The notes under the pieces were generated by a model. That model was not told the origin of the DNA, did not search any database, and saw only the letters and a list, made by a program, of their open reading frames with translations. The position numbers and the translations under genes are program-made. A stretch of 64,000 nucleotides of DNA from positions 483,316 through 547,315 of the forward strand of contig NZ_JALXFV010000002.1 of NCBI RefSeq assembly GCF_023699475.1. Direction: 5' to 3'. How positions within the stretch are numbered: the first letter of the stretch is position 1; every line of letters begins with the position of its first letter. Below, piece after piece: positions 1-64,000 of the stretch. Source of the DNA: Halomarina rubra (lineage in GTDB: Archaea > Halobacteriota > Halobacteria > Halobacteriales > Haloarculaceae).

Positions 1-650
1 TCGCCGGCGAGGTCGACCCCGAGCGCGAGCGCGAGCACGACCTTCCGGAGTTCGCCGGACTCGATGCGCGAGACGGCCGTCTCGACCATCTCGTGCCACT
101 CCTCGCGCGAGGTGCGGTGGGCGGTCTCGACGACGCCCGGCGACGTGCCACTCGGGACCATCGCGGGGAGGGCCTCGACCCGCTCGCGGGCGGTCTCCAG
201 CGCCGACTCGACGGTCGCGGGGTCGACCGTCCGCCCGTAGCGCGAGACGGTGAGATACGTCGTCTCGTCGGCGCGGGTCAACTGCACCTCCGGGAGGACG
301 AACCGCGCGCCGGGGAACCCCTCCCACGGCGGGGAGGCGTCGTGGTCGGGCGAGAACGCGAGGCCCCCGAGCATCCGGGGGCGAGCGCCCTCGGGACCGT
401 CGGTGTCGGTGGCGGCGAACACCCGCTCGGCCCGTTCGCGAAGGTCGGCGAAGCGACCCGGTCCGGCCGCGGTGACGGCGACGGCGACGCCCGCTCCGAC
501 GAGTTCGAGACCGTCGGGCGTGCTCCAGTGGACGTGCGGTGGCTCCCGGTCGGCGAGGAAGGCGCGATAGGAGACGTCCGGTACCTCACAGGTGCGGCTG
601 ACGAGCGTCCCGTCGAGCGACGCCGTCACGCGACTGTGGGCGGATTCCAT
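1..650 (-). CDS. menF: Isochorismate synthase MenF, N-terminal part (cut by window edge)
   Basis: The reverse frame opens with ATG at 650 (MESAHSRVTASLDGT) and stays open to base 1, giving 216 residues of an incomplete protein. Around residues 183-210 it carries the chorismate-binding-enzyme signature WHEMVETAVSRIESGELRKV, typical of isochorismate/anthranilate synthase family enzymes. Isochorismate synthase converts chorismate to isochorismate, the first step of menaquinone synthesis. menA, menC and menE lie about 8 kb away on the other strand, which supports MenF over TrpE or PabB. The catalytic C-terminal half, and probably menD and menB, lie to the left of the window. Confidence 0.82.
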   Translation of the reverse strand, partial: MESAHSRVTASLDGTLVSRTCEVPDVSYRAFLADREPPHVHWSTPDGLELVGAGVAVAVTAAGPGRFADLRERAERVFAATDTDGPEGARPRMLGGLAFSPDHDASPPWEGFPGARFVLPEVQLTRADETTYLTVSRYGRTVDPATVESALETARERVEALPAMVPSGTSPGVVETAHRTSREEWHEMVETAVSRIESGELRKVVLALALGVDLAG

Positions 651-749
651 TGCCGAAACTCGGGGTGGAAAACCCTTGAGACTATCCATCCCGGTCGCCC
701 GGGCGGTCCGAGCGACGACGGCCGGACCTCGTCGTGACCCTCCGCGAAA

Positions 750-1346
750 TCAGCTGTAGCGCTCCTCGTTCCACGGGTTCGCCGTGTCGGAGTAGCCCCG
801 TTTCTCCCAGTAGCCCAACTCCTTCTCGGTGAGGAACTCGACGCCGCTGACCCACTTCGACCCCTTGTAGGCGTACTTGTGTGGCGTGACGACCCGAACC
901 GGGCCACCGTGGTCGTCGGGCAGCGGTTCGCCGTCCAGCTCCCAGACGAACATGACCTCCTCGCGCATGCACTCCGCCAGCGTGAGGTCGGTCGTGTAGT
1001 CGTCGAACCCGTAGAACATGACGTGGCTCGCGTCGTCGCGGACGCCCACGAGGTCGGCGAGGGTCGGGAACGTGACCCCCGTGAACTCGTTGTCGAAACG
1101 GCTCCACCCTGTCACGCAGTGGAAGTCCTGTCGCTGGGTCTCACTCGGCAGGTCGCGGAACTCCGAGAGCGAGAACGAGGTCGGGTCGTCGACGGCTCCC
1201 CACACCTCGAACTCCCACGTGTCGGCCGACCACGAGGGCGTCCCGCCCTTCGAGAGCACCGGGAACCGCTCGGTCTCGCGCTGTCCCGGCGGCAGTCGCT
1301 CACCGTCGAACTCCTCGTAGAGGTCGGTCACGTCGCGAACGCTCAT
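750..1346 (-). CDS. Sulfite-oxidase/MsrP-like molybdopterin oxidoreductase
   Basis: This 198-residue protein matches the compact catalytic domain of the sulfite oxidase superfamily. The molybdenum-ligating cysteine is Cys77 in HCVTGWSRFD, followed by the conserved VMFYGFDDYTT and DHGGPVRVVTPHKYAYKGSKW stretches that line the cofactor pocket. No signal peptide or Tat motif is visible, so it is probably cytoplasmic, unlike periplasmic bacterial MsrP. The substrate is unknown; haloarchaeal relatives are annotated only as molybdopterin-dependent oxidoreductases. It is a single-gene unit read away from the RHH gene at 1569. Confidence 0.85.
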   Translation of the reverse strand: MSVRDVTDLYEEFDGERLPPGQRETERFPVLSKGGTPSWSADTWEFEVWGAVDDPTSFSLSEFRDLPSETQRQDFHCVTGWSRFDNEFTGVTFPTLADLVGVRDDASHVMFYGFDDYTTDLTLAECMREEVMFVWELDGEPLPDDHGGPVRVVTPHKYAYKGSKWVSGVEFLTEKELGYWEKRGYSDTANPWNEERYS

Positions 1347-1484
1347 ACCCCGACTCGGGCCGCCCGAGAGGTATGCCTACCGCTCTCGGGACGGTCGTTC
1401 GTGACCCGGCCCGTGGACGGTTCCGGGCGAACTGTCGCACGATTGCATAATTGAAAACGCACGAAGCGCTTCGGGAAAGATATT

Positions 1485-1501
1485 TGTTGTGCTCCACAAC
1501 A
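1485..1501. promoter_or_regulatory. Perfect 7-bp dyad upstream of RHH gene (candidate operator)
   Basis: TGTTGTG-CTC-CACAACA is a perfect inverted repeat between the divergent oxidoreductase and ribbon-helix-helix genes. It is followed by a TATA-like TTAAATA at about 1535-1541, roughly 30 bases before the RHH start. The position suits an operator for the adjacent DNA-binding protein, but a terminator hairpin cannot be excluded. Confidence 0.35.
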
Positions 1502-1568
1502 GGATTTGGCGGTGCGCTAAGATTCCCCGTCAGAATTAAATAGCCCACTGTCAAACCGGGACGTAACG

Positions 1569-1784
1569 ATGCCAAAAGTCGAGATAAATATCCCCGAACA
1601 TCTCGAGATGCAGATGACTCAGATGATCGAACAGGGAGAGTTCGTCAACCGCGAAGAAGCCGTCGAGGACCTCCTCGCCGCCGGGTTGCGCGCGTACCGC
1701 ACCGGCAGTGCGATGGACGACGACGAACCCGGCGCGTTCGAGGACGACGGAATGATGGGCCACGACGACGAGTACGTCTTCTAA
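1569..1784 (+). CDS. Ribbon-helix-helix (CopG/Arc-type) small regulator
   Basis: This is a 71-residue protein. Residues 1-45 read as a beta-strand (KVEINIPEHL) followed by two helices, the pattern of ribbon-helix-helix DNA-binding dimers. The last 20 residues are acidic (DDDEPGAFEDDG), as is common in haloarchaeal members. The ATG at 1569 lies about 30 bases after a TATA-like TTAAATA, so the transcript leader is very short. There is no toxin partner next to it, so it is more likely a stand-alone regulator than an antitoxin. Its targets are unknown. Confidence 0.75.
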   Translation: MPKVEINIPEHLEMQMTQMIEQGEFVNREEAVEDLLAAGLRAYRTGSAMDDDEPGAFEDDGMMGHDDEYVF

Positions 1785-1944
1785 CCCACCCGGTCTCCCT
1801 GTGTTCTTTCGCACGCCGAGCCGCCGGACTCGTCGGCTACGGTCTCCCGAGCGGCCCGTCTCGCTGCGACCGACGACGGGTTCGTACGAGACTGGGTAGC
1901 GTCCAGCGCGTTACGTTTAACAACTTCACAGAGATAGCTTGAGT

Positions 1945-2223
1945 ATGCACAAAGACGAGCTTCTCGAACTCCACGACCAGATGGTCGCCATCATGGAGTA
2001 CTTCCGAGCGCAGGAGGACGTCGACAGCACGCTGTTCGACCCCTACGACGAACTCGACGTCTCCCCCGACGACGTCCACAAGTCCAAGAGCGAGCACAAA
2101 CACGCCGTCTTCGTCCTCGGCAACGCCCTCGCCAGCGCCATGAGCGAAGACGAGTTCTCCGACGCCGGGCGCATCTCCAAGCGGATGGAGGAGCTCGCCG
2201 ACGACGCGGAGTCGAAGCTCTAA
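1945..2223 (+). CDS. UPF0058 family protein
   Basis: This 92-residue protein starts MHKDELLELHDQMVAIMEYF, the usual opening of the haloarchaeal UPF0058 family of small helical proteins of unknown role. ATG 1945 is preferred over an in-frame TTG at 1939 because a TATA box (GTTTAA, about 1915-1920) sits 27 bases upstream, as in a leaderless transcript, and family members begin MHKDE. A diverged second copy is encoded at 46070. No biochemical role is established. Confidence 0.85.
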   Translation: MHKDELLELHDQMVAIMEYFRAQEDVDSTLFDPYDELDVSPDDVHKSKSEHKHAVFVLGNALASAMSEDEFSDAGRISKRMEELADDAESKL

Positions 2224-2229
2224 ACGCAC

Positions 2230-2530
2230 CGTCTTCTTCGTCGGGTGTCCTCGCTCGCGCGTCGCGCTCGCTGTGAGCACCGCGTGGCGGCTACGCCGCC
2301 ACGGCATGCGGTTGCGGGCCTGCGGCCCGCAACCCTACTCCTCGAAAACTCTCTCCCAGTATGCGAAGCATCTGGGAGCCTGTGAGACGCTCCGCGTCTC
2401 GTAATGGCACGAAAAAGGCGAGCACTCGCTCCGCTCGCTCGTCACCCCGCTCACTCGTTGCACTCGTTCGCGGTGAACCGTACTCACTTCGTTCGCACGG
2501 ATGGTGTGAGCGTTTCTTCCAACCCATCTC
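2230..2530. repeat. Hairpin-rich dispersed repeat, copy C (reverse orientation)
   Basis: There is no credible gene here. The stretch is built from nested palindromes (GTGGCGGCTACGCCGCCAC, TGCGGGCCTGCGGCCCGCA, GAGACGCTCCGCGTCTC). Read on the reverse strand it contains GAGCGAGCGG, CTTTTTCGTGC, CGAGGAG and CCCGACGAAGAAGACGG, modules shared in the same order with the repeats at 3234-3410 and 15070-15297. It lies directly after the UPF0058 stop and may also act as a terminator. Confidence 0.55.
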
Positions 2531-2542
2531 GGCTGATTCAAC

Positions 2543-3258
2543 TGTTAGACAGAGAGCGTGTGTCTTTCAGTTCAGTTGATTCGCTGACTGATCAACCATC
2601 CCTATCGCTCTAACGAGGGAATCTCGGGGTTGCAAGCGACAGGAGCCAATACTGACGGTTCTACCACGACCGCTCCTCCGCTTGAATAGAGTCGAGAAAT
2701 AGTCGACTCGCTTCCACACTTCCAGAGTACAGCCTATGTACTAATCGTGACGCTACCGTCATTGTTTATACCAATGGTCGTTGCAGAATCGTCACTCGGG
2801 AAGGTATAGGTTTGAACAGTAGTTTGTCCGTCCACGGTCACCGCAACTTGATACTCTCCATTTTCGGCGAAGGATTCCAGTTCTGAGTCCGATTCGGGTT
2901 CGAGCGTTCGGCCATCTGAGTAGACGACTTCCCCTCCTTGGTTAATCTCCACGACAACTGCGTGATTTGTGTTGTCCTGATTCACGAGAATCAGTTCATT
3001 CGAGGGGGTGTTACTGCCTTGCAATGTACTGCACCCCGCTGTAATGGCGAGTAAGCCAACGAGTACGCTAACTGCGAGCTTTCGAGTTGGAGGGCTCATA
3101 CACAGGCGACTTCTTGCTAACGTCCCATATCATTTTTGTATCCATTCGTGAACTCGCTCACAGCGAATCACGTTCGTAGTAATGCATCTGAGCTGGACAG
3201 AGAGTTGTTCTGCGTAGAACGCCGAGGGTACCGATACATACGCGGCACGTGTCTAACA
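2543..3258. mobile_element. Inverted-repeat-bounded element carrying a lipoprotein gene
   Basis: The left end TGTTAGACAGAGAGCGTG and the right end CGGCACGTGTCTAACA form 9-bp terminal inverted repeats (TGTTAGACA/TGTCTAACA). The same two end sequences bound a 352-bp stretch at 49809-50160 in the provirus, including the shared inner right-end segment GATACA..CGCGGCACG. No transposase and no clear target duplication are visible. A non-autonomous (MITE-like) element is the best guess. GC is visibly lower than in the surrounding chromosome. Confidence 0.45.
2734..3099 (-). CDS. Small secreted lipoprotein, unknown function
   Basis: This is a 121-residue protein. The signal peptide ends in the lipobox LAITAGC (Cys23), so lipid anchoring on the outer cell face is expected. 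The mature part is rich in N, T and D with alternating beta-strand character (NHAVVVEINQGGEVVYSDG), resembling a small immunoglobulin-like beta-sandwich. I do not recognise a family. It lies inside the inverted-repeat-bounded element, and its lower GC and more varied codon use differ from neighbours such as purA, which suggests acquisition. Confidence 0.7.
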   Translation of the reverse strand: MSPPTRKLAVSVLVGLLAITAGCSTLQGSNTPSNELILVNQDNTNHAVVVEINQGGEVVYSDGRTLEPESDSELESFAENGEYQVAVTVDGQTTVQTYTFPSDDSATTIGINNDGSVTIST

Positions 3259-3410
3259 AAACCGGCAAGCTGTGCGGTGCGGGTTCGACCCGTGAGTTGT
3301 ACCGCGAGCGAACGCAGTGAGCGAGCGGTCTTTTTAGTCCAGGTTTTTCCGAGGAGCGGTGACGCGAAGCGTCACCCGACGAAGAAAAACGTGGGTGTCG
3401 AGAGTTATTT
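3234..3410. repeat. Dispersed repeat, copy A
   Basis: This copy shares CGGCACG.GTC.AACA, ACCGGCAAGCTGTGCGG, TGTACCGCGAG, GCAGTGAGCGAGCGG, CGAGGAG, GCGAAGCG and CGAAGA(G/A)AAACGTGGG with copy B at 15070-15297 in the same order. Both copies end about 25 bases before the start of a rightward gene. Its left edge coincides with the right inverted repeat of the element at 2543-3258. Confidence 0.6.
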
Positions 3411-3434
3411 CACCCCCCAGTCCATTCGCCCGGT

Positions 3435-5747
3435 ATGCAACCGCGGACAGCCGAACAGATAGACGAGTGGCCGTCGCAGTCGTTCTCGGGAGGCTACGCC
3501 GGTCTCCGTGACCTGGCCGCCGCAGACTTCTCGGGTGCGGTGTCGGCCAACGGAGCGTGGCTGTTCATGCTCAACGGCCACGCCATCGGCGTGGTCGACG
3601 GGTCGCTCGACGCCTTCGACGGCGCGAGCGGAACGGCCCACCAGGCCCCCGACGACTCCCTCCCACTGTTGTTCGCCATGCGCGAACGCGGCGGCGAGAA
3701 GCGCGGCCAGTACTACACCGAACGCACCTCGCTCGCGGAGGTCGACAAGACGCTCTCCTCGGGCGGGTTCACGGGGTACGTCGAACTCTCGGAGAACGTC
3801 CTGAGCGGCGATTACTACGTCGTCTACTACGGCGGGAACGCGAAGTACGCCGCCTTCGTCGGCCAGTCCGACCGCCTCCACACCGGCGAGGACGCCGCGG
3901 AGCGCGCGACCGACGAGGTCGGACTGTACGACGTCGTCGCCGTCGACCTCTCCATCGTCGAACTCCCGGAAGCGCCCGAGACCGCCGACGGGGACACAGC
4001 GGCCGGTGGGGTAGCCGCCGTATCGAACGGAACCGGGGAGTCAGAACCGAGCGTCGACACCCGACCAGACGAACAGTCCGCGTCGACGGCGGAACCGCAG
4101 TCCGACGGACCACCGGTCGACCCGACGGCCGATCAGGACGAGGAGCCACCGGAGTCGGCTGTCTCGGAGCCGACGACCTCGGAACCGACGCCCACGGAGT
4201 CGACGGCCGCCGCGAACGACCTCGACCTCGAATCGACGCTCGCCGGGACGAGCGCCGACGACTCGGGGTCGGACGAGTCACCCCCGGCAGGTTCGGTCGC
4301 GGACGACCCCGAACCGGAACGCGCGTCTCCGACGGACACGGCACCGGAGGCCGACTCGACGCCGGGTGAACACGCTCCCGAAGCGCGCGACCCGACCGCC
4401 GACGCGCCGACCGACCGGCCGGCGGACGCGCCAGCGCCAGCGGCGTCGGAGTCCGAGCCCGACGAATCACCGGCCGACCCCGCCGGGTCCGGAACGGCTC
4501 CGGAGGGCGACTCTACCGACGAGGCCGTCGCGGCGTCGCTCGAAGAGATCGACCTGCGAGACCCCGAGCCACCCCAACCGACGACCGAGGGGGCGACCGC
4601 CGCGGTCAGCGAGGCCGACGAGACGAGTCCGAGTGCCCCGCCCGTCGACGACGCGGACACCCCGGCAGACTCGTCGGTCGACGCCGCCGCCGAGAGTGCT
4701 GGCGCGGCCGCTGGTGGGACCCCCGACGGTGACGACGAATCGGAGTCCGAACTGGACGACCTGTTCGCAGACGCCGAACGGACGAGTTTCGACGAGGCGT
4801 TCGGCGAGGAGACGACCCCGTCGGCCGACGGCACCGGAGTGGCCGAGACGACCGAGGCGGGGGCCGACGACGGCCGTGTCGACGAACTCCGAGAGACCGT
4901 CGAGACGCTGGAGACCGAGAACGAGCAGTTGGCTGCCGAACGAGCGGAGTTGGTCGACGAACGCGACCGGTTGCAGGCGCGCGTCGGCGAACTGGAGACC
5001 GAACTCGCGGCGAGCAAGCCGCCCGCGGACTTCGAACAGGTCGGCCCCGACACCGCGCTGGAGGCGACCGACCTGTTCGTCCGGTACCGCTCGCGCAGCG
5101 GCGAGACGCTGGAGGGTGCCCACCAGGGTGCGGACAACCGCCAGGCGGTCCAGGGGAACCTCGACCTCGAACACCACACGCGCTTCGACGCCGAGCGGAC
5201 CGCCGTCGGTGACGAGGAGTACGAGACGTTCCTGCCCTCGACGCTCGAACACCAACTCGTGACGTGGCTGGTCGGAGAGCTACTGTACGAGATTCGCGAC
5301 ACCGGTCACGTCGAGGGGCTTCGTCCGCTGTACGACGCGCTGCCGGAGATCGACCGTGCGGACCTCTACGGTGCGGTCGAGGTCGACGCCGGCGAGGACA
5401 GCGTCCCGTTCGACGTGGTCTGTCGGGACCGACTCGGCAACCCCCTGCTCTGTCTCGACGTCCACGAGTCGCGCGACCCGGCGACGGACGCGGAGATGGA
5501 GTCGGTGCTGGAGAAGAGCGCGCGGGTCGCCGAGGACCACGACGAGTTCGCCGGAGCGTTGCTCGTCGCCTCCTCGTTCTTCGAACCGAGCGCGCTCGAA
5601 CTGGCGACGGAGAAGACCGCGAGCGGCGGTCTGTTCGGTGGCGGCAAACGCGAGAGCTTCGTGAAACTGTCGCGGAAACGCGGCTATCACCTCTGTCTGG
5701 TGGAGGCGCGAGACCGACGGTTCCACCTCACGATGCCGGAACTGTAA
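3435..5747 (+). CDS. Large haloarchaeal conserved protein with acidic linker and coiled coil
   Basis: This 770-residue protein has three parts. Residues 1-180 form a compact domain (FSGGYAGLRDLAAADFSGAV, MLNGHAIGVVDG). Residues 190-460 are a low-complexity linker of E, D, P, S, T and A. Residues 475-525 form a coiled coil (VDELRETVETLETENEQLAA), followed by a folded C-terminal domain (about 535-770) containing VPFDVVCRDRLGNPLLCLDV and LVASSFFEPSALEL. No catalytic motif or membrane segment is seen. Related proteins occur widely in haloarchaea as uncharacterised proteins. The modular build suggests a scaffold, but no function can be assigned. Confidence 0.75.
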   Translation: MQPRTAEQIDEWPSQSFSGGYAGLRDLAAADFSGAVSANGAWLFMLNGHAIGVVDGSLDAFDGASGTAHQAPDDSLPLLFAMRERGGEKRGQYYTERTSLAEVDKTLSSGGFTGYVELSENVLSGDYYVVYYGGNAKYAAFVGQSDRLHTGEDAAERATDEVGLYDVVAVDLSIVELPEAPETADGDTAAGGVAAVSNGTGESEPSVDTRPDEQSASTAEPQSDGPPVDPTADQDEEPPESAVSEPTTSEPTPTESTAAANDLDLESTLAGTSADDSGSDESPPAGSVADDPEPERASPTDTAPEADSTPGEHAPEARDPTADAPTDRPADAPAPAASESEPDESPADPAGSGTAPEGDSTDEAVAASLEEIDLRDPEPPQPTTEGATAAVSEADETSPSAPPVDDADTPADSSVDAAAESAGAAAGGTPDGDDESESELDDLFADAERTSFDEAFGEETTPSADGTGVAETTEAGADDGRVDELRETVETLETENEQLAAERAELVDERDRLQARVGELETELAASKPPADFEQVGPDTALEATDLFVRYRSRSGETLEGAHQGADNRQAVQGNLDLEHHTRFDAERTAVGDEEYETFLPSTLEHQLVTWLVGELLYEIRDTGHVEGLRPLYDALPEIDRADLYGAVEVDAGEDSVPFDVVCRDRLGNPLLCLDVHESRDPATDAEMESVLEKSARVAEDHDEFAGALLVASSFFEPSALELATEKTASGGLFGGGKRESFVKLSRKRGYHLCLVEARDRRFHLTMPEL

Positions 5748-5775
5748 GAAGAGTCGAAGTCGTCGCGAAACGTAG

Positions 5776-6081
5776 CTAGTTCTCGATTTCGGGCATCTCG
5801 TCGATCTTCATGCCCTCCAACTTGTCGATGATCTCGTCGACCTTCCCGTCGAGGTCCGAGACGAACTCCGCGGTGGTCTCGGTCGTGATGGCACCCTGAC
5901 TGGACGGTTCGATGAGGTCCTCTTCCTCGAGCACGCGCAGCGAGTAGCGCACTTTGTGGTGGGGGTATCCCGTCTCGTTGGACATCTTGACGATACCGAT
6001 GGGCTCGTTCTCGATGACCATCTTGAGGACCTGCAGATGGCGTTCGAGCATGTCGACTTCCTTCTCAAGCCTATCTATCAT
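5776..6081 (-). CDS. Winged-helix transcription regulator, haloarchaeal
   Basis: This is a 101-residue protein. An N-terminal leucine-rich helix (IDRLEKEVDMLERHLQVLKM) leads into a winged helix-turn-helix (GIVKMSNETGYPHHKVRYSLRVL, then EEDLIEPSSQGAI as the wing), with a C-terminal helix that could dimerise. Upstream on the reverse strand, CTTAAAGG at about 6107-6115 is a TATA box 27-30 bases from the ATG, so the transcript is leaderless or nearly so. Targets are unknown. Confidence 0.82.
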   Translation of the reverse strand: MIDRLEKEVDMLERHLQVLKMVIENEPIGIVKMSNETGYPHHKVRYSLRVLEEEDLIEPSSQGAITTETTAEFVSDLDGKVDEIIDKLEGMKIDEMPEIEN

Positions 6082-6279
6082 GGCAATTGTTAACTTGTGT
6101 TTGCAACCTTTAAGTGTTGCTGTCCGGCGGCCGATACCCGCTTGCTATGCCGTGGTAACGACGGCCGACGTATAACCGTTGTGGCAGACGTCAACACGTC
6201 TTGCCGGATGCGCGGGCGCGTCGGGGACTGCGGGTGACGACCGTAATCGGTTTGGTACGGCCCCCGGAACCGTCGGGCA

Positions 6280-7650
6280 ATGACTGTCACTATCGTCGGG
6301 TCACAGCTCGGCGACGAAGGGAAGGGTCGCGTCGTGGACCTGTTCGGCGAGACCGCGGACGTCGTCGCGCGCTACCAGGGCGGCGACAACGCCGGTCACA
6401 CGGTCGTCCACGACGGGGAGGAGTACAAACTGTCGCTGGTCCCGAGCGGTGTCATCCGCGGAAAGGTCGGTGTGCTGGGCAACGGCTGTGTCGTCAACCC
6501 CGAGACGCTGTTCGACGAGATCGACGCGCTGCGCGAACGCGACCTCGCGGCCGACGTCCGGGTCGCCGAGCGCGCCCACGTCATCATGCCGTACCACCGC
6601 GTCCTCGACGGCATCGAGGAGCGCGAGAAGGAGGACCTCGCGGCGGGCACCACGGGCCGCGGCATCGGCCCGACCTACGAGGACAAAGCCGGTCGCCGCG
6701 GCGTCCGCATCGGTGACCTGCTCGACGAGGAGGTGCTCCGGGACCGCCTGGAGTACGTCGTCCCCCAGAAGCGCGCCCTCTACGAGCAGGTGTTCGGCGG
6801 CGACCCCGACGACCCCGACCTCGACGGCGCGTTCGACGTCGACGCGATGTTCGAACACGCCCGAGCGTTCGGCGAGCGCATCGCCGAGGAGGGGATGGCC
6901 GTCGACGCCGGGTCGTTCCTCGCCGACCGCATGGCCGACGGTGAGGACGTCATGCTCGAAGGCGCACAGGGCACCTCGCTCGACATCGACCACGGCGTCT
7001 ACCCGTACGTCACCTCATCGAACCCGACGGCGGGCGGCGCGGCCGTCGGCACGGGTCTCGGCCCCACCGTCGTCGGCGACGGCGAGGTTATCGGCGTCGT
7101 GAAGGCGTACCTCTCGCGGGTCGGCACCGGGCCGCTCCCGACCGAGTTGGGCCACGTCGAGGGCCAGACGCCTGTCGACGGCGGCGACACCTCCGACGAG
7201 GCCGAGCAGTTGGCGACGTACATCCGCGACGAGGGCGGCGAGTACGGCACGGTCACCGGCCGCCCGCGCCGGGTCGGCTGGCTGGACATGCCGATGCTCC
7301 GCCACGCCGCGCGCGCCAACGGGTTCACCGGTCTCGCGGTCAACCACCTCGACGTGCTCGCGGGCATGGACACCGTGCAGGTGGGCCACGCCTACGAGTT
7401 CGACGGCGAGGAGATCTCGACGATGCCCGCGACGACCGAGAAGTGGGGCCGCTGTTCGGCCGTCCTCCGCGAGTTCGAGGGCTGGCCCGAGGTCGACTGG
7501 GCGGCGGTCGCCGAGGAGGGGTACGATGCAATCCCCGAGAACGCCCGGACGTACCTCGAGTACATCGCCGAGGAACTCGACGCGTCGGTGTACGCCGTCG
7601 GCGTCGGCCCCGGTCGCGACGAGACGGTCGTCGTCGAGGACCCCTGGTAG
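6280..7650 (+). CDS. purA: Adenylosuccinate synthetase
   Basis: This cytoplasmic enzyme couples IMP and aspartate with GTP hydrolysis to make adenylosuccinate, the committed step to AMP. The 456-residue protein begins with the hallmark GTP loop GSQLGDEGKGR (residues 7-17), then GGDNAGHTVV, ATTGRGIGPTYEDK-type IMP-binding residues (AAGTTGRGIGPTYEDKAGRR) and LEGAQGTSLDIDHGVYPYVTSSN. Length is slightly above the usual 430 because of acidic insertions. It is a single gene, with purine-pathway partners not visible nearby. Confidence 0.97.
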   Translation: MTVTIVGSQLGDEGKGRVVDLFGETADVVARYQGGDNAGHTVVHDGEEYKLSLVPSGVIRGKVGVLGNGCVVNPETLFDEIDALRERDLAADVRVAERAHVIMPYHRVLDGIEEREKEDLAAGTTGRGIGPTYEDKAGRRGVRIGDLLDEEVLRDRLEYVVPQKRALYEQVFGGDPDDPDLDGAFDVDAMFEHARAFGERIAEEGMAVDAGSFLADRMADGEDVMLEGAQGTSLDIDHGVYPYVTSSNPTAGGAAVGTGLGPTVVGDGEVIGVVKAYLSRVGTGPLPTELGHVEGQTPVDGGDTSDEAEQLATYIRDEGGEYGTVTGRPRRVGWLDMPMLRHAARANGFTGLAVNHLDVLAGMDTVQVGHAYEFDGEEISTMPATTEKWGRCSAVLREFEGWPEVDWAAVAEEGYDAIPENARTYLEYIAEELDASVYAVGVGPGRDETVVVEDPW

Positions 7651-7834
7651 GTCGTCGGTTCAGGAGTACCCCACTCCCTGCGGTCCCTCACGTCTCCTTT
7701 CTCCCGTCTCCTCCCTCACCTCTCCTCCCTGACCTCTCCTCTTCCACCGGCACCCACCGTTCGCGCTCGAAACCCCCCGACGGTACCCCTGCCGACGAAC
7801 CTATCGGCGAAACACACTTGTCGGCCGACGTGGA

Positions 7835-8335
7835 TTGCCGGACGTGCTTCGCTCGTTCGGCCGGGTCGCCACGCTCGCGCTCACGACAGCGGCGCTGCTC
7901 CTCGTCGTGACGTACGTCTACCTCGGGACGCGCCTGTTGCCCGACGTGACGCTGTTGGGTGTCGTCGCGCCGGCGGTCGTCGTCCCCGCGGTGGCCGTCC
8001 TGTGGCCGCTCGACACGCGGACAGGGCCGGTGTTCGGCGTGTTGTTGCTCGGAACCGTCGTGTACACCTTCGGTATCTACGGGACGGGGACGTCCTGTAT
8101 CGGGCAGGTCGCCGGTGCCTCGGCGTACGGCGTCGCCTACGACGGTGGGGTGCTCAACTACGGCGCGCACCTCGGTGGGGCGAACTACGAGTGTTCGGCG
8201 GCGACCGTTCCCGGCGTCGTGGTCGCCGGGTACCTGCTCGTCACCATCGGGTTCGTCGCGGCGGCGTTCGACTGGCACCTCGACCCGCCGTGGAACGGCC
8301 TATCGGTTCGACGCGGGCGGTTCGGGTCGGAGTGA
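7835..8335 (+). CDS. Small integral membrane protein
   Basis: This is a 166-residue protein with about four hydrophobic segments (LALTTAALLLVVTYVYLG, VTLLGVVAPAVVVPAVAVLW, VFGVLLLGTVVYTFGIYG, VVVAGYLLVTIGFVAAAF). Two cysteines in predicted external loops (GTSCIG and NYECSA) could form a disulfide. The start is uncertain: TTG 7835, or GTG 7844 three codons later. It lies just upstream of menA on the same strand. No family is recognised. Confidence 0.6.
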   Translation: MPDVLRSFGRVATLALTTAALLLVVTYVYLGTRLLPDVTLLGVVAPAVVVPAVAVLWPLDTRTGPVFGVLLLGTVVYTFGIYGTGTSCIGQVAGASAYGVAYDGGVLNYGAHLGGANYECSAATVPGVVVAGYLLVTIGFVAAAFDWHLDPPWNGLSVRRGRFGSE

Positions 8336-8446
8336 CCCCACGCCGCGTCTGACCGGGACGGACGACTCGCCCTCGACGGGTCCCGGCGCCGCCGGACCGA
8401 CCGCGAATGGCGGATATTGATACTCCTCGCGCCCGAAAACCAGCCA

Positions 8447-9424
8447 ATGGCCGAGACGGAGTCCGTGACCCGAACGAGAGCGTGGCTGATGGCCGCGCGT
8501 CCACAGACGCTCCCCGCCGGAGCGGCCCCCGTCGTCGTCGGGACGGGCGTCGCCTACCACGCCGGGGTGTTCCACGCCCTGCCGGCGCTCGCCGCGCTCG
8601 TCGGCGCGCTGTTGTTGCAGGTCGGGACGAACTTCGCGAACGACTACTACGACGCCGTCAACGGCACCGACACCGAGGACCGCGAGGGGTTCACCCGCGT
8701 CACCGCCGGCGGTCTCATCGCCGCCGCGTCGGTCAGGCGCGCGATGTACCTCACCTACGCCGTCGCCATCCTGCTCGGCACCTACCTCGTCTACGTCGGG
8801 GGCCTCCCCATCGTCGTCGTGGGCCTCACCTCCGTCGCGGCGGGCATCCTCTACACCGGTGGCCCCTACCCCTACGGCTACCGCGGACTGGGCGACCTGT
8901 TCGTCTTCGTCTACTTCGGCCTGGTCGCCGTCGTCGGCACCTACTACGTCCAGGCCGCCGCGACGGCGTTCGGGTCGGTGTTGCTGGAGACGCCGCTGTC
9001 GGTGCTCCCGCCGGCGGGTACCGTCACGCTCGCGGCCGTCGTCGCCAGCCTCCCCGCCGCTGGTCTCTCGACGTGCCTCCTCGTCGTCAACAACATCCGG
9101 GACAGGGAGACCGACGCCGCGACCGGCAAACGGACACTCGCCGTCATGCTCGGCTACGGGTTCAGCCGCGTCGAGTTCCTCGCGCTCGTCGGCATGGCGT
9201 ACGTCGTCCCGGTCGTGTTCGCGCTGACGGGCTACTCGCCGCTCGTGCTCCTTCCGATGCTCACGCTCCCGCTGGCCGCGTCGCTCGCCCGCACCGTCCT
9301 GACCGAGACGGGCGGCGACGCGCTCAACCCGGCGCTGGAGACGACCGGCAAACTGCTCGCCGCCCACTCCGTGCTGTTCGCCGCGGGGTTCGTCATGCCC
9401 GACCTGCTGGGGCTGTCGCTATGA
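8447..9424 (+). CDS. menA: 1,4-dihydroxy-2-naphthoate polyprenyltransferase MenA
   Basis: This membrane enzyme attaches the polyprenyl tail to 1,4-dihydroxy-2-naphthoate, forming demethylmenaquinone. The 325-residue protein shows the first UbiA-family Asp motif NDYYDAVNGTD (about residues 64-74) and the second motif NNIRDRETDAATGKRTLAV, with eight or nine hydrophobic helices between and after them. The start at 8447 (MAETESVTRTRAWLMAARPQ) fits MenA N-termini better than an upstream ATA or TTG. The stop overlaps the menC start (ATGA), so the two are translationally coupled. Confidence 0.93.
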   Translation: MAETESVTRTRAWLMAARPQTLPAGAAPVVVGTGVAYHAGVFHALPALAALVGALLLQVGTNFANDYYDAVNGTDTEDREGFTRVTAGGLIAAASVRRAMYLTYAVAILLGTYLVYVGGLPIVVVGLTSVAAGILYTGGPYPYGYRGLGDLFVFVYFGLVAVVGTYYVQAAATAFGSVLLETPLSVLPPAGTVTLAAVVASLPAAGLSTCLLVVNNIRDRETDAATGKRTLAVMLGYGFSRVEFLALVGMAYVVPVVFALTGYSPLVLLPMLTLPLAASLARTVLTETGGDALNPALETTGKLLAAHSVLFAAGFVMPDLLGLSL

Positions 9425-10485
9425 GACTCCGGTTCGAGCGGTTCTCGGTGTCGCTCGCCTCCCCGCTCGGGACGGCGACCGGTCCGGTCACCGACCGCGA
9501 GGGGTTCGTCGTCACCGTCGACGTAGGCGGTCAGCGCGACGTCGGCGAGGCGACGCCGCTCCCGGGGTGGACCGAGTCCGTCGAGTCGTGCGAACGTGCG
9601 CTCCGCCGAGTGGCCCGCTTCCCCGACCCGCGACGGGCGCTGACGGGGCAGGGCGACGACGTGCTCGCCGACGCGCCCGCCGCCCGCCACGGCGTCGCGC
9701 TGGCGCTCGCCGACGCCGCGTCCCACCGCGACCGCCTCTCCCTGTACCGCTGGCTCGGGGGTGAGGCTCCCGTCGAGTCCGTCCCCGTCAACGCCACCGT
9801 CGGCGACGGGGACGTCGAGACGAGCGTCGGCGCGGCCGAGGACGCCGTCGCCGACGGGTTCGACTGCCTGAAGGTGAAGGTCGGCGCGCGCACGCCGACG
9901 GAGGACGTCGAGCGCCTCCGGGCCGTTCGGGCGGCCTGTCCCGACGTCGAACTCAGAGCCGACGCCAACGGTGCGTGGGACCGCGACACCGCCGAGGAAC
10001 TGGTCGACGCGCTCGCCGACTGCGACCTCTCGCTGCTCGAACAGCCACTCCCGAGCGAAGACGTCGCCGGTCACGCCGCGCTCCGGGAGTACGTCGCCGA
10101 GACGGACGCGGGCGTCGACGTCGGCCTCGACGAGTCGCTCACCGCGACCCGACCGGAGACGCTCCTCGCCGCGGAGGCGGCCGACGTGCTCGTCCTGAAA
10201 CCGATGGCGTTGGGTGGGGTCGACCGGGCGCGGTCGGTCGCACTCGCCGCCCGCGAGCGCGGGGTCGACGTCGTCGTCACGACCACCATCGACGCGGTGT
10301 ACGCCCGGACGGCCGCCGTCCACCTCGCCGCGTCGCTCCCCGAGGTGCGAGCGTGTGGGCTGGCGACCGCCGGCCTGCTCGACGCCGACCTCGCATCCGA
10401 CCCTGCACCGGTCGAGCACGGGGCTATCGCCGTCCCCGAAGGAAAGGGCAATGTACCGCGGCAGTTCAGGTCGAACAGTGCGTGA
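9421..10485 (+). CDS. menC: o-Succinylbenzoate synthase MenC (enolase superfamily)
   Basis: This enzyme dehydrates SHCHC to o-succinylbenzoate. The 354-residue protein has an enolase-type N-terminal cap (RDVGEATPLPGW) and a barrel with catalytic lysine pair DCLKVKVG, metal ligands in RADANGAW, LLEQPL and GLDES, and the second lysine in VLKPMALGG. Related muconate cycloisomerase or Ala-Glu epimerase activity is possible in this superfamily, but the tight overlap with menA (4 bp) and menE (35 bp) makes MenC the sound call. Confidence 0.92.
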   Translation: MRLRFERFSVSLASPLGTATGPVTDREGFVVTVDVGGQRDVGEATPLPGWTESVESCERALRRVARFPDPRRALTGQGDDVLADAPAARHGVALALADAASHRDRLSLYRWLGGEAPVESVPVNATVGDGDVETSVGAAEDAVADGFDCLKVKVGARTPTEDVERLRAVRAACPDVELRADANGAWDRDTAEELVDALADCDLSLLEQPLPSEDVAGHAALREYVAETDAGVDVGLDESLTATRPETLLAAEAADVLVLKPMALGGVDRARSVALAARERGVDVVVTTTIDAVYARTAAVHLAASLPEVRACGLATAGLLDADLASDPAPVEHGAIAVPEGKGNVPRQFRSNSA

Positions 10486-12001
10486 CTGGTTCGGCCACCG
10501 AGCGCGGACCTCGCCGGCGTCGACGGCGCTCGTCGACGCCACGAGCGGTCGCACCGTCACCTACGCCGACCTCGACTCACGCGTCGAGACGCTCGCCGGG
10601 CGACTCGCCGCGGCGGGTGTCTGCGTCGACGACCACGTCGGTTTGCTCGCGGGGAACGGCGTCGGTGCGGTCGCGGCGGTCCACGCCGCGATGCGCGTCG
10701 GCGCGTGTCTCGTCCCGTTCTCGACGCGCCTGACGGCGACGGAACTCGAACCGCGCGTCGACCGCGCCGACCTCGACGTCCTCCTCTGCGACGACTCGAC
10801 CGCCGACCGGGCGCTCGCGGCCGCGGGAGCGGTCCCCGTCCGGTCACTCGATAACGGTGCGGACGAGGACGACTGGGAAGAGGAGACCGACCGACCCGCG
10901 CCGCTCGCGGCGACCGACCCTCGACCGTTCGACCTCCCCGAGTGGGACCCCGACGACCCGCTCGTCATGCTGTACACGTCGGGGACGACGGGACGACCGA
11001 AACTGGTCGTCCTCACCGTCCAGAACGTCCTCGCGAGTGCGACCGCCAGCGCGTTCCGCCTCGGGACGCTCCCGGGGGACCGCTGGGCGTCGCCGCTCGC
11101 CCCGAGTTCGATGGGCGGTCTCGCGCCCGTCTACCGGACTACGCTGTACGGCGCGACGCTCGTGCTCTGCCCGACCGACACCGACGACCTGCTCGCCGCG
11201 ATGACCGACCACGCGGCGACGGGCATCTCCGTCGTCCCGACGCTCCTCCGGCGACTGCTGGACGCGGGCGACCTCCCCGACTCGCTGCGGTTCGTCCTCG
11301 TCGGTGGCGCGCCGACGCCCCCGGAACTCGTCGCGCGGTGTGCCGAGCGCGACGTCCCGGTCTGTCCGACCTACGGGATGACCGAGACGGCCTCCCAGAT
11401 CGCGACGGCCGCGCCCGGCGAGGCTCCGGCCCACCCCGACTCGGTCGGCCGGCCGCTGATGTTCACCGACGTCGCGGTCGTCGACGACCACGGCCGGCCG
11501 GTCCCGACCGGAACGTCCGGCGAACTCGCGGTCTGTGGACCGACGGTGACGCCGGGGTACTACGACGACCCCGCGGCGACCGCCGAGACGTTCGAGGGCT
11601 GTGGCCTGCTGACCGGCGACGTCGGCCACCGCGACGCGGCCGGTCGCGTGTACGTCCACAACAGGAAAGACGAGCGCATCCTCACCGGCGGACAGAACGT
11701 CGACCCCGGTGAGGTCGCCGCCGTGATTCGCGGCCTCTCTGGGGTTCGAGACGCGGCCGTCCTCGGCCTCCCCGACGAGGAGTGGGGCCAGCGGGTCGCC
11801 GCACTCGTCGAACCGGAACCGGGCGTCGCCGCCGGCCCCGGTACGCCCCTCGACGCCGCGACGGTCGAGGCGCACTGCCGCGAGCGACTCGCGGGGTTCA
11901 AACTCCCGCGGGTCGTCGCGTTCGGCGAGATTCCTCGCACCGAGTCGGGGACGGCCGACCGGGCCGCCGTCCGCGCGCTGCTCGCGGAGGCACGCGCTTA
12001 A
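10451..12001 (+). CDS. menE: o-Succinylbenzoate-CoA ligase MenE
   Basis: This is a 516-residue acyl-adenylate-forming enzyme that activates o-succinylbenzoate with ATP and CoA. The phosphate-binding loop YTSGTTGRPK is at about residues 175-184. PTYGMTETASQ is the A5 motif, LLTGDVGHRD is A7 with the adenine/ribose Asp, and GGQNVDPGEVA and ESGTADR lie in the C-terminal lid. The final catalytic Lys of A10, usually in a motif like PRTxSGKxxR, appears replaced (ESGTADRAAVR), which is notable for the adenylation half-reaction. ATG 10451 is inside the end of menC. Confidence 0.9.
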   Translation: MYRGSSGRTVRDWFGHRARTSPASTALVDATSGRTVTYADLDSRVETLAGRLAAAGVCVDDHVGLLAGNGVGAVAAVHAAMRVGACLVPFSTRLTATELEPRVDRADLDVLLCDDSTADRALAAAGAVPVRSLDNGADEDDWEEETDRPAPLAATDPRPFDLPEWDPDDPLVMLYTSGTTGRPKLVVLTVQNVLASATASAFRLGTLPGDRWASPLAPSSMGGLAPVYRTTLYGATLVLCPTDTDDLLAAMTDHAATGISVVPTLLRRLLDAGDLPDSLRFVLVGGAPTPPELVARCAERDVPVCPTYGMTETASQIATAAPGEAPAHPDSVGRPLMFTDVAVVDDHGRPVPTGTSGELAVCGPTVTPGYYDDPAATAETFEGCGLLTGDVGHRDAAGRVYVHNRKDERILTGGQNVDPGEVAAVIRGLSGVRDAAVLGLPDEEWGQRVAALVEPEPGVAAGPGTPLDAATVEAHCRERLAGFKLPRVVAFGEIPRTESGTADRAAVRALLAEARA

Positions 12002-12026
12002 TCCGCGTCCCCGTCTACTACCGGTC

Positions 12027-12821
12027 GTGTGTACTCTCACCTTCGCGTGGCAGGTGTTCGAGGAGCGCCCGCTGGTCGTCGCCGCCAACCGCGACGAGGC
12101 GTACGCCCGTGACTCGACCCCGCCGCGAGCGACGACCCTCCCCTCCGGTCGCCGGGCGGTCGCCCCCCGCGACGAGGAGGCCGGCGGGACCTGGATGGGC
12201 TACAACGAGGACGGGGTGTTCGTCGCCCTCACCAACCGCTGGGTCGACGTGCCCGCCGGCGAGCGCTCACGTGGTCGGTTGGTGCTCGACGCACTCGACT
12301 CGCAGAGCGCCGAAATCGCGGCCCGAACCGTCGAACGGGAACTCGACCGGCGACACTACGCCGGGTTCTACCTCCTGGTCGCCGACGCCGAGTCGTGCCT
12401 GCTCGTCACCGACGGCGGCGACGTGACCCGGTTCGACCCGGGCGTCCACGTCGTGATGAACGTCGGCTACGACGAGTCGTACTTCGTCCCCGACCACCGC
12501 CCCGCCCCCGCCCCCGCCGAGCGCCAGAGCGCCAACGGCGAGCGGTTGCTCGACCACCTCCGTCCGCGCACCGGCGAGGGTCCCGCCGAGTGGCGCGAGC
12601 GGGCGGGCGACGCGCTCGGTGACCACGACTTCGGCGTCTGTATCCACGGCGGCCAACCGGTCGTGACCAACGGCGACACGAACCCCGACCGCGCCCCCGA
12701 GGGGTTCGGCACGAAGTCCGCCTCGATGGTCGCCATCGACGACGACGGCGACGGCGCGTTCTGGTTCGCCGACGGCCCGCCGTGTGAGACGGCCTTCGAG
12801 CGCGTCGAGACGACGGCCTGA
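12027..12821 (+). CDS. NRDE (TANGO2-type) family protein
   Basis: This is a 264-residue protein. GTG start with Cys2 immediately following (MCTLTFAWQV) and the signature ANRDEAYARDS near residue 20 define the NRDE family, thought to be Ntn-type hydrolases with an N-terminal cysteine. Further family features are AGGTWMGYNEDGVFVALTN and, near the C-terminus, GTKSASMVAIDDDG. TANGO2 homologues have been linked to heme handling in other organisms; here the substrate is not known. It begins 25 bases after menE and may be read through from it. Confidence 0.88.
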   Translation: MCTLTFAWQVFEERPLVVAANRDEAYARDSTPPRATTLPSGRRAVAPRDEEAGGTWMGYNEDGVFVALTNRWVDVPAGERSRGRLVLDALDSQSAEIAARTVERELDRRHYAGFYLLVADAESCLLVTDGGDVTRFDPGVHVVMNVGYDESYFVPDHRPAPAPAERQSANGERLLDHLRPRTGEGPAEWRERAGDALGDHDFGVCIHGGQPVVTNGDTNPDRAPEGFGTKSASMVAIDDDGDGAFWFADGPPCETAFERVETTA

Positions 12822-12919
12822 CCCGCCGTCGCCGTCTCCCGCCGCGCGGGTTCGTTCCACGGTCCACGCTCACGGAGGGAGACAGTCAGATTTAATCCCC
12901 AGAGCATCCCACTGTCCGT

Positions 12920-13264
12920 ATGAGCGCATCCCCGGAGGCCGACCTCACGGAGGACGAACGGGCCGGACTGGAACTCGTTCGCCAGACGGGCGGCATCCAC
13001 CAGAGCGAGTTCTGGAAGGAACTCGACGTCTCCTCGCGGAAGGGGAGTCGCATCGTCGAGTCGCTGGCCGAGAAGGAACTCATCGACCGCGAGGAGACCG
13101 TCTACGAGGGTCACAACACCTACCTCCTCTCCCCGACGGCGATGGACCTCGACTTCCAGTTGCTGATGGCCGGCGACATGCTCTCGCCGTTCGTCGCCGA
13201 CGACGAACTCGACGAGCAGAGCGACGCCTTCTCCCAGTTCGTCATGCGGTTGGCCTACCAGTAA
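12920..13264 (+). CDS. Winged-helix DNA-binding protein (MarR/Lrp-like fold)
   Basis: This is a 114-residue protein. Residues 10-70 give a winged helix: RAGLELVRQTGGIHQSEFWK, DVSSRKGSRIVESLAEKELI as the recognition helix region, and a wing ending TYLLSP. The C-terminal helix (DLDFQLLMAGDMLSPFV) is probably for dimerisation. The call is by fold only; its effector and targets are unknown. Upstream AGATTTAATCC (about 12887-12897) is a TATA box about 27 bases before the ATG. Confidence 0.8.
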   Translation: MSASPEADLTEDERAGLELVRQTGGIHQSEFWKELDVSSRKGSRIVESLAEKELIDREETVYEGHNTYLLSPTAMDLDFQLLMAGDMLSPFVADDELDEQSDAFSQFVMRLAYQ

Positions 13265-13348
13265 GTCGACGACTCCCTCCTCGAACACCGGCGAGACAGT
13301 CTCGTCACCATGGCAGTAGCTTATCTGACGCCGTCGTGAGGGGACGGT

Positions 13349-14017
13349 ATGGCAATCGAGGTCCAGCTCAATCTGGCGACGGAGTCGTTTCTCTTCGCCC
13401 GGTTGTTCGAGACGGTTCCGAGCGCGCACCTGGAACTGGACCGCGTCGTCCCGGTGGGAGAAGACCACGACATCGTCCCGTTCGTCTGGATCGAGACGAC
13501 CGACGACCCCGAGGCCGTCGCGGGGATGCTCGGCGACATCGACGGCGTCTCAGACGTCGAAATCGTCCACAGCACCGCCGACCAGCACCTCTTCCGACTC
13601 CAGTGGGCCGCCCCGAGCGCCGGCCTCCTGGAGGGAATTCGGCGGAACGAGGGGGCGCTCCTCTCGGGGTACGCCGAGGGCGACCGCTGGTCGCTGACGC
13701 TCCGATTCGCCGACCACGACGCCCTCTCGGGGTTCAGTGCGTTCTGCCGGGACAACGACATCCGGTTCGACCTGGCGCGTGTCACCGGGTTCGGCGGGTC
13801 GCCGATCCACGAGGACGTGTTGACGGCGGCCCAGCGCGAGGCGCTCGAACTCGCGGTCGAACGGGGGTACTTCGCGGTGCCGCGTGCCGTCTCGCTCGAC
13901 GACCTCGCCGACGCGTTGGGCGTGAGCCACCAGGCGTACTCCGAGCGTCTCAGACGTGCGATAGAGCGCCTCGCGACCAGCTACCTCGCGTCGGCCCCTT
14001 CGGCGAGCGAGCAGTGA
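13349..14017 (+). CDS. Bacterio-opsin-activator-type HTH regulator
   Basis: This is a 222-residue protein. The N-terminal 150 residues form the alpha/beta domain found before HTH in haloarchaeal Bat-like regulators (VQLNLATESFLFARLF, HLFRLQWAAP). The C-terminal HTH_10 module is LTAAQREALELAVERGYFAV followed by DLADALGVSHQAYSERLRRA. No PAS or GAF sensor domain is present, so this is a short member. The name is of the family, and there is no evidence that it controls the bacteriorhodopsin gene at 30282. Confidence 0.88.
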   Translation: MAIEVQLNLATESFLFARLFETVPSAHLELDRVVPVGEDHDIVPFVWIETTDDPEAVAGMLGDIDGVSDVEIVHSTADQHLFRLQWAAPSAGLLEGIRRNEGALLSGYAEGDRWSLTLRFADHDALSGFSAFCRDNDIRFDLARVTGFGGSPIHEDVLTAAQREALELAVERGYFAVPRAVSLDDLADALGVSHQAYSERLRRAIERLATSYLASAPSASEQ

Positions 14018-14185
14018 GGGACGGTCCGACCGCGACGGACGACCGGGCGTTCGCCCGCGAGACGGTTCGACGGTCCCCTCGCGAGACGACAGGCGAGGGG
14101 CGGGTTCGGACACCAGTCCGAGAGGTCCCGGTGGTATCTAACGGGCCATCTTCGCTGAACCGGCCTTAGACGGAGAGGGTGTCTG

Positions 14186-14695
14186 TCACAGTCGCTTGCT
14201 CATCTCGACGACTGTGCCTTCGACCTCTGTCCCCTCGTGTCCCGAGAACTCGTGCGTGGACGTGCCTTCCCGTTCGAATCCGTGTGACTCGTAGAAGGCA
14301 ACGGCAGTGAGCGACGCCGACAACTCGAGTCGGTCGACCCCCAGCGTCCGCGCTCGCCGTTCTAAGGCGGCGTACAGGGACGACCCCACACCACGTCTCG
14401 CTGCCGTCGGACGGACGTAGACCGCGGTCACCTCGGCCGTCTCCATCGTCCCTTCGTTGCCCTCCACGTCGATACTCAGCGAGCCGAACCCGGTGATTTC
14501 GTCACCATCCTCAGCGACGACGTAGTACAGCCCGTCGGACGCGATTGCACCGGAGTAGTCCGCAGATTCGCACCCTGCTGCCCAGGCATCGACTTGCTGC
14601 TGTGTGTAGGCGTCCACGCCGAGCCCTCTGATCGACTCCGAGTGGACCCGACGTACTGCCTCGCTATCCGCCGCCGTCGCCTCCCTCACGTTCAT
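14186..14695 (-). CDS. GNAT family N-acetyltransferase
   Basis: This is a 169-residue protein spanning a single GNAT domain. It begins MNVREATAADSEAVRRVHSE, has EITGFGSLSIDVEG and TAVYVRPTAARRGVGSSLYA, where RRGVGS is the acetyl-CoA pyrophosphate loop, and ends with the SLTAVAFYESHGFE motif that places the catalytic Tyr. The acceptor (amine, antibiotic or protein N-terminus) cannot be read from sequence. It stands alone; the 168 bases before it (14018-14185) hold no gene. Confidence 0.88.
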   Translation of the reverse strand: MNVREATAADSEAVRRVHSESIRGLGVDAYTQQQVDAWAAGCESADYSGAIASDGLYYVVAEDGDEITGFGSLSIDVEGNEGTMETAEVTAVYVRPTAARRGVGSSLYAALERRARTLGVDRLELSASLTAVAFYESHGFEREGTSTHEFSGHEGTEVEGTVVEMSKRL

Positions 14696-14851
14696 ACGCC
14701 GTGATATTCGGGGCCGAGACTAAGGGTTCGGGTCCGACAGAGTAGCCTGTTCGACTCGCGGCACGGGTCCACCAGTCGAATCACCCCGAGCGAGTCGGAA
14801 CAACCCACTCGCGTCACTTGCCGATACTGCTAGAGTGAGAGTGTGGATGTA

Positions 14852-15040
14852 TCAGCCTCGACCTTGGACGATATCGTAGCACGCCCAGCAGAGAATGGCG
14901 ACGACGAGTCCTATCGAGACGACCATCCAGACTGGGTCGGCAGCGAACGCCGGCGCACCGGTCCATCGATGGAGGACCAGGGGGGTGAACGCGGCGAGCG
15001 CCGCGAGGATGCGCAGCCGTGACCGTGTTCGGTACTCCAC
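14852..15040 (-). CDS. Small membrane protein, start uncertain
   Basis: This is a reverse-strand reading of 62 residues from a GTG at 15040. It has a basic N-terminus (VEYRTRSRLR) and two hydrophobic segments (ILAALAAFTPLVLHRW and WMVVSIGLVVAILCWACYDI). The open frame continues upstream to 15106, but that part runs towards dispersed repeat copy B, so the shorter start is preferred. No family is recognised, and only the hydrophobic pattern supports it as a gene. Confidence 0.45.
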   Translation of the reverse strand: MEYRTRSRLRILAALAAFTPLVLHRWTGAPAFAADPVWMVVSIGLVVAILCWACYDIVQGRG

Positions 15041-15069
15041 GACGGTGTTTCCCTGTCGGCGAAGTAAAC

Positions 15070-15297
15070 TGTTACACCCGTGGCACGAGTCCAACAGCAC
15101 CGGCAAGCTGTGCGGCTCGGGACGCTCACGTGCTGTACCGCGAGTGAGCGCAGTGAGCGAGCGGCCTTCTCAGTCTTCTCGGAACCGCGAAGTAGTTCTG
15201 GGGGCCTGTGAGACGCTCTGTGTCTCACAGTGCAGGTCGTTCGAGGAGTGATGCGCGAAGCGCATCCGGCGAAGAGAAACGTGGGTCGGCACGCTTT
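15070..15297. repeat. Dispersed repeat, copy B
   Basis: This copy matches copy A (3234-3410) in the ordered blocks GGCACG.GTC.AACA, ACCGGCAAGCTGTGCGG, TGTACCGCGAG, GCAGTGAGCGAGCGG, CGAGGAG and GCGAAGCGCATCCGGCGAAG. It has an extra block (GCCTGTGAGACGCTCTGTGTCTCACAG) that instead matches copy C near 2375-2400. It ends 27 bases before the Trm112-like gene. Confidence 0.6.
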
Positions 15298-15323
15298 TGC
15301 CCCGCTCCCGCGAGACAGGGTGT

Positions 15324-15518
15324 ATGAAGGAATCCCTGATGGACATCCTCTGCTGTCCGCTCGACAAGCAGGACCTCGAACTGGAGGTCGTCCGTCGCGA
15401 CGACGACGAGATTCTCGACGGTCGCCTCGTCTGCACCGAGTGTGGCGAGGAGTACCCCATCGAAGAGGGCATCCCGAACCTCCTCCCGCCGGACATGCGC
15501 GAGGAGACACCGGCGTAA
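15324..15518 (+). CDS. Trm112-like methyltransferase partner protein
   Basis: This is a 64-residue zinc-ribbon-type protein (MKESLMDILCCPLDKQDLEL, then LVCTECGEEYPIEEGIPNLLP). The CCP..D and CTEC pairs form the metal site typical of Trm112/UPF0434 proteins, which activate RNA and protein methyltransferases as small subunits. In archaea Trm112 stabilises several methyltransferases. The ATG at 15324 is chosen over an upstream in-frame ATG-less extension because MKESLMDIL is the family N-terminus. Confidence 0.87.
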   Translation: MKESLMDILCCPLDKQDLELEVVRRDDDEILDGRLVCTECGEEYPIEEGIPNLLPPDMREETPA

Positions 15519-15551
15519 CGGTTTTCTACTCGCACTCCGACTCAACTCCCC

Positions 15552-16118
15552 GTGAACGAGAGCCTCGTCGTCGACGTCAACCGCGACGGGATGCACACGC
15601 TAGCAGCGCCCGCTGAGTTCTCGACGGCCGGGAGTTTCGACGTTCGACTGACGAACCACGGCGAAGCGACCCACGTCCACCTCAAACTCGACGACGCGCT
15701 CTCGGCGAACGCGACGCTCGAAGAGGGCCACCACTACGTCACCGGCGGCGACACGCAGGTCGTCCACGTCACCGTCGCCGACGGGGCGCAGGGGTCGGGT
15801 GCCCTCGAACTGACGACCGGCCACGGCGGAACGACGCAGTCGGTCGGGGTCGAACTCGGTGCATCCCCGGAGAAACCACCCGTCGAAATCGACGAATCAC
15901 TGGCCGAACCCGCCGCCCGCGACGAGCGTGCGTTGGACGGCGACCGTTCGGTCCCCGAACTCGTCCCCGCCGTCGCACTCGCGGGCGTCGCGCTGTTGCT
16001 GGGCGTCTCGACGCTCACGACCGGTGGGACGGCCGCCATCGTCCTCGGCGTGCTCGCAGCGGTCAGTGCGCTCGCCGCGGCGGTGTACGTCTACTCGAAC
16101 CGCTCGTCGCTCGGGTGA
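15552..16118 (+). CDS. Haloarchaeal membrane-anchored protein, beta-domain plus two TM helices
   Basis: This is a 188-residue protein. Residues 1-115 look like an all-beta domain resembling archaeal surface Ig-like folds (FDVRLTNHGEATHVHLKLDD, HHYVTGGDTQVVHVTVADG). A hinge (DERALDGDRSVPE) is followed by two hydrophobic helices at about 138-155 and 160-180. There is no signal peptide; the orientation is unclear. GTG 15552 is the start. The family is uncharacterised and specific to haloarchaea as far as I can tell. Confidence 0.72.
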   Translation: MNESLVVDVNRDGMHTLAAPAEFSTAGSFDVRLTNHGEATHVHLKLDDALSANATLEEGHHYVTGGDTQVVHVTVADGAQGSGALELTTGHGGTTQSVGVELGASPEKPPVEIDESLAEPAARDERALDGDRSVPELVPAVALAGVALLLGVSTLTTGGTAAIVLGVLAAVSALAAAVYVYSNRSSLG

Positions 16119-16134
16119 GGCGTGGAACGCCGTC

Positions 16135-17148
16135 TCAGTCGTCGGCGTCGGCTCCGTCCGCTTCGTCCCCGGTCCCGTCGGCTTCGACCGCCGGTAGGGT
16201 CCCGTCCTCCGCTGCTCGTTTCGCGCGGAGCCACCGCGCCCGGTAGCGGTTCGCGCCGTCGAACACGTCCGCCTCGCGGATCTCGTCGACGCGGCCGTCG
16301 GCGACCGCGTCGAGTATCTCCTCCAGTTGGCCCTTCTCGCTGGGTGTGAGCGTGAACGTGTACTCGCGCTCGGACTCGCCCTCGAAGACGGCCCACTTGC
16401 GCGCGGCGGCGATGACCAGCGAACAGGGCTCGCGACACGGGAACGCCCCGTCGCCGCGAGGCACGTCGAGTTCGGTGTCCTCGTCCTCGTCCCACATCCG
16501 TCGTTTGAGACACTGGGAGTCGACACAGCACGACTCGGCGAGCCACTCGACCTGCTCGCCCGAGAGTTCGTCGACGATGTCGTAGATGCCGGTCTGCCGT
16601 TCGGCGGTCTCACGCCAGTGTGTCACGTCGAGGTCGCCCTCGCGTTCGCGATACCAGTTGGCGACCGTCGCGGGGTAGAAGAAGTCGACGGCCTGGACGA
16701 CCTGCTGGGCGGTGAGCGACGGGAACACCCACCCGGTTCGGAGCGTCGGGGCGGTCTTCAGCGGTCGGTAGCGGCCGTCGTCGTCGTTCGTCGCGATGTG
16801 GCGCGCGTCGAGCGGGTCGTCGTGGGTCGTCAGGTCGCCGACCCCGCGTTCGGCGTCGGCCTCGTGGCGCAGGTCGTAGCGGCGACTGCCGTCGGTCGCG
16901 AGCGTGGCGGTGAGCAGGAGTTGGCCCCACCGTCGGGTGACGCCCTCGCGGGCGAGGGCGGCGTAGCGGTCGGCGACGTTCCGTTCGTCGGCCCCCTCGA
17001 CCCACCGCAGGAACGCCCGCCGCTGGTCGGGAAGCTCGCGCCACGCCGTCCGCTCGTGGTAGAACCCGGCGACGGCGCGGACGCTCTCGCCGACGGTCTG
17101 CGCGAGGCGTGCCGCGCCCGCAAGCGACTCCGACAGGGATGACTGCAT
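16135..17148 (-). CDS. DR2241-family iron-sulfur protein (cobalamin locus)
   Basis: This is a 337-residue protein. The C-terminal half carries a cysteine cluster (AESCCVDSQCLKRR, then PCREPCSLVIAA) that fits the 4Fe-4S-binding region of DR2241-type proteins. These are commonly encoded beside CbiX chelatases in haloarchaea and Deinococcus. The CbiX gene lies 93 bases upstream on the same strand, so the pair is probably one transcript. A redox or accessory role in sirohydrochlorin/cobalt-porphyrinoid processing is inferred from context only. Confidence 0.8.
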   Translation of the reverse strand: MQSSLSESLAGAARLAQTVGESVRAVAGFYHERTAWRELPDQRRAFLRWVEGADERNVADRYAALAREGVTRRWGQLLLTATLATDGSRRYDLRHEADAERGVGDLTTHDDPLDARHIATNDDDGRYRPLKTAPTLRTGWVFPSLTAQQVVQAVDFFYPATVANWYREREGDLDVTHWRETAERQTGIYDIVDELSGEQVEWLAESCCVDSQCLKRRMWDEDEDTELDVPRGDGAFPCREPCSLVIAAARKWAVFEGESEREYTFTLTPSEKGQLEEILDAVADGRVDEIREADVFDGANRYRARWLRAKRAAEDGTLPAVEADGTGDEADGADADD

Positions 17149-17241
17149 GGGCGAATCGACGGGCGGCAGGGCGATAAAAGCGGGTCGTTCGGCGGTGCCG
17201 GGAGGGGACCCCTCGTCGACCGTCCGTCGCGGACGGCCCGC

Positions 17242-18117
17242 TCAGTCGCCGGCCACGCCGCCGGTCTCCGAGCGGACGCGGACGATCGCGTCACCGACGT
17301 CCGCGCCCGCTTCGGCGGCGCGTTCGAGGACGACGTCTGCCATGAGCGGTTCGGTGCCGACCGCCCCGGCGTACCAGATGTTCGTCCCGTCGACCGCCGT
17401 GGGCACGTCGTAGCCCATGCGGTAGTCGTCGGTGATGCCCATGTCTTCGGGGATGTCCTCCTGGGTGTGGAAGCCGTCGGCGATGAACAGCGGGACGACG
17501 ACGACGTCGTCGCTCTCGAAGAACTCGGCGACGTCGTCGACCTCGGGCTCTTCGTCCATGAACAACGCCTCGACCTCGTCGAACCGGCCGGTCTCGCGGA
17601 TGCGGTCGGCGTGGTAGTGGATGGCCTTCGCGGAGTTCTCGTTGCGCTCGGTGCCGTGACCGACGACGGCGAGGCCGAACCCGTCGCCGACGTCGGCGTC
17701 ACCCGTCACCGACTCCGCCCGCTGGACGATGACGTCGCTCATCGCGTCGTGGGTGCCGACCGGCCCGCAGTAGTGGACGGTCTTGCCCTCGACGTCACGA
17801 GCGGTGAGCGTCGTGTGGTCCGCGCTGGTCCCGTCGGAGTCCCACTGCTCGACGTCCCAGCCGTCGAGCCGGAGTTCACGTGGGATGACCTGCTCGGTGA
17901 AGTAGCCCTCCGAGACGAACAGCGGGACGACGTACACCTCGTCGGCCTCGACGGTTCGGAGCACTTCGCGGAACGACGGCTCTTCCTTCCAGAACGCTTC
18001 GCGGACCTCGTCGAACGCGCCCGACGCCCGGACGGTGTCCGCGTGGTCGAACGTCGGCGTGCTCGAATCGGGGTTCAGGTGCGACCCGTGCGCGACGATG
18101 ACGAGCGCCTGTGACAT
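17242..18117 (-). CDS. cbiX: Sirohydrochlorin cobaltochelatase, two-domain CbiX
   Basis: This is a 291-residue protein with two chelatase half-domains. The first has MSQALVIVAHGSH with metal-binding His10 and VPLFVSEGYFTEQ. The second has LAVVGHGTERNENSAKAIHY with His154 and VPLFIADGFHTQED. The family inserts cobalt into sirohydrochlorin for cobalamin, acting in the cytoplasm. ATG 18117 is chosen because it begins at the first strand of the fold; upstream in-frame sequence (to 18171) has no family match. The DR2241-type partner follows. Confidence 0.9.
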   Translation of the reverse strand: MSQALVIVAHGSHLNPDSSTPTFDHADTVRASGAFDEVREAFWKEEPSFREVLRTVEADEVYVVPLFVSEGYFTEQVIPRELRLDGWDVEQWDSDGTSADHTTLTARDVEGKTVHYCGPVGTHDAMSDVIVQRAESVTGDADVGDGFGLAVVGHGTERNENSAKAIHYHADRIRETGRFDEVEALFMDEEPEVDDVAEFFESDDVVVVPLFIADGFHTQEDIPEDMGITDDYRMGYDVPTAVDGTNIWYAGAVGTEPLMADVVLERAAEAGADVGDAIVRVRSETGGVAGD

Positions 18118-18226
18118 GCCCGAGTCTAGAGGCGAGAGGCGCTTAGGGGCTTCGTTGTCAGGCATTCTCACCGCGTGAAAACGCTACTCGGACTATAGGT
18201 CCCGTGGGTCGAGAGGTTCAGTCGCG

Positions 18227-19303
18227 ATGGTCCCCCGAACACTTCGGTCCTCCCTCTTCGCGGTCGGTCTCGCACTCCTGCTCGTCACGAGCGGGTGCAT
18301 GTCGACCGGCCCGGTCGACGAGGAGACGGTCGAGAGCTACGTCCAGCAGTTCGAACAGGAGATGAACGACCTCGACGGGTTCAGCGCGACCCGGACGACG
18401 ACGGTGACGATAGACGGCGAGACGCACAACAGCACCGCGAAGGTCTGGGTCCGTCCCGGAACCGGCGAGCAGCGTGCGGAGACACTCGCACCGAGCGAGC
18501 GGGCCGGTGACCTCCTGGTCCGGACGACGAACGCCTCGTGGAACTACGACGTCAGCGAGAACCGGGCGCACCGACTCGACGTCTCGAACAGCGACCTCCC
18601 GACGACGAACGGTTTCGGCTACCTGCTCGACGACCTCGTCGAGCGCTCGAACGTCTCGTACGCCGGCACCGAGGACCTCGACGGGAAGACGGTTCACCGT
18701 ATCGAGTTCACGCCGACCGACACGGCGCTCGCCGGCGGGAACCTCACCGTGTGGGTCGACGCCGAGACGCGCTTCCCGGTGAAGCTCCACCAGACCGTCG
18801 ACACCGAGGAGCTGACCCTCTCGACGACGATTCGCTACGAGGACGTCGAGTTGAACCCCGGCATCGACGACGACCGGTTCACGTTCGACCCGCCGGCGAA
18901 CGCGACGGTCGAGGAGACCGACCTCCCGCCGATGGAGCGCTACGACTCCCTCGACGCGCTCCGAGCGAACGTCTCGACGACCGTCCCCACCCCGGACCTC
19001 CCCGACGGGTTCGAACTCGACCGGGCCGTCCTCACCCACCTCGACGACGGTGACTCGCTGTCGATGACGTTCACCAACGAGACGGCGACGGTGACCGTCG
19101 GCAAACTCGACGCCGGCGTCTACGGCAACGTCACGCTCGACGGTGGCGAGAGTGTCGCGGTCGGCGAGACGACGGGCACCTACCGGACGTACGCCGAGGT
19201 CGGGTCGGTCCAGTGGACCTGCGAGGAGCACCGCTACAGCGTCGGCGGGTCGCTGTCGAAGGCGGCGCTGCTCGACCTCGCCGAATCGATAGCCTGCGAG
19301 TAG
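18227..19303 (+). CDS. LolA-like secreted lipoprotein 1
   Basis: This is a 358-residue protein. The signal peptide ends with the lipobox LLVTSGC (Cys24). The middle (residues 40-220) shows LolA/outer-membrane-carrier-like beta features: TVTIDGETHNSTAKVWV, KTVHRIEFTPTD, VWVDAETRFPVKLHQT, EDVELNPGIDDDRFTFDPP. A C-terminal domain (about 240-358) ends in WTCEEHRYSV and CE. The fold is a guess from pattern. It is a tandem paralogue of the next gene; both may bind lipids or hydrophobic ligands at the cell surface. Confidence 0.78.
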   Translation: MVPRTLRSSLFAVGLALLLVTSGCMSTGPVDEETVESYVQQFEQEMNDLDGFSATRTTTVTIDGETHNSTAKVWVRPGTGEQRAETLAPSERAGDLLVRTTNASWNYDVSENRAHRLDVSNSDLPTTNGFGYLLDDLVERSNVSYAGTEDLDGKTVHRIEFTPTDTALAGGNLTVWVDAETRFPVKLHQTVDTEELTLSTTIRYEDVELNPGIDDDRFTFDPPANATVEETDLPPMERYDSLDALRANVSTTVPTPDLPDGFELDRAVLTHLDDGDSLSMTFTNETATVTVGKLDAGVYGNVTLDGGESVAVGETTGTYRTYAEVGSVQWTCEEHRYSVGGSLSKAALLDLAESIACE

Positions 19304-19357
19304 GTCTCGACACGAAACCGTTTTTCTCCCGGAACCACTCGGACCGGTAACGGTCCC

Positions 19358-20596
19358 ATGACGCCTCACCTCCGCCAGTCTCCGCTTCCCGCGCTCGTCT
19401 TGGTCGCCCTGCTCGTCCTGAGTGGCTGTAGCGCCGTCACCGACCTCGCCGGTGAGGAGTCGCCCGCTCTCCCGTCCGGTCAGGAGGCCGTCGAGGGCTA
19501 CCGCTCGTTCGACACGGTTCGGGCGACGACGCTCACGACGGTCGCGAAGGGCAACACGACCGAGACGACCGAGAACACGACGGTCCGTCGCGCACGGGTC
19601 GTCCAGCGTCCCTCGACGGGCGACTCCTGGAGCGAGACGCTCGCTCCCGAGAACCGCAGCGGCGACCTCGTCGTCTCCAACGAGAGCGTGACGTGGTCGT
19701 ACGACGCCAGCGAGGACAGCGCGAACCGCATCGACGCCTCCCAGTTCGACAGTGCCGAGGACGGCTACCCCGAGTACGTCAGGCGACTGTTCGACGCGGT
19801 CGGCGGCGAATCCGCCCCCGAGTCGGTCGGTGTCTCGCCGCTCCCGATGGTTCCGGGGACGCCCACACCGCCAGCGCGGGCCAACGGGTCGATGGGCCGC
19901 CAGACCGTCGAGTACGAGGGGACGGCGACCGTCGACGGGCGGCGCACGCACGTCCTGCACCTGACGCCACGCGAGAACAGCGGGTCGTTCGCCGTCCTGA
20001 ACCAGACGGTGTACCTCGACGCCGAGCACTTCTACCCGTTGCGGCAGCGGATGGCCTACCGTCTCGACGGCAACGTGACGACCTACAGCGTCACCTACCG
20101 GAACGTGACGTTCGACCCCGACGTCGACCGGAACCGGTTCCGGTTCGACCCGCCGGCCGGGACGAACGTGACCGAGACCGCACTGCCGACGTCGACGACC
20201 TACGACTCGCTCGACGACCTCCGGGCGAACGCGTCGACGACCGTCCCCGACCCGTCGGTGCCCGAAGAGTTCTCGTTCGCCCAGGCCCGTCGGACCGTCT
20301 CGACCGAGCGGAACTACACGAGCGTCTCGCTGACCTACGAGAACGACTCGGGGATGCTGTCGGTGACGACCCACGACACCACGGACCTCTACACGGGGAC
20401 CGCCGAGGGCGAGAACGTGACCGTCGGGTCCGCGACCGCGACCTACCGGGAGTTCGGAACCGTCCGGACCGTCGGCTGGGCGTGTGCGGGGTCGTACTAC
20501 GCCGTGAGCAGCGACGTCGTGTCACGGGCGACGCTCCTGGAGGTGGCGCGCTCTGTCTCGTGTGACGCCCCCTCTCGGAACGCCACCGCCCGCTGA
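19358..20596 (+). CDS. LolA-like secreted lipoprotein 2
   Basis: This is a 412-residue protein. The lipobox VLSGC (Cys24) follows an Ala/Leu-rich signal peptide. It shares with its upstream paralogue the ordered blocks SETLAPENRSGDLVVSNES, GRRTHVLHLTPREN, VYLDAEHFYPLRQR, FDPDVDRNRFRFDPPAG and SLDDLRANASTTVPDP. It ends with a cysteine-containing tail (VGWACAGSYY, SVSCDAPS). Spacing of 54 bases suggests co-transcription or recent duplication; divergence is high, so the duplication is old. Confidence 0.78.
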   Translation: MTPHLRQSPLPALVLVALLVLSGCSAVTDLAGEESPALPSGQEAVEGYRSFDTVRATTLTTVAKGNTTETTENTTVRRARVVQRPSTGDSWSETLAPENRSGDLVVSNESVTWSYDASEDSANRIDASQFDSAEDGYPEYVRRLFDAVGGESAPESVGVSPLPMVPGTPTPPARANGSMGRQTVEYEGTATVDGRRTHVLHLTPRENSGSFAVLNQTVYLDAEHFYPLRQRMAYRLDGNVTTYSVTYRNVTFDPDVDRNRFRFDPPAGTNVTETALPTSTTYDSLDDLRANASTTVPDPSVPEEFSFAQARRTVSTERNYTSVSLTYENDSGMLSVTTHDTTDLYTGTAEGENVTVGSATATYREFGTVRTVGWACAGSYYAVSSDVVSRATLLEVARSVSCDAPSRNATAR

Positions 20597-20629
20597 GCCA
20601 TCGACTCCCCGTCGATGTCGGTCGGGGAC

Positions 20630-20977
20630 CTACGGCCGAGCGTACAGCGAGTACGCGATGAACGCCAGCCCGACGAACTGGAGGGTCCGGACGACGAGCG
20701 TGAACGGCCCACGCAGGTCGCCGGCGAGGTAGCCGTAGCGCAACAGGGCGCTGCCGACGAACGCCGCGGTGAACGTCACCGCCGTCAGCAGGATGAGGCC
20801 GACCGAGAGGTAGCGCATCGAGCGACTGGCGTTCCGCCGGAACCCGCGATACGCCTGCCAGCCGATGAACAGGCCGAGCACCGTCGAGGCGGCGGCCATC
20901 GCGACCGTCCCGGCCCAGACGGGGTCGACGTCGGACAGCGCGGGTTGTACGGTCGTCAGCAGGCGTGCGACCGCCAT
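20630..20977 (-). CDS. Small membrane protein in operon with wHTH regulator
   Basis: This is a 115-residue protein with about three hydrophobic segments (VWAGTVAMAAASTVLGLFIG, SVGLILLTAVTFTAAFVGSA, LVVRTLQFVGLAFIAYSLYA) and a basic cytoplasmic loop (YRGFRRNASRSMRYL). ATG 20977 overlaps the TGA of the upstream regulator gene by ATGA, which fixes the start and shows translational coupling. The pairing wHTH plus small membrane protein is frequent in haloarchaea, and a membrane-linked signalling pair is possible but unproven. Confidence 0.72.
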   Translation of the reverse strand: MAVARLLTTVQPALSDVDPVWAGTVAMAAASTVLGLFIGWQAYRGFRRNASRSMRYLSVGLILLTAVTFTAAFVGSALLRYGYLAGDLRGPFTLVVRTLQFVGLAFIAYSLYARP

Positions 20978-21336
20978 CACAGACCCTCCCACATCCGTGT
21001 GAAGCGGTCGGCGACGTCGTCGCGCCCGTCGTCGCTCTCGTGGCGGTCGACATCGGCGGTGAACTCGCCGTCGTCGAGTTCCAGCGAGAAGCGATGGAGC
21101 GTCGCGGTGTAGACGCGGTGGTGGTTGCCGTCGCGTCGCGGCTGTGTTCGTTCGTCGAGCAGACCGCAGTCGGTGAGGTGTTCGATACGGCGGTAGACGG
21201 TCGGGAGAGAGGCGTCACACCGCTCGCTGAGTGTCTTCGCGGACATTGGTTCTACGCTCGTCTCGGTGAGGATGGCCCGGGCGTACTCGTCGCTGAGCAG
21301 GTCGAGGACCTCCGCCAGCGACGACTCCTCACGCAC
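20977..21336 (-). CDS. Winged-helix regulator (ArsR/MarR-type)
   Basis: This is a 119-residue protein beginning at GTG 21336 (VREESSLAEVLDLLSDEYAR). The HTH runs VEPMSAKTLSERCDASLPT and VYRRIEHLTDCGLLDERTQP, followed by a wing RDGNHHRVYTATLHRF. The C-terminus (DRFTRMWEGL) is conserved among haloarchaeal regulators of this kind. A longer reading to 21468 is possible but low in similarity. The stop overlaps the start of the membrane protein gene. Confidence 0.8.
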   Translation of the reverse strand: MREESSLAEVLDLLSDEYARAILTETSVEPMSAKTLSERCDASLPTVYRRIEHLTDCGLLDERTQPRRDGNHHRVYTATLHRFSLELDDGEFTADVDRHESDDGRDDVADRFTRMWEGL

Positions 21337-21506
21337 ACCGTGACCGTGTGGATGCCCGAGTAATAAGCGACCGACATCGCTCTCGCGCCGCGAGAACACT
21401 CCCCCAGTCGCCGCGGCCCGGTCGGTGCGAGACCGGTCGTGGTCGACACGGGCCGCCGCGGTCAGCATCCGGGCCGCTTATCCCGCGAGTCGCCACAGAG
21501 TCGGAT

Positions 21507-22031
21507 ATGTCACTCGCCGCCGCGACCCGCGACGCCGTCCGTGCCCGGCCGTTCCTCGCCGACGCGCTCCGTGCGGGCGTGCTCAACTACGCCGCCGCCG
21601 CCCGCCTCCTGGGCGAGGAGGTAGACGACCTGGACGGGGCCGACGAAGATACGGTGACGGCCGCGCTCCGACGGTTCCGCGACGAACTGGAGGCGTACGA
21701 ACGTCCCCGAGGAGACGCCCGTGTCTCGATGCACAGCGGTGTCGGCGCGGTCGCCGAGGGCCGGTCCGAGGACGTCTCGTCCGGTGACACCTCGGCCGGC
21801 GACGACGCGCTGTTCGCCGTCGGGGAGACCAGGTACGGCTCGGGCGGGTCGGAGACCGCAATCCTCGCGTCGGGTCGGGTCTCGCCCGCAGTGCTCGCCG
21901 AGACCCTGGGGCGACTCCGGACCGGCGACGTTGGGGTCGAGGCGGCGGCCGTCGCCGGCGACGCGATGGTGGTCGTCGTTGGTCGACGCGACGGGCCCGA
22001 CGCGCTCCGCATCGTCGAAGACTGCGTCTGA
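21507..22031 (+). CDS. Haloarchaeal conserved protein
   Basis: This is a 174-residue protein. It has an Ala-rich N-terminal region (MSLAAATRDAVRARPFLADA) and a helical pair (AGVLNYAAAARLLGEEVDDL, VTAALRRFRDELEA) resembling a small HTH. A C-terminal domain with regular strands (ETAILASGRVSPAVLAETLG, VAGDAMVVVVGRRDGPDALR) looks like an ACT-type ligand-binding fold. This could make it a metabolite-sensing regulator, but that is inference. The longer frame upstream (from 21348) overlaps the divergent regulator start region and is rejected. Confidence 0.72.
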   Translation: MSLAAATRDAVRARPFLADALRAGVLNYAAAARLLGEEVDDLDGADEDTVTAALRRFRDELEAYERPRGDARVSMHSGVGAVAEGRSEDVSSGDTSAGDDALFAVGETRYGSGGSETAILASGRVSPAVLAETLGRLRTGDVGVEAAAVAGDAMVVVVGRRDGPDALRIVEDCV

Positions 22032-22084
22032 GTCGGGTCGTGAGTCGGTGGCGTGGACACCACGCCCGCAGGACGGGCCTGCCG

Positions 22085-23041
22085 TCAGGAGGGGTCGAAC
22101 CGCCGTGCGACCCGGTCGCCGAGGTCCGGGACGCCGACGACGACGGCGGCGGCGACGACGCTCGCGCCGAACAGCACCGGCAGCGGTGGCTCTCGGAGGT
22201 ACACCACGCCGAAGGTGAAGACGGTCCCGACGAACAGCACCGCGCTCGTGGCGAGTGCCCGCGGCGTCACCGAGAGGGACACCTCGCCGTCGACGAGGAA
22301 GGCCCACCCCCCGAGCGCGCCGAGCGTGCCGCCGAGGACGAGCACGCTGTCGACCGACTGCTGGGTCGCGACGCCGAGGACTGCGAGCACGACGGCGACG
22401 ACGAACACGCGGCCGGGTTCGGTCGCCCGTTCGGAGAGCAGGTACACCGCTCCCAACACGAGCGCCCCGATGGCCGCGCCCGCGACGACGTCGACGAGGT
22501 AGTGGACGCCCAGCGCGAGTCGCGAGAACGCGACGAGCGAGACGACGAGGACGACGCCAGCGGCCCGCACCCAACGTGACCAGCGGTCGGCCACGAGGGC
22601 GACGCCGCCCCAGACGAGCGTCGTCCCGATGGCGTGTCCGCTGGGGAAGCCGTAGCCCGTCGCCGTCGCCGTGTTCTCGAAGAGAGGGACGAGCACGGAC
22701 GGGAGCCAGGGGAGCTGTGGGGCGACGCCCGCTCTGGGCGGGCGTGGGAGTTCGAACGCGCCCTTCATCGCCGTCACCAGCGCGAGGTAGACGAGCGGGA
22801 GTGCGAGGACGAACGCCCCCTGTTGGCGTCGCGACTCGGCGAGGACGCCGGTGTACGCGACGTAGACGCTGCCGGCGAGCACGAACAGCAACCAGACGTC
22901 GCCGAGTTGTGTCACCATCGCCAGCACCACCTCTCCAGCCCCGTCGAACAGTCGCGCGAGCGTCTCGGTCACGCCGAGACTGCGGTCTATCTGGGTCACG
23001 CTGCCACCACCCGGTGACTGGTCGGCGAGCGACTGCCGCAT
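22085..23041 (-). CDS. PAP2-family membrane phosphatase
   Basis: This is a 318-residue integral membrane protein with about eight hydrophobic segments. All three PAP2/haloperoxidase phosphatase motifs are present: KGAFELPRP (motif 1), PSGHAIGTT (motif 2) and SRLALGVHYLVDV (motif 3, catalytic His). These enzymes dephosphorylate lipid or isoprenoid phosphates at the membrane. ATG 23041 (MRQSLADQSPGGG) is preferred; the longer frame to 23152 runs towards the promoter of cysS. The physiological substrate is not known. Confidence 0.88.
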   Translation of the reverse strand: MRQSLADQSPGGGSVTQIDRSLGVTETLARLFDGAGEVVLAMVTQLGDVWLLFVLAGSVYVAYTGVLAESRRQQGAFVLALPLVYLALVTAMKGAFELPRPPRAGVAPQLPWLPSVLVPLFENTATATGYGFPSGHAIGTTLVWGGVALVADRWSRWVRAAGVVLVVSLVAFSRLALGVHYLVDVVAGAAIGALVLGAVYLLSERATEPGRVFVVAVVLAVLGVATQQSVDSVLVLGGTLGALGGWAFLVDGEVSLSVTPRALATSAVLFVGTVFTFGVVYLREPPLPVLFGASVVAAAVVVGVPDLGDRVARRFDPS

Positions 23042-23242
23042 CTCGTCGGTCGGTTCATCGCTTCGGTGCCTCCGGAGTACACGTGCCGGACGCATTACTC
23101 GTGGGGTTGGGGATGCGATACGGTGACATGGGCGTTCCGGTGTGGGCGTCACCTCCCGCCCGTCTCGTTCACCGGGTCGACGCCGACGGAGTGTGTCTCA
23201 CGGTTCCGATGCGTTCAAACCGTCGCCGGCGGTATCGCGGCC

Positions 23243-24730
<1,488 letters not shown>

Positions 24731-24844
24731 TCGGACCGATAGTCTGCTCCTGGTCGACGGGCCGACCGGTCGCACCGCTCGGCGGTCGAGCGCGCGAAAG
24801 AAGTGTGGTTCAGAGTCGTTCTGTCCGCTGAGTCGCTGACCTGC

Positions 24845-26578
24845 TCAGTTCAGACTGGCCAGCAGAGTCTCCATCGTGTCCTCGTCGGAGAGGTCGATGG
24901 TGACCGTGGCGGACTCGCCGGCGCTCAGCGTGACGGTCTGGTAGTCGACGAGTTCCTGGCCGTCCGCGTTCGCGCGGACGAACGTCGTGTCGTCGCCGGG
25001 CAGTTCGTAGCCCGCGAGCGTCAGCGTGACGTTCTCACAGCCGGTGTCGTTAGCGACACTGACCGAGAGGGTCGCCTCGCCCGTGGCTGCGTCGTAGCTC
25101 ACCGGCGTGTACGTGACCGCACAGCCGTCGAGGGTCTTCGTGACGTTCTCGCCGGTCGGGACGTTGTAGCTGCCCGTCACCGTGCCGTCGTCCACCACGG
25201 TCTTCGACTGGAGGAGACGGTCCTGCGTGCCGTAGAAGTCCTTCTCGTCGTCGGCGTCGTCGCCGTCGACACCGAGGTTCTCGATGACCTCACCGGCCGC
25301 GACGTCGATCTGGTAGGCGTCGGGCAGGAGCGGGTTCTCCTCGAGGGAGCCGTCGAAGTGGACGTTCGAGACGTTCTCGACTGCGCCTTCACTGACCGCG
25401 TCGCCGCTCCCGTTCGCGAGTGCGCCCGTGTAGGGGTCTTCGAGTGCGACGGTCGTCTCGCTGGACGGGCCGTCGGCCGACCCCCAGTAGTTGCCCGTCG
25501 CGTTCGCGATGTCGTTGCCGTCGGAGACGTTGACGCCGAGACCGCCGTTGTCGGCGATGACGCTGCTCTGGATAGTCATCGAGGTAGCGAGGTCAGCGTC
25601 GGTCTCCGGGCGGACGAAGACGCCGTCACCGTCGTTCGAGCGGATAGCGCTCTGGACGACGACAGCCTCACTGCTGTTCTCGGCTTCGTACTTGCTGCCG
25701 ACGTCGATACCGTTGCCGCCGTTGTTTTCGACCGTCGCGCCGACGACGGCGACCGTACCGGCAGCGACGATGCCAGTGCCTTCGTTGTCGACGACGGTGT
25801 CGTTCAGCGAGAGCGTGAGTGCGTCCGATTCGTACCCGTCGATGGCAGTGGGACCGGAGACACCAGTGTTGATGCCCGCCACGGACGTGCCGGTGTACGT
25901 GTTGTTCACCGACACGACACCCTTGTCGCTGATGACGCCGAACACGCTACCGGTGAACTCGCTGTCGAGCACGGTGACGAGCGTCGAGTCGGCCTCGATG
26001 TCGCGACTGTTGTCGACGAACGTGTTCGAGTCGAAAACGAAGTCCGCGTACTCGTTGTCAGCATCGGGTTCGGTGAACACCGAGATACCGTAGGAGTTGT
26101 TCTCGAACGTCGAGTCACTGACCTGTACGCCGAGCGTCTCGATGGTTCGCACGCCCCAGTCGTTCTCCTCGAACGTCGCGTCGCTGATTTCGACGTCGAG
26201 CATCTCGTCACCGCCGTCGAGCGACCCGACGTACACGCCCGAGCGGAACCCACGTACCGTCAGGTCCCGAATCTCGACGTTTTCGGCGGTCGTGTAGATT
26301 GCAGCGTTCGGTCCGACCGTCGTCGTGCGGGTGATTGTGTGGCCGTTCCCGTCGAGCGTGACGTTGTCGGCCGCAATCTCGATACAGCCGAAGTTGCTGA
26401 CCGGACCGGTGACGACGATATCCTTCGAGAGCTGGTACTCGCCGGACTGGTCGATGACTGTACAGGAGGAGACGTCTTGCGGGGCCGCCGAAGCTGTCCC
26501 TGCGACGGCGACGCCGGCGAACGCACCGGAGAGGACCGTCAGGACGGCGAACGTGGCCGCGATGAACTTGGATGTCAT
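24845..26578 (-). CDS. Secreted parallel beta-helix surface protein
   Basis: This is a 577-residue protein. The signal peptide (residues 1-32, FIAATFAVLTVLSGAFAGVA) is followed by a right-handed beta-helix of PbH1/NosD-type rungs: CIEIAADNVTLDGNGHTI, ENVEIRDLTVRGFRSGVYVG, VQVSDSTFENNSYGISVF, GNDIANATGNYWGSADGP. The C-terminal 150 residues form an acidic beta domain. No PGF-CTERM or transmembrane anchor is seen, so it is released or held by other means. Such helices often bind or cleave polysaccharides; no catalytic residue set is clear. Confidence 0.85.
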   Translation of the reverse strand: MTSKFIAATFAVLTVLSGAFAGVAVAGTASAAPQDVSSCTVIDQSGEYQLSKDIVVTGPVSNFGCIEIAADNVTLDGNGHTITRTTTVGPNAAIYTTAENVEIRDLTVRGFRSGVYVGSLDGGDEMLDVEISDATFEENDWGVRTIETLGVQVSDSTFENNSYGISVFTEPDADNEYADFVFDSNTFVDNSRDIEADSTLVTVLDSEFTGSVFGVISDKGVVSVNNTYTGTSVAGINTGVSGPTAIDGYESDALTLSLNDTVVDNEGTGIVAAGTVAVVGATVENNGGNGIDVGSKYEAENSSEAVVVQSAIRSNDGDGVFVRPETDADLATSMTIQSSVIADNGGLGVNVSDGNDIANATGNYWGSADGPSSETTVALEDPYTGALANGSGDAVSEGAVENVSNVHFDGSLEENPLLPDAYQIDVAAGEVIENLGVDGDDADDEKDFYGTQDRLLQSKTVVDDGTVTGSYNVPTGENVTKTLDGCAVTYTPVSYDAATGEATLSVSVANDTGCENVTLTLAGYELPGDDTTFVRANADGQELVDYQTVTLSAGESATVTIDLSDEDTMETLLASLN

Positions 26579-26698
26579 TCAGCGGTTCTGTCTGTATGTG
26601 GTGAGTGTATTGTTACCCGGAGTTTACTCTCGGTATGGAGCTCCTACCGACGACGACAGGGAGTCTGCGCGGATTCCGAGTGCTCGTCCCGTTGCCCC

Positions 26699-27922
26699 TC
26701 ACAGCGCCAGCGGTCCGACCAGCACCCCCATCAGGTGTGCCCGCTTGACGCCGAGGCGCGGTGGCAGGAGACCGACGACACCAGCGGCCACCAGCAGTCC
26801 CACACCGACCCCGCCCGCGAACAGGAACGCGAACACGCAGAGGAGCGCGAGCACCGCCACGGAGAGTCTGGTCGGGTCGAGGTCGCCCACGAATCGCAGG
26901 TATGCCGGGCCGAGTGCGCCGACGAGGACGAACCCCGCGAGGGCGGCCCCCGCGACGGCCAGTACCGACAGCGTCAGCGAGGGAGCACTGACGGTGTCGT
27001 CGACGGCGACCAGCACACCCGTTCGGGGCGTCCCGAGGGCGAACAGCGCGAACAGCGCGAAGACGGTGTTGGCCGTGTTGACGCCGCTGGTGGCGACGAC
27101 GAACCCCCGCGCGCCGTACCTCCCGGGGACGGCCGTCAGCGCCAGCGTCGCCGCTACCGCACTGGAGACGCCCGGCAGGTAGCCGACCGCGGCCCCCGAG
27201 AGCGTCCCGACGCCGCCCAAGCCGGCGACCGAGCGTCGCGACAGCGCGAGTCGTGCGTCGTCCTGTTCCGGAACGCCCGCGCCGCCCATCGCGTCGAGGA
27301 GGACGGGGACGCCGAACAGCCCCGCGAACAGCGGCATGAGCGTACTCCCGCCGAGCGGCCCCGACACGGCGAGGTCGAGCGTGAGGAGGCCGAGCGCGGC
27401 GCTCGCGCCCACAGCCAGGGTCGCCCCGGCGCGTCGCGGCCAGGTCGGTTCGGTGAGGACCATCGCGAGCGCGATACCCCCGAGGACGAGCGAGAGGTTG
27501 GCGGTGACGACGGGGTACAGTCGCGTCATCGCCATCGTGATGGGGACCGCCAGGGGCACCGCGAGCGCCACGGCGAGGACGCTCCCGAGTGCCGACAAGC
27601 GGAGCGCCTCCTCACCGCGGCCTTCGACGACGAGGCGATGGCCGGGCAGCGCGCTCGCGGCCATCGCGGGGTCGGGGACGCCAAGCGCGAGTGCGGGCAC
27701 CACGTCGAGGAACGTGTGGACGACGCCCGCCGCCAGCATCGCACAGGCGACGAGCGTCGGCGGCCCCGGTGCGGCGGCCGCACCCGCCGCCAGTAGGAGC
27801 GCGACGTTGTTCGCGTGGAGGCCCGGGACGAGGCCGCTCAGCGTCCCCAGCGCGATACCGGCGAGCGTGAACCCACAGACCGCGAGGGCGAACTCCGGCG
27901 CGACGACGACCCGAGGGAGCAT
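26699..27922 (-). CDS. TctA/DUF112-like integral membrane permease
   Basis: This is a 407-residue protein with about ten hydrophobic segments. Two repeats carry the family motif GLVPGLHANNVALLLA (near the N-terminus) and GYLPGVSSAVAATLAL (midpoint), the re-entrant Gly-Pro loops of the tripartite-tricarboxylate-transporter large membrane subunit family. Haloarchaeal members usually lack the TctB and TctC partners, and none is seen here. The substrate is unknown. ATG 27922 is preferred; upstream in-frame sequence is charged and lacks similarity. Confidence 0.83.
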   Translation of the reverse strand: MLPRVVVAPEFALAVCGFTLAGIALGTLSGLVPGLHANNVALLLAAGAAAAPGPPTLVACAMLAAGVVHTFLDVVPALALGVPDPAMAASALPGHRLVVEGRGEEALRLSALGSVLAVALAVPLAVPITMAMTRLYPVVTANLSLVLGGIALAMVLTEPTWPRRAGATLAVGASAALGLLTLDLAVSGPLGGSTLMPLFAGLFGVPVLLDAMGGAGVPEQDDARLALSRRSVAGLGGVGTLSGAAVGYLPGVSSAVAATLALTAVPGRYGARGFVVATSGVNTANTVFALFALFALGTPRTGVLVAVDDTVSAPSLTLSVLAVAGAALAGFVLVGALGPAYLRFVGDLDPTRLSVAVLALLCVFAFLFAGGVGVGLLVAAGVVGLLPPRLGVKRAHLMGVLVGPLAL

Positions 27923-28017
27923 CGAGGCGAGGTGGTGCCGCGATGGGTCTTGAACGTTCGGAGCGGTCTCGAGAGAGAATCGCGTCGTCCGGCATCGTCC
28001 GGCGTCGTCACTGGGCG

Positions 28018-28035
28018 AGCGAAAAACGAAGAAGG
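28018..28035 (-). terminator. T-rich terminator after the stalk-protein operon
   Basis: On the reverse strand the sequence after the rpl12 stop includes TTCTTCGTTTTTCGC about 40-55 bases downstream. Such pyrimidine- and T-rich stretches are typical archaeal termination signals. No strong hairpin precedes it. Confidence 0.35.
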
Positions 28036-28073
28036 TCTGAGTTCGACTCGAAGACGGGTGGCGTGCCGGGCAG

Positions 28074-28406
28074 TTAGCCGAACAGCTCGCCGAGACCCTC
28101 ACCGCTGGCCTCGTCCTCCTCGTCGTCGTCGTCGTCGTCGGCTTCGGCCTCGGCCTCGTCGGCCTCGTCCTCAGCGTCGTCGGCCTCGTCCGCGGCGGCA
28201 CCGCCTGCGGCCCCACCTGCGGCGGGGACGGCGGCGGCCGTCTCGATGGCCTCCTCGATGTCGACGTCCTCGAGGGCGGCGACGAGGGCCTTCACGCGGG
28301 ACTCCTCGACGTCCGTACCGGCGGCTTCGAGGACCGCGGTGATGTTGTCTTCGTTGATCTCTTCGTCCGTCTCGTTCAGGATGAGTGCTGCGTAGATGTA
28401 CTCCAT
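28074..28406 (-). CDS. rpl12: Ribosomal stalk protein P1 (L12)
   Basis: This is a 110-residue protein. It begins [20 protein letters not shown], the archaeal P1 dimerisation domain, then has an Ala/Gly hinge ([16 protein letters not shown]) and a long D/E linker ending in EGLGELFG, the conserved C-terminal helix that recruits translation GTPases. It lies 17 bases after rplP0 and is the last gene of the L1-P0-P1 operon. The very long acidic linker is typical of halophiles. Confidence 0.97.
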
Positions 28407-28423
28407 TGTTCTAAGTTGGGTTG

Positions 28424-29467
28424 TTAGCCGAACATCGCGCCCATGGCGTCGGCACCGTCCTCGTCGTCGTCATCGTCGTCGGTGTCGTCGCCGTCGGCGT
28501 CGTCGGCGGATTGGTCGTCGGTCGATTCGTCCTCGGCGGTGTCCTCGTCGTCCCCTGCGGGGGCGGCGAGGTCAGCACCGCGCAGTTCCTCGGGGAGCGC
28601 CTCCTCGTCGTCGATGATGGCGGCGAGCGCGCGCATCTGGGAGTCGGCCTTCCCGACGAGGTCGTCGGCGATGGCCGGGCTCTCGACGGCGGCGGAGAGA
28701 CCCACGGCACGGGCGTCGTTGGACGCCTTGCCGAGGATGAGGCCCGCGGTCTGAGCCGTCGGGTAGACGGCGTTGACCGAGACGTTGCGAGCGGCGCTGG
28801 CGGCCGCCTGCACGTCGGCGCGGTACTCGTCGAGGTCGATGGCGAGGTCCTCGGGGTCGAACAGGACGCCGTCGGAGTAGACGCCACGGAGGTCGAGGCC
28901 GACCTCCTTCGGTTCGATCTCGAGCTCGCTCAGGACGTTCGCGAGTTGCGCGCTGACCTCTTCGCCCTCTTCGAGGACGGTCGAGTCGGACAGGACCTGG
29001 ATGGACCCGTCCTGGATGCGCGCGTCCGCACCGACCTGCTGGAGTTCGCCGACGAACGGACCGGGGTCGATTCCGGTGTCACCCTCGGGGATGACGATGT
29101 CGTTCGGGGCGATTTCCCCGGCGTTGATAGGCGCGGGCGTCTTCGACGCTTCCAGTTCGCGGTAGAGGCCGAACGGGTTGTCGTTCGTCCCGATGAGGCC
29201 GACCTGCCCCTCGACGAGCTCGTTGAGCTCCGAGAGGTCGGCGTCGGTCTCGTCCAGTGCGCGAATCATCAGCGTGTTCCGCGAGACCCGAAGCTGGGCG
29301 GTGCCGTGGAGGTCACGGCGCATCGCCTGAAGCTGCTTCGAGGGGATGCCGGCGAGTTTGACGACGCCGACGCTCTCGTAGCTGTCGAGGATGTCGACGA
29401 TGGTGTCGACCTCCTCCTGTTTCCACTGTGGGATGACCTCGGTCTTGCGCTCGGACTCCGCGGACAT
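28424..29467 (-). CDS. rplP0: Ribosomal stalk base protein P0 (L10)
   Basis: This is a 347-residue protein of the large subunit that anchors the P1 dimers to 23S rRNA. The N-terminal rRNA-binding domain ([36 protein letters not shown]) is followed by the archaeal insertion domain and P1-binding helices. The C-terminus has an acidic linker ending DAMGAMFG, the same type of tail as P1. Its ATG directly follows the rpl1 stop (TAAATG), so the two are translationally coupled. Confidence 0.97.
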
Positions 29468-30106
29468 TTAGGCCACCTCCACGGAGGGACCCATCGTCGT
29501 CTTCACGTAGATGGAGTCGATGTTGAGCGGGCCTTTCTCGAGGTCGGCTTCGAGTCGGCGGACGATGACGTCGATGTTGTCCGAGATCGCTTCTGCGGAC
29601 ATGTCGTCGGCACCGACACGCGTGTGGAACGTCCGGCGGTCCCGCGAGCGTACCTGCACCGTGTTCTTCATCCGTTCGACGACTTCGACGACGTCGTCGT
29701 CCGGCTGAAGCGGCGTCGGCATCTTCCCGCGGGGACCGAGGACGGTCCCGAGGTAACGACCGATGTCTTGCATCATGTTCGCCTCGGCGACGAAGAAGTC
29801 CGTCTCGCCGGCGAGGTCTTTCGCGGCGTCGGAGTCGTCACCGAGTTCTTCGAGGGCGTCGCCGTCGAGTACGTCGTCGGCCACGTCCTGTGCTCGAAGG
29901 GCTGTCTCACCCTCTGCGAACACGACGATACGTGTGTCTTGTCCCGTTCCGTTCGGAAGGACGATGCCTTCGTCGACACGGTTAGACGGGTCGTTGAGAT
30001 CCAGATCGCGCAGGTTGATAGCGAGGTCCACGGTCTCCCGGAAGTTCCGGGCCGGGGCGTCCTCGAGTGCGCGAGAGACTGCATCCTCTATTTCCTGATC
30101 TGCCAT
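29468..30106 (-). CDS. rpl1: Ribosomal protein L1
   Basis: This 212-residue protein of the L1 stalk helps release deacylated tRNA from the ribosome. Typical features are [20 protein letters not shown] near the N-terminus and [16 protein letters not shown]. It is first in the operon with rplP0 and rpl12. Strong SD GGAGGTG lies 5 bases before the ATG. The leader holds a likely L1 target site, so the protein probably controls its own operon. Confidence 0.97.
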
Positions 30107-30200
30107 TGTTCACCTCCGTAGTGCGCCGTGAGGCTACTACGGCGTGAAACAGGCTACGCCTGTCTCGTTTCACGTCACTAACCTCGCGGACTTAAATACG
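30107..30200 (-). promoter_or_regulatory. rpl1 promoter and structured leader (probable L1 autoregulation site)
   Basis: On the reverse strand a TATA box CGTATTTAAG (30200-30191) precedes a leader with two hairpins. The first, 30173-30144, pairs GTGAAA with TTTCAC and CAGGC with GCCTG, leaving the one-sided bulge CGAGA. This is the stem-asymmetric loop-stem shape of L1-binding sites. The second, about 30142-30116, pairs CCGTAGT with ACTACGG and its 3' arm touches the SD GGAGGTG. L1-dependent repression of this operon through such leaders is known in archaea. Confidence 0.6.
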
Positions 30201-30281
30201 TCGAACTGGCGACGCGAGCGGGCGCTCGTGAGCGGGGTCGACGTCGCGAAAGAGGGCCGACGGACGCGGTGTCCGCGTGGT

Positions 30282-31016
30282 TCAGGCCGTCGAGGCGGCC
30301 GCGTCGGGTTCGGGTCGGGCCGCTTCGGCTAGCGTGCTGCGCGAGCGCAGGAGCAGGAGGCCGAAGCCGACTTTCGCGCTCAGGTCGAGCACCATGAACG
30401 CCGCCGTCTCCCAGTAGAGGGGAATCAGTTCGAGGGTGCCCTCCGTGCCGACCAGCCAGACGATAGGGTACGCGAGCCACAGCACCACGGTGAGCGTCCG
30501 CAGTTGGCCGAACAGGCGCTGGACCTGGGGGGGCTTCGTGCTCACGTCCGCCGAGAGGACGCTGTAGAGCACGTACAGGAGCACGAAGAGTGCGCCCGTC
30601 GAGATGCCCCACCAGAGGATACGGAACGTCGCGTTCGGTTCGAGCGCCGCGATGACGCCCGTCGCTATCATGAACACGTCGAGGCCGACGAGCGTCGCGA
30701 TGGTGTTGCGATGCGCGCCGGCGAGCAACGCGAGGTCCAACAGGAGCAACGGCGTCGTGAATATCCAGTCGGCGTAGCGCGCCCAGTAGATAGCCAGCGG
30801 TTCGCCGCCGACCTGGACCTCGGTGAGGCCGAAGCCAGTCGCCATCAGGAGGTACATCGACGCGGCGATGGTCGTGATGAATATCGTGATGATGTAGAAC
30901 TCCTGCATCTTCCGGTCGGTGACCCCCCGGCCACGGCCGACGAAGTACAGGGTTCCGAGTGTCATCCCGGCGGTGCCGATCCACAGCCAGAGAGACTCCG
31001 CTCCTACTTCAGCCAT
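30282..31016 (-). CDS. bop: Bacteriorhodopsin (outward proton pump)
   Basis: This is a 244-residue seven-helix retinal protein. Every proton-transfer residue is present: R80, D83 and T87 and D94 in [19 protein letters not shown] (equivalent to R82, D85, T89, D96 of Halobacterium), E192 and E203 as the release group, and the retinal Schiff-base lysine K215 in [12 protein letters not shown]. This set marks a light-driven outward H+ pump rather than a sensor or chloride pump. ATG 31016 ([12 protein letters not shown]) is chosen. A TATA-like CTTATTTTAAG lies about 50 bases upstream. No brp/blh retinal-forming gene is adjacent. Confidence 0.96.
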
Positions 31017-31208
31017 ATGTACTCGGAGAGAGGCACCGACCGAGCTTATACATATCAACAATCTTAAAATAAGTCTGACAGTCGCACCGCATTACGAAAC
31101 CGACTGACACGACCGGTGTTCGCTATCATCGGCCGGAGTGTTCGATGTGGAGACGGTTCGCGTACCGACACGTCTATCATCGGGGAGTGGGACCGACTCG
31201 CTAACCGA

Positions 31209-31820
31209 ATGAGCACCGACCTCGACGACCCCATCGCGGACGCCGTGATGAGCGACTGCCCGTACCAACGCGCGACCGTCGACCGGTACCGGCCGATTCG
31301 CGGGCCGGTGTCTCGAACCCTCCTCCGACAGGCGGCTTTGCTCGTCGTGCTCGCGTCGGTGCTCCCCATCGTCGCGACCTACCCCACCTCGACGCGTACC
31401 CTCTTGTCGGCCCCGGCGGTCGAGACGTTCCCGAAGGTGTTGCTCGTCGGGGCGCTGGGCGGGGCCGTCCAGTTGCTCGCCGCCGCAGTACTCGTCTGCC
31501 TGGTCGTCGTCCGCTCGGACGTCGACACACGACGCCAGGCAGACCGTCTGGTGACGCTCGAGGACCTCGCGACGACCATCAGCCTCGGCACGGGTGGGTT
31601 CGCCATCGCGTTCTCGGTGGGCTACCTCTTCCTCGGCCACCTCGAAGACGCGTTGACGGTCGTCACCCGCGGGACGACGGACCCGTTCGCCGCCGTCGCG
31701 ACGGCGACCAGTGTGGGTATCGCCGTCGACACCGTCGCCCTCGCCGCCCTCGCCGGGTCGCTGGCGTGCTGGGCGGCGAGTCGCTGGGTCGCCGCCCGCG
31801 AGCGACGGGCGCTCGACTGA
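31209..31820 (+). CDS. Four-helix membrane protein, unknown
   Basis: This is a 203-residue protein from ATG 31209 (MSTDLDDPIADAVMSDCPYQ). It has four hydrophobic segments (QAALLVVLASVLPIVATYP, VLLVGALGGAVQLLAAAVLV, TISLGTGGFAIAFSVGYLFL, VDTVALAALAGSLACWAASR). It is divergent from bop with about 190 bases between them. A link with light-driven energy conversion is not supported by any motif. The longer frame from 31116 includes the bop upstream region and is rejected. Confidence 0.65.
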   Translation: MSTDLDDPIADAVMSDCPYQRATVDRYRPIRGPVSRTLLRQAALLVVLASVLPIVATYPTSTRTLLSAPAVETFPKVLLVGALGGAVQLLAAAVLVCLVVVRSDVDTRRQADRLVTLEDLATTISLGTGGFAIAFSVGYLFLGHLEDALTVVTRGTTDPFAAVATATSVGIAVDTVALAALAGSLACWAASRWVAARERRALD

Positions 31821-31907
31821 CGGGGTCGAGACGTCGAGCGTACGGGAGTCGCCCCGGAGAGACGGCAGTCGCTCTCGGGCCGATGAAATCGGAAAGAGAG
31901 AGCGCGA

Positions 31908-32387
31908 TTACGCCGAGCCGAGCTGTTCGTCGAACTCGCCGTCCGCGACGCGCTGTTTGAACGTCCGGGCGTCCTCGCCTTCGATGGTCACACCGAGCGA
32001 GACGCAGGTGCCCGCGACTTCCTTCGCTGCGCCGCGCGTATCGTACGCGAGCAGGTCGGGTAGTTTCTGTTCTGCGACGGTCACGAGCTGGTCGATGGAC
32101 ATGTCGGCGACGAACTCCGCCTGCGGGCGACCGCTGCCCGTCTCGAAGCCGAGTTCGTCCTTGACGAGCGCCGCCGTCGGCGGCACACCGACGTCGATGT
32201 CGAAGCTCCCGTCGTCGTCGTACGTGACGGTGACGGGGACCTCGGTGCCGTCGAACGCGGCGGTCTGCTCGTTGATCTCACTGACGACTGCCTGCACGTC
32301 CACCGGCGTCGGGCCGAGCTCCGGCCCGAGCGGTGGCCCGGGGTTGGCCTGTCCGCCGGGGACGAGCACTTCGATGGTACCTCCCAT
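31908..32387 (-). CDS. rpl11: Ribosomal protein L11
   Basis: This 159-residue protein binds the GTPase-associated centre of 23S rRNA. It shows MGGTIEVLVPGGQANPGPPL, the proline-rich N-terminal switch, and DMSIDQLVTVAEQKLPDLLA in the RNA-binding domain. ATG 32387 lies 27 bases after the TATA box TTTTAA (32412-32417), so the mRNA is leaderless. In many haloarchaea rpl11 is close to rpl1; here bop and a membrane protein gene separate them. Confidence 0.97.
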   Translation of the reverse strand: MGGTIEVLVPGGQANPGPPLGPELGPTPVDVQAVVSEINEQTAAFDGTEVPVTVTYDDDGSFDIDVGVPPTAALVKDELGFETGSGRPQAEFVADMSIDQLVTVAEQKLPDLLAYDTRGAAKEVAGTCVSLGVTIEGEDARTFKQRVADGEFDEQLGSA

Positions 32388-32411
32388 ATCGGCCACATTC
32401 CCCTCTCGCGG

Positions 32412-32417
32412 TTTTAA
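32412..32417 (-). promoter_or_regulatory. TATA box of leaderless rpl11
   Basis: The sequence reads TTAAAA on the reverse strand, centred 27 bases before the rpl11 ATG at 32387. This spacing puts the transcription start at the first base of the start codon. The 228 bases further upstream (32418-32645) hold no credible gene. Confidence 0.6.
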
Positions 32418-32645
32418 GAGTTGTCTTGTTGCCTTCCCCACGGTGGGGAGTCACACGCCCGAACAGGGTCACGCTCGCGACGGCAGAGTCCCACTGCTCG
32501 TGCGTGGCGAACGCCGTCACGACCGGCGACTGGCCGGAGAAGACGTGGCTGCTCAGAGGGGGACGAGACCGGTGGAAGAAGACGTGTCCGGACGGAGGAA
32601 GACGAGACCGGTCGGGAGATAGCTGCGCGTCGCGACGCCACCGAC

Positions 32646-32846
32646 TCAGGGGAGGAAGACGCCGTGGCGAGCGAGCCAGTCGCTCGCCTCCTTGATCTCG
32701 ACGGGGCTCCCGATGATGCGGACGGTGTCGTCCTGGTCGACGAACGTCAGTACGAACTCCCGCCCGAGGTCAGCGCGCAGTCCTCCCAGGGTCTCACGGG
32801 GGAGGACGATCTGCGTACTGTCACGGTACCGGACGGCGTCACTCAT
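32646..32846 (-). CDS. VNG_1110C-type small haloarchaeal protein
   Basis: This is a 66-residue protein (MSDAVRYRDSTQIVLPRETLGG..., ending WLARHGVFLP). It is found next to rpl11 in Halobacterium (there VNG_1110C) and keeps that position here, upstream and on the same strand. The mixed alpha/beta composition and VDQDDTVRIIGSPVEI suggest a small nucleic-acid-binding or AbrB-like fold, but no function is known. ATG 32846 is chosen over 32867 because family members start with MSDA-like residues. Confidence 0.72.
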   Translation of the reverse strand: MSDAVRYRDSTQIVLPRETLGGLRADLGREFVLTFVDQDDTVRIIGSPVEIKEASDWLARHGVFLP

Positions 32847-33002
32847 CGTCAGACGGTGCTCGGGCATGGCCTATTAACGTACTGAAACACGCTCACCGGG
32901 CGCTCGCCGACGCGGTATCTGTCGGTGGTAGGAATCGGTGGCGCTACGGTGCTGTTCGTGCGCCCCAACGGGCGACATCCGCCCTCCGGGGTGGGAGACG
33001 AA

Positions 33003-33164
33003 TCAGAGGTTGACGAGCAACAGACCGACGACGACGACGATGAGAATGGCGACACCGACGACCATGAGGTCGGTGTCGAAGTAGAGGCTGAGACCGGTGT
33101 GGAGCAGGGCGACGAACGCGAGCCCGAGGAGCGCGAGGTTCTTCGCGAGGGTCCGCTTTTCCAT
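33003..33164 (-). CDS. Small two-helix membrane protein
   Basis: This is a 53-residue protein from ATG 33164 (MEKRTLAKNLALLGLAFVAL). It has two hydrophobic segments (LALLGLAFVALLHTGLSLYF and MVVGVAILIVVVVGLLLVNL) with positive charge at the N-terminus. It is short but its start, length and composition are typical of haloarchaeal small membrane proteins. Upstream frame extension to 33242 is charged and unlikely. No function can be assigned. Confidence 0.55.
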   Translation of the reverse strand: MEKRTLAKNLALLGLAFVALLHTGLSLYFDTDLMVVGVAILIVVVVGLLLVNL

Positions 33165-33260
33165 ACGGTCCGTACGACCGGCCGCCGTATAGGCGTGTGC
33201 GTGGCGGGGGGTGTCTGTGATAGGGAAGTCGTTAGTCAGCACTGCTAACGCGGACGCCTC

Positions 33261-34050
33261 TCAGTTCGTCGTGAGGGTCCACGGGCCGTTCGCGTCGACG
33301 TTCAGGTAGAACATTCCATCAAGACGCGCGGTCGTCGACCCTTCGAACTGGCCGATTTCGTTGAATATCGATACAGCGACGTTTGAGGGGTCGACAGGAA
33401 TCGGCTCGACGATGAAGTTGCTGTCGCCCTCGTGTGTCCCCTGGAACTCCGTCGCGCCGTCGAACTCGAACGGTCCGACGAAGGTCAGTCCCTCGCCGCT
33501 GGCGTCGACTGGCAGCGACTCGGGGCTCACCTCACTCGGCTGTTCGAGCGTGACAGACCACTCGCCGTCCGCGTCGACGTTCAGGTTGTGGCCACCACTC
33601 GCGTTGACGGCTGCGACGGTCGAACCCTCCACACTACCGATGAGGTTCGTCAGCGAGACGTCTTCGTAGGACTCTCCCTCGAGCGTCACGAGCGAGGTGA
33701 TGAAGTTGCTCTCGCCATCGTGAGTGAACTCCGCTGTTATCGGCCCCGGCTGGAGTTGCACGGTGTCGCTCGTCTGGGTGCCACTGCCTTCGAAGGTCTG
33801 AGGGCCGAACGACGCCGTAGCCCCGTCCGTAGTCTGGGTCTCGGTTTCAGATTCGGTCGTCGTCTCGGTCTCCTCGGTCGCTGGGGTGTCGTCGTCGGCC
33901 TCGCTTCCGACCGTTGTGGGGGGGATTACTCGTCGTATCGGTGCTAGCTCCGTCGTCTCCGGGCGTGGTCGTCGACTCCCCCTCGGAACAACCCGCGAGG
34001 ACACTCGATGCGGCGAGACCAACCAGGGACAGGTACGTTCGTCGCTGCAT
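33261..34050 (-). pseudogene. Secreted lipoprotein gene split by a frameshift in a C7 run
   Basis: Translation from ATG 34050 gives MQRRTYLSLVGLAASSVLAG-C21, a lipobox, then an S/T/D-rich linker. In that frame the protein then becomes a basic nonsense tail (HNGRKRGRRR) and stops near 33847. The rest is in the next frame: SEADDDTPATEETETTTESE, then two tandem copies of a domain with the pattern HxGxSNFI ... EGST ... LNVDAxGxW (about 33720-33520 and 33440-33261). The switch is at the G7 run 33918-33924 (C7 on the coding strand); six C would restore one 262-codon frame. It may be a real mutation, phase variation or a sequencing error. Confidence 0.7.
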
Positions 34051-34263
34051 GTGCCAATTTCGACACGACCGGCCGACATTAAACCCCTTGGTATAGAAAC
34101 ACGATTGCTCCACGACGACAATCGGGCTCATTCATCCAACATGGACACTATGCAATTTCGACAGGTTCGGGGACTACTCGGAGTTTTCTTTCCAGCAGCG
34201 CATCTGTGTCGGTCCTGCCACGGAAGGACACCCTTTTCGTACCCGGTGGCCGAAGTCAGGGCA

Positions 34264-35376
34264 ATGGGACTTGAGGAGGATATCGACGCCATCGAGGAGG
34301 AGATAGCCAACACTCCGTACAACAAGTCCACCGAGGCGCACATCGGTCGGCTGAAGTCGAAGCTCGCACAGAAAAAGGAGAAGCTCCAGAACCAGTCGTC
34401 GGCGGGCGGCGGACAGGGGTACGCCGTCGAGAAGACCGGCGACGCCACCGTCGCGCTGGTGGGCTTTCCCTCCGTGGGCAAGTCGACGCTGCTCAACGCG
34501 TTGACCAACGCCGAGAGCGAGGTCGGCTCCTACGAGTTCACGACGCTCGACGTCAACCCCGGGATGCTCCAGTACCGCGGCGCGAACATCCAACTGCTCG
34601 ACGTGCCGGGACTCATCGAGGGCGCGGCCGACGGGCGCGGTGGTGGCCGGGAGGTGCTGTCGGTCGTCCGGACCGCGGACCTCGTGTTGTTCGTCCTCTC
34701 GGTGTTCGAGATCGACCAGTACGACCGCCTGCGCGAGGAGCTGTACAACAACAAGATCCGTCTGGACAGTCGCCCCGCGAGTGTCAGCGTCTCGAAGAAC
34801 ATCAAAGGCGGGCTGAAGGTGACGACCAGCGGCGACGTCGGACTCGACGAGAGCACTATCAAGGAGGTGCTCCGGGAGTACGACTACATCAACGCCGACG
34901 TCACCGTCCGCGAGGAGCTGACCATCGACCGCCTGGTGGACGCGCTGATGGACAACCGCGTCTACCTCCCCTCGCTCGTCTCGGTGAACAAGGCCGACCT
35001 CATCGAACCGGACTACCTGGAGACGGTCAACGACCAGCTCAGAGACCGGGACATCGACCCCGAGACGGCGGTGTTCATCAGCGCCGAGAAGGAGAAGGGA
35101 CTCGACTCGCTCAAGGAGTCCATCTGGGAGTCGCTGGGTCTCATCCGTATCTACATGGACAAGCCCGGCCGCGGCGTCGACTACGAGGAACCGATGGTGG
35201 TGCGGCGAGGCGACAGCACCATCGACGACGTGCTCGACAAACTCGGGAGCGACTTCCGCCAGCGGTTCCGGTTCGCACGCGTCTCCGGGCCGAGCGCGAA
35301 ACACGACGAACAGCAGGTCGGGATGGACCACGAACTGCAGGACGAGGACGTGTTGCGACTCATCATGCGGCGGTAG
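34264..35376 (+). CDS. DRG-type GTP-binding protein with TGS domain
   Basis: This is a 370-residue protein. The N-terminal helical region (LEEDIDAIEEEIANTPYNKS) is typical of archaeal DRG proteins. G motifs are GFPSVGKSTLLNAL (G1), DVPGLIEGAADG (G3) and NKADLI (G4). The last about 75 residues form the TGS domain (IRIYMDKPGRGVDYEEPMVV). DRG GTPases associate with ribosomes and stalled translation. ATG 34264 is the usual family start; the longer in-frame reading to 33886 overlaps the divergent lipoprotein gene. Confidence 0.95.
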   Translation: MGLEEDIDAIEEEIANTPYNKSTEAHIGRLKSKLAQKKEKLQNQSSAGGGQGYAVEKTGDATVALVGFPSVGKSTLLNALTNAESEVGSYEFTTLDVNPGMLQYRGANIQLLDVPGLIEGAADGRGGGREVLSVVRTADLVLFVLSVFEIDQYDRLREELYNNKIRLDSRPASVSVSKNIKGGLKVTTSGDVGLDESTIKEVLREYDYINADVTVREELTIDRLVDALMDNRVYLPSLVSVNKADLIEPDYLETVNDQLRDRDIDPETAVFISAEKEKGLDSLKESIWESLGLIRIYMDKPGRGVDYEEPMVVRRGDSTIDDVLDKLGSDFRQRFRFARVSGPSAKHDEQQVGMDHELQDEDVLRLIMRR

Positions 35377-35378
35377 TC

Positions 35379-35879
35379 GTGGCCGAGGACTCCTCGACGG
35401 TCGCGAAACCGAGTAATTCTCGCGTGCGCGTAGCCCGACGACGCGAAGCAGTTCGACGGTTCGCCGTCGTCCTCGCGCTGGGACTGGTTCCGTGGACGGT
35501 CGTCGCCGGCCGCGACCTGACGTTCGTGTTCCCGTTCGGGTTGCTCAACGACGACCCCTGGTTTCTCGTCACCGTACCGGAGTACCTCCAGTACTCTCGA
35601 TACGGGCGAGCGGCGGCCATCGACTCGTGGCTCGTGGGGGCGGGCGTCTACACCGGCGCACTCGTGAGTGCGCTCGCGGGTCTGAGCGGGTGGGACGACC
35701 GTCGCCTGACCGGTGGGTTGCTCGTCGTCGCCGGCGTGAGTCAGTTCCCGCTCGCCCAGTGGTTCTCGCTGCGCCCCGGAATCGTGGCGGTGCCCGTCGG
35801 GAGCGTCCTGTTGCTCGTCGCCGCGTGGTGGCACTACTGGCCGGCGTACCGCGAGTGGGTCGCCGAACGCGTCGAGTGA
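35379..35879 (+). CDS. Haloarchaeal membrane protein (TIGR04206-like)
   Basis: This is a 166-residue protein with a basic N-terminus (RVARRREAVRRF) and about four hydrophobic segments (VVLALGLVPWTVVAG, WLVGAGVYTGALVSALAGL, LTGGLLVVAGVSQFPLAQW, VAVPVGSVLLLVAAWWHYW). It starts with GTG two bases after the GTPase stop, so it is probably co-transcribed. The aromatic loops FVFPFGLLNDDPWFLVTVPE and QYSRYGRAAAIDSWLVG resemble a haloarchaeal family of unknown function; the family name is recalled, not verified. Confidence 0.68.
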   Translation: MAEDSSTVAKPSNSRVRVARRREAVRRFAVVLALGLVPWTVVAGRDLTFVFPFGLLNDDPWFLVTVPEYLQYSRYGRAAAIDSWLVGAGVYTGALVSALAGLSGWDDRRLTGGLLVVAGVSQFPLAQWFSLRPGIVAVPVGSVLLLVAAWWHYWPAYREWVAERVE

Positions 35880-35960
35880 GTCGGGAGCAGACCGGGGGAC
35901 CCCCGAGAAGATTGGCGGGAAAGGTGGGTGCTATCGGGGGGCGTCGCCGGTTCCACCAAC

Positions 35961-35966
35961 GTTTAT
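35961..35966 (+). promoter_or_regulatory. TATA box of leaderless VOC gene
   Basis: GTTTAT lies 26-28 bases before the GTG at 35992, the spacing for a leaderless haloarchaeal transcript. It favours GTG 35992 over the in-frame GTG at 35980. Confidence 0.5.
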
Positions 35967-35991
35967 CGCTCGCCCGCGAGTGTACACCACC

Positions 35992-36753
35992 GTGAACGCG
36001 ATTCTCGACCACACGATGATGCGCGTCGAAGATTTGGACGCCGCACTGGAGTTCTACACCGAGGCCATCGGCTACGAGGAGAAGGGTCGCTGGGAGGCCG
36101 ACACCTTCACGAACGTCTTCCTCGGCCCCGAAGAGATGCACGAGGAGGGCGCACTGCTCGAACTCACCTACAACCACGACGGGCGTTCGTACGAGATGGG
36201 CGACGCCTGGGGGCACATCGCCGTTCGCGTCCCCGAAGACGGTCTGCAGGACGCCTACGAGGAACTCATGGACGCCGGCGTCGAGGACTACCGCGACCCC
36301 GAGTCCTGTGACGACCGGTACGCGTTCGTCAAGGACCCCGACGGCCACGAGATCGAACTCGTCAAACGCGACCACGGCGCGAAGTGGAGCCTCGACCACA
36401 CGATGGTGCGCGTCGAGGACGCCGACGCCGCCCTCGGCTGGTACGCGCGCAAACTCGAGTACGAACCGACCGGCCGCTGGGAGTCCGACACGTTCGCGAA
36501 CTACTTCGCGAAGCCGAAGGACGCGGCCGAGGAGGCGATGAGCGTCGAGTTGACGTACAACTACGACGGGCGTTCGTACGAGATGGGCGACGCGTGGGGG
36601 CACGTCGCCGTCCGGGTCGACGACCTCGACGACGCCTGGGAGACCGTGATGGAACGCGAGGCCGAGGACTACCGCGACCCAGAGTCCTGCGACAACAACT
36701 ACGCGTTCACGAAGACCAACGACGGCCACGAGGTCGAACTGGTCACCCGATAG
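35992..36753 (+). CDS. Two-domain VOC (glyoxalase/dioxygenase fold) protein
   Basis: This is a 253-residue protein made of two homologous VOC domains. They begin ILDHTMMRVEDLDAALEFYT and SLDHTMVRVEDADAALGWYA, and both contain YDGRSYEMGDAWGHxAVRV and YRDPESCD. Candidate metal ligands are the His and Glu in each repeat (LDHTM, LELTY, WGHIA, HEIEL), the glyoxalase I set HEHE. Lactoylglutathione lyase-like activity with a different thiol is possible in haloarchaea, but the substrate is open. Confidence 0.88.
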   Translation: MNAILDHTMMRVEDLDAALEFYTEAIGYEEKGRWEADTFTNVFLGPEEMHEEGALLELTYNHDGRSYEMGDAWGHIAVRVPEDGLQDAYEELMDAGVEDYRDPESCDDRYAFVKDPDGHEIELVKRDHGAKWSLDHTMVRVEDADAALGWYARKLEYEPTGRWESDTFANYFAKPKDAAEEAMSVELTYNYDGRSYEMGDAWGHVAVRVDDLDDAWETVMEREAEDYRDPESCDNNYAFTKTNDGHEVELVTR

Positions 36754-37248
36754 TCGTCGGCGACTGCCAGCACTCGCCTTCTCCTCGACTCGCAACTCGC
36801 CTCGTCCCCGGAGGGCGTCGGGACCGAGCGCGCGCGAGCGTTCGTCGCCTCGCGAACACGTCATCGTATATAAACACACATCGTTTCGGCGGGTCGGACG
36901 GCGAGAGTTACTCGCCACGAGAGTAACCCACCGCGCCGGCTTTCGGGGGTCTACCCCCACTCTGTAATTTTGCAGACAGTTAACGAACCCGACCGATTTC
37001 GGCCGTCTGAGCGGTGTTCGTCTGACGACCGTCCGCCGCTCGGACGACATAGCCACAAAGCGTATATCCCCCACATTCGGCAGTGAGAGCCGTTCACACG
37101 CGTCTGACATCACCAGAAAGCATTTATAACACCGAGCGTTCGTTTGCGATGTACCCCTACCCATGGTGACAGTACGAAGTACCGACCAATCTGGTGGCCA
37201 TCTGGTCATCGGTCGGGGACCGTGCTAGACCCGACAGGTACGATAACC
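36754..37248 (+). promoter_or_regulatory. S-layer gene promoter region and leader
   Basis: About 495 bases without a conventional gene. TATA-like boxes are at 36867-36875 (TATATAAAC), 37062-37067 (GTATATC) and 37123-37129 (TTTATAA). The last would start transcription near 37150 and give a leader of about 100 bases, within which ATG 37149 opens a 6-codon reading frame (MYPYPW, stop at 37167-37169). Multiple promoters and a long leader are usual for highly expressed S-layer genes. Confidence 0.55.
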
Positions 37249-39987
37249 ATGACAGGAAACAACAAGGTTCGCAGCATCTTCCTCGCTGCGCTGATGGTCT
37301 TCTCCGTCTTCGGCGGGGCTATCGCGCTGACGGGCGGTGTCGCGGCCCAGAGTGCTGCCAATGAGGAATTGGTCGACGGCGACGTCGTCTTCATTGGGCA
37401 GACGGTAACGTATGACAACGAAGGCGACGAGCCTGGTTACACCCTCGTCGACTCCGACGGCCAGCTGGTCAAGGAGTACGGCTCGGGTGAGATCACGCTC
37501 AACATCGACGGTGAGCTGATCACCGAAGGTTCCTACACGCTCCGCGTGCAGGGCACCGACACGGAGATCGACTTCACGGTCTCGACGCAGACCATCTCGG
37601 CGACGTTCGACGGTGAGGACGCCCTCGAAACGACGTCCAACCGTGGTTCCTACCGCGTGACCATCTCGTCGGGCGACCTCCCGAGCGACGTCTCCGTTTC
37701 GGAAATCTTCTCCGACTCGGACGTTGACGGCGACTCGACGAACGGTTTCCAGGTCGACGTCCCGACCGACGGTAGCCTCGACCTCGTCGACACGCTCCCC
37801 GATGGCCTCGAGGAGGGCGAGACGTACGACTTCAACATCGAAGTCGTCGACACTGAAGCGACGGCATCCGCCTCGCTCGGTGTCGGTGTCACGCCTGACT
37901 CCGGTGCGACGTTCACCCAGTCGGCCTACACGGGCGTGCGCGGTGACGTCGTGGAGATCCCCGTCAACATCACGAACGTTGGCAGCTCCAGCACCGTCAC
38001 GGTCACCGTCGGGTCCGAGGACGTGAACTACGAGGCAGAACTGGAAGTCTCCGACGGCAACGGTGACGACCAGGTCGTCATCCTCTTCAACACCTACAAC
38101 ACCCTCGACAACGGCGAGAGCGCGTTCAGCGCTGCCGCATCGGGTGAGGACAGTGTGAACGTCGTTGGTGACGAGCCTTCGCTCGACAACATCCTCTCCG
38201 CGGACGCCGCGTACGACCTTGAGACGCGCATCGACGACGACCTGTCGGACGTCGCAGTCCTCGCGCTGAACGAGGGCTCCATCGACTCGTTCGACATCTC
38301 GACGGCTCCGTCCGCGGAGTCCTTCGGCTCGTCGACCACCGTTAGCGCAGTCGAGAACGTCTCGACGGACACCGGTATGGTCGCCTCGGAAGACTACATC
38401 GTCCACCGCCTCGAGGCCGACGGCATCTTCGGTGCCGTCGAGTCCGCGGGTGGTTTCGGTGACTTCATCGACAGCGACGACGTTACGCTCGAAATCTCCG
38501 AGACGACGGCTAACGTCAACGACAACACGGACTCGGTCGAGCTCAGCTCGAGCGACGTCCAGTTCGTCACCGACGGCGAGGGTGTCTCCTACGTCGTCGT
38601 GAGCTCCGATGTCCTCGGTGAGGACATCGCAACCGGTCAGGAACTCGAGACCTCGCTGACGCTCGGGGCGGACACGAACCTCGTCGCTGAGGAGACGACC
38701 CTCAACGACACGTTCGACTACGTCCCGCGCACGGCCGAGTTCAACACTGAAGAGATCGACGACACGGACACCATCGTTGTCCGCGCAGAGCAGAACGCGA
38801 CCATCTCGGGCGAGAGCTCGGTCGCACCCGGTACCGAATTCAACTTCAACGTTCGCTCGACGACCCGCGACGAGCCCTTCCTCGAGCCAGGTCAGGCAAC
38901 GGTCCAGGAAGACGGCACGTTCGCAGTCGAGTTCGACTTCTCGGGCGTTGCCCCCAACACGACGTTCGAAGCGTCGCTGACGGGTGCAGACCTGATGAAC
39001 GTTAACGACGTCACGGACGTCCCCGGTGTCATCGAGGCACCGCGCACGGCCTCCGTGAGCATCGAGGACCAGGAGACCGACGGTTCGTCCGTCGTCGTCG
39101 CCAGCGCTGAGCTGTCGGACGGTGGCTTCATCACCATCCACGACGCGACGCTGGTCGACGAGGGCGACGCCCTCGGCTCCGTCCGCGGCACCTCCGACTA
39201 CCTCGAATCGGGTTCGCAGTCGGACGTCGAGATCTCCCTCGACGAACCGTACGAGGAGGACGGCACGGCCATCGCCATGCCCCACCTCGACACGAACGGT
39301 AACGAGGAGTACGACTTCGTCACGTCCAACGGGTCGGACGACCTGCCGTACACCTCGAACGGCTCGGCTGTCACTGACAGCGCAGAGCTGACCGTCTCGA
39401 ACAACACGACCGGCAGCGCGTCGGTCACCATCGAGGACCAGACCACGAACGGTCAGTACGTCGTCGTCGCCGAGGCTGCCCTCCCTGAGGGTGGCTTCGT
39501 CACGATCCACGACGGCACGCTCCTCGACGGTGCAACGTTCGAGTCCGTCCGCGGTACGTCCGAGTACCTCGACGGTAACGCGACGGACGTCAACATCACG
39601 CTCGACACGCCGTACACCGAGGACGGCACCGTGATCGCGATGCCCCACCAGGACACGAACGGCAACGAGGCCTACGACTTCGTCAGCAGTGACGGCGAGG
39701 ACGACGGCCCGTACACGTCCGGTGACGGCGGTGCGGCAGTCACCGACGACGCGCAGCTGACCGTTGGCTCGGGCAACGAGTCCACCGACACCGGCACGGA
39801 GCCGACGCCCGGCAACGAGACGACGACGTCGGACGACCCGACCACGGGCACGACCGACGCTCCCGTCACCGACGAGCAGACCGGCACCACGCCCGGTGAC
39901 GACGGTGGCCAGCCCGGCTTCGGTATCGTCGTCGCGCTCATCGCGCTCGTCGCCGCCGCACTGCTCGCAGTGCGCCGCGACAACTAA
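37249..39987 (+). CDS. csg: S-layer glycoprotein with PGF-CTERM anchor
   Basis: This 912-residue protein is probably the main surface-layer subunit. The signal peptide spans residues 1-35 (SIFLAALMVFSVFGGAIALT...GGVAAQ). Beta-rich Ig-like domains with many N-glycosylation sequons follow. Two adjacent copies of a domain with SVSIEDQ, GGFITIHD and AMPHLDTNGNEEYDFV lie at about residues 605-850. The tail is a T/E/D-rich linker, then GQPGFGIVVALIALVAAAL and RRDN, the PGF-CTERM signal. Archaeosortase ArtA cuts this signal and the protein is lipid-anchored; two candidate ArtA genes follow 1.2 kb downstream. ATG 37249 is set by the signal peptide. Confidence 0.93.
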   Translation: MTGNNKVRSIFLAALMVFSVFGGAIALTGGVAAQSAANEELVDGDVVFIGQTVTYDNEGDEPGYTLVDSDGQLVKEYGSGEITLNIDGELITEGSYTLRVQGTDTEIDFTVSTQTISATFDGEDALETTSNRGSYRVTISSGDLPSDVSVSEIFSDSDVDGDSTNGFQVDVPTDGSLDLVDTLPDGLEEGETYDFNIEVVDTEATASASLGVGVTPDSGATFTQSAYTGVRGDVVEIPVNITNVGSSSTVTVTVGSEDVNYEAELEVSDGNGDDQVVILFNTYNTLDNGESAFSAAASGEDSVNVVGDEPSLDNILSADAAYDLETRIDDDLSDVAVLALNEGSIDSFDISTAPSAESFGSSTTVSAVENVSTDTGMVASEDYIVHRLEADGIFGAVESAGGFGDFIDSDDVTLEISETTANVNDNTDSVELSSSDVQFVTDGEGVSYVVVSSDVLGEDIATGQELETSLTLGADTNLVAEETTLNDTFDYVPRTAEFNTEEIDDTDTIVVRAEQNATISGESSVAPGTEFNFNVRSTTRDEPFLEPGQATVQEDGTFAVEFDFSGVAPNTTFEASLTGADLMNVNDVTDVPGVIEAPRTASVSIEDQETDGSSVVVASAELSDGGFITIHDATLVDEGDALGSVRGTSDYLESGSQSDVEISLDEPYEEDGTAIAMPHLDTNGNEEYDFVTSNGSDDLPYTSNGSAVTDSAELTVSNNTTGSASVTIEDQTTNGQYVVVAEAALPEGGFVTIHDGTLLDGATFESVRGTSEYLDGNATDVNITLDTPYTEDGTVIAMPHQDTNGNEAYDFVSSDGEDDGPYTSGDGGAAVTDDAQLTVGSGNESTDTGTEPTPGNETTTSDDPTTGTTDAPVTDEQTGTTPGDDGGQPGFGIVVALIALVAAALLAVRRDN

Positions 39988-40125
39988 GCCGTAACACAAC
40001 CGGACCTCGCTCCGGTCATCCGCGATACCTTTCTTTCGGACGCTACACCACCCAGCGACAGCCACGTCCGCGTGTTCGTCGTCGGATGGTGGAAGATACT
40101 TACCCGTCGTCGCCGACCGGGTGGT

Positions 40126-41130
40126 ATGGACGTCCCGAGTGGCCTCGACGTCGACCTCGACCGGCGGCGCGTGTTGCGCCTGCTCGGCGGGAGCGTCGGT
40201 GCGCTCGCGGGCTTCAAAGCAATCGACAACGTCGTCCTCGGCTACGGCGTGCTCGTCGGGACGAACCTCACCGAACAGGACCTCGACGCCGTCGCCGGTG
40301 CGAGCTTCGGCCCGCAAGCCGACGCCGTCACCCTCGACGACGCGACCCTCCGGTTCGACGACGACACCATCACTGTCGAGTCCTCCCGGGGGACCGACAC
40401 GCTCGACGCGACCGACCGCGAACGAGCACGTCGTCTCGACGAGGACCACGCCCTCGACGGGGCGCTCGTTCGGACCGTCGAGGACCAGCGGGCGTTCGCT
40501 GAGGACGCGGTCGGCTTCGAGTTCTCGACGCTGGAGGCGTTCTTCGAGCGGACGCGGAACGGGGACACCCGCCCCGAGACCGTCGAGCGCTGTCGCGGGC
40601 CGTTCTTCCGGGACGTCGAACCGGCGACCGTCGAGCGGTTCACCGAGGCCGACCCCGCCGACCCCGAGGCGACGGTCCACGGGTTGACCGACGGGTTCCG
40701 GCGCTACGCGGACTACGACGTCCCGCGATACCTCGCGGGGTCGGTCGAGGACAACGTGCTGTTCGGGGCCGCCGACCTGCGGGCGGGGTTCGAAGACCCC
40801 GTCGACTTCGAGTCCCTGCTGGCGGCCGGCGAGACCGGGATGTTCTGTTACGAGTTCGTCTGGCGGTCGATGGAGGCGTTCCACGCCGTGCCCGCCCGCG
40901 AGCAGACGGTGCCGGTCGTCTCGGCGCACGTCTTCGACGCCCGGCACAAGCACGTCTACACCGCACTCGCCAGCGTGCTCCGGGAGGACGGCGAACTGGT
41001 CGTCCCGACGACGTTCGTCGACTACACCCACACGACGATGTACGACGACTTCTTACTCCGTGGCGTGATGGGTGAGGGACTCGAAGCGTACAACACGCGC
41101 CACAGGGCGACGCGAATCCGGTGGTACTGA
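40126..41130 (+). CDS. Unknown surface-locus protein, possible transglutaminase-like C-terminus
   Basis: This is a 334-residue protein. The N-terminus DLDRRRVLRLLGGSVGALAG resembles a Tat-type signal (RRRVLRLL) or a membrane anchor, so it is probably outside or membrane-bound. The C-terminal part has the order Cys (GMFCYEFVWRSM), His (ARHKHVYTALASV) and Asp (TTFVDYTHTTMYDDF), which resembles a transglutaminase-like Cys-His-Asp set. This is pattern reading only. It lies between the S-layer gene and archaeosortase, 57 bases from the latter, suggesting a role in surface-protein processing or linkage. Confidence 0.7.
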   Translation: MDVPSGLDVDLDRRRVLRLLGGSVGALAGFKAIDNVVLGYGVLVGTNLTEQDLDAVAGASFGPQADAVTLDDATLRFDDDTITVESSRGTDTLDATDRERARRLDEDHALDGALVRTVEDQRAFAEDAVGFEFSTLEAFFERTRNGDTRPETVERCRGPFFRDVEPATVERFTEADPADPEATVHGLTDGFRRYADYDVPRYLAGSVEDNVLFGAADLRAGFEDPVDFESLLAAGETGMFCYEFVWRSMEAFHAVPAREQTVPVVSAHVFDARHKHVYTALASVLREDGELVVPTTFVDYTHTTMYDDFLLRGVMGEGLEAYNTRHRATRIRWY

Positions 41131-41187
41131 CCGCGCGCACGACCACAGGAGACTTACCCGTACGGCACGCAGACCATCTCGTTCGAT

Positions 41188-42099
41188 ATGGCATCACCGA
41201 CAACCGACCTGCTGGCGTGGCTCGTCGTCGGACTGTTCGCGAGCGGGTCGCTCCTCGCGACCGTCGATCGCCGCGCGGGTCGGGCCGTCAGTGTCGCCGC
41301 GTGGGTCGTCTTCGCCGGCTTCTGGGCGGTGCTCGTCCCCCACTTCGCGTTCGTCGCCCAGAGCGCCATCGAGGGGGTCGCCGCCGCCGTCGCCGTTCCG
41401 GGCTGTCTGTACGCGGGCTACCTCCTCGCGCGCGGTCGGGACTCGCTGTTCGTCCTCACGCGCGCCGTCGCGGTCATGGGTCTCGTCTACCTGCCGTTCC
41501 TGACGGTGACCGGGCTCAGAGAGTGGCTCATCCTGACCGTCGCCCAGCAGACCGAGTGGGGTATCAACCTGCTGGGGTACCATCCCGAGCGCATCACCGG
41601 CCACGGCGAGTTCGAGTCGCTGTTCGTCTTCCGCCGCCACGGACTGGTCAACACGACGCGCATCGTCCTGATGTGCACCGGCATCGGGAGCATGACCATC
41701 TTCGCGGGCCTCATCGCCGCCGTCGACGCGCCGCTGACTCGCAAACTCCAGGCCGCGGCGGTCTCCATCCCGGTCATCTGGGTGCTCAACATCGTCCGGA
41801 ACGTGTTCATCGCCGTCGCGTTCGGCGACCAGTGGTTCCAGTGGCTCCACGGCCCCGCCGACGCCCTGTTCGCGCTGAAGGGGCCGGAGATGGCGTCGTT
41901 CTACGTCGCCGACCGCGTCCTCGCGCAGTCGGCCTCCGTGGTCGTGCTCGTCGCTATCCTCTGGCTGGTCGTCAAGTACCTGCCCGAGTTGCTCGTCGTC
42001 GTCGAGGACGTGCTGTACATCCTCACGCGCCGCGAGTACGACCTGGCCAGCGCCTTCGACGTCGACCTCCCGGAGACCGACCCGGTCGTCGCGGACTGA
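41188..42099 (+). CDS. artA: Archaeosortase A
   Basis: This is a 303-residue membrane peptidase with about eight hydrophobic segments. The catalytic Cys163 lies in RIVLMCTGIGSM, with Arg204 in WVLNIVRNVFIAV and Arg243 in ADRVLAQ. The spacing 41 and 39 equals that of C173, R214 and R253 in Haloferax volcanii ArtA. It removes the PGF-CTERM tail of surface proteins and permits their lipid linkage. The S-layer protein encoded upstream carries this tail. A second ArtA gene follows 6 bases later. Confidence 0.94.
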   Translation: MASPTTDLLAWLVVGLFASGSLLATVDRRAGRAVSVAAWVVFAGFWAVLVPHFAFVAQSAIEGVAAAVAVPGCLYAGYLLARGRDSLFVLTRAVAVMGLVYLPFLTVTGLREWLILTVAQQTEWGINLLGYHPERITGHGEFESLFVFRRHGLVNTTRIVLMCTGIGSMTIFAGLIAAVDAPLTRKLQAAAVSIPVIWVLNIVRNVFIAVAFGDQWFQWLHGPADALFALKGPEMASFYVADRVLAQSASVVVLVAILWLVVKYLPELLVVVEDVLYILTRREYDLASAFDVDLPETDPVVAD

Positions 42100-42105
42100 C
42101 CGCTC

Positions 42106-43233
42106 ATGGTTCCGCTCGCCCTCTCCGCGCTGTTCACCCTCGCCACTTCGCTCACCCTCCCCGCACAGGTCGCACGTCCCGCTTCACTCGGCGCTCTCGA
42201 CGTTCTCTCACTCGCGGCACTCGGCCAGGCCAGCGGTAGCCCCGTGTCGGCCGTCGTCGACGCGTTCGCGGCGCTCGGAACGTTCGCCGACCCGCTCGCG
42301 TGGCTGGTCGTCGGGACGTTCCTCACTGCGGCGGTCCTCGACGTCGCCGACCGCGCCCAAGCGCGCCCGCTCGCGGTTGTCGGCTGGGTACTGTTCGCGC
42401 TGTTCTGGCTGACGCTCGTCCACCACTTCGTCGTCGTCCAGAAGAGCATCGTCGAGGGGCTGGGAGTCGTCGTCGCCGTCCCGGCGTGTCTGTACGCGGG
42501 CTACCTCCTCGCCCGTGGGCGAGAGTCGCTGATGGTGCTCTCCAGGGCGGTCGGCGTGATGGGGCTGGTGTTCTTCCCCGTCCAGAGTATCGACCCGCTC
42601 CGGGAGTTCCTCATCGAGACCGTCACCCACCAGACGGAGTTCGCGATGGGGCTGGTCGGCCAGACCGCACCCGCGGACTTCTCGGTCGTCAGCGGGACGA
42701 CCGCCGAGCCGCCACAACCGGACTACCGCAACACCTTCGAGTTCTACCAGGGCGACCACCGCATCACCTACACTATCCTCATCGCGTGTACGGGGCTCGG
42801 GAGCATGGCCATCTTCGCGGGAGCCATCCTCGCGGTCCGTGCGCCCATCGACCGCAAACTCCGCGCGCTGGCGGTGAGCATCCCCGTCATCTACCTGCTC
42901 AACGTCGTCCGGAACGTGTTCATCGGCCTCTCGTTCGGCCAGAGCCGCCTCCAAGTGTTCCCGGGGCTCGTGATGGACCTATTCGGGACGAACGACCCCT
43001 ACATGGTGTCGTACTACGTCGCCGACCGCATCCTCGCACAGTTCGGGTCGGTGCTCGCACTCGTCGCCATCACGTGGTTCGTCGTCCGCGAACTCCCGGA
43101 GATCGCCGTCATCCTCGACGACGCGCTGTTCATGCTGACCGGCACGGAGTACGACCTGGCGGCGTCGCTCGGTGCCGAGGGGATCGACGGCCAATCTGTG
43201 CCCACCGGGACGGGCGACCGGCCGATGGACTGA
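42106..43233 (+). CDS. Second archaeosortase A paralogue
   Basis: This is a 375-residue protein clearly related to its upstream neighbour (shared LYAGYLLARGR, VSIPVI, VVRNVFI, YYVADRILAQ). It keeps Cys228 (ILIACTGLGSM), Arg269 and Arg308 with the same 41/39 spacing, so it should be active. It differs by an N-terminal extension of about 60 residues and a longer loop before the active Cys (about residues 186-216, with GTTAEPPQPDYRNTFEF). A different substrate tail or regulation is possible. Start ATG 42106 lies 6 bases after the artA stop. Confidence 0.92.
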   Translation: MVPLALSALFTLATSLTLPAQVARPASLGALDVLSLAALGQASGSPVSAVVDAFAALGTFADPLAWLVVGTFLTAAVLDVADRAQARPLAVVGWVLFALFWLTLVHHFVVVQKSIVEGLGVVVAVPACLYAGYLLARGRESLMVLSRAVGVMGLVFFPVQSIDPLREFLIETVTHQTEFAMGLVGQTAPADFSVVSGTTAEPPQPDYRNTFEFYQGDHRITYTILIACTGLGSMAIFAGAILAVRAPIDRKLRALAVSIPVIYLLNVVRNVFIGLSFGQSRLQVFPGLVMDLFGTNDPYMVSYYVADRILAQFGSVLALVAITWFVVRELPEIAVILDDALFMLTGTEYDLAASLGAEGIDGQSVPTGTGDRPMD

Positions 43234-43275
43234 GTCCCTGCCGTAGACCGAGGCTCGGCCGCGCTTCGGGCCGTC

Positions 43276-44106
43276 TCAGACCGTGTGTTCATCGACGAGC
43301 GCCGCGGGCGCGCCGGCGAGTTCTCTGAGCGCGTCGGCTTCGAGCAGGTGCAGGTCGCCGGGGACGACCAGCAGGTGCAGCGGATCGCCGAACGAACGCT
43401 CGGCGAGCGCGCTCAGGCTGTCGGCAACGACCAGCGGGTCGGGGCTGCCGGCGCGACAGACCGCTACACCGAGGGTCTCGGGGAGGGCCTCGCTCAACAG
43501 TTCGGCGGCGTAGTCGGCGGGCATGAACTCCTCCAGTTCCCGCTCGTCGGTCGCGAGGTCGGCGTTGCGCCGGTCGGTCGAACTCCCCTTCACCTTGATG
43601 TCGAGGAAGACGAGCGTGTGCAGGCCTCGCTCGCGGTTGTCCGCGATGGTGTCCAGCACGCTCCCGGGGACGCCGTCGCTGGCGTGGACGAACGGGAACG
43701 GCAGCGTCGTCGCCTTCCCGAAGCGGTAGTTCTGGAGGCCCGTCAGCGAGGAGGCGGCGGCCTCGGCGGTCGTCCCGTGGACGACGCGCGTGTCGATGCC
43801 GCGCTCTTCGGCGCGCATCCGCAGGTCGACGTGGGTCGTCGAGATCATCGTGTCGCCGGCGGTGAGGAAGACGACGTCCGCGTCCGCGGCGGCGTCGAGG
43901 ATGGGGTCGGGGTCCTGTTCGACGCCCGCGCGGTCCCGGACCTCGATGGCGCAGTCGTGGAACGCCTCCAGTTCGTCCAGCGAGCTTCCCATCAGTCGGG
44001 AGGTGTAGAACTCGGCGAACACACGGTCGGCCCCACGAAGCGTCTCACGGCCCTCGACGGTGACCGAGCGTTCGTCCCAGAGACCGAGTCCGACGAAACT
44101 GAGCAT
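43276..44106 (-). CDS. dphB: Diphthine synthase DphB
   Basis: This 276-residue SAM-dependent methyltransferase methylates the modified histidine of elongation factor 2 in diphthamide synthesis. It has the tetrapyrrole-methylase fold: MLSFVGLGLWDERSVTVEGR, the SAM region VVFLTAGDTMISTTHVDLRM and PFVHASDGVPGSVLD. It is archaeal-length. It is convergent with artA2 (43 bases between stops) and divergent from the tRNA methyltransferase gene at 44210. Confidence 0.95.
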   Translation of the reverse strand: MLSFVGLGLWDERSVTVEGRETLRGADRVFAEFYTSRLMGSSLDELEAFHDCAIEVRDRAGVEQDPDPILDAAADADVVFLTAGDTMISTTHVDLRMRAEERGIDTRVVHGTTAEAAASSLTGLQNYRFGKATTLPFPFVHASDGVPGSVLDTIADNRERGLHTLVFLDIKVKGSSTDRRNADLATDERELEEFMPADYAAELLSEALPETLGVAVCRAGSPDPLVVADSLSALAERSFGDPLHLLVVPGDLHLLEADALRELAGAPAALVDEHTV

Positions 44107-44209
44107 ACCCGCAGTGGTCGGGCCGCGGGCTTAACGGCGTGGACTCGTCGTCGAGGTGCTCGGGCCGACGAAGCGTCACGCTTAGCCCGCCGCCCTCGCG
44201 AAGTGAGGT

Positions 44210-45190
44210 ATGGAAGTTCCGTGTGTCCGCGTCCGTCCCCAGGAGGGGGAGACGACGCGGAGCGCCCTCGCCGCCCGCGACCTCGTCGACGACGACCACG
44301 AGATAACCGTCGCAGACGGCTGGCTGTACGTCCCCGTCGACGACGGCGAGGCGGCCGAGCGAGAGGGCTACACGGTCGTCGCCCACGACGTTCCACCGCG
44401 CCGCGGGCAGGTGATGCCCGCGGACATCCTTGGCGAGGAACCGAGCTACGAGCGACTGGGCGATATCGCCATCCTTGACATCGAGGACGCCGAGGCGGCG
44501 CGCGCCGTCGCCGACGCCATCGTCGAGAGCGACCTCCCCATCGACAGCGTCGTCAACCGCGCCTCGAAGGTGAAAGGCGAACTCCGAGTTCGGGACTGGG
44601 ACGTCCTCGTCGGCGACACGCGGACGGTCCACCGCGAGTACGGCTTCGAGTACGCGCTGGACCTCGCGTCGGTGTACTTCTCGCCCCGACTCGCCACCGA
44701 GCGCCACCGCGTCGCCGAACAGGTCGAGTCCGGCGAACGGGCGTTCGACATGTTCGCCGGCGTCGGACCGTTCGTAATCCCGTTCGCCGCTCGCGGTGCG
44801 ACCTGTGTGGGGGCGGACCTCAACGAGGCGGCCGTCGAGTTCCTCCGGGAGAACGCCGAGCGCAACGGCGTCGCCGACCGCGTCACGGCCGTCGCGGGCG
44901 ACGTCCGCGAGGTCGCCACGGAGTACGAGGGGTGGGCGGACCGACTGGTGATGAACCTCCCGCACAGCGCCGACGCCTTCCTCGACACCGCTGTGACGCT
45001 CGCGGGCGACGACTGCACGCTCCACTACTACGACATCCAGCACGACGAGGACCCGTTCGGCCCCGGCGAGCGTGCCATCCGGGACGCCGCCGAACCCGAG
45101 TACACCGTCCGCGTCGAGACCCGACGCCTCGTGCGGTCGTACGCGCCACACGAGGAGAACGTCTGTCTGGACGTGCGACTCACGCGCTGA
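44210..45190 (+). CDS. trm5: tRNA (guanine37-N1)-methyltransferase, Trm5 family
   Basis: This is a 326-residue class I SAM methyltransferase. The N-terminal D1 domain (residues 1-60) is followed by the conserved LGDIAILDIED, VYFSPRLATERHRVAEQV and the Trm5 SAM motif DMFAGVGPFVIPFAARGATC. The catalytic NLP motif reads MNLPHSADAFLDTA. The C-terminus has LVRSYAPHEENVCLDVRLTR. It protects the reading frame by m1G37. Taw2 relatives have a similar core, but length and motif set suit Trm5. Confidence 0.93.
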   Translation: MEVPCVRVRPQEGETTRSALAARDLVDDDHEITVADGWLYVPVDDGEAAEREGYTVVAHDVPPRRGQVMPADILGEEPSYERLGDIAILDIEDAEAARAVADAIVESDLPIDSVVNRASKVKGELRVRDWDVLVGDTRTVHREYGFEYALDLASVYFSPRLATERHRVAEQVESGERAFDMFAGVGPFVIPFAARGATCVGADLNEAAVEFLRENAERNGVADRVTAVAGDVREVATEYEGWADRLVMNLPHSADAFLDTAVTLAGDDCTLHYYDIQHDEDPFGPGERAIRDAAEPEYTVRVETRRLVRSYAPHEENVCLDVRLTR

Positions 45191-45247
45191 GGAACGACGG
45201 TCGAGGCGTGACGCCCCGGGAGTGACGAGGAGGTCGGGTGGTCGTGG

Positions 45248-45481
45248 CTACGGTTTCCAGCGGAGTTCGACCGCGACGGTCTCGCGGTCGCCCCGCAACA
45301 GCGAGGTGCGTTCGGAGACGCTGATGTCGTAGGTGAGGCTGTCGGCGGGCGAGAGGGCGACCCGTTTGTTCCCGACCCGGATGTTGCCGGTCCCCTCGCG
45401 AATCTCGGCGGCGAGTGCTTCCAGTCGGTCGGCCGCCTCTTCGCGCGACAGCGTCGTCTTGTCCTGCAGTTTCTCCGCCAT
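45248..45481 (-). CDS. Amphi-Trp domain protein
   Basis: This is a 77-residue protein (MAEKLQDKTTLSREEAADRL, ending VELRWKP) of the small amphi-Trp domain type, found in haloarchaea and bacteria with unknown role. ATG 45481 is chosen over the longer frame to 45532 because MAEKLQ is the family N-terminus. It is monocistronic and antisense to its neighbours. Confidence 0.8.
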   Translation of the reverse strand: MAEKLQDKTTLSREEAADRLEALAAEIREGTGNIRVGNKRVALSPADSLTYDISVSERTSLLRGDRETVAVELRWKP

Positions 45482-45580
45482 ACCCCTCCCGACGAGTGGA
45501 CGAGGGATAAGAGTGTGACCCTGAACTCGCAAGCGAAGCGGCGAGTCAACGGCTGACGAACGTAGCTGGTTTCAGTACAC

Positions 45581-45587
45581 TTATAAA
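45581..45587 (+). promoter_or_regulatory. TATA box before HalOD1 gene
   Basis: TTATAAA is centred 27 bases before an in-frame ATG at 45611 but only 6 bases before the first ATG at 45590. The latter would lie upstream of the expected transcript start. Confidence 0.6.
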
Positions 45588-45610
45588 CAATGAGCGGCGA
45601 TTTCGATGAA

Positions 45611-45886
45611 ATGTCGTGTTTCCGCCGAATCGATGGTGCGGCCAGTACGGCCGTCGTCGAGGCGGTCGCGTCCGCTGAAGGGGTTCCCCCACGGACGCTC
45701 GACCCGCTCTACGACACCATCGACCCGGACGCGCTCGACGCGCTCGTCTCCGACGCCGGTCCGGTCCGAATCCGCTTCAGCTACGAGGGCCACACCGTCA
45801 CCGTCCACGGCGACGGCCGCCTCGAACTCGAAGAGACGGCCGCGACGACGGTGACCGACGCCGACCCGAGCGCGGCTTCGGACTGA
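45611..45886 (+). CDS. HalOD1 output domain protein
   Basis: This is a 91-residue protein that is all one HalOD1 domain: VVEAVASAEGVPPRTLDPLY, DTIDPDALDALV and VRIRFSYEGHTVTVHGDGR. The domain is known as an output module of haloarchaeal signalling proteins, but its mode of action is unknown. ATG 45611 (MSCFRRIDG) is set by the TATA box 27 bases upstream and a leaderless transcript; ATG 45590 would add seven residues. Confidence 0.82.
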   Translation: MSCFRRIDGAASTAVVEAVASAEGVPPRTLDPLYDTIDPDALDALVSDAGPVRIRFSYEGHTVTVHGDGRLELEETAATTVTDADPSAASD

Positions 45887-46069
45887 GTCGACCGACCCCA
45901 CGGGAGTAGATTCTCCAGGCCTCGGTCTCGGAGCCACAGCGCCGTCGCGAGCGGCTCCTCAAACACCCTCGTTCGGCCTCGTGAGCGACGCTGCCAGCCT
46001 CTCGAAGCGTGGTATGACATAACAACTCACGAAGGGTTTAGGCGCGCCAAACTCCTAGACGGAACTGTC

Positions 46070-46411
46070 ATGAGGAAACGGGAGTTGGTCCACTTTCACG
46101 CGTTGCTCGACCGGATTCGATGGTTCGTCGGTGAGCGCGAAGGCCTCTCCGACGACGCCCACGAGCGGTACGACGAACTCGACGTCGCACCCACGGCGGT
46201 CTACCGGTCGAAACAGGCCCACGAAGACGCCGTCGTCACGCTCACGGAGTCACTCGCCGACGCCGTCGACACCGACACCGTCGAGACCGGCATAACCGAC
46301 GCCGAAGCGGTCACGACCCCCACCGACGAGACGGACGGTCACGGCGACGACGACCCGAGGGAGGACCGTCACGCCCACGACGACCGGCCCGCGAGCGCCC
46401 ACAGCGACTGA
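46070..46411 (+). CDS. UPF0058-family protein, second copy
   Basis: This is a 113-residue protein. The first 70 residues (MRKRELVHFHALLDRIRWFV, YDELDVAPTAVYRSKQAHED) match the protein encoded at 1945 in the YDELDVxPxxVxxSKxxHxxAV block. It adds an acidic, His-rich tail (DGHGDDDPREDRHAHDDRPA) that might bind metal. A TATA-like GGTTTAGG lies about 30 bases upstream of the ATG. Unknown function. Confidence 0.82.
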   Translation: MRKRELVHFHALLDRIRWFVGEREGLSDDAHERYDELDVAPTAVYRSKQAHEDAVVTLTESLADAVDTDTVETGITDAEAVTTPTDETDGHGDDDPREDRHAHDDRPASAHSD

Positions 46412-46479
46412 GTCGATGGCCGGTGTCGGCGGAGATACACGTAGCCATTCTTAAGTATCCCGTCACCGTGGCGATTGCC

Positions 46480-46566
46480 ATGGACGGAGCCGACCGGTTT
46501 TTCCTGTTCGTCGCGCTGCTCATCTTCGCACTCATCGTCGCCGGCGTCGCACTCAGCCTGCTCTGA
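46480..46566 (+). CDS. 28-residue single-helix membrane micro-protein, leaderless
   Basis: ATG 46480 opens a 28-codon frame with a charged start (MDGADRF) and one hydrophobic helix (FLFVALLIFALIVAGVALSL) ending in TGA. A TATA box TTAAGTA at 46451-46457 lies 26 bases upstream, the exact spacing for a leaderless transcript. Both features support a real gene. It could be a subunit or modulator of a membrane complex, but no partner is visible. Confidence 0.6.
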   Translation: MDGADRFFLFVALLIFALIVAGVALSLL

Positions 46567-46694
46567 AGTCGGTGCCCCGAGCGGACCGCGAGCGGGCGAT
46601 TCCGTCGCCGAGCGTGCGCCCCGTCACGCAGGGGCACTGCGGGGTCACTCCGCAACCCTTATGCTTCAGTTGCCACCAGTATCTGATACACCGC

Positions 46695-46767
46695 GCCGGT
46701 GTAGCTCAGCTGGCAGAGCGATTCCTTCGTAAGGAATAGGTCGAGGGTTCAAATCCCCCCACCGGCT
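46695..46767 (+). tRNA. tRNA-Thr(CGT)
   Basis: This is a 73-base cloverleaf. The acceptor stem pairs GCCGGTG with CACCGGC; the D-arm contains AGCTCAGCTGGCAGAGC. The anticodon stem ATTCC/GGAAT encloses TTCGTAA with anticodon CGT (reads ACG, Thr). The T-arm contains GGGTTCAAATCCC. No CCA is encoded and no intron is present. Provirus genes begin directly after it, so its 3' half probably holds the attachment site. Confidence 0.96.
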
Positions 46768-46861
46768 TAACTCCTGAAGTTCAAAGCCCCGAAAGACATT
46801 TATCCGTAACGTCCGGGGCGCGTTCTGGTTTCGAAACCACAGTTCAAGGAGGTCGAGCGGC

Positions 46862-49738
46862 GTGATCGACCGAGACCGCATCGAGCGGTACCTCGTTGGT
46901 CACCCAGATGCCTCAGTTGCTGAGGTCCTCGGGGCACTCGAACTCCCTCCCAGCGAAGCTGGGGTTGTCGAGGACCTCGTCGGGGACGATGAAGGGGAGA
47001 CCGCTATAACTACCGGCCAGATTCCGGTCGACGAGCAGTGCTGTCTCCCACGCTGCCACCAACCGCGCGTCAACCCCCATGCGAATAGTCTGTGCGAGGA
47101 CCACCACCCAGGTGACACGACCCGTGGTGGTGATGGCTCACTCGACGACTTCGCTAGTCACGACGGCGACGACGGGTCAACGGAACCGTCGGCTGCTCGG
47201 CTCGCCGAGGCCGCAGCCGTTGCCGGCCACGAACCCACCGGCGATGTCGACGAGAATGAGGGTGATCTCGAAGCTGCGGCGGTCGATCAGCTGACCGCAC
47301 CAACAGACGACGAGGATGTAGACTTCCTCGCTGCAGCGATGGGTGACCCAGACGCGAGCGCAGCGTACGCGAGCGACGTCGACGACGAGTCAGACCCGAT
47401 GCCGACTGCGGGCGGGAGTTCTCGCCCGGTCGGCGTTCTCCCCATCGCCCAACTCGACGCGCTCCCACCGGAGGAGCGGCGACGTCTGGCCCACAAACGG
47501 GGACTCTACTGGCCATCGACTGACGAAGTGCGCGAACGGCTCTCCGAGACGCTCCACGAGGTGATGCGCCACGAGGACGACCGCGTCATCGACGCCCCGA
47601 CGAGTGCCGGGAAGTCCTACACCGTCGCGACGACCAACTGGGGCTCACTGGAGTTCGAAGACGTCACCGGCGACCGCTCGGTCATCCACCTCTCGAAGAC
47701 TCGTGATGCTCGCGACGAAGCGATTCGGGCAGCCCGGTCGGTCGACAACGACCACTTCGTCCTTCGCGCCCGCCACGAGGCTTGCCCCGTTGCGGGCGGC
47801 CAGTACGACCCACCAGAGAACCCCGAGAAAGACGTCGACTACACGCCACTCACCGTTGACGGGAAACCCGTCTCCGACTGGATTGGCATGATGTGCGACG
47901 GACGGGGCCTCCCGTTCAGCGCAGTCCACGACCGAGTCACCGCCGTCCTCGACCAGGACGTCCACAAGCTGCCGTGCTGTCGGGGGGAACCAGACGAGGA
48001 CTTCCCGACGATGAAGCCCGGCTCGAAGGGTTGTGACGCACTCAAGCAGTGGGACCGCTTCCGTGAGGGTGACCACGATCTTGTCTTCGCGACCCACAAC
48101 TTCGCGCACGTCCCGGGGGTGCGAACCGAGACCAACGTGGTGTTCGACGAGGAGCCGGACTTCGCCGCCGACCTCTCGACCGACCGTGTTCGACGGGCAG
48201 TGACCGCGTTCCTCCAGCGGTCCGCTGGCGACCGGATGGACGCGGCGTTACTCACCTACGAGGACCTCGTCCACGTCGCCCGTCACGGAATCGGCGCAGG
48301 GACCGCCGGTGACCAGGACGACACTCGTGAGGTCATCGAGGAGCAGCTTGCGTTTGAGCCTGATCTGGAGTGGTTCTTCGAGGTTGGTGACGCCCATACG
48401 CTCGCCCCGGCGCTCGCGAGGGCCATCTACTATGCCGAGGACCGGGCCAACGGTCGGCGCGTCGGCAAGACGCGCTACCAGCCACCGCGGTTAGACCAGA
48501 ACGCTCGCGAGGAAGAGGGATGGAACGCGTCATGGGTGACGGTGGTCCTCGACGACTCCAACGAGATCCGCCGGGTCCGGACAACGCCCGACCTCGAAGT
48601 GGCCCGCAGCGTCGTCGGCCTCGACGCTCACCCTGCACTCCCGGTGTGGCAAGCGAACACCCTCCCGCACATGCACAAGAAGACAGTCCTCGAACGCGAG
48701 GAGCGTCAGCTGTGGCGGCGCTACGAACGTGGCCTCCGCGTCGTCCAGGTCGGTGAGCACACCCACCCGCTCGCCAGTGGTGAGTACTTCAGCTGGGACG
48801 CCACCCACGCGCTGGTCGACCAGTTGTGCCAAGAGTTCGGCGAGGAATTCTCGACGGCCATCACGGCGTCCAGCGTCGAGTCCGACCTGGAGGACATCAT
48901 GGTTGACGTCGGGATCGAGGAGCCCCAGACGATGCACTACGGCGAGGAGAAATCGAGGAACGACTTCGGCGACGAACCGGTCGGGTTCGTCAACGGCTGC
49001 ATTGACCCCGGTGACGACTTCGTCGTCGACCTCCTCGCCGAACTCGACCTGGACGCCACACCGGAGCGCTCGGAGACGGAGTGCGACTACTGCGGGGGCG
49101 ACGGCTGCCCGGAGTGTGACGGCACGGGTCGCAAGCGCGCCCACGGTCGGGGATTCGAAGGCAGTGATGCGGACACCGCCGCCGAGATCCTCGCGTCCGT
49201 CCGGGAGAACCACACCGCCCAGGCAGCGGGTCGGTGGGCTCGCAACCCCGACGATCCCTCGTCGACGGCCACGGTGTTCGTCCGCACCGATGCGATGCCG
49301 GTCGGATTCGCCGACGTCCAGGTCCCGGGCGTCGAGTGGATCTGGACCGAGAAGCAGCGTCGCATCGTTGAGGCCGTTCGCAGTGCGTCGGGACAGGTGA
49401 CCGCTCGCGAGGTCGCTGACCAGACCGGCGTCTCGAAACGTCACGTCCTCGACGTACTCGACCGCCTCGCCGACCACGGTACTGTCGTCGGCGTTCCCAA
49501 CGAAGGGCCGAACGGGGCGACGCTGTATGCCGAGAACGGCGTTCCACACTCTGGGGTCGTTGACCTCGACAGTCGCGAAGAGCCACGTACGGGAGTTACC
49601 AGTACGTGGTCCCTCGTGATTCGCGAACCGTCCCTGTCTGGGGTGGGGGAGGTTGTGGGTGATACGTCCCCAGAGGTCCGTGATTCCGACTCGTCAGACG
49701 AGGCTGCGATTTCAGGTGGGGGTGAACCGCCCGAGTAG
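46862..49738 (+). CDS. Viral zinc-finger helicase/ATPase with winged helix
   Basis: This is a 958-residue protein. The N-terminal zinc ribbon has CCLPRCHQPRVNPHANSLCE. Helicase-like motifs follow: DAPTSAGKSYTVAT (Walker A, about residue 240), VVFDEEPDF (motif II, DEEP) and AAGRWARN (motif VI-like). A C..C zinc knuckle (CDYCGGDGCPECDGTGRK) lies between motif II and VI. A C-terminal winged helix is at about 838-890 (SGQVTAREVADQTGVSKRHV). This layout suits a replication initiator or helicase. The GTG 46862 follows SD GGAGGT. It is the first gene after the tRNA. The 3' end holds the inverted repeat CCACGTAC/GTACGTGG (49583-49609). Confidence 0.75.
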   Translation: MIDRDRIERYLVGHPDASVAEVLGALELPPSEAGVVEDLVGDDEGETAITTGQIPVDEQCCLPRCHQPRVNPHANSLCEDHHPGDTTRGGDGSLDDFASHDGDDGSTEPSAARLAEAAAVAGHEPTGDVDENEGDLEAAAVDQLTAPTDDEDVDFLAAAMGDPDASAAYASDVDDESDPMPTAGGSSRPVGVLPIAQLDALPPEERRRLAHKRGLYWPSTDEVRERLSETLHEVMRHEDDRVIDAPTSAGKSYTVATTNWGSLEFEDVTGDRSVIHLSKTRDARDEAIRAARSVDNDHFVLRARHEACPVAGGQYDPPENPEKDVDYTPLTVDGKPVSDWIGMMCDGRGLPFSAVHDRVTAVLDQDVHKLPCCRGEPDEDFPTMKPGSKGCDALKQWDRFREGDHDLVFATHNFAHVPGVRTETNVVFDEEPDFAADLSTDRVRRAVTAFLQRSAGDRMDAALLTYEDLVHVARHGIGAGTAGDQDDTREVIEEQLAFEPDLEWFFEVGDAHTLAPALARAIYYAEDRANGRRVGKTRYQPPRLDQNAREEEGWNASWVTVVLDDSNEIRRVRTTPDLEVARSVVGLDAHPALPVWQANTLPHMHKKTVLEREERQLWRRYERGLRVVQVGEHTHPLASGEYFSWDATHALVDQLCQEFGEEFSTAITASSVESDLEDIMVDVGIEEPQTMHYGEEKSRNDFGDEPVGFVNGCIDPGDDFVVDLLAELDLDATPERSETECDYCGGDGCPECDGTGRKRAHGRGFEGSDADTAAEILASVRENHTAQAAGRWARNPDDPSSTATVFVRTDAMPVGFADVQVPGVEWIWTEKQRRIVEAVRSASGQVTAREVADQTGVSKRHVLDVLDRLADHGTVVGVPNEGPNGATLYAENGVPHSGVVDLDSREEPRTGVTSTWSLVIREPSLSGVGEVVGDTSPEVRDSDSSDEAAISGGGEPPE

Positions 49739-49808
49739 CTGCTCTCGAACGGTTGCGATTCGCTCGTCGAACAGTCGCTGCTATACCTTTCTCACAAATT
49801 GCCGGGAT

Positions 49809-50160
49809 TGTTAGACAGAGAGCGTGGGTCTACCACTTGGTTGTCTAGCGGTGAACCAATCCACAGCAGAACTAACTGGCGCTGTCACGTCTGCATAGAA
49901 GAAGCCATCGGACAGCGTCAATGGGCTGTCAGAGGCACTACGTCGGCTGCCCGATGGCCGGACACACCTGCAGGACGTGCCGGTACTCTTCCACCTTCAC
50001 GGTGTCCTCCGATTTTCGAAGGGTGTGTGTCCACTTCACAGTGCAGCCTTGGAATGTATAAATATTCTAGTTATTCTTCTAGGTTTACGAATGTCTGACA
50101 AGTGTAGAATTATAAACATCCTAGGAATCGACCTGATACACTCGCGGCACGTGTCTAACA
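49809..50160. mobile_element. Inverted-repeat-bounded AT-rich element, no clear gene
   Basis: Ends TGTTAGACAGAGAGCGTG (left) and CGGCACGTGTCTAACA (right) match the ends of the 2543-3258 element, including inner right-end similarity (GATACActCGCGGCACG). The interior differs and has no convincing open frame, only an AT-rich tract at about 50050-50120. It separates the helicase gene from the regulator gene within the provirus. Confidence 0.45.
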
Positions 50161-50232
50161 GCTGAGTCACACCACTTCGGGGTGAAAGAAAGGTCCAACA
50201 AACGCTACAGAGGACGCTCTCTTGTCTATATC

Positions 50233-50268
50233 CACAATACGTAAATATTGTGTACAGGAAACTTATAC
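50233..50268 (+). promoter_or_regulatory. Dyad operator candidate and TATA box before the winged-helix gene
   Basis: CACAATA-CGTAAA-TATTGTG (50233-50252) is a perfect 7-bp inverted repeat. Ten bases downstream lies the TATA box CTTATAC (50262-50268), and the ATG at 50298 is about 33 bases after the box centre. A regulator bound at the dyad would lie next to the BRE/TATA elements, so it could control access of TBP/TFB. Confidence 0.5.
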
Positions 50269-50297
50269 GTGACAAATCCTCAGATGCTATTGCTGGC

Positions 50298-50612
50298 ATG
50301 AGTGACCTAACAGCCCGCAATGAGTCCGATTCGTGGCTCACCATCGGTCTCGAAACGACCGCCGACGTCGTTGCACAGCTCCCCCCAAGCGCCAAACTGG
50401 TGCTGTCATACCTTCGGGACAACGGCCCGTGCAGTCGGGCGGAGACAGAAGACGACCTGTGCCTTCCGACGTCGACGACGAAACACGCATTGACGGAACT
50501 GAAAGATGAGGACCTCGTCGAGGATCGACCGTCGATGGAGGACGGTCGGGTCACCGTCTACAACATCGTCGCCGGTGTTGCTGAGGACGTCGAGTCCCCT
50601 ACCGTTGCGTAA
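50298..50612 (+). CDS. Winged-helix regulator of the provirus (repressor candidate)
   Basis: This is a 104-residue protein from ATG 50298 (MSDLTARNESDSWLTIGLET). The winged helix spans AKLVLSYLRDNGPCSRAETE, DLCLPTSTTKHALTELKDED and a wing DGRVTVYNIV, similar to MarR-type or PhiH1-repressor-like haloarchaeal proteins. Its upstream dyad and its position between early and late modules suggest control of lysogeny, which is inference. The frame to 50250 is discounted because it runs through the promoter. Confidence 0.72.
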   Translation: MSDLTARNESDSWLTIGLETTADVVAQLPPSAKLVLSYLRDNGPCSRAETEDDLCLPTSTTKHALTELKDEDLVEDRPSMEDGRVTVYNIVAGVAEDVESPTVA

Positions 50613-50734
50613 TCTTCGGCCAATTATCGGCTGAACCCATGACTGTATATGGTGATACTCCTTGGTGACTGGCAAGACCGCCAGGAAGCCACCGAACGGT
50701 GGTGTCCTTTTCAGCAATCGCTGTCTCCAGCGTC

Positions 50735-51277
50735 ATCGTGCCCAATCACTCACTCGCCGCCGACGAGGGCCTGCGTGTCCCGTCGGACCCGACTCGCGTC
50801 TTCAAGTGCGTGGTCGCGTCGAACGACCTCGTCTGCCAGGAGTGCTACCGCCGGCTCGTCCAGCGCGAGGCGTTCGACCACGAGACCGGCTACTCCAACC
50901 GCGACATCCTCGCGTTCGTCGACGAGGAGATCCCCGAGGAGTCGACGCGGTTCGATATCCTCGACCGGGAGTACTACCTTCGTGAGCGTATCGCCGACCG
51001 GCTCGAACGCGCAACGAGCGAGCACGGGACGACGGCTGCCTGTTGGAACTGCGGAACGACGTCACCGCGACGATCTCCACCGACCCGGTCAGCAGTTGAG
51101 GCCCGGCGGGCGGCGACTGGGTTGACCGTCACGCTCGACGAGTACGGCGTCGATCACGACTGGGTCCGCCTCGTCGACGAAGTTGAGGAGCTGAAGAGGA
51201 CACCACGGTACGCCGGGAACGACTTCGAGACGTTCCGGGCGGCGGTCGCGGCTTCCATCGGCGCGGTCCATCGCTGA
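50735..51277 (+). CDS. Zinc-binding viral orphan
   Basis: This is a 180-residue protein. It has two CxxC pairs: DLVCQECYRRLV near residue 30 and AACWNCGTTSPR near residue 105, likely a split zinc site. The sequence between is helical (YYLRERIADRLERATSEHGT). The C-terminus is helical and hydrophobic at AAVAASIGAVHR. GTG 50735 (VPNHSLAADEGLR) is chosen; a GTG at 50699 is possible. No known family; such small Zn proteins are common in haloarchaeal viruses. Confidence 0.6.
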   Translation: MVPNHSLAADEGLRVPSDPTRVFKCVVASNDLVCQECYRRLVQREAFDHETGYSNRDILAFVDEEIPEESTRFDILDREYYLRERIADRLERATSEHGTTAACWNCGTTSPRRSPPTRSAVEARRAATGLTVTLDEYGVDHDWVRLVDEVEELKRTPRYAGNDFETFRAAVAASIGAVHR

Positions 51278-51290
51278 TCACTCGCCATTC

Positions 51291-51515
51291 ATGATTCCAA
51301 TCGAGACCCCTTCCGGAGAGATACGACTGGCCGAGCTCGTCGATTCGCACACCGAGGCAACCATCGCGAGCGTCGAGCAGATTTACCACGTCGTCGTTGA
51401 CGGAGTTCGACTCCGGGTCCACGAGGACGACGTTGCGAGCCTCACGAACGCCGAGGACGTCGTCGACCCGACCCGCCGCGCGCCTCGACAGGCCCCGATG
51501 ACCACGGCGGACTGA
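51291..51515 (+). CDS. Small viral orphan protein
   Basis: This is a 74-residue protein (MIPIETPSGEIRLAELVDSH, then YHVVVDGVRLRVHEDDVASL). The central strands resemble a small beta-barrel or SH3-like fold, but this is not reliable. It lies 13 bases after the zinc-binding orphan and is probably in one transcript with it. No function can be assigned. Confidence 0.55.
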   Translation: MIPIETPSGEIRLAELVDSHTEATIASVEQIYHVVVDGVRLRVHEDDVASLTNAEDVVDPTRRAPRQAPMTTAD

Positions 51516-51638
51516 CCTCCGACGCGCGAGGGATCCCTGTCAACACGAACTGGTACACACCACCGAACACCGAGACGGCGTCTGTCTTTCGCTCAGTCCT
51601 GAGACCTCTGTGAGACACGTCATCCCCACGCCGTCACC

Positions 51639-51694
51639 GCGCCAGCAATCTGGTTCGCTCTTCGCGAGCGCGGGTTCGACTCCCGGCTGGTGCA
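51639..51694 (+). other. tRNA-like relic (acceptor and T-arm, no complete D/anticodon arms)
   Basis: GCGCCAG at 51639-51645 pairs with CTGGTGC at 51687-51693 (one G-T pair), giving a 7-bp acceptor stem. A T-arm with loop TTCGACT (matches TTCRANN) closes with CGGG/CCCG. Between them is one hairpin, GCTC-TTCGC-GAGC. The whole is only 56 bases, too short for a tRNA. It may be a decayed tRNA gene or old attachment site just before a provirus gene. Confidence 0.4.
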
Positions 51695-51717
51695 TCCGCA
51701 CTCGAACTTCTACTCCA

Positions 51718-52050
51718 ATGCCCAGTATCGACTACACAGCCGCCAGGTCCCCGTTTCGAGAGCGCCCTATCGAGCGCCTCAAGTGCGAGGTCCTCGCTGC
51801 GCTCCTCACCTTCGTGCCGCACCGCTACAACAACCACACCCGCAAGATCGTCACCATCGTCCTCGCGGTCGGCTGGATGACGATGACGGTCGGGATCTCC
51901 GCGAAGCTCGCGGTCGCTACCCCGACCTACGGGATGCTCACCGCCGCCGTCTTCGCGATTATCGGCCGGATGTGGGACATCGAGGTCGGCGCACTCGGAG
52001 CGCGAGCAGCAGCGGAGACCGAGGCGACCTCCAAGAAGGAGGACGACTGA
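51718..52050 (+). CDS. Small viral membrane protein (holin-like size)
   Basis: This is a 110-residue protein from ATG 51718 (MPSIDYTAARSPFRERPIER). Two hydrophobic segments (IVTIVLAVGWMTMTVGISAK and TYGMLTAAVFAIIGRMW) are flanked by charged ends, with acidic C-terminal tail (ETEATSKKEDD). Size and topology resemble a holin, but no experimental family link is known. The TGA overlaps the next ATG. The longer frame from 51610 includes the tRNA-like structure and is rejected. Confidence 0.62.
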   Translation: MPSIDYTAARSPFRERPIERLKCEVLAALLTFVPHRYNNHTRKIVTIVLAVGWMTMTVGISAKLAVATPTYGMLTAAVFAIIGRMWDIEVGALGARAAAETEATSKKEDD

Positions 52051-52358
52051 TGGAGGACTTCGAGCTCATGGTCGGTGTCTACCTGGAGCTCACTACGCCG
52101 GGCGATCTCGTCGACGCCGAGCACGAGCATCCGGCCATCGACTACGTCGTCGACGGCCCGGTCGGCCAGCGAGCGGTCACCATCGGAGCCGACGTCGACG
52201 TCGAGGCACTCGCGACGGCCGCCGCAGCGGCCGACCTTCCGGCGACGGTGATCGTCCCGCCAGGGACGCTCGTCGAGGACACCTCGGTCGACGTCCTGGA
52301 GGCCGACCCCGAGGCGACGTTCGACCGGACCTCCTCGTGGCGCGACCTCGCGGTCTAA
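52050..52358 (+). CDS. Viral orphan protein
   Basis: This is a 102-residue acidic protein (MEDFELMVGVYLELTTPGDL, then GQRAVTIGADVDVEALATAA and ADLPATVIVPPGTLVEDTSV). It looks like a compact alpha/beta fold. The ATG overlaps the preceding stop (TGATG), so it is translated together with the membrane protein. Unknown role. Confidence 0.58.
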   Translation: MEDFELMVGVYLELTTPGDLVDAEHEHPAIDYVVDGPVGQRAVTIGADVDVEALATAAAAADLPATVIVPPGTLVEDTSVDVLEADPEATFDRTSSWRDLAV

Positions 52359-52365
52359 TCCTACT

Positions 52366-52449
52366 ATGGCGAAGAAACTCACCTTCGAGAACGGCGACCC
52401 GGTCGACGAAGAGCCCGACGAAGATGACGAGGAGGCCACCGAGGCATGA
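52366..52449 (+). CDS. 27-residue acidic micro-protein
   Basis: ATG 52366 opens a 27-codon frame: MAKKLTFENGDPVDEEPDED, then an acidic tail. It ends TGA at 52447-52449 overlapping the next ATG (ATGA). The tight coupling on both sides supports a real small gene, but it could be a translational bridge only. Confidence 0.45.
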   Translation: MAKKLTFENGDPVDEEPDEDDEEATEA

Positions 52450-52700
52450 ACCCATTCGTCGAGTTCTTCCGCGATCCGGTCGGAGCGAGCGCCGTCCTGG
52501 CGTACGCACTCGTCCTCGTCGCTGCGCTCATCGCGACATGGTACATCCTCGGGCGAAACCTTCTGACACTGTTCGTCCGGTGGAACAAGGAAGGATGGCA
52601 GAGTCCGCCCGCGACATGGGCGGCGCGGGCCATCGCGGTCCCACTCATCCTCGCCGTCGACGCGCTGCTCTTTGGGGCGCTCGTCTGGCTCCTCGCATGA
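52446..52700 (+). CDS. Small two-helix viral membrane protein
   Basis: This is an 84-residue protein. Segments ASAVLAYALVLVAALIATWY and AARAIAVPLILAVDALLFGA are separated by a charged loop (FVRWNKEGWQSPPATW). Start ATG 52446 overlaps the micro-protein stop. Together with 51718 it gives a pair of small membrane proteins in one coupled run, which could form a lysis or envelope-modification cassette; this is inference. Confidence 0.6.
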   Translation: MNPFVEFFRDPVGASAVLAYALVLVAALIATWYILGRNLLTLFVRWNKEGWQSPPATWAARAIAVPLILAVDALLFGALVWLLA

Positions 52701-52710
52701 CCGGAACCGG

Positions 52711-52722
52711 GTATAAAATATA
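52711..52722 (+). promoter_or_regulatory. Likely promoter of the packaging and head operon
   Basis: TATAAAATATAT is the strongest TATA match in the provirus part. It lies about 44 bases before the ATG at 52761 and right after the small-gene run, so it probably drives the late genes. Confidence 0.5.
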
Positions 52723-52760
52723 TGAACCGTTGTGTGAACTCCGAGTAGTTCTGCCCCCCC

Positions 52761-53471
52761 ATGAGTAGCAACCTCTCTGGCTCCCGTGAGTACCGGGTTA
52801 CGCTGGCACTCAAGTGGGCCTACCTCGACCACCTCTCGGTCCCGGAGATCGTCGAGCGCTTCGAGGAGGAGGGAATCGGCTCGCCCGCCGAGTCAACGGT
52901 CCGGAAGTACCTCGACGAAGCGCCGAAAGACGAGGTCCTCGAACAAATCCGTGAAGAGCACGTCGACGCCCGGCTGCAGATTGCCGACCGTGAAGAAGAG
53001 TTGTTCCGACGCGCTCGCGACGACGAGCACCGGGCAACGGAGGACGTCGCCGTCAAACGGGTCGTTCCCCAGACGAAGCCCGTCCGTGAGAGCGACTCGC
53101 CGGTCTACATGACCGGCTGGGAGTTCGTCAAGGACGAGGTAGAGCGTCCTGAGTGGGCCACTGAGGACGACGTCATCATCCGCTTCATCGACGAGGAGGT
53201 CGAACTGCTCGCCGGCGATCAACGCCCGCTGCGGAGCTTCGACGGTTCACCCAAGTACACCACCGAGTTCGTCGGTCTGGAGCGCGACGTTCCCGAGCTG
53301 CAGGGCCGGTCGACGGCCCGGTACGAGCAGTCGAAGCACCTGGCAGCGAAGGGCGAGGTCCTCGGCATCTACGAGGAACACATCAACCTCGACGCGTCGG
53401 TCGAGGAGAGCCTCGACGAGGACACCGTCTCCGAGCTCCGGGACGTCTTCGAAGAGATCCGCGAGCACTGA
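52761..53471 (+). CDS. HTH protein ahead of the packaging genes
   Basis: This is a 236-residue protein. The N-terminal HTH reads VTLALKWAYLDHLSVPEIVE, RFEEEGIGSPAESTVRKYLD. The middle is acidic and rich in Arg/Glu helices (EEELFRRARDDEHRATEDVA), and the C-terminus is a coiled helix (SLDEDTVSELRDVFEEIREH). It could be a DNA-recognition component of packaging or a late-gene regulator. A second small HTH protein lies directly before the large terminase. Confidence 0.6.
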   Translation: MSSNLSGSREYRVTLALKWAYLDHLSVPEIVERFEEEGIGSPAESTVRKYLDEAPKDEVLEQIREEHVDARLQIADREEELFRRARDDEHRATEDVAVKRVVPQTKPVRESDSPVYMTGWEFVKDEVERPEWATEDDVIIRFIDEEVELLAGDQRPLRSFDGSPKYTTEFVGLERDVPELQGRSTARYEQSKHLAAKGEVLGIYEEHINLDASVEESLDEDTVSELRDVFEEIREH

Positions 53472-53532
53472 CCGACTCCCACCCGGCCCCGCCGCCGGCT
53501 GGCGATTAACACCCACAACCTGAGAGTTTTCC

Positions 53533-54759
53533 ATGCATCTGGACGAGCTACCCGAACCCGTACGAGAGACGACCGTCCACCCGGACGAACTGGAGGTCGA
53601 CGGCGACAACCCCAACGAGATGAGCGACGAGATGTTCTCGTTGCTCTGTGACCGCATCGAGTCACGCGGCTGGGTCGGCAACGCCATCATCACCGACACC
53701 GCCGGCGTCATTGCTGACGGGCAACACCGGTGGATGGCAGCGAAGGAACTCGGCCTCGAGGAGATCCCAGTCAAGCAGTACGACCTGGACGATGCCGACC
53801 GCCGCCTGTGGCGACAGGAGCTCAACAAGATCTCCGGCGAGCACGACAAGAAGCGCGATGCCCTGGAGTTCGACCAGCTGGCTGACGAGGGGCTGGGAGA
53901 GGAGGTGTTCGACCTGCTCGACGCCCAGGACGAAGACCTCGACGACTACCTCGAGCTGATCCACCTCGGCCCGTCGTTTGTGGATACACCACAGGAGTTC
54001 AACTCGGACCCCGACGTCCACTTCATGGATTGTGTTGAGGGGATGCGCGAACACCTCGATGACGAATCCGTCGACTGCCTCATCACTGACCCGCCGTACG
54101 GAATGGCCTATCACTCCGACCGAAAGGGACGGAACGACAGACCCCGAGATGGCAAGCGCGTCAAGGAATGGGACCCAATCGAAGGTGACCAGTCTCTCGA
54201 CGAAGCCCTCGACCTGATTCGAGCCGCGCTTGCAGAAGCGACACGGGTCCTGGGCGAGGGTGGCCACGCCTACATCTTCTGTGACTGGCGAGGCATCCCG
54301 GAGATCCAACCGCTCGTCGACGAGTTCCTGACAGTGAAGAACGTCCTCGTGTGGGATAAGGGGTCAATGGGGATCGGCGATCTCGAAAACAACTGGGGCT
54401 ATTCACACGAGTTCGTCATCTTCGCCACGAAGGGTGACCGTGGCCACGAACTCACCACGGCGATACGGAACGTCTTGGAGCATGGCCGAATCCCGCGAGA
54501 GGAGTACGAACACCCGACACAGAAGCCGACGTCGCTGCTGACCGATATCGTCAAGGTCGCGACGAAGCCGGGAGACACCATCCTCGACCCGTTCATGGGG
54601 AGCGGGACGACAGCCGTTGCTGCGGTTCAGAATAACCGCGAGTACGTGGGATTCGAACTAGACGAGGAGAACTATCGAGGCGTCATCGAGCGCCGCCTTG
54701 GTGAGGCGGAGCGGCAGATCGCCTCGTCAACCAACTGCGAGGATGAGGAGGCCGAGTGA
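53533..54759 (+). CDS. ParB-like domain fused to DNA methyltransferase
   Basis: This is a 408-residue protein. The N-terminal ParB-type nuclease-like domain (about 1-140) has IADGQHRWMAAKEL, with the motif form of GEHR. The methyltransferase follows: DPPYG at 186-190 (motif IV) and LDPFMGSGTT at 351-360 (motif I), in the order of beta-class N6-adenine or N4-cytosine enzymes. Such fusions are common in phages. It may protect viral DNA from host restriction. The TGA overlaps the next ATG. Confidence 0.9.
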   Translation: MHLDELPEPVRETTVHPDELEVDGDNPNEMSDEMFSLLCDRIESRGWVGNAIITDTAGVIADGQHRWMAAKELGLEEIPVKQYDLDDADRRLWRQELNKISGEHDKKRDALEFDQLADEGLGEEVFDLLDAQDEDLDDYLELIHLGPSFVDTPQEFNSDPDVHFMDCVEGMREHLDDESVDCLITDPPYGMAYHSDRKGRNDRPRDGKRVKEWDPIEGDQSLDEALDLIRAALAEATRVLGEGGHAYIFCDWRGIPEIQPLVDEFLTVKNVLVWDKGSMGIGDLENNWGYSHEFVIFATKGDRGHELTTAIRNVLEHGRIPREEYEHPTQKPTSLLTDIVKVATKPGDTILDPFMGSGTTAVAAVQNNREYVGFELDEENYRGVIERRLGEAERQIASSTNCEDEEAE

Positions 54760-55208
54760 TGCGCTCGGAGCTTCGCGAACGGCGGGAGAAGACGTGGGAC
54801 CTGCTGGTCGTGAAGGGCCTGGATTACGGCGACGTCGTCGAGCGCCTCGCAACCCAGTACGACGTCACCGCGTCAGCCATCGAGTCTGATATCCACCGGA
54901 TGGACGACTGGCTTCCGAAGCTCGACGCCGGGAGCACGTCCTCGGGCCTCTCGCGACTCCGGGAGCTCCGACAGAACCGCCAGCGATACCAACAGCTGGC
55001 CGTCGAGGCCCGCCGCGAGGGGGACATCGACCAGGAGCTCCGCGTCCGTCGACGTATCGACCAGGCCATCGACCTCGACGTCTCGCTCGCCCAGTCACTG
55101 GGCCTCACCGTCCGCGAACCTGAGGAGGTCACCGTCGCCGTCGACGAAGACGTCGACGAGCTCCGTCGGGAGATCCGTTCGGCCATCGAGTACCAGGAGG
55201 CATCCTGA
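54759..55208 (+). CDS. Terminase small subunit candidate
   Basis: This is a 149-residue protein. The N-terminal HTH is KTWDLLVVKGLDYGDVVERL, ATQYDVTASAIESDIHRMDD; helices with heptad-like spacing follow (LRELRQNRQRYQQLAVEARR) and an acidic tail. Small size, HTH, coiled middle and position immediately before terL suit TerS, which recognises viral DNA and forms a ring. ATG 54759 overlaps the preceding TGA. Confidence 0.7.
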   Translation: MRSELRERREKTWDLLVVKGLDYGDVVERLATQYDVTASAIESDIHRMDDWLPKLDAGSTSSGLSRLRELRQNRQRYQQLAVEARREGDIDQELRVRRRIDQAIDLDVSLAQSLGLTVREPEEVTVAVDEDVDELRREIRSAIEYQEAS

Positions 55209-55210
55209 TC

Positions 55211-56953
55211 ATGTCTGCCGCGCTCGACAACGTCGCGACCATCCTCCGCGAGAGCGACACCCCGTTCCACGACCTCAACGAGGCGCTCTCACCGGAGGAG
55301 AAGCGACGCCTGTGTGCGCCCTCTTCGGATTCCGAAGACGACACGCCGTTCTGGCTGTTCGCCAACCTCGTCTCGCTGAACTACCTGGACGTCCGAGCGA
55401 CCGAGTGGGAGCACGTTCCCGAGCACGCGATGGACTGGCATCGCCAAATCCACTCGAACCCGTTGAACATGATTCTCGCCGGGCGCAAGCACACCAAGAC
55501 GACCTGGTCGCTGGCTGAAATCATGTACAAGTGTCAGTACATCCAGGGCTTCCAAGCGCTGTACTGGGCGAATACCGAGGGGCAGGTCACCGAGCGGATG
55601 GACGAGTTCGAAGAGATGTGCGAGGAGAACCCTTGGCTCAACAACCTCGTCACCGACGCCGGCGAGTCCTGTGGGGCGCTCAAGCGGAAGATGTTCCGCA
55701 ATAAGTCTCGCCTGCTGACGACGTGGGTCGAGGGGAGCGCCGAAGGGGGCCACGTCAACATGAGCGTCGGCGACGACCCGCTCAAGGAGGTCGGTGGGAT
55801 TCCCGACGAAAAGATCGAGTCATGGTACTCGAAGGTCGTCGAGCCAATGCTCAACCGGAACGGAATCCACGTCATCGTCGGCACTCGGAAGCGACCCAAC
55901 GACGTCTACGAGATCCTCCGGACGAAGAACGCCGACAACGACGAGTTCGACAACCTGCCGAGCTACAATCTCATGGAGTACCCGGCCATCCGCGAGGTCT
56001 GGCTCGACAAGTACGGAGCTGATCGTCCGGGTGACATCGCCTCAGAGGACCTCTACACCACCGTCGAGGACCCGACGCTTGCCAGAGCGTTGGGCATCTC
56101 CGGCGACGAGGTCTCGGTCCTGTGGCCGGATGGCCGGCCCGCGAACTGGCTCCGACGGAAGCTGGGGGCGCAGGGGAAACCCAACTTCGACCGCGAGTTC
56201 TGCATGGTGTTCTCGAACGTCGCCGACGCCATCATCAAACGGGCCGACATTGACGACCACTGCTCTACTCAGGCCAGCCCGCCGTGGGACATCGACCCGC
56301 TCGACTCACCGTTCCAGCGTGTGGTTGTCGGCGTCGACCCGGCGGGACCGAGCGGCGGCGACTCCTCGTCGTACGTCTCGCTCGGGGTTCGCGAATCGGG
56401 GGTTCGTGATATCCTCGACGTCTACAACGCCGAGTCGATCAATCCGTCTCGCTTCAAGCGGAAACTGCAGGAGCTCGACGAGCGGTACGCCCCCTCCGAC
56501 ATCGTCATCGAGTCCAACGGGATGCAGACGTACGTTGTCGAGGACGCCGTCGAGTTCGACCGCTCGCTCCCGATCAAGGGCGCGAACACGTCTGGCCGGA
56601 AGCACTCATGGGAGGACGGCATCCCGCGCATCGCTCACCGGGTCGCCAACGGTGGCTACCAGTTCTACCGTGAGGACACCGAGGGTCACACGGAGCAACT
56701 GATCGACGCGCTGACGACGCTGGTGATGGACGAGAACGACAAGCTCCAGGGCCACACGCCCGACCCGGTGTCGGCGCTGTACCAAGCCGAGAAGGCCATC
56801 GACGCGAAAGTCCCGACCGGGACTGCTGACCTTCGCGATACAGCGGAAACGCCCTCTCCCGATGACCCGGACTTCGACCAGGAGGCGTGGCGGAACTCGG
56901 AGATCGGGCAGGCCGTCGATGACCTACGCACTCGGTTGGGTGGTCGCCGATGA
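55211..56953 (+). CDS. terL: Terminase large subunit
   Basis: This 580-residue motor-nuclease packages viral DNA. The ATPase domain has LAGRKHTKTT (Walker A-like, about 89-98) and VNMSVGDDP (about 182-190, Walker B-like). The nuclease domain has an RNase H-like first Asp in VVVGVDPAGPSGGDSSS (Asp376) and IVIESNGM (Glu434). The Walker A is a deviant form with Arg/Lys, as in other TerL proteins. Start ATG 55211 is three bases after the small subunit stop. Confidence 0.92.
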   Translation: MSAALDNVATILRESDTPFHDLNEALSPEEKRRLCAPSSDSEDDTPFWLFANLVSLNYLDVRATEWEHVPEHAMDWHRQIHSNPLNMILAGRKHTKTTWSLAEIMYKCQYIQGFQALYWANTEGQVTERMDEFEEMCEENPWLNNLVTDAGESCGALKRKMFRNKSRLLTTWVEGSAEGGHVNMSVGDDPLKEVGGIPDEKIESWYSKVVEPMLNRNGIHVIVGTRKRPNDVYEILRTKNADNDEFDNLPSYNLMEYPAIREVWLDKYGADRPGDIASEDLYTTVEDPTLARALGISGDEVSVLWPDGRPANWLRRKLGAQGKPNFDREFCMVFSNVADAIIKRADIDDHCSTQASPPWDIDPLDSPFQRVVVGVDPAGPSGGDSSSYVSLGVRESGVRDILDVYNAESINPSRFKRKLQELDERYAPSDIVIESNGMQTYVVEDAVEFDRSLPIKGANTSGRKHSWEDGIPRIAHRVANGGYQFYREDTEGHTEQLIDALTTLVMDENDKLQGHTPDPVSALYQAEKAIDAKVPTGTADLRDTAETPSPDDPDFDQEAWRNSEIGQAVDDLRTRLGGRR

Positions 56954-57258
56954 CGGCCACGCCGACGCTCAAGGGGCCGCTCGACATGATGCAGTTCGAC
57001 TCCTCAAACCTGCGGTCGGGGCTGTATGACTCGGGCGTGATGGACCTCTATATCCGATTCCATGGCGACCCGACCGACCGCATCTACCTCTACCAGTTCG
57101 TCCCACAGCAGATCTGGGAGGGGCTGAAGTCGGCGTCCAGCCACGGCAGCTACCACGCAGAGCACATCAAGTGGCGGTTCCCGTACGAGCAACTCTCGTC
57201 GTCGGACTGGCCTCAACAGGGGCGGTCGACGACCGAGGCGGCGTTCCTCAAGGCGTAA
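56950..57258 (+). CDS. KTSC-domain protein
   Basis: This is a 102-residue protein. The core YDSGVMDLYIRFHGDPTDRI, then YLYQFVPQQIWEGLKSASSH and GSYHAEHIKWRFPYEQ, matches the KTSC domain pattern (strand-strand-VP-helix-S-G-strand), a small domain found in phages and fused to lysyl-tRNA synthetases in some bacteria, of unknown function. It overlaps the terL stop (ATGA) and lies 9 bases before portal, so it belongs to the packaging operon. Confidence 0.72.
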   Translation: MTATPTLKGPLDMMQFDSSNLRSGLYDSGVMDLYIRFHGDPTDRIYLYQFVPQQIWEGLKSASSHGSYHAEHIKWRFPYEQLSSSDWPQQGRSTTEAAFLKA

Positions 57259-57267
57259 CCCAGACTC

Positions 57268-58683
57268 ATGGCATCCTTTACCGACATACTCAGAGAGCAC
57301 GAGCGACGTATCGAACCTCGCGAGAAAGCGGGCGAGACAACCATCGGCGGCGAGTCCGTCGACCTCGAGACCAGCGAGACGGTCAGTGTCAGCGACGACG
57401 GTTTCCTCGGCACGTCGACGAACGGCGTCCCACGCGGTCGGGAGGCGTTCGAGGCCCGCGAGTTGGGCCAGACGGCCATCGCGGAGTCCATCAAGAACAT
57501 CATCATCTCGCAGCTGACCGGCGGCGAGCTCGCGTTCCCGATGGAAGACGACGTCGAGGAGGTCCCCGACGCCATCGCCGAACTTCGCTCGGTGTTCCGA
57601 TCGCTGCTGACGGGGCCACACTACGCGGAGGACGACTGGGACGACCTGGTCACCGCTGCCGTCTCTGACATGGCCGACATCGGCAACGCCTATTGGGAGG
57701 TCATCGGGACCACCAGCCAGTCATTCCCGGTGGGGTCGTTCAAACCTGTCCCGGCGCTGACGGTGAAGCACAACGTCGACAAGCACGGCGGGTTCGCCGA
57801 GGACGGTCCAGCGTACTACCAGGCTCCAGTCGGCCAGCACGGCGAGGGCTGGTCGACGGCGGGTGCAACCCCACAGAAGCTGGACCGCGAGGACCTCGTC
57901 TCCTTCCGGTGGCCCGGCTCGCGACGTGCCGGTCGGGTCTACCCGATGAGTCCGATGATGCAGGTTCGCGAGTGGATCGAACTCATCGTCGACTCGACGG
58001 CCCACCACGGGCGCTACTACTCGGACAACGAGATGCCCGCTGGCTTCCTGCAGGTGATGCAGGCTGGCGACCACGACGTCCAACAGATCAAGTCGAAGAT
58101 TCAGGCCGCTGCTGGCGATCCCCGTTCGGTGGAGGTCATCGGCGGCGAGGGGCCGGCGAACTGGATCGAAATGGGCGGAACCGCCGTCAACCTCGACGTG
58201 ATCGAGGAACAGCGCTGGTTCATCAACCTCGTCCTTGGCGCGTTCGGTATCCCCAAGCAGGAACTCGCGCTCGTCGACGACGTCAACCGGAACACCTCGG
58301 AGGCACAGGCGTCGATGATCTACCGGCGCGTCACCCGGCCGCTCGCCGACGCCATCTGTGACGCCGTCACCAATCAGGTGTTCGCTCGCTTCGACGCCTA
58401 CGAGTCGCTCGGTCGACCGTTCGGGCTCGACATAACGTACTCGGACCCCGAGCAGGAGCGGGCTCGAGAAGAGCAGCTCCGCGAGCGGTTCACCTCGGGG
58501 GCGCTCCCGTACGCAGAGTACCGACAGCAACTGGGCGAAGATCCTGGTGATACGACCATCGAGGTGAACGGTGAAACGGTCGACTACGGCGACGTCCCGT
58601 TCCCGCTCGTGAAGGCACTCATCGGTGACGCCCACAACGGCGATGATTCGCTCGATGAGGAAGGTGATAGAGAGAACAGATAG
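57268..58683 (+). CDS. Portal protein
   Basis: This is a 471-residue protein forming the dodecameric DNA entry at one capsid vertex. Typical elements are the early helix SIKNIIISQLTGGELAFPME, the wing region SDMADIGNAYWEVIG, DLVSFRWPGSRRAGRVYPMS and the stem/crown RWFINLVLGAFGIPKQELAL and NRNTSEAQASMIYRRVTRPL. Acidic C-terminus. It has the HK97/SPP1-like size and follows terL in the standard order. Confidence 0.87.
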   Translation: MASFTDILREHERRIEPREKAGETTIGGESVDLETSETVSVSDDGFLGTSTNGVPRGREAFEARELGQTAIAESIKNIIISQLTGGELAFPMEDDVEEVPDAIAELRSVFRSLLTGPHYAEDDWDDLVTAAVSDMADIGNAYWEVIGTTSQSFPVGSFKPVPALTVKHNVDKHGGFAEDGPAYYQAPVGQHGEGWSTAGATPQKLDREDLVSFRWPGSRRAGRVYPMSPMMQVREWIELIVDSTAHHGRYYSDNEMPAGFLQVMQAGDHDVQQIKSKIQAAAGDPRSVEVIGGEGPANWIEMGGTAVNLDVIEEQRWFINLVLGAFGIPKQELALVDDVNRNTSEAQASMIYRRVTRPLADAICDAVTNQVFARFDAYESLGRPFGLDITYSDPEQERAREEQLRERFTSGALPYAEYRQQLGEDPGDTTIEVNGETVDYGDVPFPLVKALIGDAHNGDDSLDEEGDRENR

Positions 58684-58688
58684 ATGGG

Positions 58689-58913
58689 TCAGTAGCGGAC
58701 GGTGTTAGACACGAATCCGAGGACTGACAGGACATCTATCGCGAATAGCATTCCTCCAAACGCCATCCAATTGTCGATGAAGTCGCTTGCGAAGGAGCTC
58801 CCGGCCTCTGAGGGCCCAGCGGAGAACAGAGTCAGCAGTACGACCGTGAAGAGCACGTACACGAGATTCCCAATGAAGATACCCATTACGACGCCCCGTC
58901 CTGAACCACTCAT
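58689..58913 (-). CDS. Antisense small membrane protein within the head operon
   Basis: This is a 74-residue protein on the reverse strand. The first helix is VVMGIFIGNLVYVLFTVVLL, and a second is FGGMLFAIDVLSVLGFVSNT. It is bounded by the portal stop (6 bases away) and its own AT-rich promoter region (58914-58960). GC is clearly lower than that of flanking genes. It resembles a moron, a prophage cargo gene expressed in the lysogen, but its role is unknown. Confidence 0.65.
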   Translation of the reverse strand: MSGSGRGVVMGIFIGNLVYVLFTVVLLTLFSAGPSEAGSSFASDFIDNWMAFGGMLFAIDVLSVLGFVSNTVRY

Positions 58914-59007
58914 TGAATTGTGTAGTTAATTATAGCTGATAACTCTTATCCCCCGATGACCGTCCGGTTGGCCGCCGGACGCGAGGGAAAACGGCCACGC
59001 TCTTTTC

Positions 59008-60093
59008 ATGAAGCACGTTCAGAAGACGCTCCATGCGAGCACCGTCGTCACCCGGTCGGTCGGGAAAGACGGTAGCGAGCAGGAGTACCTGAAGGTTCCA
59101 ATCTCGTCGACGGCGACCGACCGCGATGGGGACGAGTTCTCCAAAGACGGGGTTCGGAACCTCCAAAACCAGATCAAGGAGCAGAGTGTCCCGGTTTTCG
59201 GCAACCACGGCATGAAGGCCGGTGGTGGCCTGCTCGGTGGAGTCCGCTACGACTGGAAGGACATCATCGGCTCGCTCGATGATGCCGAGGTCGAGGAACG
59301 CGACGGTGACGTCGAGGTCCTCAACGGCTTCATCCGACCGAACCCGGAGAACGAACGCGGCCAGCAACTCCTCCGCTACGTCAAAGCCGACATGCCGGTG
59401 GGCTTCTCCATCGGTTTCGGCGTCGCGAACAAGGAGGACAAACCCTCTGGCGGGATGGTCTTCCATGAGTCGGACCTCATGGAAGTCTCGTCAGTGGGGG
59501 TTCAGAGCAACCGAGAGTCGGTGGCGAACGCCGCCGACACCGCCTCGGCGCTCGCGAAGGCCGTGGATGACCTCGACGACGTCGACGTCGACGAGGCGAC
59601 GCTGGCGAAAGAACTCGCTGGCGAGCTGGTTGGCCGCTCGGCAGACGGTGGGGACCTCGACGACGAGGACCCGACCGAGTGGGCACGCAAACTGTTCGCC
59701 GGCGATGCGGACGCAGACGACGATTCTACGGAGCAATCCATGGACGACGAACTCAAAGAGAAACTCAACCGATTCCTCGACACGACCGAGGAGACCCAAG
59801 ACGAACTGAAGGAGATCACCGACCGCCTCGACGCCCTCGAAGCGAAAGACGAGGACGACGAGGAGGATGACGACGACGAAGAGGAGGACGACGACGAGAA
59901 GTCCACCACCCCCGACGACGAGAAGACGTCGATCACCGTCTCCAGCGACGACGAGCAGCAGGTGAAAGCGCTGCTCGAGGAAGCGGAGGATGGTGAACTC
60001 GACCTCAGCGAGTCGAAGACCGTTATCCGCCTGGAGGACGGCGAAGAGGCCGACAACGACGGCACCGCCGCCGAGACTGGCGGACTCATCTGA
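59008..60093 (+). CDS. Prohead protease fused to acidic scaffold domain
   Basis: This is a 361-residue protein. Residues 1-175 are an HK97-type (U35) maturation protease: H67 in VPVFGNHGMK, S134 in MPVGFSIGFGVA and E159 in SDLMEVSSVGVQSN form the catalytic triad. The rest is an acidic helical region (EATLAKELAGELVGRSADGG, then a D/E run around 280-300) likely to act as scaffold during capsid assembly. Then come the capsid genes, 3 bases away. Confidence 0.9.
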   Translation: MKHVQKTLHASTVVTRSVGKDGSEQEYLKVPISSTATDRDGDEFSKDGVRNLQNQIKEQSVPVFGNHGMKAGGGLLGGVRYDWKDIIGSLDDAEVEERDGDVEVLNGFIRPNPENERGQQLLRYVKADMPVGFSIGFGVANKEDKPSGGMVFHESDLMEVSSVGVQSNRESVANAADTASALAKAVDDLDDVDVDEATLAKELAGELVGRSADGGDLDDEDPTEWARKLFAGDADADDDSTEQSMDDELKEKLNRFLDTTEETQDELKEITDRLDALEAKDEDDEEDDDDEEEDDDEKSTTPDDEKTSITVSSDDEQQVKALLEEAEDGELDLSESKTVIRLEDGEEADNDGTAAETGGLI

Positions 60094-60095
60094 CC

Positions 60096-61391
60096 ATGAC
60101 GACGATTCTGGAAGCCATCAACGGCACGCACAGCAAGGACAACAGCGCCGCACGGGAGGTGTTCGAGAAGCTCATGACCAACTGGGGCTTCCCCGAGGAG
60201 GCCATCGAGCAGGGGTACAAGGGGGTCAACCTCTCGGCCCGCATCAAACACCACGAGCGGGGCGACGGCTACGCCGACCACCTGGAGAAGACGTTCGGCA
60301 CGCGCCACCCGTTCCTCGCGGGCGCTGCGGCGGGCTACAAGTGCGGCGGTGAGGACTACCAGCCCGGTTCAGGTCACGCCATCAAGAGCGCCGACGCGAT
60401 GATCGAGAAGGGTGTCGTCGACGCGTCGACCGTCCAGGCGGCCTCGCCGGTCGCGGTCGACCCCGACATCGTCGACATCCAGCGGGGGGCCGCGCCCGTG
60501 CTGGACATCATCGCGACCGAGGCCCAGGCCGGGTTCAAAGCGAAGTACAACGTCCTCTCGGACCGCCAGGAGCCCGTTGGGATGCTCACCGAGTCCGACG
60601 CCATCGACCTCTCCGACCAAGGTGACAAGGACCAGACGCTGCAGACCGACGAGAAGGACATGAAGATCTACGTCGACAAGGTCAACCTCAGCGACTTCAC
60701 CCAGCGTGCCGAGCAGTCGCTGGGCTACCTCGACGTCCGGCAGCTGACGCTCGGCCAGCGGGTGAAGGCCCACGCGCTGTTCAAGGCGAAACAGATCTTC
60801 TACGGCGACCCCTCCGTCGGCGACGGCACCACGGGTGTCCAGAGCACGGAGGCGTACGAAGGCCTCGCGAAGATCGCGTCCGATGCGGGCAACCAGATCG
60901 ACAAGTCCGGCTACGCCGGCTCGGGCAACACGCCGCTGCTCGACGACCTCAAGAATGAGGTCACGAAGATCGTCGAGGACAGTGGGGCGACGTACGACGA
61001 CCTCACCGTGCTGGTTTCGCCGACGTTCTTCGACGAACTGGAGAACGAGGGCAACGTGACGACCCGGCTGTCGGGCTACGACGAGAACATCAACTTCGGT
61101 GGACGGTCGATCACCATCAAGCAGAACGTGCAGGTGCGTGAATGCCCGAACATCCGGGCGTACGGCGACCTCACCGGCACGGCGAGCGGTGGCAACTTCG
61201 ACGCCAGCAACCGCGACGTCTTCATCATCGACACGAGTGCGACGCGTTTCCGCGTGCTCGCACCGTTGTCTACGGTCCCGCTCGGCCGCGTCGGGCTCGC
61301 CGACCGTGCAGCGCTGTTCGAGTACGGAACACTCATCTCGAAGGACCACGGGGCGCACATGCGCTACCTGTCGAGCTACGCGGCACAGTAA
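60096..61391 (+). CDS. Major capsid protein, HK97 fold
   Basis: This is a 431-residue protein right after the protease gene. An N-terminal helical region (about 1-90) could be a cleaved delta domain. The rest shows HK97-like features: SVGVDP-type E-loop region (QEPVGMLTESDAIDLSDQGD), spine helix (TLGQRVKAHALFKAKQIFYG), P-domain and A-domain strands (DDLTVLVSPTFFDELENEG and INFGGRSITIKQNVQVRECP). The C-terminus ends RYLSSYAAQ. Identification rests mainly on position and length. Confidence 0.85.
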   Translation: MTTILEAINGTHSKDNSAAREVFEKLMTNWGFPEEAIEQGYKGVNLSARIKHHERGDGYADHLEKTFGTRHPFLAGAAAGYKCGGEDYQPGSGHAIKSADAMIEKGVVDASTVQAASPVAVDPDIVDIQRGAAPVLDIIATEAQAGFKAKYNVLSDRQEPVGMLTESDAIDLSDQGDKDQTLQTDEKDMKIYVDKVNLSDFTQRAEQSLGYLDVRQLTLGQRVKAHALFKAKQIFYGDPSVGDGTTGVQSTEAYEGLAKIASDAGNQIDKSGYAGSGNTPLLDDLKNEVTKIVEDSGATYDDLTVLVSPTFFDELENEGNVTTRLSGYDENINFGGRSITIKQNVQVRECPNIRAYGDLTGTASGGNFDASNRDVFIIDTSATRFRVLAPLSTVPLGRVGLADRAALFEYGTLISKDHGAHMRYLSSYAAQ

Positions 61392-61408
61392 CCACGAGGG
61401 CTTTTGAC

Positions 61409-61786
61409 ATGAACATCGACTACCCAGGAGCTGCAGCAGCCGTCACCATCGCGACCGGGACCACCCTCGCGGTTGAAGACGGTGCGGTCGACGTACCCGA
61501 CGAGCACGCCGAGCGTGTTATCGAACGGTTCACCGAGCGCTACGGCGTCACGTACGACGACGAGGGGAACCTCGTCGACGCGGACAGTGGTGACGAGGTG
61601 GCCGAGACAGACGCGGTCGACCCGGCCGCCGCCACTGACGGAACGCTCGGCGACCTCGAGGACGCGCTCGCGACTGGCGAGTACGACGACATCCTCGACG
61701 AGGTTGCGGCTGCTGAGAAGGCAGGCGACGACCGTGATGGAGCGTACGAACGCATCGACGACCGCCGGACGGAGCTGGAGGCGTAA
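61409..61786 (+). CDS. Acidic capsid-associated orphan
   Basis: This is a 125-residue acidic protein (MNIDYPGAAAAVTIATGTTL, then VPDEHAERVIERFTERYGVT). The first 45 residues look like a small strand-helix domain seen in proteins next to capsid genes of phages. The rest is a helical acidic tail (ALATGEYDDILDEVAAAEKA). It starts 17 bases after the capsid stop. It may decorate the capsid or act as a head fibre. Confidence 0.6.
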   Translation: MNIDYPGAAAAVTIATGTTLAVEDGAVDVPDEHAERVIERFTERYGVTYDDEGNLVDADSGDEVAETDAVDPAAATDGTLGDLEDALATGEYDDILDEVAAAEKAGDDRDGAYERIDDRRTELEA

Positions 61787-61789
61787 GCG

Positions 61790-62521
61790 ATGACCGACGA
61801 CGGATACTGTACGCCGGAAGACGTCCGGAAGGTGCTCCAAGAGAACTTGTTGTCGGGGGAGATCAACCCGGACATCGTGAGGGCCTCGATTCTCGGGCAG
61901 ACTGAGTGGGTCCAAGAGCGAACCCACCGCCACTGGTTCGAGGCCTCCGAGGCATCGACGGAGGAGGTGCTGGCTGCCAGTCCCCGTACCCACTTCGAGG
62001 ACGTCCTCTCGATTCCGTCGTCGGCACACGCCCAACACTCGCAACTTCCGCATCGTCGGGAGCGCCGCTATCCACGGCAGATGAGTGGGTCGTACACTCG
62101 TGTTCGGCTCACGCGTCGCGACGTCGTCGACGTCACCGAGTTGCTCATCGGGAGTAGCGGCGGAGCGTTCGTCGACTGGACGAGCAAGCGCACCGAGGGC
62201 CGTGGTGAGGACTACTACCTGCAGGTGGACGCCTCGACCGGCGCGACGGACCTCTACCTCGACACGCGGTCGCTGGCACCGCTACGGAACTACGACGACG
62301 CGGTCATCGCGACGTACGACTACGGCATTGACGGCGTCCCTCACACTGTCAGGCGTGGGGTGGCGCTTCGAAGCGCCGCACAACTCGTCCTAGACGATGA
62401 CGCTGAGGTGGGCATCCCCGACTCGGGGCAGCTCGTCTCGCTCGAATCGAAGGCCCAAGCGATGGAGCGGCAGGCGGATGAACTCCTGTCGATCCACCTC
62501 ACCACCACCCCCATCGCATGA
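61790..62521 (+). CDS. Head-tail connector protein
   Basis: This is a 243-residue protein. It starts CTPEDVRKVLQENLLSGEIN, a gp6/gp15-type adaptor motif of connector rings, and has helix segments DIVRASILGQTEWVQERTHR. It follows capsid and precedes other connectors, which fits head-tail adaptor. The stop overlaps the next ATG (ATGA). Confidence 0.68.
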   Translation: MTDDGYCTPEDVRKVLQENLLSGEINPDIVRASILGQTEWVQERTHRHWFEASEASTEEVLAASPRTHFEDVLSIPSSAHAQHSQLPHRRERRYPRQMSGSYTRVRLTRRDVVDVTELLIGSSGGAFVDWTSKRTEGRGEDYYLQVDASTGATDLYLDTRSLAPLRNYDDAVIATYDYGIDGVPHTVRRGVALRSAAQLVLDDDAEVGIPDSGQLVSLESKAQAMERQADELLSIHLTTTPIA

Positions 62522-62979
62522 ACCTTAGTCGCGGCTTCGAAGCCGACCTCGAACAGGTGCTCCTCGACGAGGTGTGGGAGGCCGTCGACGGTCCCGATGG
62601 ACTCGCCCAACAGATTGTCGACCGGTCGCACGAGGTGCTCCGAGCGTACGGCACGCGCCACGACTACGACGTCGAGTCGGTCATCGATTCGATGGTCGGC
62701 CCGACAGTCGACCGCCATGCGTACGTCATCGTGGCTCGCTACGGGTGGGAGCACCCGGCCGCACCACACTTCGCGTTCGGCAGTTCCAATCACACGGTCG
62801 ATGGCAACCCAATCCTCTCGTTCATCTGGGAGGACCCGCCCGACTGGATTGCTCAGGAGTTCGAGCAAGAGGGCGACGGCTACCGTGTGTTCCTTCCGGA
62901 GGTCGAGGTCTCGGGGCTTCCCGAGTCCCGGTTCATCCGTGAGGGGCTTCAGTGGCTCCGTCGCGAGGTGGGACGGTGA
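62518..62979 (+). CDS. Head-closure or tail-completion protein (gp10-like)
   Basis: This is a 153-residue protein with helix AEDLEQ-like start (MNLSRGFEADLEQVLLDEVW) and an alpha/beta core (YVIVARYGWEHPAAPHFAFG, IWEDPPDWIAQEFEQEGDGY). It resembles HK97 gp10-type tail components in size and place. It overlaps both neighbours by a few bases. Confidence 0.6.
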   Translation: MNLSRGFEADLEQVLLDEVWEAVDGPDGLAQQIVDRSHEVLRAYGTRHDYDVESVIDSMVGPTVDRHAYVIVARYGWEHPAAPHFAFGSSNHTVDGNPILSFIWEDPPDWIAQEFEQEGDGYRVFLPEVEVSGLPESRFIREGLQWLRREVGR

Positions 62980-63452
62980 GCGTCGACACCACCGAGTGGG
63001 CGCTCGACGTCCTTTCGACGGGCTGGTCGCTCGTTGACGAGCCGGCGTTCATCAACCGCGAAAGTACAGAGGACGTCGCGACGGGCGAACGTTCGAAGGT
63101 CCATGACCTCACGGACGCCAACGCGGTGAGCATCGCCTCGCCGGCTACAGACCGCTCGCCGGTCGGCGTTGAGTACGACCTGGAGGTCGAGACGACGCTC
63201 TCGATCCGCATCGAAGGGCTCGCCGAATCCGAGTGGGGTCACATCGCCGATAGTGGCGAGTGGCGTACGCTCGTCGAGGAGGTCCGCCGACTACTTTTCG
63301 CCGAGCGCCGCTGGCCCATCGAGAATCCAGATGGCGACGTCCACTACCATACGCTACTGCCGCGAGAGGAGAGCGACCGCAGTGCTGAGCATCGCGATTA
63401 CTGGCGAACCGACCTCTCCCTCGTTCTGCGAGGGTACGAGGACCTCGACTGA
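62976..63452 (+). CDS. Tail terminator candidate
   Basis: This is a 158-residue protein from GTG 62976, which overlaps the previous TGA. Segments WALDVLSTGWSLVDEPAFIN, VGVEYDLEVETTLSIRIEG and YWRTDLSLVLRGYEDLD show the alternating strands of tail terminators (gpU-like). The sequence is uninformative beyond that; position between gp10-like and tail tube is the best evidence. Confidence 0.55.
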   Translation: MSVDTTEWALDVLSTGWSLVDEPAFINRESTEDVATGERSKVHDLTDANAVSIASPATDRSPVGVEYDLEVETTLSIRIEGLAESEWGHIADSGEWRTLVEEVRRLLFAERRWPIENPDGDVHYHTLLPREESDRSAEHRDYWRTDLSLVLRGYEDLD

Positions 63453-63506
63453 CCGTTTTCACCGACTCATGATACACACCATCACCACAACCGGAGGAAT
63501 AGCACA

Positions 63507-64000
63507 GTGACGGGCGCGCAGTCCATCGCCTACGTCCACGAAGACGCAGGCTACGCTGAAACTCCGAACGACGCCGACCACAAGGTTCCGGGCAAAGACA
63601 CCTCAGTCACAGACCTCGGCCTGGAGAACGGCGTCCAGCGGCTCCGGAACTTCTCGGCACAGGCCAAGGAATCCATTGCGACAACGTTCGAGGGCAGCAT
63701 CGGCGTCTCGTTCGTCCTGTGCGAGCCGTGGATTCTCAACTCCGTTTTCGGCAGCGCTCCGTCGGCGGGTGGCGAATCGAGTGCTCCCTACTCGTACACC
63801 TGGAAGTTCACGCCTGGCCGCGTGCAGAGCTCACGCTGGTTCATCGGCACCGACTACCTCACTGGGACGTCTGGCACTGGCACGTGCGAACGGGAGTTGA
63901 AGGGCGTCGTCTTCCCGCAGATGCAGGTCCAGATTCAGCAGGGCGAACCGGTCCGCGTCGACTGCACCGGTTTCTACGGGGATGAAGCGAAGTCGACGCA
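63507..64000 (+). CDS. Tail tube protein, N-terminal part (cut by window edge)
   Basis: GTG 63507 opens a frame that stays open to the edge (at least 164 residues). It begins TGAQSIAYVHEDAGYAETPN and has KVPGKDTSVTDLGLENGVQR, FEGSIGVSFVLCEP and YSYTWKFTPGRVQSSRWFIG, a strand-rich pattern of phage/viral tail tube proteins. SD GGAGGAAT is 9 bases upstream. A 13-codon frame (63468-63509) ends at its start codon and could couple translation. Confidence 0.75.
   Translation, partial: MTGAQSIAYVHEDAGYAETPNDADHKVPGKDTSVTDLGLENGVQRLRNFSAQAKESIATTFEGSIGVSFVLCEPWILNSVFGSAPSAGGESSAPYSYTWKFTPGRVQSSRWFIGTDYLTGTSGTGTCERELKGVVFPQMQVQIQQGEPVRVDCTGFYGDEAKST

Follow-up and report, generated by a model that had tools for sequence, protein, structure and literature searches.

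Among the lipoproteins that haloarchaea export by the Tat route, LAGC is the most frequent lipobox, with 12-21 residues between the twin arginine and the lipobox, according to the excerpted text of PMC2945643. Length changes in poly-C and poly-G tracts are the basis of slippage-driven contingency loci in bacteria. A 2025 review, in the excerpt of PMC11868660, reserves the label of phase variation for loci that switch both ways and do so faster than a minimum rate, and denies it to a locus without spontaneous reversion, with a change from 8C to 7C as its example. No clear precedent for simple-sequence phase variation in archaea appeared in the literature searched, which comprised titles and the starts of abstracts. 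The haloarchaea studied so far are polyploid, their chromosome copies are equalised by gene conversion, and their mutation rate is low (excerpt of PMC4056108). In Halobacterium NRC-1, one-base differences in poly-C/G tracts were considered likely sequencing errors in the part of PMC11834397 that reports on them.

The gene analysed here lies on the minus strand of the window, the whole 64,000-nt stretch of the Halomarina rubra genome that was analysed, and is divided between two reading frames. The lipobox frame starts with the ATG at 34050, begins MQRRTYLSLVGLAASSVLAGC, and ends at the stop codon at 33849-33847 after 67 residues. Its intact 5' part (33925-34050) encodes a Tat-type twin-arginine signal, the lipobox LAGC and the start of a Thr/Asp/Glu-rich linker, and the 16 residues between the second arginine and the lipobox cysteine agree with the Tat lipobox rule as given in the excerpt of PMC2945643. 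The rest of this product (33847-33917) is a basic out-of-frame tail with its stop. The mature part is encoded in the shifted frame, which is free of stops from 33923 to 33261 (220 aa, minus strand) and contains an acidic linker and two tandem repeats, repeat 1 at 33534-33809 and repeat 2 at 33264-33509. On inspection of the sequence, seven G on the plus strand at 33918-33924, that is, a C7 run on the gene strand, form the meeting point of both frames. A single four-base step at this run gave one frame of 262 aa with zero internal stops. These translations bore out the original prediction that a lipobox part and a two-repeat part of one gene stand in different frames, that a change of one base joins them, and that the halves are otherwise intact, the mature part having 220 codons without a stop.

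Because the two frames overlap widely, the mature frame having no stop as far back as 34127 and the lipobox frame extending to 33847, stop codons do not fix the position of the frame change. Codon statistics placed it at nucleotides 120-150 of the gene (33931-33901, 3-nat interval), and the C7 run, at nucleotides 127-133, is the sole long homopolymer within this interval. The lipobox and mature frames meet at the C7 run or within about 20 nt of it; the run had been proposed as the exact junction, and its place inside the interval agrees with this, while "exactly" has to be widened to that distance. No start codon for the mature frame was found between the C7 run and repeat 1. Separate initiation of the mature part was rejected, as the in-frame starts (34121, 34079, 34022, 34004) all precede the run and the product would be unexported.

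Relatives of the mature part were found across the order in 110 of 392 genomes, within the family in 16 of 146, and within the genus in 2 of 8; the matches at all three levels came from other species only. Since the mature part has clear homologues, the locus is a split gene and not a chance open reading frame. Several of the closest relatives are intact lipoproteins with a twin-arginine start, LAGC and an acidic linker (e.g. L144 and L110), and L144, in genome G149, has an uninterrupted 337-aa frame with MDRRKYLSTAALAAVGLAGC. Other relatives, such as L005 and L113, begin in a Tat-like manner but lack the cysteine, and in yet others the repeats form the end of a longer protein. Plasmid records contained 20 distant haloarchaeal relatives, every one below 60% identity and several annotated as polysaccharide deacetylase, and the search of viral contigs returned no relatives. 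The gene encodes a predicted surface lipoprotein of the haloarchaeal Tat type.

A Pfam scan of the protein at E<=1 gave only QPE at 0.76, which is under its cut-off and unrelated, and no match to the PPC profile; the repeats matched no Pfam or NCBIfam family above cut-off, and the protein matched no PDB sequence at E<=1. An AlphaFold2 model from four sequences showed two beta-sandwiches, one for each repeat, with a mean pLDDT of 81 and a pTM of 0.76, the five models ranging from 81 to 30; internal direct repeats also mark out repeat 2. When the fold of repeat 1 was compared with known structures, the best Z score was 9.5 over 86 residues to 9ues, a Thermococcus subtilisin entry, followed by 8.8 to 1nqj and 8.1 to 5sv5, on a scale where many beta-sandwich folds reach 7-8. 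The modelled repeat 1 resembles PPC and collagen-binding domains, which are a common kind of fold, so any function read from this resemblance is putative.

Other features of the window are a gene (37144-39987) whose large, secreted surface product has DUF7282 domains and a PGF-CTERM anchor and, by Pfam and PHROG matches, a likely head-tailed provirus (46862-62979). The provirus includes genes for a DNA methyltransferase (53533), the terminase large subunit (55211), a portal protein (57268) and the major head protein (60096), and its left part (51769-52700) holds very short overlapping open reading frames that change frame.

The lipoprotein gene has as its neighbours a gene for a small predicted membrane protein on one side and the gene for an Obg-type GTPase on the other. 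The GTPase gene was kept in all eight genomes of the genus (8/8) and its upstream neighbours in most, and the lipoprotein gene was absent from this locus in all seven others (7/7). In the closest genome of the genus, with a 95% identical GTPase, the alignment breaks off at window position 33202 and resumes at 34217 after about 20 nt. The stretch of about 1 kb that is missing there and in the other genomes (33203-34216) has a G+C content of 0.61 vs 0.66 for the window. No long terminal repeats were found at its ends; an 11-nt sequence occurs there twice in direct orientation, at 33174 and 34065. A tree of 42 sequences grouped the protein of the window with five f5 sequences (support 99/97), its closest relatives being intact lipoproteins of another family, and put the copy from the same genus (L003) in a separate clade. 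Because the locus is empty in the seven other genomes and the closest relatives belong to another family, the gene looks like a dispensable, acquired one, and horizontal transfer would be the simplest reading of its presence.

The C7 run was then set among the other C/G runs of at least 7 in the genome. A pattern search gave 149 seven-base matches, corresponding to 134 distinct runs, one gap-touching run included; 11 are longer than 7. The window served to train the codon model by which all were classified. Eighty-nine runs (87 C7 and 2 C8) lie inside one uninterrupted coding frame. Another 37 lie beyond coding sequence or at its margin, among them the window's own run, which the model places in this group since the 5' coding part is short, so that similar cases can be missed. 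The remaining eight have a frame change on the same strand within 90 nt: five, at C7 runs (L064, L185, L189, L200, L202), were ordinary gene boundaries by eye, and three (L032, L076, L094) touch assembly gaps. The run at L104 was flagged as frame-changing in a partial pass over 86 runs, and its open reading frame reads through. Fifteen candidate runs were read frame by frame and homology was tested for the lipoprotein gene alone; within that scope, it is the only frame break at a run of at least 7 that is backed by homology. A second Tat lipoprotein gene of the same genome (L096) has a G7 run just past the lipobox (1498-1504), in frame. None of the 61 ORF rows inspected for relatives (21 + 40, duplicates included; 1 of 22 loci in the first set gave no match) had a C/G run of at least 7, and the longest run was 6, in eight rows.

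On balance we favour a real and recent frameshift, in which an acquired lipoprotein gene was disabled when the C run of its linker changed in length by one base. A Tat/lipobox lipoprotein gene with an acidic linker and two PPC-like beta-sandwich repeats would have arrived by a presumably recent horizontal transfer between the small membrane-protein gene and the GTPase gene, and the length change would recently have knocked it out. From the recorded allele, only the 67-residue product, consisting of the signal, the lipobox cysteine and the short out-of-frame tail, would be exportable. The two repeat domains would be left unexported, and the loss may be tolerated if the gene is accessory.

A frameshift of this kind is consistent with the frame being broken relative to intact homologues such as L144 of G149 and L110. 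In at least four genomes (G338, G320, G377 and G402) the family copies likewise fall into two frames, so loss in this repeat-protein family is not rare. These split relatives are L139, L140, L142 and L143, of which the last two seem to share their break, and the open reading frames that hold their best matches have no run of at least 6. What speaks against a real frameshift is that the 220 codons carry no second lesion and no positive sign of decay. As no stop has arisen in 220 codons, either the break has to be young or the gene is still in use: in a simulation of neutral substitution, the chance of zero stops fell from 0.72 at 0.02 changes per site to 0.47 at 0.05 and 0.21 at 0.1, and a divergence of up to about 0.1-0.2 would fit the stop-free state.

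The strain may instead carry an uninterrupted gene whose run was assembled at the wrong length, and such a consensus error would yield a sequence identical to that of a real frameshift. We regard this as a serious, though less probable, origin of the break, and ranking mutation ahead of error is a matter of judgement. The assembly comprises 16 contigs and contains short N gaps. Among 131 stretches around runs (394 kb), 3 of 9 distinct N gaps lay within 30 nt of a run of at least 7 (G8, G8 and G9), against 2.4% of bases (P about 0.001), which indicates that G/C runs trouble the assembly. The gaps at L032, L076 and L094, of 23-33 N, abut their runs (G8, G8 and G9) within genes or beside them. 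An error would also account for two otherwise undamaged halves, and it has counterparts in the resequenced Halobacterium tracts (PMC11834397, in excerpt) and in the expectation that homology-confirmed singleton frameshifts are sequencing errors rather than genuine indels (PMC3711429, in excerpt). Against it, 87 C7 and 2 C8 runs read inside one coding frame, which suggests that the assembly is mostly right at C7; the window contains zero N, and where the frame seemed to change at five other C7 runs, these proved to be gene boundaries by eye.

The headline of the original prediction was phase variation, that is, replication slippage at the C run switching the lipoprotein on and off. A predicted surface lipoprotein is the right kind of product, the run is close to the 5' end, the frames differ by one unit with both halves intact, and a one-unit length change at the run toggles the full-length frame. 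A C7 run is, however, unexceptional in length in a genome where 89 of 134 such runs lie in one coding frame, and the second Tat lipoprotein gene with G7 after its lipobox stays in frame. The tract is not kept in orthologues (longest C/G run of 6 among the 61 ORF rows), the gene is missing from most of the genus, and polyploidy, gene conversion and a low mutation rate oppose fast one-base switching in haloarchaea (PMC4056108, in excerpt). Because C7 is commonplace in the genome and relatives have no run of at least 7, a maintained switch is disfavoured; the gene is also a lineage-specific insertion. We consider it very doubtful that slippage switches this gene, and equally doubtful the fuller version, in which an acquired archaeal lipoprotein is switched at the linker C run and gene conversion among polyploid chromosomes fixes the state of each lineage. 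Of the three origins first offered for the change (recent, switchable or an assembly error), recent mutation and assembly error fit better, and the switchable one is unsupported.

It is scarcely credible that a +1 shift of the ribosome, or slippage during transcription, at the C run yields some full-length protein: the lipobox frame does read consecutive CCC codons and then a further C, and the direction of the shift fits, but the close relatives are uninterrupted and have neither the run nor a conserved slippery site in the 61 inspected ORF rows, and programmed frameshifting was rejected on the latter count. In bacteria, m1G37 restrains +1 errors at proline codons.

The acquired lipoprotein gene is probably broken by an ordinary, recent frameshift, or else by a consensus error, and either would be a matter of annotation only, with the gene as a possible pseudogene. 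If slippage switching were true, it would be simple-sequence phase variation in an archaeon, and would raise the question of how a one-base switch works in a polyploid cell.

Compared with bacterial poly-C/poly-G slippage contingency loci, the locus is alike in being a surface-protein gene one unit out of frame at a C run. It is unlike them in that 133 other runs of the genome are as long as its own or longer, its tract is not conserved, and one allele is known. With the poly-C/G tracts of Halobacterium NRC-1 (PMC11834397, in excerpt) it shares a one-base difference in a C/G tract of a haloarchaeal hypothetical gene, although several resequenced strains were compared there and one assembly here. 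The predicted fold of repeat 1 is like the beta-sandwich of PPC and clostridial ColG collagen-binding domains, with which the protein has no sequence match, so a shared function is at most predicted. While the gene breaks frame about 22 residues past the cysteine, unlike the haloarchaeal LAGC Tat lipoproteins described in the excerpt of PMC2945643, it has the same twin-arginine start, a 16-residue spacing that falls within theirs, the LAGC lipobox and an acidic, Thr-rich linker.

Follow-up and report, generated by a model that had tools for sequence, protein, structure and literature searches.

Two archaeosortase A lineages, two classes of PGF tail and a candidate accessory of lipid anchoring in a Halomarina surface-protein sorting locus

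The 64,000-nucleotide stretch of Halomarina DNA analysed here (the window) carries two neighbouring archaeosortase A (ArtA) genes, art1 and art2. We consider it rather probable that they belong to a surface-protein sorting cluster in which two ArtA enzymes of different substrate preference are accompanied by an accessory protein. That substrates would be divided between Art1 and Art2 is well supported by comparison of ArtA types and protein tails across genomes. Along the DNA, the cluster consists of a surface glycoprotein gene (37249-39987), an open reading frame at 40126-41130 (ORF 40126-41130), art1 (41188-42099) and art2 (42106-43233), all on the forward strand and separated by gaps of 138 bp, 57 bp and 6 bp, followed by dph5 on the opposite strand. 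The initial annotation had placed the pair downstream of a surface-protein gene, which is correct, but did not mention the conserved ORF 40126-41130 that lies between them. The nearest named match to the window is Halomarina oriensis, with 81% identity for art1.

The surface glycoprotein combines a PGF-CTERM domain (TIGR04126, 44.9 bits) with a halobacterial surface signal peptide (TIGR04207) and a BGTF domain (NF045517). Its tail reads ...DDGGQPGFGIVVALIALVAAALLAVRRDN, with Gln preceding PGF (codon 39910-39912, forward strand). The description of this gene as a PGF-CTERM gene was confirmed, but its S-layer identity is only likely: the protein scored 157 bits against the S-layer glycoprotein equivalog model NF041335, below the cut-off of 1100 bits, and the label is thus not certified by that model.

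Art1 (303 aa, predicted catalytic residues C163, R204 and R243) and Art2 (375 aa, predicted C228, R269 and R308) are 49% identical and match the ArtA model TIGR04125 with 325.1 and 325.6 bits (curated cut-off 75 bits), covering positions 1-270 of the 271 in the profile. A whole-genome search found exactly these two ArtA genes. Two adjacent, intact archaeosortases had been reported from the initial inspection, and this holds: both are full length, both keep the predicted Cys-Arg-Arg residues and their genes lie 6 bp apart. The spacing of 41 and 39 residues between these residues, likened earlier to that of Haloferax ArtA, is indeed present in both proteins, but the whole ArtA family has it and it is no special trait of the pair. 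The N-terminal extension attributed to Art2 is doubtful. Orthologues begin at the equivalent of Val47 or with a much shorter leader, Val47 corresponds to a GTG at 42244 that may be the true start, and comparison with H. oriensis shows the stretch as an insertion. It is not conserved among orthologues and was rejected as a functional feature; probably it reflects the choice of start codon or a species-specific insertion. Neither the extension nor the spacing carries any argument for a specialised pair.

ArtA was found in 120 of the 123 genomes of the host's taxonomic family, mostly as a single copy, and at least one ArtA in 391 of the 392 genomes sampled across the order; second copies are rare outside the host's family. 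Close artA pairs are present in two of eight Halomarina genomes; four further genera (g34, g9, g15 and g10) have them too. Art1 was likewise found in two of the eight Halomarina genomes examined, and the remaining ones have an art2 orthologue alone at the same position, without art1 and without ORF 40126-41130. The comparison with the ArtA phylogeny that had been proposed at the outset places the two genes in separate lineages. In a maximum-likelihood tree of 116 rows, art2 falls inside a 48-row clade (support 100/99) to which the single ArtA of most of the host's family also belongs, including that of other Halomarina. Art1 lies outside this clade, together with the first copies from g15, g34 and g9 and the sole copy from g37. 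Constraining all Halomarina ArtA copies to one clade was rejected (p-AU 0.0002); the tree and this test rule out a recent tandem duplication as the origin of art1 and art2. Two other constraints were not rejected, namely one joining the g10 and f14 copies to a single Art1-type lineage (p-AU 0.32) and one placing Art2 and the other g10 copies in a single lineage (p-AU 0.16). On this phylogeny the family's resident copy is Art2, and Art1 comes from a different, old ArtA lineage. Each type also occurs alone, Art2 in most of the host's family and the Art1 type in g37 and part of g10.

The residue before PGF follows the ArtA type. Among surface-protein tails encoded next to artA, tallied by hand from the listed tails, Gly precedes PGF at all 43 loci of genomes with Art2-clade enzymes only, one of which belongs to a genome of another taxonomic family (G027) with an Art2-clade enzyme. 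Where the genome has an Art1-type enzyme, this position is Gln or Thr at 13 of 14 loci; all 13 loci from other ArtA lineages have Gln, Thr or Ile there. Whole tail sets give the same picture: Gly was found in 16/16 tails of Art2-only Halomarina, and 40 of the 41 readable tails in genomes with the Art1 type alone are non-Gly (one is Gly). Genomes with both enzymes hold both classes. The window genome, which had been proposed for a search for distinct PGF-CTERM-like tails, encodes nine PGF-CTERM proteins at E ≤ 0.001, two with Q-PGF and seven with G-PGF; the corresponding figures are one Q and six G in G002 (one tail unread), nine and ten in G090, and nine and three in G079, where 12 of 26 tails were read. 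With the pair confined to two of eight Halomarina genomes and with distinct tails, it is not a duplication common to all close relatives and devoid of separate substrates.

Fisher p-values for the association between tail and ArtA type are tiny, but they overstate it because the unit is the genome and the independent evolutionary events are few. Art1 and Gln tails occur together in about five lineages, to which a change in the opposite direction can be added: in G015, art1 sits on a long branch (fast-evolving), ORF 40126-41130 is gone and Gln is found in none of 18 tails, whereas its genus mate G090 has kept both genes and nine Gln tails. Some genomes fit less neatly. The two-enzyme genomes G021 and G130 have some mixed or odd tails, such as GDGAGF, and in g10 the G-tail enzyme falls outside the Art2 clade in the tree, although its inclusion was not rejected (p-AU 0.16). 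Since haloarchaea of other families with a single ArtA have Thr, Ile or Gln before PGF, the code sets Gly against other residues more than it singles out Gln. Among the alignment columns that set the Art2 clade most clearly apart from the rest are two residues 5-6 positions ahead of the catalytic Cys and a loop between the two catalytic Arg, where a changed reading of the substrate would be expected. The clade-separating columns comprise T157/R158, W216/F217 and F238 in Art1, with Y222/T223, R281/L282 and Y303 as their Art2 counterparts. Two g10 genomes with an Art1-type enzyme only (G132 and G016) have tails in which the Pro of PGF is replaced (QAGF, QSGF and QTGF), and therefore Gln/Leu before xGF is better kept than Pro. 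A larger PGF-CTERM set was also considered as a mark of two enzymes. It holds in g10 (9-23 proteins vs 4-7), as one clade-level event, and fails in Halomarina, where two-enzyme genomes have nine and eight such proteins vs eight and eight in two Art2-only species.

A different account, which we regard as rather less likely than divided substrates although worth serious consideration, is that the surface gene, ORF 40126-41130 and ArtA form an exchangeable cassette that entered by horizontal transfer as one block, and that the Q tail simply travels along. The joint presence or absence of ORF 40126-41130 and art1 within Halomarina and the strong variation of S-layer genes between species are both in line with it. 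However, the two Q-PGF proteins of the window genome are the surface glycoprotein adjoining art1 and a second, unlinked protein, and the orthologues of both in Art2-only Halomarina carry G-PGF; moreover, Q-PGF proteins are dispersed across the genomes of G090, G079, G105 and G108. Transfer of a cassette would explain where the genes came from, and divided substrates could equally hold alongside it. The same two proteins, Gln in the window genome and Gly in Halomarina without Art1, also speak against plain redundancy, where both enzymes would have identical substrates and be kept for dosage or by chance, the tail differences being drift. One ArtA suffices in nearly all haloarchaea, and both Art1 and Art2 have retained their catalytic residues, as redundancy would allow. 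Nevertheless, the two are old separate lineages and tail class tracks ArtA type across several genera, and we judge this explanation unlikely.

Divided substrates are thus the reading we prefer for the two enzymes; the third component of the proposed cluster is the 334 aa product of ORF 40126-41130. Searches of Pfam and NCBIfam returned no family match for it. In a 49-sequence alignment of its family, C241, H274, H276 and D299 are invariant, and a twin Arg (R13-R14) is found in at least 90% of members. Matches to the Tat model are weak and occur in 3-5 of 18 members; the protein is apparently exported by the Tat route. An AlphaFold2 model (pLDDT 89.3) places the Cys where a helix begins, the His where a strand begins and the Asp after the next long strand, and the protein may possibly be a hydrolase or transferase of the Cys-His-Asp kind. 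The order of C241, H276 and D299 and their predicted secondary structure recall transglutaminase-like and arylamine N-acetyltransferase-type enzymes (PF01841 and kin), a resemblance that serves as a lead. The ORF 40126-41130 family gave no significant match by HMM, profile-profile or fold comparison: Pfam transglutaminase models matched none of 18 members, hhalign against the transglutaminase-like PF01841 returned a probability of 0.4%, and Foldseek found nothing significant for the model, with TglA and N-acetyltransferases among the top ranks. We therefore rejected its assignment as a recognised transglutaminase.

Within the host's taxonomic family the ORF 40126-41130 family occurs 23 times, in every case in a genome with an Art1-type ArtA, and wherever loci were laid out the homologue lies near the Art1-type artA; six genomes with the Art1 type have no homologue. 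The ORF is not tied to the Q tail, since g37 relatives that do not have it still have Q. Of the 392 genomes sampled across the order, 65 have a homologue. A phylum-wide sample of 296 genomes gave 11 matches, all from the same order, and none outside the haloarchaea. In f14 a homologue again adjoins artA, with a different gene order. Families f6 and f7 contribute 15 loci at which the homologue immediately follows a gene resembling phosphatidylserine decarboxylase (pssD), and the three neighbours tested scored 318-337 bits against NF038088, the archaetidylserine decarboxylase of the sorting system (cut-off 240 bits). The PssA/PssD archaetidylethanolamine branch is required for ArtA lipid anchoring, and an enzyme of the PssD type for ArtA-dependent processing in Haloferax volcanii (PMC7157517). 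These neighbourhoods suggest that the ORF 40126-41130 product probably serves ArtA lipid anchoring as an accessory, and we regard it as a candidate for this role. Alternatively, the adjacency to artA and pssD could stem from chance or from shared ancestry of one arrangement, as might be suspected from the other neighbours seen in f17, f12, f4 and part of f7 and from the many ArtA genomes that have no homologue. We consider this improbable: in the host's family and again in f14 the gene adjoins artA, with the arrangement differing between the two, and at 15 loci in two further families it adjoins pssD. As artA and pssD belong to the same pathway (PMC7157517; NF038088), a double chance hit among several thousand genes would be rare.

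Three local observations concern this gene. The genome G082 has a second, degenerate copy (L092:5806-6717) in which the conserved Asp is changed to Glu. At L091 (genome G081), about 1.6 kb of unrelated DNA replaces ORF 40126-41130, although the art1 there hardly differs from the one in G079, where the ORF is kept. In f17 g44 (L141 and L143) the homologue lies between genes for a pyrrolidone-carboxylate-peptidase-like protein and a multi-pass membrane protein (names assigned by eye), and the latter gene is conserved in these genomes.

The initial annotation had spoken of a specialised pair or complex. A pair drawn from different old lineages, with Q- and G-PGF classes that track ArtA type, fits the first term; the genome comparison gave no support for a physical Art1-Art2 complex. 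A heteromeric enzyme or scaffold at the envelope growth site is very unlikely: co-expression is likely because the genes share a direction and have 6 bp between them, but each type occurs alone in many genomes, so that neither needs the other, and in G061 and G025 the second artA copy is on a different contig.

Under the preferred model of two enzymes with divided substrates, Art2 would process the majority of PGF-CTERM proteins, those with G-PGF tails, and Art1 a smaller Q-PGF set, chiefly the surface (S-layer-like) glycoprotein encoded directly upstream. Both would share the known ArtA chemistry, in which the catalytic Cys cleaves near PGF, after which the newly formed C terminus would be linked to an archaetidyl lipid that PssA/PssD produce. 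The apparently Tat-exported ORF 40126-41130 product would assist or follow lipid anchoring outside the membrane, possibly as a Cys-His-Asp hydrolase or transferase. The comparisons themselves show the genes, the ArtA lineages, the tail classes with their joint distribution and the neighbourhoods of the genes. From these we infer that ArtA may read the residue before PGF, that Art1 may take the S-layer protein and that the ORF 40126-41130 product may have a role in anchoring. A more general proposition, that ArtA lineages read the pre-PGF residue to give two separately anchored classes and that ORF 40126-41130 represents a new family of exported Cys-His-Asp enzymes in ArtA/PssD anchoring, is put forward tentatively, as a possibility that falls short of being probable.

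To our knowledge, substrate recognition by archaeosortases is known only as a PGF motif, a hydrophobic stretch and a basic end. A natural system with two enzymes and two tails, together with single-enzyme relatives of each type, offers a direct handle on what ArtA reads. The H. volcanii ArtA/PGF-CTERM system (TIGR04125/TIGR04126) resembles the Halomarina locus in its full-length enzyme family, Cys-Arg-Arg spacing, tripartite C-terminal tail and nearby surface glycoprotein substrate; it has one ArtA, whereas the Halomarina window has two lineages side by side and two tail classes. The known parts of archaeal protein lipidation are so far ArtA, PssA and PssD (PMC7157517), and ORF 40126-41130 is a concrete candidate for a missing step. 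Its relatives directly adjoin pssD (NF038088) at the 15 loci described above, but it belongs to a different protein family, is apparently exported and is not known to be needed. The enzyme type is thus known, and what would be new is the pairing of lineages with two tail classes and a candidate pathway part. Among the open-access papers searched, none described a two-tail ArtA system or a role for ORF 40126-41130.

Departures from the Cys-Arg-Arg pattern were seen among other ArtA relatives. In 26 of 116 relatives the third catalytic position, the second Arg, is occupied instead by K, G, S, N, H or Y. In the g10 pairs (e.g. L096, L098 and L099), the copy at the resident position beside dph5 has Gly or Ser at the position of Haloferax R253; because this is the case in eight genomes, the equivalent residue may be dispensable, or that copy may work differently. 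Divergent ArtA-family archaeosortases at L106, L112, L114 and L115 (genomes G022, G099, G040 and G041) have Tyr at the second Arg position. A single gene whose product carries an S-PGF or V-PGF tail lies 158-265 bp from each of them, and these apparently represent dedicated pairs of one enzyme and one substrate.
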